DNA from: Liolophura sinensis | Lineage: Eukaryota > Mollusca > Polyplacophora > Chitonida > Chitonidae | Assembly: GCF_032854445.1 (NCBI RefSeq) | Contig: NC_088301.1 | Location: 57,734,512 to 57,798,511 of the forward strand | Length of the DNA: 64,000 bases | Direction: 5' to 3' | Shown here: positions 1 through 64,000 of the stretch, piece by piece | Layout of the letters: the number at the start of each line of letters is the position of its first letter | Numbering within the stretch: the first letter of the stretch is position 1 | Made by a program: the position numbers and the translations under genes | The notes under the pieces: model-generated | Database searches by the model: none | What the model saw: only the letters and a program-made list of their open reading frames with translations | What the model was told of the DNA's origin: nothing

Positions 1-800
1 ATGACTTAAAAAACCTTAAGTTTTTACAAGAAAGCTTGAATAAAATTAAGTAAAACAAAACAGCTTGAGAACACAAATGTCTGAACAAGGAAAACTGGGA
101 AATGGAACCTTTGAATGAAAAACTAGTATCAGTTGCCACATTCCAACTAAATAATTTCCATAAAAACTTTCCTTACACTTGATGTAATAGTTCTGGATAT
201 ATTGTACAGACATCCAATCACATGGCTGCAATATACATGTAAAAATACTATGAATACTACTGATGGACAAAGCTGTTATGTTCACAGGGCTCATGTTAAT
301 AAATAATAGTTTTAATACAGGTATGTAGAAGTAAAACAATTGCAAAACCTCAAGGAAACATTTGGTGACATGCATTTTCAATGGACTTTTTAGCCAATGG
401 CAGGTACATAAGCACTTCATGTTTGAAAGCCCTTAGTGAAACAGTTCTGTCAGTTGTTTGCAGATATATTGCTAACATCATGAAAAACCAGTATACTGTA
501 AAGAGGTGTATAACTATTTAAAGTCTTTGCCATCAGAATCCATTTAAATAGGCTTCTAGGCCAATGATGGGTGTGGTAATCACCTTAACAGTAAATGAAC
601 TGAATGAAACAGTTCTGTAGATACATTGGTAACACGGAAAAGTTTATGGATGGACATACCATAATACATTCCATCCTTAGTAGAATGTCCAACAGAGAGG
701 ACTGCAGTATTATTGAAAGTATGAACAGAATAAACATTTTTATCTCCACTGCCAAAAGTAGCTCGTAAACACAAAGAATTAATACATGTTAACAAGCCTA

Positions 801-13861
<13,061 letters not shown>

Positions 13862-13905
13862 ATGGTAAGTGGCTGTAATTTATTCTTCCGCGCATCCTAT
13901 ACAAG

Positions 13906-13917
13906 ATGGCGGCATAG
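13906..13917 (+). promoter_or_regulatory. Short upstream ORF (Met-Ala-Ala-stop) before RBM15 start
   Basis: The sequence caagATGGCGGCATAG has a purine at -3 and G at +4, a strong initiation context, and ends 59 nt before the RBM15 ATG at 13977. If transcribed it would be a three-codon uORF that could lower translation of the main frame. Whether the mRNA includes it depends on the unknown transcription start. Confidence 0.4.
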
Positions 13918-13976
13918 AAGGCGTGTTGTGTGGAAGCAATCTTTGTTATTTGTATCAGTATTCAGATTCATTTCCA

Positions 13977-16322
13977 ATGAAAATGAAACGACAGGACCGT
14001 GAAACTCCACCTAGGAATAAGCGACAGAGAGCTGGATATGGCATGCATGAAAGGGATGCCCCAAGAGAGCGCATGTCACCTGATTTTGACCGAAGAGATT
14101 CGAGAGGATCGGGACGTATGGGACCGGGCGGGCGCGATGGTCCCCCGCCATACTTGCCCGATCGAGATTTTGACTTTCCACCAGGACCCAGAAAATCGTT
14201 TAGAGATGACAGAATGATGGGTGACTTTGGCGGTGGCACGGGACACATGTCAAGAATGGACCAAAGAACGTTTGAGTATAGGTCTTTGTGTATCACGAAC
14301 ATAAGCAGTAAAATTCCTGGACCTGCCTTGAAGGAATCCCTTACAAGAGAATTTAAGAAATTTGGAGAATTTAATGTTAAGATTACTTTTAACGGTGATC
14401 ATAGGATTGCCTATGTGAACTTCAGATATCCACAAGACGCTAAGGCAGCTCGGCACGCCAAAGCAAAGCTGACCTTATTTGAGAGGCCAGTGCGTGTTGA
14501 ACCTGTCCACAATAAAAGGCGCAGTGTTAGTCCTCCAGGACCAGAATTTGGTAGAGCAGATGGCCCGCCACCACCCTTTCCTTCTGGAAGGGGTGGCTCC
14601 CCTTCGCATTCAATGGGCAGTGGTAGACGAACTGGTAGACATCCAAGTATTGATGGGAGGGACTTTCCTCCTAGGGATCGTGATTTCCAACCCTTCGAAA
14701 ACCGTCGGGCTCCCAATGAGAAATTCCCCCATCATCTTCAACATGTGAATCCTGAAGATGACGACAAAGCCACTCGAACCTTGTTTGTGGGTAACCTTGA
14801 TTACAACATCTCTGAAAATGACTTGCGTCATATTTTCGAAAGATATGGAATGGTTGAGGACATAGATATTAAAAGACCTGCTAAGGGACAGGGAAATGCA
14901 TATGCATTTATTAAATTTTTCAACCTTGATTTTGCTCACAAAGCTAAAGTTGACATGTCTGGAAAACACATTGGCAGGTTTCAGTGTAAAATTGGATATG
15001 GCAAAGCGAATCCTACCACTTGTTTATGGGTAGGTGGCCTGGGACCATGGATTACACATGAAACATTGGAGCGAGAATTTGATAGATTTGGTGTTATTCA
15101 CAGAATCGAGTGGCCACATGGAAAGAATTATGCCTATGTGCTTTATGACAGTATTGATGCTGCTCAAGCAGCCTGTCAGGATATGAGAGGTTTTCCTCTA
15201 GGTGGTGCTGACCGTCGGTTGCGTGTCGACTTTGCTGATATCACCCACATCACGCAGCAGTCACCTGTGCGTAGAGACGATGGTAATTTCAATCGCCCTG
15301 ACCAGAATTTTGGAGGTAGGAACTTTCAAGGTGGTATGGGTTGGGGTGGGGGGCCTGGTTTTCCTGATGGTTTTGGGGACGATCGACAAAGATCACGTGG
15401 CGACTGGAGTCAATCAGATAGAGACCCAATGAATGCCTTTCGAAATCCTGATAATCCTCGTGGATTTGAGGGTATGCCTCGTCGAGGCCGTTATGATGAT
15501 GGTGATCAGCCCGGTGACATGGGAGACAGACGACAGAAGCGGCCAAGAACTCCTGATGAGCAATTTGACAGACATTTCAGGCGAAGTCCGGAGAAGAGAA
15601 GTGAATTTTCAGGAAGGCTGCCTGATTTCAATGATAGAGACCTAAGTCCAGATTCAAAGCGTGGATCTCGGTTTATTCATGACCGTGATGGAAATTCAAG
15701 TTTTGACAAAACTATGAGAGACGGTGGCCGCGATGGGAGAGCTCAGATGGGTAGTAAGGAACTTAGTGTTGTTGATGGAGTTGATACGGTTGTTGATTTT
15801 GCTAAATGCCTGCCTGTAGCATGGAACGGTGCACTAATCCTGAAGAGCAATGCATTCCCAGCTAGAATGCATGTTGTCAGTGGTGATGTGACAATTGTGG
15901 ACACTTTGATGCGAGACCCCACAACAACAGAAACGCCTGTGTTGCGCATAACCCAAAGGCTGCGATTAGACCAGCCTAAGTTAGAGGAGGTGGGTCGCCG
16001 TGTGCAGACTGTAGGGCCCACGGGTCACTGTATTCTTCTTGCACTCCCTAGCACACTGCAAAACTATGAGGACCCTTCTGGGGCCATACAGCAAAGGCCT
16101 CTACGGAACCTCATTTCCTATTTAAAACAGAAGGAGGCAGCAGGTGTCATATCACTGCCCCCAAATCCCTCCAAGGACAAGGATAATGTGGGAATATTGT
16201 ATGCTTTTCCACAGTGTCAGTTTGGTCATGACTTCCTGTTAAAACGAGCCCCAAAGCTGCCCAGTTCTCCATCCCCACGAGATGAACATTTAGTTGTCGT
16301 AGTGGTTAAGGGAGCTGCTTAG
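13977..16322 (+). CDS. RBM15: RNA-binding protein 15 / spenito (SPEN family), intronless
   Basis: A single uninterrupted frame of 781 codons encodes a nuclear SPEN-family RNA-binding protein. RBM15/15B/spenito proteins recruit the m6A methyltransferase complex to RNA and act in splicing and transcriptional repression. RRM1 is at about residues 100-175 (RNP2 LCITNI, RNP1 RIAYVNF). RRM2 is at about 267-340 (LFVGNL; NAYAFIKF). RRM3 is at about 347-425 (LWVGGL; NYAYVLY). A long Arg/Asp/Gly-rich linker follows, then a C-terminal SPOC domain from about residue 605 to the end, including VVDFAKCLPVAWNG and the conserved ILYAFPQCQFG-type core. The N-terminus is basic (KRQDRETPPRNKRQR), suiting a nuclear signal. 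Length is near but below human RBM15 (977) and RBM15B (890). The frame stays open 36 codons upstream without an ATG, so 13977 is the first in-frame Met, and another Met follows two codons later. The lack of introns matches vertebrate RBM15. RBM15 versus RBM15B cannot be separated outside vertebrates. Confidence 0.96.
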   Translation: MKMKRQDRETPPRNKRQRAGYGMHERDAPRERMSPDFDRRDSRGSGRMGPGGRDGPPPYLPDRDFDFPPGPRKSFRDDRMMGDFGGGTGHMSRMDQRTFEYRSLCITNISSKIPGPALKESLTREFKKFGEFNVKITFNGDHRIAYVNFRYPQDAKAARHAKAKLTLFERPVRVEPVHNKRRSVSPPGPEFGRADGPPPPFPSGRGGSPSHSMGSGRRTGRHPSIDGRDFPPRDRDFQPFENRRAPNEKFPHHLQHVNPEDDDKATRTLFVGNLDYNISENDLRHIFERYGMVEDIDIKRPAKGQGNAYAFIKFFNLDFAHKAKVDMSGKHIGRFQCKIGYGKANPTTCLWVGGLGPWITHETLEREFDRFGVIHRIEWPHGKNYAYVLYDSIDAAQAACQDMRGFPLGGADRRLRVDFADITHITQQSPVRRDDGNFNRPDQNFGGRNFQGGMGWGGGPGFPDGFGDDRQRSRGDWSQSDRDPMNAFRNPDNPRGFEGMPRRGRYDDGDQPGDMGDRRQKRPRTPDEQFDRHFRRSPEKRSEFSGRLPDFNDRDLSPDSKRGSRFIHDRDGNSSFDKTMRDGGRDGRAQMGSKELSVVDGVDTVVDFAKCLPVAWNGALILKSNAFPARMHVVSGDVTIVDTLMRDPTTTETPVLRITQRLRLDQPKLEEVGRRVQTVGPTGHCILLALPSTLQNYEDPSGAIQQRPLRNLISYLKQKEAAGVISLPPNPSKDKDNVGILYAFPQCQFGHDFLLKRAPKLPSSPSPRDEHLVVVVVKGAA

Positions 16323-16735
16323 ACTTAATTATCCCTGAATTTTTACCATGAAGTAGGCTGGGTGATGCAACGGTCTTTACATCTGTCTCAGTTTCCAACA
16401 ACAATCCAAAGTTTGCATGTAGTTTTCATACACAGTGCAAGTGTATGATGCCATATGTGTGTCGGAGTGATGTGTTGTTGACAGTTTCGCCATGCCAGAG
16501 CACGGTAATTTAAAGTAAAGAATCTACTTTTGTATAAAGTGCTGTCAAATTTTGTAGATGGAATATAGTGTTACTGTAAAGGTAATCTGAACCATTTTGT
16601 TGTTTTAGCAATGTAAAAATTTTCATATTTTTATTTAGTTTGTCTTCACAGCTCCTTTGGGTTACAGAATGCTCTGATGTTTTGCAGCTAACATTATACA
16701 ATTGAGATGCCAATAAAATGCTACAGCATTTGAAT
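16323..16735 (+). other. RBM15 3' untranslated region
   Basis: AT-rich sequence follows the RBM15 stop codon and runs to a canonical AATAAA at 16712. It contains several ATTTA-like and T-rich tracts. The end is inferred to lie 10-25 nt past the signal. Confidence 0.6.
16712..16717 (+). terminator. Polyadenylation signal AATAAA for RBM15
   Basis: A canonical hexamer lies 390 nt after the RBM15 stop, within 'gccaataaaatgc'. It is the first such signal in the 3' flank. Confidence 0.65.
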
Positions 16736-17254
16736 TTAATGACCATACCACTTTCAAAAATGTAGTTCTTATTTACATTCAGATACGTAGTTGTTTACAG
16801 GCAAGAAATGATATTTTCAGTGTTCCTGATTTTTGATTTTGCCAGTTTGATGAACAACTAGTACTAGTTAGTTTGATGGTTATAACCAGTTTTCAAAGCC
16901 ATTTTCACTTGATACAGTATATTACACAACAAACAACTCAGCTTCTTTGAGGTACCCTGTTCCTGCCTGATCATGTGCTGATCAGGTAAAGGGTAAATTG
17001 CTATGCAGCTGGCTGTAATTTCTTTATTTTGTTAACAATGGTACACATGTTCACGTTGTTTTGAAGAAGTTTATTTCAGGAACTACTGTGCCATGATGTT
17101 TCTTATTCAGGACACTTCCCTCGTCTGACAGAGTGACCGGTAAGATTACACTTATAAGATGAATCTTGAACTGTACTATAAATTATACATGTACCACATT
17201 AAAATGCACCAACATTATGGGGGTAGGGTGACAGCAAGTCTAACTGTTATTTGC

Positions 17255-17475
17255 CGAGAGTCTCCTAGGCTGAGTGGTTAGCATTCTATCACTGCAAAAT
17301 GACTTGCGAGCCTCTCACCCCTCATGGTTATTTTGAGTTCAGGTTCAACCTGCAGATGGTTGTGAGTTTCACTAAGCTCTGTGTGGCATCCTTCCCACAT
17401 AATATTGGCTGTCATCGTACATGCATGGGTGAAATATTCATGAGTATGGCATATAACACCAGTTAAATAACTCTC
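17255..17475 (-). repeat. SINE copy with tRNA-like head
   Basis: The left part reads like a tRNA-derived promoter: a box-A-like 'ggctgagtggttag' and a box-B-like 'ggttcaacc' some 80 nt later. It is followed by the core 'aatattggctg', 'gaaatattcatgagtatggc' and an A/T tail. Strand is given relative to the core orientation at 27272. The head has too many mismatches to be a functional tRNA. Confidence 0.7.
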
Positions 17476-17516
17476 TAATGCAAACATTGCATCATGAAAT
17501 CAATTTTGAATATATG

Positions 17517-17640
17517 CACTCAGACACTGTTAGCCCCTGATTTCCTCAGACCATAATGCTGGCTGCTGCAATATAAGCAAAATATTCTTGAGTGTGGCGT
17601 AAACACTAATCAAAGAAATAATGAAATAAAATCTGAGCCA
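17517..17640 (-). repeat. SINE fragment
   Basis: Contains 'ataatgctggctgctgcaatataagc', 'aaatattcttgagtgtggcgtaaacac' and an AAATAA-rich end. This is the reverse complement of the core seen at 27272, lying just beside the previous copy. Confidence 0.75.
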
Positions 17641-20600
17641 CACTTTGATTTATCTGATTCCATGAAATACATGAACATGTAATCAATGATGCTACCATCC
17701 ACATAGTTCCGTTCTTACATTTGCAGGCCACAAGACATCTTGGCATAGCCTTACAGTTCCAGCACTGACCTGATTTACTGCACATCAGCTTGACCACCCA
17801 ACGGTCAGTCCCAGAACAATGCAGATTGTGGAGTGATGTGTAGGAAGAGATGAAAGTGAATAATGGCCTAACAAAATGCCATTTTCCCATTGCTCAGATT
17901 AGGCTAGTCATCAACTTTAAAGACGATTCATTGTTGTCATTTTGGTGATCCTCATGATGACATAGGACTGAAGAAATGGTTATCCACAGGTGGCATGTAA
18001 GACTATAAACTATTGGATGTTCAGCTGAATCTTACTGAAAACTACTGTGACAACAAGACTTCAGTCTCTCATAAGTGTCGTCTGATTCATCTCTAGTCTT
18101 AGTTGTGCTACAAGTGCCATCTAGACCATGTGTCCCATGAAGTGAAATGGCCAGCACAGAATTAACCGGCAGCTTTTAGGAATGTGAATATTTTGGCTTC
18201 CTTCAAGACTAAAAAGGCATCTCTTAAGAGGTGAAAGATGCGATTTCTTGACCAAACCAGTATCAGAAGAGCGAAGGCCTGCCAGCAGATACCCTTCTCA
18301 CGTCGGTTTGGATATTTTAATCCACAGGTTGCAGTGTGTTTCCTAGCTGAGAATACTCTCCTGTACAACTGTTAACAGTGGAAAACAGGAAGTGTGTTTA
18401 TCAGGATGACTAGCCCTAGCCCTAGCCCTAGCCCATTGTTGTGGCATCGAGGCTTGGTGCTTTGAAGTTCAGTTGAGAATCTTAATCTAAATTCAGTGTG
18501 ATGACTTCTTGTGCCATCCTTGTGTTCGGTGTAGGTGTGAGGAGGTTGTGATGATTCACTCCCTAGCACATTGGGGCATGCAGCAAGATTCTGTGTAATA
18601 TGCCAGGTGTGTCATCAGGTTAATTATACACCTGTGATTAGTTTCGAGCCTTAGCCACTAACTCACCTGTTGGCAGAATTGACTGTCAAAGTTCTGATGT
18701 TTCTAAGGAAGTGGCACAGAATCACACGAACAAAGATTGAGGTTTGGTAAATTTTCTTGTGATGTTCTGTGATCTGCACCCTAGGTGTGTGCTGTGCTAA
18801 GAATGAAAGTGTTTGCAAAGCCTGATTCAGCTGCAAAATGTCAGCTGTGCAAGTGATTTTGAAAGGTGAAAACTACTTTACCATGCAGTTCAAGATAATC
18901 AGTGTGATTTTGCCTATTAAAATGATCCCTAATGTAGAAAAAATGACAAAAGTAGAAATTGTCAATTAGTATTTTAATTTTATTGTATATACATGTAGTA
19001 ACAGTTAAAAATTGAAGAGCAGCACATGGTCATCTCCGCAGTTATGATTATATGGATGTCATCTTTTCATGTCACCCTCAGATATTCTGTGAAATAATGT
19101 TATGCACTCTAATGAGTAAGAGCCAATCAAAGTTAAATTTGCTGAACGTTTATAAATTGTTTCACTGACTACAGTATGTAAATGTCTCTTTATTCTGGAT
19201 CTATTTTGGCTAGGTAGGCTAAAAATTTACATGGTCTCCACTACCCGTAAAGCTACTCCTAACTAGAGAGAGAAATTATTCTTAAGTTTGTCTGTTTTGA
19301 CAGAAGATTTGAAATGTAGTTTCCATGCTGAACAATTCATTGGCTCTTACTTATAAACATGTATTCAGCTGTTCAAAAGTAACCAACCAAGATGTCTTAA
19401 AACAAGGTGTTTTAAGACATTATTAGTTTTATGAAACAGTTACATGTACTGCACATGTAACTTCAGAAACATTAACTCCACCATATTTAACGTCAATCTT
19501 CCTGTTAAGAATATCTCTCTTTAAATGACCTTAAGGAAAAGGGCTTTCATATTATATATATGATGTTCTTTTCCTGTAGATCTCAGTTTATGTGGTGGTT
19601 AGATCTAAGAAATTAAAGGGGTTGGACAACTTTCAACATTTATAAACAGAATAATCTTCAACTGATTGTTAAGGAATATAAATCGTCTAAGAAACAGAAG
19701 ATCAAACTGCAAAAACATAGCACATTCAAATAAGGCTTAAAAACCTTAGTGCACTTGATGGAAATTGTAGTCGAAGTAGTTTGTGGAAGTGTTCTAAGAA
19801 ACAAAACATAGATTGGGAAAAATAGTACGTTCAAATAATGCTTGAAAAACGCTTGTGCAAATGTTTGAAATTTGGAACCAAAATATTTGGTTAAAAGTGT
19901 GAGATTCCCTATTTATTTGTAACTTTTTTTTTGTTCTTATACTTTTTGGGCTAATCTTTGACACATATTTACAAATATCAGTAATAATTTCTTTAAAAGC
20001 TAGTTGATTTTTTCTGTTTGTCACATTATGCCCAACAAATTTTTTTTAAAGGATGGCCTTACATGTAGCTCTTTCATAACTTTGCTCACAGATATTTTCT
20101 CTATACAGAATTTTAAATTTGGCCTATTTGGCTCAAGGTTTCCACAGTAATATGTCAAACTAAGGTATAGCCCCTTCTGACCTTCTGACCAGGTAGGCAG
20201 CTATGGTTCATCGCACATACCTACCAGAACTTTGACTGACCTGTGTCCGCTGACTGTTCACACAACCGTTACACCTGTACGCCAGCTCTACCATACAAGA
20301 TGAACTTAGAGAACTGTGGGTAAAAATTGATGCTTTACTTTCGCATAAAACATCAAGGGGCTATGTGACTTAAAATGTTTATTTTAAATATTTTAATATT
20401 TTCTGTTTTGTTTTTTTTTTACCTGCATTGAAAACTTTTTATACTATTACCAAAGAATCTTTGGTTTGTCACTTGGAAAGTTTTAAAGATAGACAGCTGA
20501 AACTATTCACGACCATGTTACACATATTGTCTGTTGATGATGTACGAACCCAGACTTTCGTTACTTGTATGGCTGTAAGGCATGTAACAGGTCCTATTGG

Positions 20601-23600
20601 TACATTCAGATTTGACAGTTTCCAGTGAGGTTTCGGCTTTTCTCGACCTTTTTGTTGCTGGACACGCTGCAGTTTTATGTCAGAGGCCAGGTCAGTGTGT
20701 TGGGTATAGTGGTACTTGCATGTAGAATGGTCCAGTTCCACTGACCATTAAGCTGACCACCAACCATCTGATAAGTTGGGGGATTTTAAATCCGGGGTAC
20801 ACCAATCAGTGAAATACGATGATCTAGTGTATTTATGTGTACAAATGAACATTTCCGTAACTATTTCGCATGCCAAGTGCCTATTTTATTTCAGATGTGG
20901 AGAAATTCTTATTTAAGGAAGCTCAAGTAAAGAGCCTCTATTTATTACATTAGAATAAATGGCATACATGTTTGTTAGGTGCTTGGTCATTGCCTGACAA
21001 ATTACAATTCTCAGTGGCATGTGAAATGGTTAAAGAAATGTGAATTGTATAAGACATCAAGAAAACAAAAATCCAGTCATCCGTATTCACTACCTTAAGC
21101 ACGGACTTACAGAATTATGAAACAGGAATGGAGGTTCAACTATTTGCCACTATCTCTGAAATCTTAGTATGTTCAGAAAATTAGCGACGTTGAAGAGTTG
21201 GATTTTTGTTAAATTGAATCTGTTATGCAAATATTTAATATGTTTGCCACAATAACTGATAAATTCTGTGCATAAATTTACTACGTTGGCTGAATATGTA
21301 TATAACAATTATTGCATTAATATTGAATGTTTATAATATGCTATTCTAGTATGTCGTGTAGAGTAGCTTCAGTTTTATTATAAAATGTAAACTTATATAT
21401 TTACATGTATTTCGTACCTGTATCCTGACAGTTTTTATGTGTTACTAATGGTTATATGCATGTTGCCGTGTTCTGAGCAGATAGGAGTGCCCCATTTGTT
21501 TGGGATCCTGTGTGACATGGTAACAACACCATCGTGAATTGTTCGCCTATACTGTACTCTTCTCCAGTAAATAAACTCGTGTATTTGCCAAGTGTCAAAC
21601 AGAATGTGAATTGTTTGCCTAAGTGAACCGCAGTGTGAGTGTATATAGTGTTCAGAAAAGGAGTGAGCGACCAGCCATTGATTCTCGCCGGCACTGGTCC
21701 ATTCAATCAGCCGTCTTCATGGTGATGTGATGCCTTTTTATTTTAGGCTCTATTCAAGCCTATGGCTTCATTGTTTTGAGCTGCTATGTGCAAACAAATG
21801 AAACCTGTGGGAAAAGGTGTTGAGTGCTCTTCCAGAAGTTACACCTGAGACCAGTTTTGCGCATGATTTTTAAATGTGTGCAGGCATTGAGGAAAGCAAT
21901 GTTATATTGAAGAAAAGTGTCAAATTCTTAAAAAGTCATAACTTGAAAAGCATCATATGATTGGATGTGACGTGCTGTGTGTGAGAACTAAGTTGTTTAT
22001 ACTATATCTGAGCACAGTTTAGCTGAAATCTTCTTGACAGGCTTGTCAAATGTGGATAAGCTGATCTATTATCCACCCCGTGTGTGGATGAATTGTGTTT
22101 TTGTGATCACCCCTGATGACCAGCAACCAGCTCAACTCTGTTTCAACAACCATTAAATTGGGTGGTCTCCAGGCAAGATTGTGCGACAGAAACCTGTGTT
22201 ATTTTTCTTTGTTGTGTGTACTTGTGATCCCTGTGTCAATTTACTGTGTGCCATGTATTCGTTTCATTATTATTTTCTGTGATTCCTGTGTTCCCACTGA
22301 TATTCATGAAACTTTGGTACGCTTCAGACCATATCGAGCACCAAAGAGTTACATGAAGCAATTGGGATCGTCGTTAGCAACAATATTCAAGGCTTTCTTC
22401 GAGTGGAGGTGAATTGCAGTGTCGAGTTGAGAGCCAGCGAACAAGGTGTAGGAGGTGAAAAAGAGGTTTCAGATATCATTTTGGAGAAACAAGACCCCAT
22501 GGATTGCGTGGCTTGGGTGCCTGTGCATGTGTTCATGCAGGGGATGAGGGTCATCGGATTGTAACAGCCGCTGTGTTGTGCCTGGCTTACTTATGAAGCC
22601 TGCCCGAAAATCACAATACGGCAAAGTTCCAGGTTTTTTTTCCTATGCAGTTGTATGGTGACGATAAAGTGGAGTGCATAAGGATTACATGAATGTGTCT
22701 TCAAAAAGTTGGAAAGTCTCTCCACGAGTTCTGCTGAAGTGTTATTTGTTCTTGGTCGACTTGTGATGAAAAATTAGACGCGTTTAACAGGAAGTGTTGG
22801 TAGTGTCCGTGACACCTCAGACAGATCTAGCCGACGACATCTATTATTGCATGCCCGGTATCATTGCACCATGCCACAAGTGCATTCAGAATACCATCTA
22901 ATCTTTGAAAGGAAGTTCAAAAATTCCACAGATTATGTGCTGTGATGGTCATAGTGAAAAGTGAATATTTAATACATGTTTGAAGTATGTTCTTCAAGAA
23001 ATAAGTTCGTGAAATTGAATGTGCTTTGGAAACAGAGCTGCACACCGCGACAATTCTGATGGGTGTATTTCATCAAGGCTAAAAGCTCGTAGAGAGTGCG
23101 TGACTGAATTCTGAGTTATTACACGTCTTTGGCCAGTTTTCAGCAGTGGAACTTTACAAGTGATACAGTTCACTGGTTGGAACATATTTCCTTGGACCTC
23201 CGAGAATTTGTATAATTTACGCCCGTGACATCTTAATGGAGATTTGCAGAGTTTCGAATAAGCCAAAGAAATTCCGCTTTTTAGTCACTAGGAATGAATA
23301 CACATAATAAGAAGCTACATTTATAGTGCTTTGTGTTCCCACATCACAACTTCTGAAAGATTCCGTGAAGGTTGTTCATATCAAGAAAGACAACTTGTAC
23401 TGCCAACGGCATAATACATGCACGATATCCATCGTTGAGTAGAATTTTCGAAACACCAGACTGCATGTTGTGTTCAAAGTGACAAGAAGACATCGTCGCT
23501 TTGGCTGTTAATTTTCTGTTCTCTGTTCGAAACAGTGAACAGCTTTTAGCTACCAACCACATGAACTGTGATAACCTCAGTGGCTGCTGTCATTTATTCA

Positions 23601-24000
23601 GGTTAGCAAACACAGTAATATCTAGCTCCCTACATATCAATCCAAGATGACTCACAAAATGACACGCAGTTAAAATTACATCGGAGTGACTATTGGAAAT
23701 TTGGATGGAAGGTGATGGCCACACCGGAGACGTTTTGAGTAGGATCAGCTGTGGTAAGAGTCTGCGTTGAAACCTGCCAAACATGATACCATTCATTAAG
23801 CGCGTGGATGTGGTTACTTGAGAATTGTCCGAACAGACGATTGTGTCATACTAGAGATAAATTCCTTGTGACCTGTCATCACATAATGATGAAAGTAATA
23901 TGATATCAGAGTGTGTCTTAGAAAAACACGTGCGTAATGTGATTACACGTCATTGGAGTTGTCACATAATTCAAACTGAGGAAACAGCTAAACTATTATC
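17641..24000. other. No gene seen; AT-rich non-coding interval
   Basis: Only short ORFs (under 100 codons) occur, with no recognisable domains and no convincing exon with paired splice sites. Small landmarks are a (CCCTAG)n run at 18413-18434 and a 12-bp-stem hairpin at 19392-19420. Long non-coding transcripts or distal regulatory elements cannot be excluded by eye. Confidence 0.5.
19392..19420. repeat. Inverted repeat, 12-bp perfect stem
   Basis: 'atgtcttaaaac' is followed after 5 nt by its exact reverse complement 'gttttaagacat'. It could form a hairpin. There is no gene context to suggest a role. Confidence 0.6.
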
Positions 24001-24026
24001 CCACATGGCGCCCACGGACATTGCTG

Positions 24027-24190
24027 TATAAAACGGACAGACCAAAAGTTCCACTTAAAACAAGGTGTACTGTACTCTTAGCTCTGATTGGCTCCCCTCG
24101 GCTTGACTTGCGTGGATTGTCTGTTTTCGTTTGCAAGTGTAAAAGATGTGTGCGGTGAAACAATAGATTTGTGCACAAGTCATAGCGAAG
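24027..24190 (+). promoter_or_regulatory. Possible TATA promoter and non-coding first exon
   Basis: TATAAAA at 24027 is followed by a CCAAT-type element ('tgattggctcc', near 24085) and then by a strong splice donor GAAG|GTAAGC at 24190/24191. It could be the 5' end of the putative plus-strand gene whose exons appear at 27472-38491. The link is speculative, since no acceptor partner is proven. Confidence 0.25.
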
Positions 24191-25257
24191 GTAAGCCAAT
24201 CAGACTTCACTTATGGTTCTTGAATGTTTTTTTTTTTCCGGAATTTTCTATAATAATTTCGATTCCAGACGTTCCGTTGAGTCCTATATACTCCGTTAAA
24301 GCAAGACACGAAGTTGTACGAAAAGCTCTACGAAAATACTCCACTAAATTAAAGGATACAGGAAACATTTGATTTTTATTTCACATTATGCAGTGTAATA
24401 TATAAAAGCACCAGAAAGGCTTCTTGGCTTTCTTGAGGTATAAGAAGGCCTTTACAGTTTTCCTAAATCCGGTAAATATACTTAGTAAATTAACTAGGAT
24501 CACTAGTTAATCCGGTAAATGTAGCGATTATTAAGCTCTATAAAATATGCTTTTTAAAATTAAAAAAAAAACAGTTTTGGCCGAACTTTATTGTCCTTAA
24601 TAATCTTTTTGCATGTATTGGTTTTAGTCGAATTCATTTTTTCTCACCATCAGAAAAAAAATTGAAAATTTCAACACGCAAGTCTGTAACTGTGCAGTAT
24701 TTACTCTGACAAGGTTGTGCTAGGTCAGTCATCTGAAAACTCAACCATGGTGGTTAGTCTGATGGCAGTGGAGAACAGAGCAAAAGGAAGAGTTCCTCGG
24801 TAGAACATGGTGTGAAGAGGTAGATGAATGTTGACGAGAGGTGGAGTGTAGGGGTCTACGGGTTAGTGGGAGTCCTTGCATAGAAAGGAAGGGAAATGGT
24901 GGGGTTGTGGAGGGGTGGTGGTGATTGTGGAGACCTCCCTTTGTGGAAGAGTCAGGCCAGAAAAGGAATTTACTGTGTTATACAGGAATTGGCTAAGATG
25001 TGTGGAAATGAGATAAGTGAAGAGAAGCGCTGAAAACATTGTATATGTGAAGTAAGAGAGTCATTGTGGGATTTCACGCAGGCATGCATTGAAGACACAC
25101 AGGCCATAGAAATGAGTCATCGTGGAGAGTACATGGGTAAGAGGGGGGGGGGGGGGGGAGGGGAAACATTGCGTTGAAGAGAAACAGGTCATAGAAAAGT
25201 CATTATGGAGGGTCCACGGGTGAAAGGGAAAAATAATTCTATTGAAGTGCAACGGGG

Positions 25258-25322
25258 CACAATAAGCGAAATATTCTTGAGTACGGCGTAAAACACCAAT
25301 CAATTAAATAACTAAATAAATG
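25258..25322 (-). repeat. SINE 3'-end fragment
   Basis: 'gcgaaatattcttgagtacggcgtaaaacaccaatcaattaaataac' is the reverse complement of the core-proximal part of the family and ends in the (AAATA)-type tail. A 17-base G tract lies about 100 bp to its left (25143-25159). Confidence 0.85.
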
Positions 25323-25487
25323 TAGAGAGAACGTATATTGTGGCGAAGATTTACGTGTGAAAGGAAAAGGTCACTGTTTTCAAGCACGGGAAAGGAAAGA
25401 ACTATTGTGTAGAGTGAATGCGTATGAAAGAGTCTCTATAGAAATGCAATAATGCAATTGACTGGAAACAGCGATTGCGTATAAAGG

Positions 25488-26066
25488 GTTAGAGCGAAAG
25501 GAAAGTCACTGTACAAAGGGTTGTGGTCGCTGTGTACAAGGAAAGAGTCGCTGTGTACAAAGGAATAGGGTCAAAGGAAGGAATCACTACAAAGGGTTAA
25601 GGTGAAAGGAAAGAGTCACTATACAAAGGGTTAGGGTGAAAGGAAAGTCACTGTGTACAAAGGGTTCGGGTGAAAGGAAAGTCACTGTTCAAAGGGTTAG
25701 GGTGAAAGGAAAGAATCACTGTAAAAAGAGTTCGAGTGAAAGGAAAGAGTCGCTGTGTACCAAGGAATAGGGTCAAAGGAAGGAATCACTACAAAGGGTT
25801 AAGGTGAAAGGAAAGAGTCACTGTGTACAAAGGGTTAGGGTGAAAGGAAAGAATCACGGTATAAATAGGGTTTAGGGAGAAAGGAAAAGTCATTGTTCAA
25901 AGGGTTAGGGAGAAAGGAAAGAGTTACTGTGTACAAAGGGTTAAGGTGAAAGGAAAGAGTCACTGTGTACAAAGGGATCGGGTGAAGGGAAATAGTTACT
26001 GTGCACCAGGGACAAGCATGAAAGGAAAGAGTCACTGGGTACAAGCGACAAGCATGAAAGGAAAGA
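25488..26066. repeat. Minisatellite, about 36-bp unit
   Basis: Degenerate tandem units of the form 'gagtcactgtgtacaaaggg' then 'ttagggtgaaaggaaa'. Some units lack the 'gtgtac' part. The period near 36 leaves a fairly long open frame on the minus strand, which I treat as a by-product. Confidence 0.85.
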
Positions 26067-26489
26067 GCCATTTTTCTGAATGTACAGCGGAAAATTTTCA
26101 GTACCTATAAATGTTTAAACATCCATCCTTAACCCGTTTGTATTATTTTTAACGCCCACATCATGTAATTATTCAATGTTAATATACCTAGACCTACATG
26201 TGTATATATAAGGTGACATTGTATGTGTGCAAGATGGTAGACATGGAAAAACTATTGTTTGTAGAAAGGAGATCTTGAACACCTTACTTCTAAATCCAGT
26301 ATCACAAAGTCTGTTGTCATCTTCTTTGTTATAGGGTAAGCATCTTCATGCAAATGTACATACATTTACAAGCATACTTACACACATGCAGCGTTGATCT
26401 ACACTGAGTTTTACATTAAAACGTTTTTATTAATTTCAACGACCAATGTATATTTTTGTGTTACTTAATATGCATTTGATTTGCCGTAG

Positions 26490-26529
26490 AACAGTTTCCA
26501 GCAAGGATTGGGATATCTGAGGGTTCAAG
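26490..26529 (+). CDS. Weak candidate exon of an unidentified plus-strand gene
   Basis: An acceptor (ttgccgtag) and donor (caag|gtgaaa) bracket 40 nt open in phase 1 to 2, encoding QFPARIGISEGS. Its end phase matches the start phase of the better candidate exon at 27472. The only support is splice consensus and phase agreement, and the donor is not ideal. Confidence 0.2.
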
Positions 26530-27271
26530 GTGAAAAAAAAAACTTCACAATACGGACGATGTGTAAGGTAAGTGCACACCTAAAGGTAAGTGTTTTTTCC
26601 TGTAATCCTTACAAAACCGCAATCTGGCCATTTGCCAGGGATGCAGTGGGTATTCTGGAAACAGACCCGAGGCTCATTGGCTGATAGTGGAGATATTGGA
26701 TTAAAAAAGTGCTAAAAGTGAAAACCGCTGACTTGGCCGCGCTTGAATGGTTCGGGCATTATTCTACGGGAATTCTAATGGAGCACACATTCGGCTTCGT
26801 ACTGCAGACAATCGTGACGATGTCACTGAGTTCAGGTAGGCGGACCTCAGATGCTAATCCTCTGTGTTGGTGACACCTAGCCAGTCAGAGTTCCCTGATG
26901 TCGTTGCTTTGAAACAGTTTTTGAGCCTTTCCAACGAATTGAACTAACACTGCCTGGTCGAAAGCGTTTCAAGCTGAGATTGCAACAGGAGCACTAGTTA
27001 ATCCACCTGCAACCATTTAATCACGAGTTGAGCGCGTTGAGGGAAGAAAGGTCACGATTCACCTTGGCCTGCTTCTCTCATAATACAGATGTGAACACAT
27101 ACCAAGAACTCTCGGACGATTGCAAAGAATGTCCTATCTGACGGTGATGTCATAGATTCTGCATACAAACGTTTTGATTTTTAAGTCAATTGAGCTTGCC
27201 TGAGTATTACTTGACAGAGCAACACTGGACCATGGGATTCCATTGTAAGAGTTCCAACATGGCCGCAAACA

Positions 27272-27440
27272 GGCTGGTGTATGATTTATTTATTTCATTG
27301 GTGTTTTACGCTGTACTCAAGAATATTTCACTTATACGAAAGCGGCCAGCATTATGGTGGGAATAAACCGGGCACAGTCCGGGGGAAACCCACGAATATC
27401 CGCAGGTTGCTGACAGACCTTTTCACGCACAGCGGAGCAG
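27272..27440 (+). repeat. SINE copy, well preserved core
   Basis: This copy best shows the family: TTTATTTATTTCATTGGTGTTTTACGC, 'gtactcaagaatatttcac', 'gcggccagcattatggtggg', a GC-rich 'cgggggaaacccacga' block and 'atccgcaggttgctgacagacc'. Fragments of the same consensus recur at least nine times in the window in both orientations. The family resembles repeats I associate with molluscan genomes; no database check was possible. Confidence 0.85.
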
Positions 27441-27471
27441 GTGTATGAAATTTAAGATTATCTTATTTCAG

Positions 27472-27604
27472 TTTTGTGAAAAGTATTGCGATGAAACAAG
27501 GCCCGTTCTCAGACCTTAAAAGAGGAAGTTGTAACTTCCTAATGCAACGATTGATTGACCCGTATCAGTATAATGGCCAGGGTGAGGCGACTTACTTGCC
27601 TTCG
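27472..27604 (+). CDS. Candidate coding exon of an unidentified gene
   Basis: A strong acceptor (ttatcttatttcag) and donor (cttcg|gtaagt) enclose 133 nt with one open frame, phase 2 to 0. It encodes a non-repetitive 44-residue piece including GPFSDLKRGSC and LIDPYQYNGQGEATYLPS. Both other frames contain stops. It may belong with the exons at 35858-38491. The phase does not connect directly to any of them with certainty, so at least one exon is missing from the model. Family not recognised. Confidence 0.4.
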
Positions 27605-29693
27605 GTAAGTGAAGCAGCACTAGATAAAAGGGCGGCAAGCATTCTAAGGACTCCTTCGTCGTCATATGACTGAAAAATTGTTAAGTACGACTTTAAACCC
27701 CAAGCACTGACTCACTGAAGGCCCATTCTCTTTGGTGATAAAATATATGAAATAAACGAAAAAAAAAGAGCAATTATTTCTAAACGCTTTCTTTAAGATG
27801 TGGATAAACTTACGGTGATTATAATGAATTGATAATATTCTTGTGAGAACTAACAAAAACATAATGGGAGCTGATACACATTAAATACATATTGCTTCAG
27901 TTACTTTATGGATTTGTTTAAGTTCTGACGAATATAGTCCTTAATGTTATAAAGTTGTCGACACGTACATATTTTTAAATGAAAGCCATGCACGTCCCAA
28001 TAGTGAAATTCTAATTTTATGTCTATTCATATACTGGGTATTGTGTGTGTGATTTTTTAAATATTTTTTTTTGTTATTCATTTAGGGCTGATAATGAATT
28101 AACTTTTGCCTTGATCATACTTAGGTACTTTTATAACATAAGAAGATAAACTGTAAATAGAATAACATCATCTGCTGTATAAGGTTTTCTAGTTACATAT
28201 TCGTATTTGTTCTATACAGACAGAATTCGTAGTGCCTTATAATATCATTTTTACACGTTTTCAACTCCTTTTTATGGCTCACAACAACGCAATAAAAGAT
28301 ATGTATGTGTAAAATAGGTCTCATGTTTGTGAACTTGGAGGAAATAAAAGAAATTATTTCTGAATCATTTCACGCGTTGGACGTTAATTTATTCATTGAT
28401 ATCTACCTGAAACTCTTGTCAATTTACTGGGTTGTTCGAAAATTATTACTACCGGTATGTTCAGCCAGGTGGAACGATTATTCAGTTTCCTCATTGACTG
28501 GTTGTCGCTTTAAGTGTCCCAGTTAGGCCTAAGATAAAGGTATTGTCACCTCCGTTTCAACAATTTGCATATATGTTCAACCCCAGTTAGAATCTTTAAG
28601 CACCTGTGTCTGGTTTATTCCATAGCACACCTTTCCCATCCAATGGCATCTTGGCGCAATAGTATTTTGTGTGAACCGTTCAACACATTAGGTCGCTGCA
28701 CGAGTGAAAATCGATGCGTCACGCATGCAAAAGTTACTTGACAAAGTTCAATGGTTTATTCATAGCCAATCGGCTTTCTCCTCCCCTGACTGAAACTACC
28801 GCTGTCGTATGAGTGAAAGTTAACCATCAATAAATCAACAGTGCAGTGTATCTTTCACTGAATGGATGTGTAACTAGAAGTTTGTACCACTAAATTACGC
28901 CAGGTATATGGCCCCGGATCTTGATAGAAACCATGCAGTGGTCGTCAAATATTGTCATCTTTTGCTTCTTGGTCATCGTTGAGCACTAGCTGGGTAATGA
29001 AGTGGGACAGTGTTTACGACCACATGTATAAAGAGATTACACAACGAGAGACCCTGTGTTACAATCGATATCACTGGAGTCTGTTAATTTTTAGAATAAC
29101 GAGCCCTGGCTCATAGCCTCAAGTGATATCCATCATAACACGGGGGGACTCTAGTTGTACAATCTTTTTCTCACACCACACAAAATTTTCACTTTTAAGA
29201 CGCTTAAACACATCCAACTCACAAAGAAACAAGTTTTGCATGGTTTTCTCATAGTCACGAATATTTATGAGATCAGGGGCCTTTTTACCGTTTGAAAAGA
29301 AGACAAACAATATGAAACACAACATAGGTCACAAAATTCAAGCCTCGATGACCAACAGTTAAAGCTGACAGGTAAAAAAAATGTGCCGTCCGATTCGCAA
29401 AGCATATTATTTACACTATTCAAACATTCTTTAAAAAGTGGCTTGTAAATCATACTCGCAGTTGTGTACATGTTGGAGTGGTACTTGGTAGCCGGGAGCC
29501 CAGCGAAGATAAGTTTCTGTCGAGTACATATCATCAGTTTCACAAACACAATGATAACAAAGGGGAGCAATTGTAAAATCAATCAAAAGAAATAACGAGC
29601 AAAACGTTTACGGGGGAAAAGGTTATCACTGATGAAAATGGCGTGAGGACTTGTCGAAAAGATGCGTGGTGGAAAACTTCGAGTAACAACAAC

Positions 29694-32600
29694 AATTCCC
29701 ATCGGAATAACTTGTGTTGTGGATGAATGTGGATTGTAACGAAAAACATAGTTTTTATTGCTGTCTGTTATTGCCCGCCCAATCAATCTGGTAATGAACG
29801 GGAGCTCTCTATTTAGTAAGATACATGATTCTATCACATCTATCACAGAAAATCCAGACGTATTTTGTAAATTTTGGAGACTCAATGACAAATGTATCGA
29901 ATGGCTCGACTTTCACGTCAAGAGTGAACTAAAAATGAGTTTGTATGACTTGATCACGGGAAACACCTCTTTCAACTTATCGATGTATCGCTGGCTACAC
30001 CGACGAAAGTGGTTATATATTAGACCTAATTATTACTGACAGTATTGGATATATAGATGACTATGGTGTGGCGGCATCACTTGCCAATATTGACCACTGT
30101 ACTAATCTATTGTACATTACAAATCACCCGATATGAGGCCTAAGACTTGCAAAAGCATGTTTGGGACTACAAATGTGCCGACTTTTATGCCATCTCCTAT
30201 CTGTTACGCATGGATGTAAATCTTTGCTGACATTAATGACAAAGTCCTTTTGAAATACGGATCAAAAACAGATGCTTTACCAAAAATTCAAACGTACCAA
30301 AACAGAGGAAGACAAATTCCGTTCCTACATTTCTAGACGTGAAGCCAATACTGCTAAACGTAATGCAATACTGCGTTTCTCGGCAAATTTAAAACTTAAA
30401 TTATCTGACCCTTAACTATATACAAAAACGTACTGGTCAGTGATGAAATCTTTACTGGGCCCAAAAGCAAAGCCCCCAATTCTGCTCTTAATCTTGATGG
30501 TAAAAACGTGTCGAACAACAACGACAAAGCCTACGAATTCTGCAGTTTCTTTGCCTCCCATTCAATTCTACCGCAAACAGTACCAGATTTACACAACCCA
30601 CCCCCCCCCCCCCCCCCCCCCCCCCCTTACATATCTTACCAACTCACGACGTCTTTGCAAACAAACCTGTGGGAAGAGGTTACTTGTTTACTTAGAAACC
30701 TAAGTACAAGAAAAGCCTCTGGTGGTGATGGTATAGATGGTTGTGACGGTTGTGATGATGGTAAGTAACTTCATGCTCAAATATTGTGCTGAAAGTATTG
30801 CTCCATCTCTAACTAAACTATTTAATTTTTCTTTACAGTCTGGGGTATTCCCCACTTCATGGAAACTCTCTCGTGTTAGTCCAGTGTTTAAGAAAGGGGA
30901 TAGACATGACATTTCAAACTTGTATCTCTACAACCTCCGCTTTCCAAAGTATTCGAGAAAGTTGTATATAAACACCTGTATGAGTATTGTATCAGTAACA
31001 ATCTTCTAATACCGAACAACTATGGATTCAAACAAGGAGACTATCATATATCAGTTACTGAAGATAGTACATAACATATATCAAAACCTTGACAACGGAA
31101 ATGACTTGTATGGTCTTTCTTGATGTGTGTAAAGCATTTGATAAAGTTTGGCATAAAGGTCTTATGTTTAGGTTGGAGCAATTTGGTATTGGAGATACCA
31201 ATTCTTGGCTGAATGACTATCTGACTGATAGAAAAATCAAGGTCTGTATTAATGGTACTGCACCAAACAATGTCCATTACTTTACTTAATATTTGTATAT
31301 AACATTATTACAAACATTGAAAGTAATATTAATATTTTTGCTGATGACACGTCACTATTGGAAGAGATCAATAACTAGAGTGACTCAGAGGCTAAACTAA
31401 ATCGAGATCTTGACCATTTGTCAAAATAGGCAAGTCAGTGGGTTGTTAACTTTAACGCTCTTAAAACTGTTTACTTGCTTATATCTTTAAAATGTCACCC
31501 TCGTCATCCTAATTTGTATTTAAACGGTGTTAATGTAAAGAGCGTTCGCTCCAACAAACACCTCGGCATCATTCTGCAATATAATGGTAAGTGGAACGAA
31601 CACATTCGAGCTGTAGTAAAGAAATCTAACAGGACATTAAGTACTTTCTACAGAGCAAAGAAAACTCTCACTAGAAAATGTCTTGTCACTCTCTTCCAAA
31701 ACCCAGTAAGATCGTCAATCGAATATGGCAATGTTCTGTACGACAACTGTAGCCTCAAACTGGTAAACTCTCTTGAAGCTATCCAAAGACGCCTAGCTAT
31801 CCAAATTACTCTGTACTAGAGGATTACGTCAGATGTCATACAATAGTTTATTAAATGAACTCAAATGTGAATCTTTACATAATCGATGTTGATGCCATAG
31901 AATTCTACTATTCCATAAAATTGAAAATAGACTTTCTCCGCCTTATCTAAAAAGGATATTAGACTGCAGAAATATCACTGATACAAACACATACAACCTT
32001 CGAAACAGGGACAATGTTCGACTTTCTAAAACTCGCATTCAGTTATTTTTCTCCTCTTTCTTCCCCAAAACTGGTAAAGATTTGAAAATTTTACCGTCTC
32101 ATATCCACAATGTCTCAGTTGGAGTAATAAAGCAATTTCTTTTTTTCAAGAAAAATAAAGAACTCACTCAACTGTACAACATGTTCGATTCCTACTATTC
32201 TGTTATTCAATGACGAATGAGAATGGGACTTAGCGCTCTGAATGCCGATCTTTACAATTGCCGAAGTACAATTTAAGCAATGTTCACGCGTAGGCCTATC
32301 CGATTTGTAATCATTTATGTGAAAATGTACTTCATTATTTCTTTGAATGCCCCAAATATGCCAAAGAAAGAAAGCATATGCTCGGACAAATTACATCAAC
32401 AATATCTCCAGGCGTAAACTACACAATACTTATTCCTTCGTGTTCAAAATACATTTGTAATATAGTATTATTTGGATCCGATGAACTAAGACTTGATGAA
32501 AACAAAACTGTCTTAAAAACTGTGCGTAAATTTATTGCAGAATCAAAGAGATTTTAAATCGAGGAGTAGCATGGAAATTTCTTCTTCTATTGAATGACAA

Positions 32601-32866
32601 TGATAAATATTATTTCAGTAAGTAGTCATTATGTCCTTGCATTATAGCTTCATTTTATTACATATGGTATGATTCATTCTTTTATATATTACATACATAT
32701 GTTATTCGGTCTATTATCTATCTGTATCATTTCCTTTATTTATGTTTGTAACCAATTCCTTGCTTTGTCCTGTACATATGTTATATGTTGTCGAGGAGAC
32801 CCCCCGAGTGGCCATTGGGTTGTGGGGGAATCCTCGTTAAACAAATGAAGCATTACATTACATTCT
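29694..32866 (+). mobile_element. Degenerate non-LTR retrotransposon (LINE), copy 1
   Basis: Broken frames can be followed in order. They are an endonuclease remnant (YRPPNQ-like and a GDFND-like site, frameshifted), an RT region (RKASGGDGIDG; VSPVFKKGD; VFLDVCKAFDKVWH; FADDTSLL), a post-RT region (KHLGIILQYNGKWNEHI) and a C-terminal Cys/His motif (YFFECPKYAKERK). The 3' end carries a GC-rich stem region and a short ATTAC-repeat tail near 32850-32866. The 5' end is truncated within the endonuclease. Stop codons at 30413-30415, 31376-31378 and 31427-31429, several frameshifts and a 26-base C tract at 30601-30626 make it inactive. Relative to copy 2 it also lacks about 41 bp of the RT 'GLPQGS' block near 31268. 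The clade is probably in the Jockey/CR1 group; I cannot resolve it further. Confidence 0.9.
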
Positions 32867-33021
32867 TTCTTTACTCTAAAGCTAAGTGGAAAGGTCAAGA
32901 CCTTCTATTTTGCGTAAAAATAATCCCAATTGGTAAACGTCATTTTCATTGGTTAACACTTTACGACGTTGACGAATTGACATTGCTTTGTGGAATTGAA
33001 GACATAATTTAGGTCAGAATA

Positions 33022-33297
33022 TTACTCCGCCACTTTGAAAACCTTCTTTTGATTGGCTACTTGAAGCCAGAAACCATCTGGTAGTAACTGGTTGACTATG
33101 ACAGCAGTAGCGTATCGCTCCGGAGCGGGTATGTCGGGGTTGTAGTTTAAGAAGTTAATATATATGGGCGTCATATAGAAAAACTTGGTTTTTCGTTTCA
33201 TTCCACTGGAGCGTCTAAAGTAGACCAAATACGTCACACATGGAACCACAGAACGCAACATGTTTGGCTCGTGCAACAAAAGATTTTTAACGTGCAT
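33022..33297 (-). CDS. Unrecognised 91-codon ORF, doubtful
   Basis: An ATG-initiated open frame with fairly protein-like composition and no repeats. It includes short stretches such as NYNPDIPAPERY and LPDGFWLQVANQKKVFKV. No splice partners, domain or family is recognised, and an ORF of this length can occur by chance in 64 kb. It lies between the LINE and the triplicated repeat, so it could also be a transposon relic. Confidence 0.15.
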   Translation of the reverse strand: MHVKNLLLHEPNMLRSVVPCVTYLVYFRRSSGMKRKTKFFYMTPIYINFLNYNPDIPAPERYATAVIVNQLLPDGFWLQVANQKKVFKVAE

Positions 33298-34484
33298 GTC
33301 CTAATTCTCACTAGTGCCACATGTTGTGAGACGAGAATCTGCCGGTACCTCGTGAAATGAATTTCAGAAAGTCAAAACTGTGGCTTGCAAAAACGGACAA
33401 AATTGCTCTTTAGGTAGTGCAAAAACTTCGAATGGCTGTTGAATCATGAAAAAATGTAATTGGCAATGATTTTTCAAGAGTCAGCAGTTGCGAGGGGTTT
33501 CTCTGATTGAAACTATAATCAGCGTATTACTGTTATTGCTGTTATATTTACGTGGTGATGCGTTGACTTCATTATTATAATACTCTAAAAGCTGAAATAT
33601 ATTCTTGAATTTCAATTAATTCTGTGTTAACGGAAATATTCATGAATTTCAGGGATAAATCACCACCCATATACTGATTATCTGACTTTGGAGACTTTCA
33701 CTTGATAACGCATTTCTCTTCTCGTATTGAAATGAGGTAGACACAGGGCACACACATGCAGATGGCTGCGGACACACCAAATCAGTGTTGCTATGGTTTG
33801 TTCCTGATAACGCACAATGGATAAGGAATTAAGACTGCTTATATAAGTTTTTTTCCGCAGAGAAGCCCGTTTACCCAATTAAATATTACCGCTGAGGTGA
33901 ATGTCAACAACTAAGTGTATGGCAGTTTATATTGTGATATGGTAAGGAAGCTGGCTTGGGTTCAGAGCTGCGAAAAATCATGCATGTATCTCGTACCACC
34001 GGTCATTCTTGGAAGTTTGTGTGGCGGATTAAACAGGTGATCAGTAAACAAAGACTTGCTGCATAAAACATGTTGCTGTGGTATTATATTCGATATGGAA
34101 TACAGCTGGATTTATTACTATGGATTTCACAAGAGTGTTTAAGGAATGTCTTTTTGTATTTTGCCTGCTGTTCTGACAGTAGTGTCAGTCCGCCATATTT
34201 TTGAAATAATCTTCAGGGTGGCGCAAAACTTAAAACAACAATTCAAGGCTCTTTATCTCTTCATTACATCATAATTAATTTGTCAATAAATAGTCTCATC
34301 AACTTCCGGAAACACATCATTTATACTATTGAATTGTCTCGGAAATTCCCACACACCACACGTTGTTTGGTAAAAGCCGAACGGTTTGTACCACACGGCT
34401 ACGCGGTACTACCGTTCTAATGCGGACGCATCACTTCTAAAAAAAGACTTTTCTTTCTCAGTTGGTATAGCCGAACACTTACTG

Positions 34485-34830
34485 TAGTATAAACACTTGC
34501 CGTATTTCGCACCATGAATGGTTCGGTAATTGAGATTTACTGGTGAACTGCTTTCGCAGTGGCACAGTGAGTGCTACATAACCGTATGCCTCCAAGTTAT
34601 AAGCTTATTTTTTTACCTATATGTTGCCTAACACGTTTCTGTGGTCATATTCTCTGGATTTGGTGTTTTTTTAAATGTAAAATTGAATAAAACAATAATT
34701 ATTGGACATCATAGATGGCGCTGTAGGGCTCTTCTATGCCCACTTGCCATCATGCTCGCTAGGTCATCACCCGCCGCTATTCGCTTCTGCACATACAGGA
34801 AAAAGTATGACTGCCGATACCTGTAGATAG
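34485..34830 (+). repeat. Local dispersed repeat, copy A
   Basis: First of three direct copies within 1.4 kb. It begins 'gtagtataaacacttgccg' and contains 'tgagatttactggtgaactg', 'ggacatcatagatggcgctg' and 'cgcttctgcacatacagg'. The family is unknown, and no terminal inverted repeats or coding motifs were seen. Confidence 0.85.
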
Positions 34831-35088
34831 TTGTGTGACATGATAGGCTGTTCTATAAGACAATCCAGAAGCTAGAAACCACATGATTTCCCTGGTTGCA
34901 AACAGGGTGGGTGAAGAAATTCGTCTCGCAAAAAAAAATATTACACAGGACAAAGCCTGTTGTCAAATCGATGTCAGCGGTAGTGTATTCGTTGGATTTG
35001 TGTCATTTTCAGCTTTCTAGATAGCCTAGGTGTTTTTTGCAGAACTCATGTGATGTTTTTGTACAATGTAAAGTTAGACACAAAGGCC

Positions 35089-35352
35089 GTAGTATAAACA
35101 TATGCCGTATTTCGTACCAGGAATGGTTCAATTTTCGGTACTTGAGATTTACTGGTGAACTGCTTTCGCAGTGGCACAGTGAGTGCTACATAACCGTATG
35201 CCTCCAAGTTATCAGCTTATTTTTACCTATATGTTGCCTAACACGTTTCTGTGGTCATATTCTCAGCATTTGGTGCCTTTTCTATGTAAATTTAAATAAA
35301 ACAATAATTATTGGACATCATAGATGGCACTGTAGGGCTCTTCTAAGCCCAC
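35089..35352 (+). repeat. Local dispersed repeat, copy B (3' part replaced)
   Basis: Matches copy A from 'gtagtataaaca' to 'gtagggctcttctaagcccact', then diverges into a GC-richer unrelated block (35353-35545) instead of the A/C ending. It shares the extra upstream 60 bp with copy A only. Confidence 0.85.
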
Positions 35353-35547
35353 TCACATGCGTGTCAAAGTCCACTTTGCCTACTCCTAGTTTGTCAGCAG
35401 TGAGACCAACAGCAAGGTGTAGGTATGGCATCCGTGGAGAAGGCTTTGCCGCATGGTATGGCCGGGGCGACACCTGAGAACGCACCACACACTGAGGCAT
35501 CAAGAGACGCGGCACGCAAAGGGGGAGCAGTAGCAGTTTACCTCCGG
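35353..35547 (+). other. GC-rich insert between repeat copies B and C
   Basis: This block differs in base composition from its surroundings and is open in more than one frame (for example MASVEKALPHGMAGATPENA). It has no recognised domain. It may be a transposon fragment or an ancient coding relic. Function unknown. Confidence 0.3.
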
Positions 35548-35840
35548 CAATTGAGATTTACTGGTGAACTGCTTTCGCAGCGGCACAGCGAGTGCTACAT
35601 AACCGTATGCCTCCAAGTTATAAGCTTATTTTTTTACCTATATGTTGCCTAACACGTTTCTGTGGTCATATTCTCTGGATTTGGTGTTTTTAAAAAAAAA
35701 TTGAATAAAACAATAATTATTGGACATAGATGGCGCTGTAGGGCTAATCTATGCCCACTTGCCATCATGTTCGCTAGGCTATCGCCGACTGCTATTCGCT
35801 TCTGCACATACATGAAAAGGTATGATTGTAGATGCCTATC
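35548..35840 (+). repeat. Local dispersed repeat, copy C
   Basis: Matches copy A from 'attgagatttactggtgaac' to 'cgcttctgcacatacatg' with small indels. It lacks the upstream 60 bp shared by A and B. It ends just before the acceptor of the candidate exon at 35858. Confidence 0.85.
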
Positions 35841-35857
35841 CAATTTTCCTTATGCAG

Positions 35858-35913
35858 GCAACTTGTGGCTACAGAATTGTCCACCGCGACGGATTATACG
35901 TCTGTACCTTGTC
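35858..35913 (+). CDS. Candidate small exon of an unidentified gene
   Basis: A good acceptor (attttccttatgcag) and donor (cttgtc|gtgagt) bracket 56 nt that is open in all three frames. The frame with phase 2 to 1 (QLVATELSTATDYTSVPC) joins in frame to the next candidate exon at 36160. Frame choice is uncertain. Confidence 0.3.
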
Positions 35914-36071
35914 GTGAGTATATTAACTTGACAAGTAAGTTGACAAGAGGCCGGATTTCACCGGTTAAGTGAGAACACTTGGCAACTCACCTACTGTTGA
36001 GCCTGCCCTGTGTAATTGTATTCTCCATGTGTATAGTTTCTTTTCATATTTTGTAAATAAGAGCTGACCGA

Positions 36072-36134
36072 ATCGTATAAGTTAAATATTCTTGGTTACG
36101 GCATAAAACACCAATCAAACAAATAAACAAATAG
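36072..36134 (-). repeat. SINE 3'-end fragment
   Basis: 'aaatattcttggttacggcataaaacaccaatcaaacaaataaac' matches the end of the family in reverse orientation. Confidence 0.8.
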
Positions 36135-36159
36135 ATAAGCTTGTGCTCTTTGTATATAG

Positions 36160-37995
36160 TTTTAGATGAACGCCAGATTGAATTGCTCGGTGTTCATCAA
36201 CCTTTTGAGGAAACCCACGACGGTAAGTATTACACCGTAACAAATTACACTGTAATTTTCCAGTGAAAAGTGCTAGCAATTTTGTGACCAGTTCTTTTCA
36301 CTGTAGCTTTACAACATGTGCTGTTTAATATTAACACCCAAAATAGTAGTATATTTCCATATATACCATTGTAAACAATCGGTTTACTCCATTGCAAATT
36401 AAGAAAATTAACATATCTAACAAGAAAACCAGTGTACATTTACAGCAAAAAGTGCACTGTCAATGGGAAGACCGCTACAGTTTTACAGACAATGCTCTAA
36501 ATGCACATCGTCTAAAGTAAACTTACAGATATAGGTGCAGAATTGCGCTGGAAAATGGTGTAAAATATTTACAACATTTACTGATTTACTGTAACAATAT
36601 ACAGTGCATCAGGCTGTAAATTTGCATTCAATTCTTACAGTGTAGGCTTTTTCAAATTATCCATTTTGACAACCACGCCAAAGTCCATATATTCTGATAT
36701 GATCTCAAAGCTTTACATACATAATGTGACAACACCCACGCGTTTATCTTACTTAGATATAGACCGTCGTCATATAACGGATAGGCTCTTCGTGCTGCAC
36801 GTAATTGTGACATCAAATTGTCTTGGATACATATGTGTAGTTCTACGACAACATCAGATCACAAGGTCATTGAACTATATTTTAAATACCCTTATAAAGG
36901 TTCAAGTAGAAGTATAATTCCAAGCGAGTCCATATATGCATAAATTATTTTCAAAAGATAGGAACAGAAAAAATTCTGATCTCACTTCACAAATTGCCCC
37001 TGTTCGAGCCAAATCCTCATAAATAAATAAAAAGTTGACACAGTTAATTGATTATTTGAATTTTTTTATCATTCTTTGAAATGCATTATACCTGCTACGT
37101 TCCACTGTTCACTAGTCACACTTTCCTACTTCTGCCTTACACTTTTATATTTGCATAAGTTGTGTCAAAAACTATGTACGCCTCTTTGGTGACATGTTTT
37201 CACGCTCGGTATTGCAGGTGCACATGGAGTGGCTACATGGGTACCCGACGATCAGACGTAAGTAATACAGCATAGGCCTAACGTTTTGACTTGTTCCATA
37301 TATTGAACTGCCTTTTAATCACCTTTCCAGAATTATTTAAAATGGAACGTTGGAGCCCTCGCTGGTGCAGTCGACTTAAGCGTTATTCTCAAGCACTCGA
37401 CCTGCTTCTGATCAGGCGTCACCGGATTGAATATAACTTCGGCTGGTCTTTAAGGCAGGAGGTTTTGCCAGGAAATTGGCGGAGATCGGTGTTTTACTCC
37501 TGGCACTCTAGTTGGGTTCCACCAGCCATAGGCATTGCCAGTGTCGTACATTTAAAAATTACTGGAGTATGGTAGTAAACACAAATTAAAAAATTAAATA
37601 AATATAATATGGCAGGATAGTTCCTATTCGTGCGAGGTGTAAGAACGATAATTCATTAGGCCATATTTTGAGATAGATATTCCATTTTGTGGAAGTAAAC
37701 AAATCTGTGAGATATGGTTAAAATCCATTTAGTTTAATGTTGGCACGAATGATAGAATTACAAGTTCAGCAGTTTATATGTGATCTTTCACTTTTAAGAG
37801 CCGACTTTATCTAGTCTTAACTTAGATACTATATTAGTACCAGTATGTATTATTAGGGTGCTGCTTTAGAAATCGGATAACGGGAAAGGCTGGTGTATAT
37901 AAGTAGTTATAACCCTTGTCTTCAAGTCGTTAGGATGCACATTGCAGGCGTACAGGTTCAATCTACGCCATGGGCTAGGAACTTTTGTAATCACT

Positions 37996-38058
<63 letters not shown>

Positions 38059-38491
38059 CACACAGCAATGTGGTTTATAACTGGAAATGGTCGAATTTTA
38101 AACTCTCAGTTTATAGGGAAGAAGGCTGTATTATTTAAATACTCTCAGTATCATGGTATCTTACTCTAATCTATTTATACAATTTCTTAAACTGTGCACT
38201 TGGTGTTTTTAATAGGCGTTGATTTAGGTGTTAATGTCAAAAAGACTTCGTTTAATATACAAGAAAGATTTAGACTGAAGGGACAGTCTGACTCCAAATA
38301 GGGTCTAGTGCAAAAAAGTTTAAACAAGTAGAGCCCGATTTTAACATTGAATTTTTTTAGATAAATACTTAAATGAGGAACATTTCGTTGCTAGTTTCTG
38401 TTTTTACTTTTATCATAGATGCAACGCAGCTTGCCACCCGTTGTGGTACGCCAGCAATGATGTCATTGCACTGGCGAACAACAAGGAATGA
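36160..38491 (+). CDS. C-terminal exons of an unidentified plus-strand gene
   Basis: Three consecutive candidate exons join in one frame: 36160-36222 (phase 1 to 1; an acceptor at 36166 is also possible), 37218-37257 (phase 1 to 2) and 38419-38491 (phase 2 to stop TGA). Each internal junction has GTAAGT-type donors and pyrimidine-rich acceptors. The joined peptide contains ERQIELLGVHQPFEETHDG, AHGVATWVPDDQT and a Cys-containing end CNAACHPLWYASNDV. AATAAA follows 130 nt after the stop, consistent with a last exon. A SINE (37352-37612) and a GA repeat lie in the last intron. The family is not recognised. Upstream exons may include 27472 and 35858. Alternative frames of these short exons are also open, so the model is tentative. 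Confidence 0.4.
37352..37612 (+). repeat. SINE copy with tRNA-like head and tail
   Basis: The head 'gccctcgctggtgcagtcg' and 'caccggattgaat' resemble pol III boxes A and B. The body contains 'ttgccaggaaattggcgg', 'tttactcctggcactc' and 'ggttccaccagcc', ending in AAATTAAATAAATA. A 94-codon ORF across it is incidental. The body matches the element at 51060-51355. Confidence 0.75.
38001..38055. repeat. (AG)n microsatellite
   Basis: About 27 perfect AG dinucleotides, preceded by a tRNA box-B-like 'caggttcaatctacgcc' some 45 bp upstream that may belong to an old SINE. Confidence 0.97.
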
Positions 38492-38620
38492 GCCCTTGTG
38501 TGTAATCCAGAAGTCAGTGCTGCACCTATCTTGCCTCGGGCAATACTTCTGCTTGGAACTGTTTTCATATTGAACCTATACTTCACTTAACAACGTTTTT
38601 TATGTTTATCCTTTCCTGAC

Positions 38621-38626
38621 AATAAA
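38621..38626 (+). terminator. Polyadenylation signal AATAAA
   Basis: A canonical hexamer in 'ctgacaataaagatgttttataag', 130 nt after the TGA of the candidate last exon ending at 38491. Confidence 0.5.
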
Positions 38627-38894
38627 GATGTTTTATAAGTGAACTTTATTGTGTAGTTAAGATTATTTCATCTGTTTAATTAAGATCAGAAGAAAGACTG
38701 GATCAAGATAAATCAACCCCTTAATACTGTTCTGGTGATCGTTCTTTAAAGTTTGTTGGGGACTGCCTGTCATGCGCATTGAGATAAGTCTGTAGGTGAA
38801 GCATGTGTGCGTCACTTGTGGGGAAATTCGTCATTTACGTGCTACATGCGAGACGTTGGTTTAATATAAACACACCAAGCTCCCTAGGCAATAA

Positions 38895-38950
38895 TCTTTC
38901 TCGAGTAAGTGAAATATTCTTAGCACGGAGATAAAACTTCAACCAATCAC
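38895..38950 (-). repeat. SINE 3'-end fragment
   Basis: 'aagtgaaatattcttagcacggagataaaacttcaaccaatca' is a diverged reverse-orientation copy of the family end. Most of the surrounding 38641-39900 interval holds nothing else I can identify. Confidence 0.6.
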
Positions 38951-39916
38951 TTGATGGTAAATGCATTGTCGTGGGAATCAGTCACAGATTTTACAAGGCA
39001 ACAAGGATATAGTGGGTGGACAAATGCACATATGATATCCGTGTAAATAATGTGATCTGTAAACACGCAATACAATAGCTTAAGTACGGCATATGTATAC
39101 ATAAGACATATAGGAAATAGGTAAAGGGAGAAAACACCACCTTGCCTGAGTCTATCAGACACACTGACAAAGCGGGAAAAAAACCTCACAAACACCCAAC
39201 GGAAATCATTGGATATTCTTCCAGATATTTAAATTTCATATTGACAATTATAAATTATTTACTCCAATACCTGAGAAGTAACAAATCTATATCTATTACA
39301 ATTTACAGTTACTCTTACAATGTGATTTATAATGACAATAATAAGTCGAAGAAATAGGCACCAAACAAGTAAGCAGTGGCTTTAAATATTGACATATATC
39401 CATTCATATAAATTAATCAAGTCATTGACCATATTGCAGGTTTTAGTGTTTTCGTTAATAGGGAATATTTCAATATCTGTCCTGTTGTGATTTCGGTTCG
39501 AAGGATGCAGTCTACAAACGATACCGGTACATGTTATTTCATGTGGCATACCAAAATTCCGTGTCCAAATACATTACGTGAGCAGCCATCTCATGTGGAC
39601 AATAGCCAATGGACCAGGACATGCTAACACCAGGGCAACCCCAAAAGGATAAACAGCGAAGAACGGACTTACTGATCAAAAACCACAACAACAACACTCC
39701 ACCAACACCCCCCCCCCGTACCCTCCTCTAAAAAGGCTAAGTTACATGAATGATGGGCGTAAAGTTACGGCTGCCGCAAGTGTATGGAGTTGTTATGTCA
39801 AAAAAATTACAGTGACTTTATTTTGACCATAGAAAAGTTCTGATTAGCACAAGCAGCGAAAATAATGCTATTTTTGAATGTTACATAAATTCTTTAATTG
39901 TCGTCCCATTTAACAG

Positions 39917-39970
39917 AAGTCAGCGATGTATACTGGGGATGACATTGGTACTTCCTCAGCAGGAAGCAAC
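39917..39970 (+). other. Candidate 5'UTR exon of the Ig receptor gene
   Basis: A pyrimidine-rich acceptor (ccatttaacag) and donor (gcaac|gtaagt) bracket 54 nt. Joined to the acceptor at 41018/41019 it would run into a stop before the receptor ATG, so it would be untranslated or carry a short uORF. Only splice consensus supports it. Confidence 0.3.
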
Positions 39971-41036
39971 GTAAGTGAATTGCGCATAACATTGGTACAT
40001 GTATATATGTTTATGAAACAATTAGCAGTGATCCATATGCAGTGCATTATCACTGCCGGTATGTAATACATGACTTTGTTTAGGGAAATAAAAGTGGCAG
40101 GTTTCACAGGTCTGGTATAAATTTTCTCTTTTACCCTAGTCCACGTCTATGCATGGCATTCATGGTCAGTGGATTTAAGAACATCATAATGTATGTGTAT
40201 TTTTAAAATTAATAGTTGACTGTGACACATTTTCTGCTTGACGATGAAACGATGATTTCTCGAAAGTAAGCAAAGGTTAGAAGCCCTATATATGACTATA
40301 TTGTTTTAGACACATTTACACTCTCCCACAGTAGTATAGTTAGGTGTGTTGTTTTCAGACTGTTCCTGCAATCAAAGACTGGAATTTCTGCGTACGGGTT
40401 GGTTATTGACGTGACGAGGGTTGAATATTATGATATACTGTAGGTGGCATCGGTCTCTACTACTTCCGTCTATTTCCCAACTCTCCAACTCTGAGGCAAC
40501 TGTTCTCAACGTCTTACTTGAAAAATGTCAATATGGTAAAAAACAACTTGGGTTGAGATATTCCACTTCAGGCTGGAAAATTGGACAATTTTCGCAATGG
40601 TGTGCGAATAAAGAATAATGCCCATATTCACCGTAGAATGTTTATTTTAAGCTGAAGTAATTGAGCCAATTTTTTTTATCCGGGGTCATGCAGCTGTAAC
40701 AATTATCTACATGACACACTACAGGCAATATGAGACTATAGCCGTACCATTTTTATCTATGTTTACCCCACTATAAACAGTCATGTAGTACACTACTAGT
40801 GTACCACAGGGCTAATCAGGGTTAATTTATCTATAAACCATTTACATGTGAAAGAGACACTAAATCCTGCTTCCTTGTTTACCCCATTAAATTTCTGACA
40901 CAGGGAAATTTTTCATTAAACTTTGAAGCTTGTATTAGCCGCGGATTTCTCCACCCCTGGTTTGGCCGTAGAATGATTTGAGGACACATTTTAGTTGTAC
41001 CTGTTGTTGTCTACACAGAGCAATTGATGGTTCTCC

Positions 41037-44000
41037 ATGACGCACTTTACGCCTTTACTGACACTGTGGTGTGTATTTGTACTGATGGTTGGAACAGGTA
41101 AGCCCTTAATATCGTGCCACACATTACTTTTTCGTGACATGCGGTGAATGTTGTACACTATATAAATGTTGTAGGTATAATGAACATCATGCAATTTTTC
41201 ATGACAACAACCACGTTTAGTGGACGTCCTGCTAAGTAAGTATGCTCCGGAATCATTTTCTTCATTCTTTCAGTTCTGTCGAATCCTGAGACCAAGTTGG
41301 TACAAGTTTATCGGAATAAAATTGTTTATTGTAAATTGACAAGCATACATTTATATATAGGTGCACACTTTTCAGGACTTTTAGGGTTCCCGTTTTCCTC
41401 ACAAGCCGTTGACCTTCCCCTTCCGTTAAGTGATATTTTTCTGTTTATGGATGTTACTGTTGCCAGGTTGAATAAAACAGCTGAATGTGCACAAACCATA
41501 CAGCGTATGCACCGTTGCATTAACTCTTCCTTTAGGTTACCGGAGCACACCATGACATACCACCAACAGTAGCCTGCACGTTTATCTGCAATATATCAAG
41601 AAATCACCCTCGCAGTGTTATAGATTTTCCCCACCATGGTAACCTCCAGTGGAACAGACAAAATTCTGATGCATTTAATTAAGTGTAATATAATATCGTA
41701 CATGCAAAAAAAAGTATATTATCAACCTATAATGTCTGTGTGGCAGTATTTTCCAATCAGTGTTTCAAAACTCTTTTAAGTCGTAGGCAAATCTTGGAGT
41801 ATGTATTACCTTTACATCACTGTCACCACTATACAACTTTCACCATTCAACAGCTTAGATATATGTGGCTTGTAATTTAGGCTAAAATAGCTTAGCCACT
41901 AATGTCCTCGTGCGGACATTGTCATTCAAAATGCCTTAGATGTCCGTTTGAATATTGTGATAATTGCATAGCTATAAAAGAGAACACATATGCTGACCTT
42001 TCAAGTATTAGAAATATAAACTGAGTGCGTTCCTATTGCAGGCGTTTGGGCCAGAGATGTCCTTGGTGGAATTGGTCTGAAGATGGACTGTGTTAGTTCG
42101 AATACCTCTGCCTCTGTTGAATGGTGTAAGAAGGAACAATGTGGTGATGACGACCCCGCAATTGAATGCTGGGAACAGAACACCCTGCAAATCGAAAATG
42201 TGTCGTATCACAAAGATAAAGGCTGTTACCTGTGCATGGACCAAGACACTAACGAAACACTACACAACGAATCCTTCAATATATACGGTGAGTCCAGTTT
42301 CTAATTACAGGTTTTCTGTATAGGATATTAATGCACAACCAGTTTGAGAAAAATCGAGACGCTGTTTTACAGTACTTCATTAAACCACAACAGCCCAGTC
42401 TTACATTGTTAATAAACAAGACGACAAAAGTTTTACTGAAATCTGTTTTTTATTAAAGCTATAGACCGGAAGAATCGGGTGATGTCGGCGCGGTGACCTT
42501 CCTTACTTTCCTCCCTTCTCGTTATTTTCATGTAAATGATTCCTAGTCTGTATACTATATGCATACATATGACGCATGTCACGTACATACAGCCAAGTCA
42601 TGATTCATATCGCTGTACCTGCTCCTCCCGTTATTTCTTTGCTTGAAAATGGAAGTTATATGGCTTTCTGCGTATTTGCGCCATTTTTTCCTTTAAGGTG
42701 TATACTAATATGATTTTCATTTATGCTAGTCTGTATCTATCTCATACAAATGTACAGGATTAAAATAATTTTAATAACATCACTGAATAAGTTCAATAAT
42801 TGATTGAACCGAAAAACATTAATACAGTTTCTGTATGTATCTTAAGCTATCAACAAAATGGGGGCAACCATCAGTGTGAATAAACTACTGTTTTTGTATT
42901 GAAGAAACTCCTAAGAGAGTATGGCTGACAGATAAAACCGGTGTACCCCTAGTCTCCGTGGCTGGCAGGTTAGGCGACGTTGTAAGCTTGGCCTGTAATG
43001 TTCCATGCTCTAACCCGGAACCTCGTGTCCTGTGGGAAGACAGTAATGGCATATCAATAGGCAACGGAAGTCTCATGCCAGAGGGCGAGTGCAACTACAC
43101 TAGTGCCATCGATGTCAAACTGACTCCCGGCTTGGCGGGAAATACCATAAAGTGTTTAGCTCAGAATATTGAAATGTGGCCGCCAGTTAGTGCAGCATCC
43201 GAGGTTATACTTACACCAAGTAAGTCAATTATACGGTCCATGTATATGGAGCCCTTTCAGATAAAAACAAAACCGTCGGTTATTCCTGTGCTCAGTCCAG
43301 CTGGTAACATTCTTTCTCATGTATTGGCTCCTGGCAAGAACATTTTTATTTGTTTATTTTTTTTGTGTGTGTTTTACGTCATTCTCAAGAATATTTTACT
43401 TGTACGACGGCGGCCAGCATGATGGTGAGGGAAACCCACGACCATTTGCAGATTGCGGGTAATTAACGTCATAGCTTTAGAGGTGAACCTAACTTCAAAT
43501 TTGGACCCTTCTTGTGTGTATATCAGATGGTAAAGATGATTTACTTTACAGGAAACGTTATTCGCCTGAATCTTTGGTCAGCTGTCTTATCTCTTTGATG
43601 GTTTGGGTTGAACGATATATTGGTAATTGGCCTTGCGATCATTGATCTGGAACGTCTATTAGAGCGACGGGTGGTACACAGATGTCTGTTTTAACTCCTA
43701 GATTCACACTTTTCCTGTAAGAAAACTGTCTTTTCCAAACGTCATGACCCACTTACACCCAGTTTGTATATGTGCTTCCTTTGTAGCTGATGTTACCCTC
43801 TACGCGTCACCTAGTCATCGTGGCGCGTCTGTCATTGACCTCTGCAGGGAAGAGGTTGCCAATGTGACGTGCGAAGCAAAGGACGTGTTTCCCCCTCCCA
43901 ACTTCCAGTGGAAACTGGGTGGGAAACCTGTGCAGTCCTATGCATCTGAGTCAAACAACAATACATCCTGCAACAACTACACCTGTTTCAACTATATCTC

Positions 44001-47000
44001 ACTCAAAATAACACTACACCACCATGGCGAACTCTTATCTTGCACAGCCTGGAATCACTTCGGAAACAAGGTGACAACAACATCCAAGATCAAAACGCGA
44101 GGTGAGTTATCTCATGGTAGTATCTGACGATGCAGGATTAACGCCTGATGTATATATGCATAATTTGGACTATTGACCTTTTCCCTGTTTTGTTGTCGAA
44201 TTAATCCACATTAATTTGTGATTTTTTGAAAACGTATATGTAATATTATGCATACTATATTGCATTTAAACAAAGTATGTAGTTCGCATTGTTAGTTAAA
44301 TGCATAGGCTTCTTTTATCGTGTAGCCCTACCAATTTATCTGAACTTGAAGGATCAAAGGAAACAGTAAGGCCAGGGCAAAGTTAAACTAAAACAGTTTA
44401 GACCATGTGCTAATTGGCATTTAACACATATACTTTAAGACGGGAAAATGGCTTCTGAAAACTTCTGCTCTACTGGTTATGCTAACCTGACACTGGAGTA
44501 GTGTATCTCCAGAAACGGAAAGACCAATTTTGACTTAGTATGCCAACATTTCGGTTCTCCTGATGGTGACATAATTATGCACTAAAATATGGCGTCAAAA
44601 TAAGTCTTTCCGTTTCCTAGTTACACTGCATATGTATAACTGTTTACAAAATTCATTTATTTAGGTCCCCCAATATTTGAGAAGAAACACCACATTGTAG
44701 AAGCAAAGCAACATCACAGAATAAAAATGGCTGTCTTTTTCTTCACCTACCCATTGTTCACAACGGTTAAATGGGAACGACTCGCTGATCACCAGTGGAC
44801 ACCGATTTCCAGGAAACTCCACAGTGAGGATAAAGCGGTCGTCCGATTCAGGTCAGAGGGGAAGGATGGCAGTTTTTGTGGGAATTTTACTACATTGGTA
44901 ATACCGGATGTGCGAGAAGAAGACGCTGGTCTCTTCAAGGTGACAGTTGTGAACGATGAGGGGGAGAAATCTGTAAACATTACTGTCAGTAAGTAGAAAG
45001 AGAATATTATTAGTTTGTATATTTACATTCAACTCTCTCTACCTGTAACCCTTCTCTCATCCCTCGTCGACCGCTCATTTTTACAAAGGGTTCATAGAGA
45101 GAGCTTCATCCAAGTAGATGGTATTACAAAGTCATGGTTCAAAAGTTAACAACAGTATGAAAAACATCAATCTAACCATGAGACCCCGAGGCATTAGTGC
45201 GGCCTTCAAAGTGATGACAAAGCCATTTCGCTTGGTGATGCCTTAGCATTTTATGACAAGAAGACACCGTGTTATTATGGCGAGAAACCTTATCCTTAAG
45301 ACATGAAATCTTGTCCTTAAGACTCGAAACCATGTAATTATGGCGAAAACCGTGTTATCATGGCTAAAAACCTTGTCCTTGGTAGCTGAGACCTTGTTAT
45401 TATGGCGAGAAACTTATCCTTAAGACACGAAAGCTTGTTATTATGACGAGAAACAGTGTTATTAAGACATAAACAATTTCATCAAGGCATTGAGACATGG
45501 AACTTTGTCAGTAAGATATAAATCCTGGTCACAGAGTCATGGAAATCTTGTTCTTAAGGAATGAAACCTTGTCACTGGGACTTGAAACATTGATATTATG
45601 ACAAGAATTATTGACATTTAACACTGCCGTTAATACATGAAACGTTGCCACTGAGACATGAAACGTTGCCATTGAGACCCTACAATTTGACACTGAAGCA
45701 TTAAACATTAAATTTGGGCATAGTGGCATGAAACCTTGTCATTAATAGAGAAATCGTGTCGTTGTGACACAAAATATTTTCACTAAAACATGAAACCTCT
45801 TTAAGACAAGAATCCTGGGCATAGATACATAAACCCTTTTCATTATAATGTGCAACATTGCCACTGACAAAAGAAATCTTTTCATCAAAGCATGACGCCT
45901 TGAATAAAGACATGAATCGTTAATTGTCATTAAGACACGAAATATCATTGAAACATTGCCACTTACAGATGAAATCTGGCAATTATGACATCTTTATCCT
46001 TGTCATTAGGACAGAAACCTCGTCATTGGAAGATACTGTAAAACCCTTCCCACAAACAGGAACAATACAGGTGTACGTGTAGTTAGGTCTCATGATGACG
46101 GAAAAATAAACTACTAATATATCGTGTTAAAAAGAGCCATTCGTTTTTTGGAGAACTTTACATTACACTTATATTACGTTAAACTAATCAGTGGAACACA
46201 AGGTACAAGTCGAACTCAATTTGCATATCCTTTGACTTCAGAGATGAAGACTGCAGTTAGCTCCGATGAATTCCCTCTGTTTTGGCTAGTAGTGGTTGCA
46301 GTGGTAATACTTGTTGGTATTGGTAGCATCTGGATAGCTATCTTGTACATAAAACTCAGACGTAAAAATGGTAAGTCGGATGTATATTCTCATCACGCTG
46401 TAAAAATATCCAAGACTAGAGCTGGTGCCTCATTAATTTTATACGGATTTTAGGTTGACACAGGTAAAAAATTGGTATTACTAACATAAAGATAAATATT
46501 TATACGATGCCTAACATGTGAATTATTTTATAAAACAGAATATGTCTCGATGAGCACTTTTTCATGCAAGGGCGTTTCTCCTTAGGTATACGTGAGAAAA
46601 TGTTGTAATTTTTAGTAGTAATCTCTGTAGGACTACAAGAATGATAGTTTTGTTTCAGATCGTAAGCAGGCTGTATCGGAGATGGTGAACTTGCAATCGA
46701 CGTCTGCTTCGTCAACTCAGTCCAGACCACGGCTTAGCACTCCTAGAGGTAAGTAACAACGTCCCCGAGAATTGGGTACTTTACTTATCTTTCAAAAGTG
46801 TTGTCGCTGAATCTTGGGTTTTGTCTGATTTAATCATCCTTTGTACAAGTAAAAATCGTAGTAGTTGGTTCTCCAGATAGGTCTAGTATCCACATTTTCA
46901 CCCCTAAAACTGTTCGTTGTTGTGAATGACCACTCAACCGAATAGAAATCTCTTTTATCGATATATGAAGTACACACACTTTGTTGACATAATGCTTTTC

Positions 47001-49230
47001 GTTGTTTTCACATGCTCTCTGGCATGATGCAGGAACCCCTATAAAATCCATCCACATCGATTACAAAAAGGTTATTATTTTCCACAGCCTCTGTAGCTGG
47101 GACATATGCCGATATTGATGAATTATTTGCCAGTACTATGGCCATGTTCCCGATGGAGCCATTTAGAGGTTCGTATGAAATGTTTCTCGTAGCGCCATAT
47201 ATGACAGTTTACAAGCATAATTTTATGGGCTTGTGGCGATTTTCTCCCCCCCAAAATCATGGTGTAAATATTAAATATATAAACATCTTTTAAACAGGGT
47301 AATATATATTACCTTTGACCTTGACTCTGTAGTCTGGTTAGTTATTCTACATACATCTACATACATATCTGGTGAAAACCCATTTGAAGGTGTACAATAC
47401 ATAAGTCATCTCAAGATTCAAACTGTAGACTACATTTGAAGGTATACACTTCACAACGAATCTCAGGCTTCAAACTGTAGGACGCATTTGAAGGTATACA
47501 CTACACTACGCATATCAGAGTTTACACTGTGGGATGCACTTTAAGATACACTATACACACACGCATATCAGGGTGCAAACTGTAGGATGCATGTACAGGT
47601 GCACACTGCTCAACGCATTTCAGGGTTTGAACTGTATGATGCATTTTAAGGTACACTATGCACAACGCATCTCAAGGTTTAAACTGTACTGTTTAAGGAC
47701 GTCTACATTTATAGAACGCATTCACAGGTACTCACTACACAACTACTCTCAGACACATTATATCTGAAGTCTCACAAGACACTACATACTAATATCACAC
47801 AAGACTTGGCTTACATGACACAAGACTTGGCTTACATGACACAAGACTTGGCTTACATAACACAAGACTTGGCTTACATGACACAAGACTTGGCTTACAT
47901 GACACAAGACTTGGCTTACATGACACAAGACTTGTCTTACACCACATAAGACTTGGCTTACATTACACAAGACTTGGCTTACATGACACAAGACTTGGCT
48001 TACACCACACAAGACTTGGCTTATATCACACAAGACTTGGCTTACATCACAAAACACTTGGCTTAAATCACACAAGACTTAGCTTACATCAAACCAAACT
48101 TGTCCTACATCACACAAGACTTGGTTTACATCAGACATCACTTGGCTTACATCACACAAGACTTGGTTTACATCAGACATCACTTGGCTTACATCACACA
48201 AGACTTGGCTTACATCACAAAAGACTTGGCTTACATCAGACAAGACTTGTCTTACATCAGACAAGACTTGGCCTACATTACACAACACTTTGCTGATATT
48301 GCACAACATTTGGTTTACATTACACAAGACTTGGCTTACATCACACAGCACTTGGCTTATATCATACCAACCTTGTCCTACAACAGACAACACTTGTCTT
48401 ACATCACAAAGGAATTAGCTGACATTACACAACACTTGGCTTACATCACAAAAGAATTGGCTTACATTACAGAAGACTTGGCTTACATCACACAAGACTT
48501 GCCTTACATCACACAAGACTTGGCTTACTTCACACAACACTTGGCTTACATCACACAACACTTGGCTTACATCACAAAGGAATTAGCTGACATTACACAA
48601 CACTTGGCTTACATCACAAAGGAATTGGCTTACATTACACAAGACTTGGCTTACATCACACAGCACTTGGCTTATATCATACCAAACTTGTCCTACAACA
48701 GACAACACTTGGCTTACATCACAAAGGAATTAGCTGACATTACACAACACTTGGCTTACATCACAAAGGAATTGGCTTACATTACACAACACTTGGCTTA
48801 CATCACAAAACAGTTGGTTTACTTCACTCAACACTGGGCTTACATTGCACAACACTTAATTGGCTTACTTTGAACTACCTATGATATAACAGAATGCTTA
48901 CGGTACTTTCTCTTAGAAAGTCTAGATATCGACAGCGTATTTTTACATTTTCACAACTTTTTGTAACGTTTCAAAATGAAAAATCATTTAAACACAGTTT
49001 CCCTATTTTAGAGCGTAAACATACATAAAGATTCACACTAGATCACAACTCTATATTAATCACTGTTAAGATGTAGCTGTTTTTTTTTTTCATTTCCAGA
49101 AGCGGCCATCGACGTTGAGGGCTACGAGGTACCTGTGATTCGCAATCCCACAGGCAGAAAGCCAATGTCGGACACTCCTGACTACGTTAACACCTGTGAT
49201 CGGGATCCTCTAACAACAGCTTCAGTGTAA
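41037..49230 (+). CDS. Ig-domain transmembrane receptor with tyrosine-motif tail (gene A)
   Basis: Nine coding exons join without a frame break: 41037-41097, 42042-42287, 42905-43219, 43787-44101, 44665-44988, 46203-46370, 46659-46748, 47088-47168 and 49100-49230 (TAA). Every junction is phase 1, the classic pattern of extracellular modular proteins, and the sum is 577 codons including the stop. Residues 1-20 form a signal peptide (MTHFTPLLTLWCVFVLMVGT). Four Ig-like domains occupy about 21-102, 103-207, 208-312 and 313-420, one per exon. Domains 1-3 show the B- and F-strand Cys and the C-strand Trp, and there are many N-glycosylation sequons. Domain 4 keeps the Trp and a DAGLF motif but lacks the Cys pair. 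The TM helix is at about 446-470, followed by KLRRKN. The cytoplasmic tail has Y513 (TYADI), Y542 (GYEVPV, pYxxP, Crk-type SH2 ligand) and Y561 (PDYVNT, pYxN, Grb2-type SH2 ligand). An adhesion or immune-type signalling receptor is inferred; no ortholog is named. The 46203 acceptor was chosen because only it preserves the frame. Confidence 0.85.
43340..43465 (+). repeat. SINE fragment in intron of gene A
   Basis: Contains 'tttatttgtttatt', 'ttctcaagaatattttacttg', 'acgacggcggccagcatgatgg' and 'aaacccacgaccatttgcag'. It is in sense orientation, just after the exon for Ig domain 2. Confidence 0.85.
45225..46040. repeat. Degenerate tandem repeat in intron of gene A
   Basis: A loosely periodic array built on 'aagacatgaaaccttgtcatt' variants (roughly 18-22 bp units), between the exon for Ig domain 4 and the TM exon. 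It is heavily diverged. Confidence 0.7.
47389..47760. repeat. Tandem repeat, about 52-bp unit, in intron of gene A
   Basis: About seven diverged units of the form 'aaggtatacactacacaacg' then 'catctcaggcttcaaactgt' and 'aggatgcattt'. It sits immediately upstream of the 21-bp array in the last intron. Confidence 0.75.
47794..48872. repeat. 21-bp minisatellite in last intron of gene A
   Basis: About 51 head-to-tail copies of 'acaagacttggcttacatcac'. Because 21 is a multiple of three, long frames stay open on both strands. The plus-strand frame reads as a heptad, YITQDLA, from 48100 to 48873. The left third uses 'catgac' and the right part 'catcac' with 'cacttgg' variants, so subfamilies are arranged in blocks. 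I interpret it as an intronic minisatellite, not a gene. Confidence 0.92.
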
Positions 49231-51050
49231 AGAATCTAGACGTATCTGATATTAAATTTCAAAACAGTGCGGAAAGCATTGAATGTTTACTGTGGAGTAT
49301 TTTGTATATCGTTGATTTGAACAGTTGTGGCGGGGAAGTTGGGGCACAGCATATGCTGGCCCTCCAATGCCAGGAGCTATTTCGCTGTAGTTGCTATTGC
49401 TTTTTATATAGCCTTACTTATATAAAAGTTTTTGACCACCAAAGCTATGAAAGTAAGACCGTGTATCCATTACTACTGAAGATATATATTTAATCAATCT
49501 GCTGCTCCCTAACATCAAAGAGGACTATAAGCTGACCCCTAGCAGCTATGAAGCTCGTCAATCCGTCACGAATCTGTGTTCCATACGTTTACAGAGCGGT
49601 TCATTGTAATGAATTGAAACATATTTTTTTCCTGAAGAGTATTGGTTTTCACAATTTACAAAGCGAGTGTTATAGATCGCTTCTAAAACTTGCACATCTA
49701 CATAAAATTTTAATCTGAGGGAAATCTGAGGGTTTTATGTTCCGGCTTTTAAAATATATTATGTTTTTCAAATTCATTTATATAATTGTAACAGAAGTTT
49801 GAATTTACCGAACTTACTGCGTGTCATTACCTCATATCTCAAATATCGCTGATTGTGAATATAGCAGATTGTATCTTGTAACGTTTATAACCGACCTGTG
49901 CATTTTTCACTCAAATTTATAATCCAGTTGTTTTTATTATGGATAAATTATTGTACATAATCATCAAATGCAAGGAAAATTGCGACATAGTTTTAATAAC
50001 CTCACGTGCCTATAATTTTGAACAAATTAACCAAAAATAATTGAGGAAGGTATTACTATGATTCTTTAATGTGTTATATGTGATGTATATTGGCGAATGC
50101 ATAACTGTCAGTCGTCTTGCATTGTAAGTATATCACATGTAAGCCTCCTATTCATAATACTATATGGAATTATCATGTTGGGTCAATTATTAGTGCATGC
50201 TTTCTTTGGAATGACTTCTTAGTGGAGATTTCCTTATCACAAGCGCATGATCTAATTTATTTTAATGTTCATAAACTAAGAAAGAAAGAAATGAAAATCT
50301 ACAAACTCATGTGAAGGTATTTTGTGAAGATATAGTAAGTAAACGATTAGCCTAGGGACTGGTACATTAATTTCTATTACGATGAAGACTTAGTTAGCAA
50401 TAGGCGAGGAAATGGTTGTGTATTTAGAGAAAAAATGTAAAAAGGAGGAATTTCCTTTCATTACGAAATCTGGAAATGAAATCATTTCTATGGTTTTGGC
50501 ACAAATAAGAACAAAAAAAGTTCTTACACTCTGTCCACTATTGTTTTGATTCCAGGTTCCATGGTTTATATTTTGTAAGAAATACAAATATAACAAAGCG
50601 GCAAAGGCACCGTTAGTAAGCATTTCCTTTAGGCCTGTGCATTATCCCCTAATCTCGAGCGACGTCGATTTTGGCGTACGTTGTAGTATGACCATCACGC
50701 AGTGCTGCACCAGTACTCCAGATGTGCAAGGTTCAAATCCATATGTAATTTCAAAAGATTTGGCTGTTTTGTTTTATTTTATTAATTTTGTAAGTCGACA
50801 TATTAAACACTAGAGGTTTAATTTCAGTTCTTTATAAGTTTAAAATGTATTGAATGACCATGTCTGCCAAAGAGAATTTGGTTCAGAAACGGCAGAAATA
50901 TGCAGTACTGTCAGAGAATAATAAAGCCATCATGAAAATCAGTATCTAGTCTTTATCCGTTTAATGCACATCTATTTTCTCCTAAATCCTTGATCATGGT
51001 TGGTGTAAGAGTGACACTAATTTAGAAGATGACTCCTACAGGAGCATGAT
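49231..51050 (+). other. Gene A 3' flank / intergenic, little recognisable
   Basis: Presumed 3'UTR of gene A followed by non-coding DNA. An AATAAA-like 'aataataaagcc' occurs near 50925, but no early canonical signal is clear. A tRNA-like 'caaggttcaaatcc' at about 50728 suggests another SINE head. I found no convincing first exon for gene B here. Confidence 0.4.
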
Positions 51051-51059
51051 AAAAATACC

Positions 51060-51355
51060 TTAATTGTGGCTCTATTTCACCGGTCAAACCTATTCCGAAC
51101 ATCGCTGATTCAAATTCTTAAATTGCCGGCTCGCTTTTTATTCACCGTTGAGGTCGCGCGATCGAACCTAGCTCTAACTGTTTTTTCTGCTTCTTTATGT
51201 CAAGGGGTTTGTCAGGTAATTGGCGAAGCCGAATGATTTACTTTTTCAGGTTCTCCGATCTCTCCACCCTTAGATAAACCTTACTGCCGTCATATATGTG
51301 AACGGTTAGTGATCACGGAATAAAAAAACATTCAAATAAACAAAATAAATGAATT
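51060..51355 (+). repeat. SINE copy, full-length but diverged
   Basis: Box-B-like 'gcgatcgaacctag', then 'gtttgtcaggtaattggcg', 'tttactttttcaggttctcc', 'ctccacccttagataaacc' and an AAACAAAATAAATGAA tail. It is colinear with the body of the element at 37352-37612. Confidence 0.7.
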
Positions 51356-51497
51356 AAAGAGAGACAGACGATTCCCTTTGCGTAAAATAGCTGACTATTC
51401 ACAGACTGTCATACAAAGAACCTTTTTTAGATATCACACCATAACGCTGGCTCGACGATTCGTTTTGGACCAGACCCTCGCCTTATTTCTTCCACAG

Positions 51498-54400
51498 TTT
51501 TAACGGCTCTCCGTTCATCATTGTGGTAGAACCCTGGACAGTATTCAGCACTGCAGGTAGTTCGAAGAAATCAAAGGTTAGTTTTTACTAAGCCATCCCA
51601 TGAAATTTCTCACCACAAATCTTTAGTCACTTGTTGTATTTACTGACATCCAAGTTGACTGATTGTGTGATTTCAATCAAGTCTGCGGTGCACACTTAAG
51701 AGGGATAACATGATTGCTCATAGTGGATCCTTTCTAGTACTTCATTGGTCGAAACGTACCACATGTATTTGAACTCAACTAGAATCAGGAACCAAAGATG
51801 CCATAGTCAGTCCTGAAGACACGAAGGCACTGCTCCTTTCTCAATTCTCAGCCTGTGTCACTTCTTAACCCAGGAGCTGTTTGCTTTTACTATCGCATGC
51901 TGCGCTCTATTGCATAAAAATAAATGGATAGGAATGAACGACCCTATTTTATGCATATCGTGGCGATATTTATATATGCCTTTATCTTTGTACAAAGATC
52001 TGACGTTAAACTTAATTATACGCTTATATCGATACAGATCCTAACATGGGTGCCAGGACTAGATCTTACATAAGGTCAAGCTGAATAATATTATCAGCAT
52101 TTTGTAAATATATGTATCCAACTGAAAACTATTTGAGAAAACCATGACGAGTGTGGATTTATATGTCTTAGATCAACACTCTTCACACAGTGTGCTTTGA
52201 TAAAGTTAATTATGATAACGGAGTCAAGATTGTTTTACATGCAACATGTATTGTTCGGTATTCAGTTGGTAGCGGTATGGGCAATGACTACAATGCGACA
52301 ACAGACTATTCGAATCTTAACAGTAAGATTTAACATTACTCCTATGTGGACAAATATGTCCGAAATGAAAAATTACTCAAGTTACTAATCATACCTACAA
52401 TACAAAGCTTAAAATCCCACGCCTTTGTTTCTTCTATGTCGAAAATTATTCAGATATAAATGTTTTATTTTTATCACGGGAATAATATAGTCACGGAAAT
52501 AGTATAACGAATGTATGAATGAACGAAATGTATTGCACCCTAGAGTTATTTAACAGGCTTGTGAAGAAATTCACATATTTAAATGTTTAAACTAATTGAA
52601 TTTCTCTTCGCCAGATACAAGCCATACTTCTGATGTAGGAAATCACATAAATAATGATGAAACCCCTGCTGTTACATGCGACACATATTGGGCGTTAATT
52701 GGTGCCCTCCTTATAGTCACATTGCTATGTCTGTTTTTGATGGTGTTTTGCCCAATGCTGCTAAGATGGAAGGGGAGTCTCGTAATATACAGTAAGTGAG
52801 CTGCATGTGCAAGAGGTACTTCTAACTGCCCAAACAACAACTAAGATATAGCCTGGTTAACACTGAGTGAGAAGCATTGAGAAGAATCAAGTTTAATCTA
52901 ACTAGTCAAACTAAAGTTTTGTTTCACGAATCTTTGCACACGTTGTGTAACTTTCTGTGCATGGATTGTGCTTGATCCTAACTGCACCTCACGGTTCATT
53001 TCCTCTTTTGAAAAGAACAGTTTTATGTATGACATAGACCTTCCAACTGGCTGGCGTTATCCCTTTTTGTAAGCAAAACTGGTCATATTGTGATCCGTTT
53101 ATTGAAGGTTTCCGACTGATTAATCGCTTAACTATTCAGTGAACTAACAGTTTAGTATCTTTTGAATCTTTAACAACTATCTCATTACACAAGCTAGTAT
53201 AATAATCTGTCACAAACTGTCTTCCACGAATCTAAAATTATCAAAAAAGAAGTTTTTCAGCATTTTCACAGGTATGATAAGTTACATTATATCGTTGAGT
53301 AATTAAGATGTGTTTTCACCTTTTGAAGTCTGTAGATTTCCACCAAATCTGTATAGGTAAGACATGTTTTGCATGTTGTCTCTTATAACTCTCTAGACAT
53401 TGTCAATGGACTCTCTCTACATGTCCGCTGTATTGTAACCTTGCAAATCATCGTACCATTGTTTCACCATGTTATCATCTGACCATGGTGCAAAGCGATG
53501 GGGGTATGGGACATGAGATGGCAAAAAGCTTCCATGCCTTCCATGCGCATACCGATCATAATGGACATGAGGAGACAACAATTAACGCGTAGTATTTTAG
53601 TTCAACGCTAACAGTGCATCATGACAACATTATGATAACATATCGCATTACCCTACCTAGGTAGGGTAATGTCCCTTATGATGTTGATGCAACGGTACGG
53701 TACTACTACCTGGGTTATGTCCCTTATGATGATGATGTAATGGTACGGTACGACTACCTGGGTTAGCTCTCTTATGATGCTGATGCAACGTTGCGGTACG
53801 ACTACCTGGGTTATGTCCCTTATGATGATGATGTAATGGTACGGTACGACTACCTGGGTTAGCTCTCTTATGATGCTGATGCAACGGTGAGGTACTACTA
53901 CCTGGGTTATGTCCCTTATGATGATGATGTAATGGTACGGTACGACTACCTGGGTTAGCTCTCTTATGATGCTGATGCAACGTTGAGGTACGACTACCTG
54001 GGTTATGCCCCTTATGATGATGATGTAATGGTACGGTACAACTACCTGGGTTAGCTCCCTTATGATGCTCATGCAACGGTGAGGTACGACTACCTGGGTT
54101 ATGTCCCTTATGATGCTGATGTAACGGTACGGTACGACTACCTGGGTTATTTCCCTTATGATGTTGATGTAATGGTACGGTACGACTAACTGGGTTATGT
54201 CCCTTATGATGCTGATGTAACGGTACGGTACGACTACCTGGGTTATTTCCCTTATGATGATGATGCAACGGTACGGAACGACCCAGCAAAAGTTTTAATT
54301 AAACTGGCGAACTTGGCGCTGCTTTTTCTTTTTAAACCTAGCTTTAGTTTTACAATTAAACATGTTCCACGAAAGTTTCTCATTTAATGTTAGACGGGAT

Positions 54401-56146
54401 CAACTCCAACAAAAACAAAATGCCTCAGGACACGGGTACCTTATATTTTGAAAAGAGGCAAAGCTATACAGCCCTGTTATGGATTATGAACTAGTCAGGC
54501 GGGAAATGGTTTCTCTAGTTAGTGAAAAAGTTACATGCAGACTGAAGTGAAGTTTATTTTTATTCTAATTCCACGGATTCTCACAGACGGATGAAATTGT
54601 TTAAAATTGTCGCTGTTTGTTGGAAATTGTGAAAAATAAAATGAAGGATATACATCTCCAGGTTACCAGCTTTTCACTCTACCCTGTTTGAGGAAAGATT
54701 ATTGATGTTAAATTCCTTTGAACTAATACGACTATATTCATAACTCGCCTCTTTATATACGAGTCCATTCCTATTATTGCAAACATTTGTGTAGAAAACG
54801 TCAGTTGGAATATAAAATATGTGGTTTACTTTCAGTCACTAGGTGTTTTATACGAGATATGGATGTCTTCATTTCTAATGCAGATACGATGACAATAACT
54901 TTTATACCAGCCCATGGAAGGCACCATCATTCACAGAGCGGAAATCCGATGCAACCCTAACGGATGATGTCTTCAAAGGCCTTGGTAAAAATCATACATT
55001 TCTTTGCGCATTTCCAGTCACGAGCGACTCTGGAAGCAATTCTGCCGTGTATTCCATGCAAATCATATATCTCTCAGTACGACTGAAGACATCCATATAT
55101 ACCTTCATACGACTGAAGCCTTTCAATTATTCCCCCATATGACTGAAGCCTTTCATGTATCCCTCCATATGACTGAAGCCTTTCATGTATCCCTCCATAT
55201 GACTGAGGCCATCCATGTATCCCTTCATATGACTGAATCCACCCATGTATTCTCCATATGACTGAGGCCATCCATATATCCCTCAATGTGACTGAAGTGA
55301 TTAATGTATCCTCTATATGACTGAAGCCATTCATGTATCCCTCCAAATGGGCGAAGCATCCATGTATTCTCCATATGACTGAAGCCTTTCACATATCCCT
55401 CCATATGACTGAAGTCATTCATGTATCCCTCCATATTACTGAAACTAGTCATGTATCCTTCCATACAACTGAAGTTATCCATGAATCCCTCCATGCCACT
55501 GAAGCCATCCATGTATCCCGCCATATGACTAAAACATTCATGTATCTCTCTATTTGAGAGGTCATCCATTTATCCCTCTGTTTGAAGGAAGCCGACCATG
55601 TATCCCTCCACTGAATAACGGTGTCGTAACAGATCGACCACGATAAATATATGTTCCATGTAAGCCCTTAAGGATTAGGAGTTACTGTTACATCTCCGCG
55701 TGTTCATTTCGGGCAATGGATGTTTGGGCAATGTGAGTGAGTACTTGGGGTTTTTAACATCATACTTGACAATTTTTCAGTCATATGACGACGAAGGAAT
55801 CCTTAGAGTGCACGTAATGTGCCTCCTCGTCACAGGACGGATTTCCACCAATCTTTATCTATTACTGCTTCACTGAGACGCCTTACCGAAGGCAAGTACA
55901 GTTTAGTGTATCTCAATTTCAGACTGCGATGTGGGTATTTCACAAGCCAAATCACAGAGAGCATCTGCTATGTCGTTCCTGTGGGATGAAAAGAGTCCTT
56001 GCGTTAAAAGAACCCCAACCCTTGCTCAGAGTGACATGCCGTCGGTTAGTATCGAAAAGATGGACTTGGACGATTTGATTGCATCGGGCGCTTTGCTGTT
56101 GGCGGATGAAGAAGGGAGTAGTCTTGACAATGAAATCTTTGTTTGA
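51498..56146 (+). CDS. Unrecognised single-pass membrane protein, 5' end not found (gene B)
   Basis: Six exons join in frame: 51498-51556 (phase 2 to 1), 52191-52322 (1 to 1), 52615-52791 (1 to 1), 53329-53356 (1 to 2), 54884-54984 (2 to 1) and 55923-56146 (stop TGA), giving 239 residues plus a missing N-terminus. The first two exons look extracellular (SPFIIVVEPWTVFSTA; CFDKVNYDNGVKIVLHATC), with two Cys and NxT/S sequons. The third carries a hydrophobic TM segment (ALIGALLIVTLLCLFLMVF) followed by RWK. The cytoplasmic tail includes FYTSPWKAPSFTER, SFLWDEKSPCV and an acidic end, IEKMDLDDLIASGALLLADEE. The 28-nt microexon is required to reconcile the phase 1 and phase 2 neighbours. No family is recognised. 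It lies between two other TM-protein genes and shares the phase-1 habit upstream of the TM exon. The first exon is the least certain. Confidence 0.6.
53646..53671. repeat. 26-bp perfect palindrome
   Basis: The segment reads the same on both strands with no spacer, centred on 'acctaggt'. It abuts the first unit of the 48-bp minisatellite. Confidence 0.9.
53668..54278. repeat. 48-bp minisatellite in intron of gene B
   Basis: About 12-13 units built on 'tacctgggttatgtccctta', then 'tgatgatgatgtaatggtac' and 'ggtacgac'. Units alternate between 'gatgatgatgtaatgg' and 'gatgctgatgcaacg' types, giving a higher-order pattern near 96 bp in the middle. Long minus-strand frames are a consequence of the 48-bp (16-codon) period. 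Confidence 0.92.
55070..55612. repeat. 30-bp minisatellite in last intron of gene B
   Basis: About 18 units of 'tccatatgactgaagccttt' plus 'catgtatccc', diverging toward the right end. The 30-bp period keeps frames open (plus-strand reading HMTEAFHVSL). Confidence 0.9.
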
Positions 56147-56735
56147 ATCCTCCACTTAAAATAGTCAGGTTACACAGATGAGACGCTCGTTGCATCAGCT
56201 CGTGGACAGTCATTTCAGTACAGACTCGGTGTTCATGTTAATGATATTTCCTCTGACATAAGAAATGGTTCGATTTGTACAACAGTTGATAACATATGTA
56301 AAGTAGCACGATGTATGGTTATCGGTGTATGACGTACGTATCATCATAGCAAACATGGGCATGAATATGCCTCTCAACTAATCAAAAATTATAATAATGC
56401 ATTAAGTTTGGTCACGACAGTTGCTTGTGTTACAGAAGTTTGTCTAATTTGTTAGTATATATCGTCTTTTTTCGCCACGCGCAACCAATCAGTCGACAGG
56501 ATTTCCCTACAATATCCATGGCCTATTAAAGTTCTTTTTTTCTGTGGTACAGCTTGTTCAGTGTTGAGTTCTTTGCCTCTTGAAAACTACGGTATGTGCT
56601 AAATACGTTAGCCCGTGATTGACTCCAACAACACAACATTTTATCTCGGCTTCGCCTGGAAGCGATGTTGTGTAGTCCTCGTCAATCGCGGTCTAACCAT
56701 ATATTTAGTAAAAAAACAGTGATGTATTTCAAAGT

Positions 56736-56752
56736 AATAAATATGGTTTATT
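56736..56752. terminator. Back-to-back polyadenylation signals for genes B (+) and C (-)
   Basis: AATAAA at 56736-56741 on the plus strand and TTTATT at 56747-56752 (AATAAA on the minus strand) lie 5 nt apart, between the stop of gene B (56146) and the stop of gene C (57701). An ATTAAA for the minus strand at 57526-57521 is an alternative for gene C. Confidence 0.4.
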
Positions 56753-57329
56753 AGACAAGGTATCTTTTGTACAACGTATAAATGTATACTGAAAGGAGAC
56801 GAGCCTTATTTCAACCGAGTTAAATATGAAAAAATATCAGACTGAATTTGCAAAGGCAGTATTTACAAGGTTACGAAGTTTGTACAGTATGATTGACCCT
56901 GTAATGTGTCATATTAGGATGTCCCTGCAGCTAAGCATCAGTAACTATATACAAATGAAGGCCATCACCATGCTGCACTGTTTGACTATCTTTTCCCCCA
57001 TATGTTCCATTCATGCTCTCAATATCTACAGTTCGATTAAGGTGCTCACGTAGTCAAGAACCTCTGTATGCACACTTTTTATGTACAGAATTAATCGATG
57101 GTGAAACAAAATACCTATAGGCGAGCATATTTTGTCTTTTGTGAAAAGCTGCTACCAAACAAATCCTGTTTGGTCATTCACAACTACATGAACCAGTACT
57201 ATATATAGGAATAATAATAGCACTCCACTTAGATCTGATATATGTTGATATATAAGCGCACTTATAGCAAATATCGGTCTCAGGAAACCATGGACCATCT
57301 GGTAGTTAAAGGCATATAAGATTAGGATA

Positions 57330-57366
57330 TATCATACACACACGCACGCACACGCACGCACAACTA
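57330..57366. repeat. CA/CG-rich simple repeat
   Basis: 'cacacacacgcacgcacacgcacgcacaac' is a short mixed CA/CG microsatellite in the presumed 3'UTR or flank of gene C. Confidence 0.85.
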
Positions 57367-57700
57367 CATATGTATACATAACGCCGAAACTGGCGTGAAG
57401 GTAATAGGCGTACAAAATGGGCCATTAAAGAATGATATTTGACGGTAAAAGAAAGTAAAGCTACATCCAAAGGCTATCGACAAGATTGTCAGCATACAAT
57501 CTGTCTTCTCCACAGGCTGTTTTAATGGTAGGCATCTACAAAAAATTAGGCGACTTTCAGGTCAAACTCTAATTCAGTCTTATTTGTATGAGTGCACAAC
57601 AGTTACAAAAGTTCGCTTCAGTGTCATTATGTACAACACATTTAAAGGTTATCCGGCCACAAGAATGTAATTGGTCGTGAAAGACCTCAAACGCCACTGA

Positions 57701-60700
57701 TCACAAGTGAATATCCGAAGGCAGGCAGTTGCTCTGCCAGCCTCCATCGCCTCTCTCTAGGTCAAGGTACTCGTGTCCTACTTCCGCGTAAGAGTTTTCC
57801 GACTCTGGCGAGTAGGTCAGACTCTGGCGTCGACTTCCAGGACCGTAGTCTCCGTTGGAGATTGTCGGAACGGGAGAGAGCTCGTCTTGGCGCTCTAATA
57901 CGAAATAGTCGGGCTGTGGTATCTGGATAGAGCCTCTGGGAGAGGATCTGTCATTTCCCATCGCGACGGACTGGCCACTTCCCTGGCTGAACAGGGTCCC
58001 CACGTCATATGCTGAGGTAGAATGAGGATAGTTTAGCATTCCTAACATAGCCAAATTTGCGCCATTGCCAGGTGTAATCGGTACTTCATATCCATGAGGG
58101 GTTTCCACAGAGCTCAAAGGCTCGTAAGCTTCCCGAGGGCTTGCCTCTAGGGTCCTAGGCAGAGAATCTGTTGGTCTGGCCGGTAATGGTCTCATGGAGT
58201 TTCTCATAGAATTTACTGATTTCAGGTTGCCCGCACTTGAATTTCGTTTAACAACGGGGGGCATACGTTGGCGGTTGACGTCATAGGGCGTTGGTACACT
58301 GCGCAATTTATGATGTTGGGTTTTAGACATGGAACTGACATTAGATGGGGTTCGAGAAGTTGGTTGCTTCTGACCCTCCACTAGCTCCTCATACGCTTCC
58401 CTGGCAGAGGGTTCCACATCACATGGTAATTCCTCATAGCCGTTCGACTCCAACTGCTCCTCCCCAAAACATATTCCTCCACCTCCAACAAAGTTGCTGT
58501 TGGTCGGTTCTCGGAAGCTGGGCGCATACGAAATCTGAGCAGCTGGCGGGCGATAGGGAACCGGTGGTGGACCGTTGACAGACTTTACACTCGACTTGTA
58601 CACAGGATCGTTCTAGCAAAAACCAAACCAACAAACATTTGCCATATTTCATTAAGGTACTGTAACCCGAAGGCTGCAAATTCTAAGTTTGATCAAATGA
58701 TGAAATTTGCAAAATGTCTTCTAAAACAGCAATTAAAAACATAGTGAAGTCTTTCCGCAGCAAATCGTACATGCTAGAAACCTCGGTTAATGAGATTTAT
58801 TTAATTGGCTTACATCATTGGTTGTACAAATTTGGGTGGAGGTGGAGGTCACTGACGTCGCGTCGGATTTGCATAAGACAAATTCAGAGTCCGATTATTA
58901 CCTGTGGCTGAGTCAGAAAGTTTGTCAGATATCTGGCAAAAGGTGGTGATAAATAAAAAAAACCAATAAATGTATATATGTCTTTTTAAATGCCGAAACT
59001 ATGTATAGGCTCTGTACATACCAACATGTCACTATCCAGAGGAAATCCACTGTACTGAAGATGTAGTCCACGGTGACTAGATGTAGTAGATGCCCCACTA
59101 CTGTTAAAATGAAATTGAGAGTCATGTCACTTAAAGATATAGCTTGGAACGCTGTTAAAATATGACCATAATTAGATAATTCTAAACGAAAATATATAGT
59201 GTGTACGTATAGTACCTTTTGCCGTCTTTTCGCCTCTTCACACAGCACACGGTCAGACAGACCATAAACAGAGCCAACAGCGCCCCGCCAACAATACCAC
59301 CGGCCAGAATCTTCTCGTCTAACTTCTCCCACTCGTTCGATGCGTTCCCAATAGGTCCGGCTTTCGTTGAGATTTCCGTTGCCCCTGTGAAATTGTTGTA
59401 GATAAACTTACAGAGGCTGGGAAAGGAGTGGTACATACCTCTAAAGGTATTCCAAACCCGACTTCATTCATCTTGAGTTTAGATATAACGTTTGAATGGT
59501 TGCCTTCAAGGTGAGACACTTTCTTTTCAATTTCATTCTATTTACCTCAGCTAAAAAAAGTGTCGGATCACGAAGCAGGAAGTCTTTGTCTTAGCCCAAT
59601 GTTTCGCATATTAACGTCTTTCAGGAAATGTGTATCGTTAATTCTTACAGGTGAAAATTTGTCGTACATCTAACAATAAATGTATATATTGAATGATGTC
59701 AAACATATATTGGGTTACGTGTAGTTTTGTGGTTCTAGTTGGGAGAGTAGATTACTTGATCTGTCAGGCAACAGACTCACCTGGTGCTCCAGAGACGTTT
59801 CCATTCCGATGGAGGGTAAAGAACGGCTCCTGACCCTGTACGAAGCCTCCCTGCGTGCCGGCCCCAAATTCACTTTGGGCTCTCGACGAATCTGGCTTTT
59901 GTGTAGCAGACCCATTTCTAGTGTTTGATGGTCGACGTGTGGACTTTTCTTGTGCAGAATTAGAATTCTTCCAGATGTTGAGGTTTGACAGGACGGCCTC
60001 CGTCGATGTGTATACATTTGCGGACGTAGCCTTTCCCGCCGTTTTAGGCAAATGCTGCTGAGATGGCTTGTGGAATCGAACACGGGGTTTATTTGGCACA
60101 TTTCTGTTTGACTGCCGATCACCAGATTGATTACCTTGCTGACTTTCGTTTGGTTCCTGTGGACCCTCTGACATGATTGGTGGGGAGTTTCCCGCGTTCC
60201 TCCCATGTTGGCCATTGAGATCAGTGTTGACTGGGATTCGGTTAAGTGTTCCGGAGTTTTGGTCATTCGGTTGGGAGCTAGGAAAACTGCTGGGCCTGCC
60301 TGAAGGTGGGTTGTTCTGCACGGGAAGGCGGTTTAACCGGACAGGAGTGATGTTTTCTGAAATAGGAGCTGAACCAATCCGTCTTAATGATGGTGGTGCT
60401 GCAGGAATATTCTCCGGAGATCCCTGTCCTACCGGAGCGTTACCTGGATACGCAGATCCTACCGGTAATATAGGCTGAACGAAAATGCCTGGGAGAGGTG
60501 CAACAGGAACCGGTGACAGAACTGGCGGAAAGACTGGTGAAGGTGGGCCTTCCGAAGGCGCAGGTAGGTTGTTTGGTGGCTTTTTCACCTGTGCGCTCTC
60601 AGCTGACTGGACGAGAGAAGCAGTCGTCACAGTTGGTGGTGTGTTCTGTGTGCTGGAATACCTCATCATAGGTGTCGTGGAAGCTGGAAACAGAACAAAA

Positions 60701-61219
60701 GAATTTCACAGTACATGCATTCCATGAACAGAAATATCCTGTAGTTGGGGTGCTCTTTTTATTCATCAATAGGTTATGGTTATGGTTATGGTTATGTAAA
60801 ATTAAGTTATGGTTATGTAAAAATTGTAAAATTAAGTAGATGAATTCTGCATTCTGTATGATATTCTCTAATAATATGCAAACTTGCACAATGCGAATTT
60901 TGTCAACTTTTGCACAATTTCAAAAATTTAGGCGTATGATCACTATCTGTTTATTACAATGTAAATAACAACTATTAATTGAATGTATACCTTCAATTTA
61001 ATGCATTAAGAGCAAAACCGGGCGGCAAGTGGTGATATGTTATATAAATCGGCTCTTACTTGTAGAAGAAGGACAGATGTGCGGAAGAATTTCTGGGTCG
61101 CAATGTGGCACAGCTGGGTCCTGCACCTGACAGAGAATTGTCTCGCACTGCGGAGAGAGTAGACACCGCCTGTGTTCTTCATGGTCTGGTAGGGGGTGGC
61201 CTAGAGGATGCCAGCTCAC
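57701..61219 (-). CDS. Transmembrane protein with Pro-rich stalk and multi-tyrosine tail, 5' end missing (gene C)
   Basis: Five exons join in frame: 61219-61060 (phase 0 to 1), 60683-59781 (1 to 1), 59384-59216 (1 to 2), 59100-59022 (2 to 0) and 58612-57701 (stop TGA), 740 residues in all. The first exon has five Cys in a short span (RRCLLSPQCETILCQ, HCDPEIL, HIC). The second is a roughly 300-residue Pro/Ser/Asn-rich stalk with sequons, like a mucin-type spacer. The third holds the TM helix (AGGIVGGALLALFMVCLTVCC) followed by VKRRKDGK. The tail of about 330 residues has many tyrosines: YEELP, YEELV, YDVN, YEPL, YEVPI, YDVG, YFVL, YAEV and YLDL among them. There is a YEEL-x11-YEEL pair resembling an ITAM, and class-I SH3 ligands (RPLPARP). 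A phosphotyrosine scaffold or receptor role is inferred. The signal-peptide exon was not found and probably lies beyond the LINE at 61751 or outside the window. Family not recognised. Confidence 0.75.
60771..60826. repeat. (GGTTAT)n simple repeat
   Basis: Several 'ggttat' hexamers interrupted by 'gtaaaattaagt', in the intron between the first two known exons of gene C. Confidence 0.85.
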
Positions 61220-61750
61220 CTAAAGAAGCGTGCCGTTGTAGGTCGGATGGTATTGGCGGCCTAGACTGACAGGAAAACACAAAAACAACCCGTGAATAAG
61301 AACAGCCAGACAAACTACATAAACGCTACATCTAATGTTCAAGCAGTTGATATGTTATCTGTAAAGGCGTTAAAGCCACCGTTCTAAATCTCGGCTTTGA
61401 TTATACCATCTCTAGTGCTGTGAACAGGCTGGGGGATGTACACTTTTAGAGCTGAAAGACATAACTCATAAGCAACATAAAATGCCACGCTTCAGCCGGA
61501 TATATTAGGTTTTCGAGACAAAGTAACGAAAAATTAGAATTTAAGATACAGACATTTAAGATATTCACGCTCACGTGTCAGGTCTGGTGGAGGCGTTACA
61601 GCTAAAAAGGCTTTCTCAATATTTAAACTTATGTATTTGATGTACTCAAGAACTGTATGTCGCAAGTAAGACGGAGATTTATTAAAAGGCTGGAGAAAAC
61701 CTCAGTTCTTTGACATGTGGCACAGATATTTCCACGCGCAGAGCGAACAA

Positions 61751-64000
61751 AATTCCCATCGGAATAACTTGTGTTGTGGATGAATGTGGATTGTAACGAA
61801 AAACATAGTTTTTATTGCTGTCTGTTATCGCCCGCCCAATCAATCTGGTAATGAACGGGAGCTCTCTATTAGTAAGCTACATGATTCTATCACATCTGTT
61901 TTAACAGAAAATCCAGACGTATTTTGTAAATTTTGGGAGACTTCAATGACAAATGTATCAAATGGCACGACTTCCACGTCAAGAGTGAACTAAAACTAAG
62001 TTTGTATTACTTGATCACGGGAAACAACCTCTTTCAACTTATCGATGTATCGCTGGCTACACCGACGAAAGTGGTTATATATTAGACCTAATTATTACTG
62101 ACAGTATTGGATATATAGATGACTATGGTGTGGCGGCATCACTTGCCAATATTGACCACTGTACTATCTATTGTACATTACAAATCACCCGATATGAGGC
62201 CTAAGACTTGCAAAAGGCATGTTTGGGACTACAAATGTGCCGACTTTTACGCCATCTCCTATCTGTTACGCCATGGATGTAAATCTTTGCTGACATTAAT
62301 GACAAAGTCTTTTTGAAATACGGATCAAAAACAGATGCTTTAAAAAAATTTAAACGTACCAAAACAGAGGAAGACAAATTCCGTTCCTACATTTCTAGAC
62401 GTGAAGCCAATACTGCTAAACGTAATGCAATACTGCGTTTCTCGGCAAATTTAAAACTTAAATTATCTGACCCTTAACTATATACAAAAACGTATTGGTC
62501 AGTGATGAAATCTTTACTGGGCCCAAAAGCAAAGCCCCCAATTCCTGCTCTTAATCTTGATGGTAAAAACGTGTCGAACAACAACGACAAAGCCTACGAA
62601 TTCTGCAGTTTCTTTGCCTCCCATTCAATTCTACCGCAAACAGTACCAGATTTACACAACCCCCCCCCCCCCCCCCTTATATATCTTACCAACTCACGAC
62701 GTCTTTGCAAACAAACCTGTGAGAAGGAGGTTACTTGTTTACTTAGAAACCTAAGTACAAGAAAAGCCTCTGGTGGTGATGGTATAGATGGTTGTGATGA
62801 TGGTAAGTAACTTCATGCTCAAATATTGTGCTGAAAGTATTGCTCCATCTCTAACTAAACTATTTAATTTTTCTTTACAGTCTGGGGTATTCCCCACTTT
62901 ATGGAAACTCTCTCGTGTTAGTCCAGTGTTTAAGAAAGGGGATAGACATGACATTTCAAACTTGTATCTCTACAACCTCCGCTTTCTAAAGTACTGGAGA
63001 AAGTTGTATATAAACACCTGTATGAGTATTGTATCAGTAACGATCTTCTAATATCGAACAACTATGGATTCAAACAAGGAGACTCTATCATATATCTGTT
63101 ACTGAAGATAGTACATAACATATATCAAAACCTTGACAACGGAAATGACGTGTATGGTCTTTCTTGATGTGTGTAAAGCATTTGATAAAGTTTGACATAA
63201 AGGTCTTATGTTTAGGTTGGAGCAATTTGGTATTGGAGATACCAATTCTTGGCTGAATGACTTTCTGACTGATAGAAAAATCAAGGTCTGTATTAATGGT
63301 ACTGCACTAGATGCCAAACCTATTTCCTGTGGGCTTCCTCAGGGTTCTGTACAATGTCCATTACTTTACGTAATATTTGTATATAACATTATTACAAACA
63401 TTGAAAATAATATTAATATTTTTTCTGATGACACGTCACTATTGGAAGAGATCAATAACTAGAGTGACCCAGAGGCTAAACTAAATCGAGATCTTGACCA
63501 TTTGTCAAAATAGGCAAGTCAGTGGGTTGTTAACTTTAACGCTCTTAAAACTTTTTACTTGCTTATATCTTTAAAATGTCACCCTCGTCATCCTAATTTG
63601 TATTTAAACGGTGTTAATGTAAAGAGCGTTCGCTCCAACAAACACCTCGGCATCATTCTGCAATATAATGGTAAGTGGAACGAACACATTCGAGCTGTAG
63701 TAAAGAAATCTAACAGGACATTAAGTACTTTCTACAGAGCAAAGAAAACTCTCACTAGAAAATGTCTTGTCACTCTCTTCCAAAACCCAGTAAGATCGTC
63801 AATCGAATATGGCAATGTTCTGTACGACAACTGTAGCCTCAAACTGGTAAACTCTCTTGAAGCTATCCAAAGACGCCTAGCTATCCAAATTACTCTGTAC
63901 TAGAGGATTACGTCAGATGTCATACAATAGTTTATTAAATGAACTCAAATGTGAATCTTTACATAATCGATGTTGATGCCATAGAATTCTACTATTCCAT
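61751..64000 (+). mobile_element. Degenerate non-LTR retrotransposon (LINE), copy 2, cut by window edge
   Basis: Nearly identical to copy 1 from 'aattcccatcggaataac' onward and same strand. It keeps the RT block missing from copy 1 (CGLPQGSVQCPLLYVIF), but its catalytic box reads FSDD rather than FADD. Stop codons at 62475-62477, 63460-63462 and 63511-63513 coincide with those of copy 1, and it also has a C tract (62660-62677). The 5' truncation is at the same point as in copy 1. The element continues past 64000. It lies upstream of gene C in opposite orientation. Confidence 0.9.

Follow-up and report, generated by a model that had tools for sequence, protein, structure and literature searches.

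Two neighbouring genes for single-pass membrane proteins with tyrosine-bearing tails in Liolophura sinensis

The 64-kb stretch of Liolophura sinensis DNA analysed here (the window) holds two neighbouring genes, A (41037-49230, plus strand) and C (61219-57701, minus strand), which probably encode unrelated single-pass cell-surface receptors, proposed to signal through phosphotyrosine; between them lies a set of exons, B (52212-56146, plus strand), which would represent a separate small gene or else an alternative end for A. An earlier reading made from the letters alone (the sequence-only reading) had placed three genes for transmembrane (TM) proteins here, in the layout plus, plus, minus. The assembled exon coordinates bear out this layout, and both the TM segments and the tail motifs support its description of A and C as single-pass membrane proteins with signalling-type tails. 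Of the three genes, A is confirmed as complete and C as present though incomplete, but the status of B as a separate gene is not established. What was computed here is the anatomy of the sequence (exons, Ig matches, membrane helices and motif content), and from it we infer phosphorylation, adaptor binding and ligand binding by A and C, as well as every step beyond it. In general, the two membrane protein genes of the locus are well formed but fairly ordinary, and a structural question attaches only to the B exons.

Gene A was assembled as nine exons with AG/GT borders that encode 563 residues in a frame without internal stops. In order, they encode the signal peptide, four Ig-like domains with an exon for each, the TM segment and, in three exons, the tail; hydropathy gives one signal-peptide-like and one TM segment. 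The start codon and the signal peptide (hydropathy 1.93) lie in exon 1 (41037-41097), which ends in phase 1. It is followed by the exons for Ig1 (42042-42287), Ig2 (42905-43219), Ig3 (43787-44101) and Ig4 (44665-44988), the TM exon (46242-46370; hydropathy 2.97, also returned by the strict exon scan described below) and the tail exons at 46659-46748, at 47088-47168, with a non-consensus donor (GTTCGT), and at 49100-49230, where the stop codon is found. The joint chance of openness for the lengths of eight of these exons, taken from random stretches of 16.4-41 kb and with the freedom of search ignored, is ~5e-14. All eight introns are in phase 1, with the Ig and TM exons each running from phase 1 to phase 1, and any single one of the seven internal exons could be skipped without loss of the frame; skipping of the TM exon likewise keeps it. 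Reading through the exon 5 donor (44989-45000) leads to an early stop, so that intron retention at this point would yield a soluble four-Ig form. Inside the last intron lies a tandem array of 21 bp units (47794-48857), which is a source of long spurious ORFs.

Against Pfam, the whole A protein scored above the cut-off with Ig_3 (5.1e-12), I-set (1.2e-11), C2-set_2, C2-set_3 and Ig_2, which places it in the immunoglobulin superfamily, and at a lenient E of up to 10 Ig_3 and I-set matched four stretches each. When the exons were searched singly, Ig3 alone was above the cut-off (Ig_2 5.1e-8, C2-set_2 2e-6; five cysteines, four sequons). The matches of Ig1 (Ig_5 0.002, the weakest; six cysteines, four sequons), Ig2 (C2-set_3 1.1e-4; four cysteines) and Ig4 (I-set 5.1e-4) were weak and below it. 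Ig4 has one cysteine and would therefore be without the usual disulphide. The ectodomain carries 12 N-glycosylation sequons compared to a shuffle mean of 3.7, a count that was reached in 1 of 3000 shuffles. Single-sequence structure models were poor (pLDDT 47.7 for Ig1 and 46.6 for Ig3), and the Ig fold of A is thus taken from sequence matches alone. Among PDB sequences, which gave 31 matches at E up to 1, A was closest to SYG-2 (1.8e-7), with CD276 at 5.3e-5; over Ig1 the matches were to LRIG1 (3.7e-4) and LAR (0.0014), and over Ig4 to titin (8.4e-4). The top place of SYG-2, together with the I-set and C2-set profiles, could indicate a role for A in neuronal or muscle cell adhesion, as a receptor of the SYG-2/nephrin type and not an immune one. 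However, CD276, IgG constant regions, LRIG1 and titin come next, which looks like a generic Ig-tandem pattern, and we consider an identity of this type rather unlikely. A search of viral contigs with Ig2 of A and the tail of C returned no relatives, as expected for animal genes.

The A tail extends 106 residues past the membrane and has three tyrosines, none of them in exon 7, one in exon 8 (TYADID) and two in exon 9 (GYEVPV and PDYVNT). Two tyrosines are in acidic-plus-hydrophobic contexts like those of SH2 ligands, compared to a shuffle mean of 0.20 (p=0.013). This is a modest excess, and the earlier description of both tails as rich in SH2-ligand motifs was overstated for A. Neither a canonical ITIM ([SIVL]xYxx[ILV]) nor an ITAM (YxxL/I-x6-12-YxxL/I) occurs in this tail. 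YxN is a Grb2-ligand motif; the tail has one (PDYVNT), which is not beyond shuffles (p=0.11). We hypothesize that the ligand of A's four Ig-like domains is most likely either soluble or carried by another cell, that clustering would allow a Src-family kinase to phosphorylate the tail tyrosines, and that the phosphorylated PDYVNT site could then recruit a Grb2-type SH2 adaptor.

Gene C is represented by five exons, open throughout and encoding 740 residues on the minus strand. At the thresholds used, no signal-peptide exon was found in the part of the window upstream of these; the N-terminus is missing and the gene is incomplete. The first exon found (61060-61219, end phase 1) encodes the end of the ectodomain, a short Cys-containing piece, and the second (59781-60683, 301 codons, phase 1 at both ends) a Pro-rich stalk. 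The one TM segment (hydropathy 2.67) is in the third exon (59216-59384, end phase 2), and the tail of 337 residues has its juxtamembrane part in the fourth (59022-59100, end phase 0) and most of its tyrosine-rich part, with the stop, in the last (57701-58612). For the lengths of the stalk exon and the last exon (903 and 912 bases), none of 8000 random stretches proved open in either case. C had no Pfam family match above the cut-off, and its PDB search gave no chain with E below 0.9. Directly upstream of C, on the opposite strand, are non-LTR retroelement-like pieces in several frames (61784-63900, plus strand), an assignment based on RVT_1 in 2 of 109 scanned ORFs, with the placement made by eye.

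The claim of a tail rich in SH2-ligand motifs does hold for C. Six of its 16 tyrosines are in acidic/hydrophobic contexts that resemble SH2 ligands, compared to a shuffle mean of 0.94 (0 of 5000 shuffles), and six are followed by an acidic residue (Y[DE], p=0.006). Furthermore, there is one YEEL-x11-YEEL pair with the spacing of an extended ITAM (shuffle p=0.04). On the other side, the tail has no ITIM, YxN or YxxM, and its eight tyrosines that fit Y..[ILVMP] are at p=0.053. C is probably a membrane-anchored docking protein in which a long stalk bears a small Cys-containing head, and the acidic-flanked tyrosines of its tail, including the YEEL pair, would gather SH2 proteins of the Src or Syk type at multiple sites.

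The B exons were scored with a splice model for which only sites of A and C were used (12 donors and 13 acceptors), B being excluded. In this model the B TM exon (52615-52791, phase 1 at both ends, hydropathy 3.01), which ends with one tyrosine (VIY), has an acceptor of 11.6 (top 0.14% of 3562 plus-strand sites) and a donor of 8.4 (top 1.1% of 3927). The exons preceding the TM exon had been said to join it in phase 1 in all three genes; this is the case for A and C, whereas for B only the acceptor of the TM exon has been shown to be of this phase. A strict exon scan (length 100-360 bases, both splice sites at least 7) returned 12 plus-strand and 7 minus-strand exon/frame combinations, and those bearing a TM segment were the TM exons of A and B only. 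The scan recovered exons 2-6 of A and none of the exons of C, the sites or lengths of which are beyond its limits, so that it is not exhaustive and a miss is not proof of absence. The ORF of the B TM exon matched TB2_DP1_HVA22 in Pfam at 0.04, below the cut-off. A plausible last exon (55923-56146) follows an acceptor in the top 0.7%; it is free of tyrosine and closes with a stop after the C-terminus EIFV, a likely PDZ ligand; B would supply a membrane helix and a tail that ends in this way. An optional tail exon (54884-54984, phase 2 in and phase 1 out), which would add two tyrosines, is doubtful: its donor is weak, and there were 0 candidates at the thresholds used for an exon linking it to the TM exon. 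At the other end, a signal-peptide-like segment that ends in phase 1 (52212-52380) is a possible but weak first exon. Between A and B, first and internal exons were looked for with an earlier donor model (14 donors, two of them from B) and again with the model that excludes B, which gave weak candidates only and no convincing ectodomain exon. Two tandem arrays between the B exons, at 53664-54282 (48/96 bp units) and 55063-55610 (30 bp units), also contain spurious long ORFs.

We tentatively suggest that B might be a small independent gene, in which a signal peptide, a glycosylated ectodomain of ~57 residues, a TM segment and a PDZ-ligand tail make up a protein of ~190 residues. The exon at 52212-52380 is indeed in frame with the B TM and last exons, and the predicted ectodomain has four sequons; however, the donor of this exon is weak (3.3), the sequon count is within that of shuffles (4 vs 1.76, p=0.06), and there is no family match above the cut-off. 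The B TM and last exons could instead form an alternative 3' end of A, by which the same four-Ig ectodomain would be joined to either the tyrosine tail or the EIFV tail. Exon 5 of A, the B TM exon and the B last exon can be joined into a frame of 553 residues with no internal stop, and the frame of A tolerates the skipping of any one internal exon, but phase-1 joints fit by default and the in-frame joining is thus weak evidence. This reading would also account for an ectodomain of B's own being represented only by weak candidate exons and for there being no Ig match among the 109 scanned ORFs, which include the stretch between the A stop and the B TM exon. The alignment score of the A and B tails was reached by 0.25% of 2000 shuffles (p=0.0025), and the A-C (0.056) and B-C (0.58) scores were not beyond shuffles. 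Nevertheless, 1 of 235 control ORFs matched the B tail as well as the A tail did, and the A-B pair is one of three comparisons; we regard this similarity of sequence as suggestive only and do not claim kinship between the tails. Given also the weak first exon of B and possible polyadenylation signals between A and B, we find an alternative end of A doubtful. The fuller arrangement of a single Ig locus with alternative membrane-and-tail cassettes, one for phosphotyrosine (A) and one with a PDZ ligand (B), and with the neighbouring C possibly as its partner, strikes us as improbable; if it were true, splicing of one ectodomain would choose between signalling and junction anchoring. In Botryllus the opposite error is described, where one alternatively spliced gene was first assumed and there are in fact two adjacent genes (PMC3691228), a precedent by which the status of B is not decidable from sequence alone.

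Other parts of the window were surveyed with Pfam, for which 232 of the 322 ORFs of at least 55 residues were scanned in two sets, A1 (123 ORFs) and A2 (109 ORFs); the 90 ORFs left out lie, to judge from their coordinates, on or around A and C, the large ORF at 13.9-16.3 kb, or tandem and simple repeats. In addition to RVT_1, eight other families were matched in A2, and of these only TB2_DP1_HVA22 was placed, at the B TM ORF. A large uninterrupted ORF on the plus strand (13869-16319) has RRM and SPOC domains and RNA-binding protein 15 as its top PDB match (4.9e-45), and is an RBM15/Spenito-type gene in which the matched parts are without introns. Protein kinase pieces are present on the minus strand in separate ORFs at 2760-2969 and 3164-3340 (Pkinase 1.2e-8 and 9.7e-6); a third Pkinase ORF belongs to set A1. 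The letters of these two pieces and of 10270-10452 (minus strand), which has no Pfam match, we take to resemble MAPKAPK2/3. The RBM15-type ORF and the kinase fragments are housekeeping types. One A1 ORF, within 1-30765, matched the HRG haem transporter family (PF16954, 2e-4), and two rounds of ten ORFs did not place it more closely. An Rfam scan of 36000-64000 found nothing at the gathering score. A codon-usage measure of coding potential, trained on A, C and the RBM15-like ORF, was negative in five of the nine A exons and placed a wrong frame above the right one in four of the five C exons; it was dropped, and frame openness, splice scores and family matches were used instead.

The sequence-only reading had further taken A, B and C to be a lineage-specific receptor cluster, possibly immune or allorecognition-like, and had pointed to their phase-1 joints before the TM exon as a pattern that allows domain shuffling. 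Such symmetry does not mark out this locus: among extracellular proteins that metazoans made by exon shuffling, class 1-1 modules are described as generally the rule, with phase-1 introns in excess near signal-peptide cleavage sites (PMC8001218), and the shared phase of A, B and C is thus expected and uninformative on common origin or function. The cluster itself was not supported. When the three proteins were aligned all against all as a three-sequence database, no alignment had an E below 0.6, and tblastn against the 64 kb found no second copy of any of them (best non-self E=0.38). Kinship among them is absent or unproven. Neither A nor C has a canonical ITIM, and the other recognisable genes of the window (RBM15-type, kinase and HRG-like) are not of immune types. 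On the other side, an Ig receptor does adjoin a gene with a tyrosine-rich tail, Ig gene clusters with haplotype copy-number variation are described in pearl oyster (PMC9646362), and Ig receptors with ITIM or hemITAM motifs are described in Botryllus fuhc (PMC12065747). By analogy with pearl oyster a cluster is possible in principle, but it is without support here, and we consider it very improbable that the three genes form a haplotype-diversified cluster of immune or allorecognition receptors.

Comparison with described allorecognition systems gives a similar picture. A is, like Hydractinia Alr and Botryllus fester/FcoR, an invertebrate Ig membrane receptor, but the Alr genes are described as a family of 41 (PMC11999971) and the Botryllus fuhc receptors as clustered polymorphic haplotypes, with FcoRs that carry tail motifs (PMC12065747), whereas in these 64 kb one Ig gene was found and no array of related receptors. 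A, C and the B pieces had no match at E up to 10 in Pfam to a sushi domain, unlike fester/FcoR, or to a fibrinogen domain, by which a FREP would be recognised. As described, CgSiglec-1 is a molluscan protein with an immune role that shares I-set Ig domains with A and differs from it in having two of them (PMC5877582). The C-terminus of B resembles, over four residues only, that of an Echinoid-type adhesion protein (EIFV vs EIIV; PMC3899232); B differs from it in that our scans gave B no Ig ectodomain to itself.

The nearest described invertebrate case that we found for A is CgIgIT2 of the Pacific oyster, which is described as having five Ig domains, a TM segment and a classic ITAM, and which is termed inhibitory in the title of a paper cited there (PMC11999971). 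By this description both are invertebrate tandem-Ig membrane proteins with a tyrosine-bearing tail, and A differs in the number of its Ig-like exons, which is four, and in lacking both an ITAM and a canonical ITIM. More generally, the mode proposed here for A and C would follow, by analogy, the logic of the non-catalytic tyrosine-phosphorylated receptors (PMC11399299). Like these receptors as described, A and C have no kinase domain match and have tail tyrosines suited to SH2 domains; unlike them, they have no canonical ITIM, and an extended ITAM-like pair is present in C only (PMC11399299). Should A and C be expressed in immune cells, they would add to the invertebrate receptors in which SH2-ligand tyrosines are used in the absence of a canonical ITIM or ITAM, and such receptors would help to date the origin of this style of signalling.
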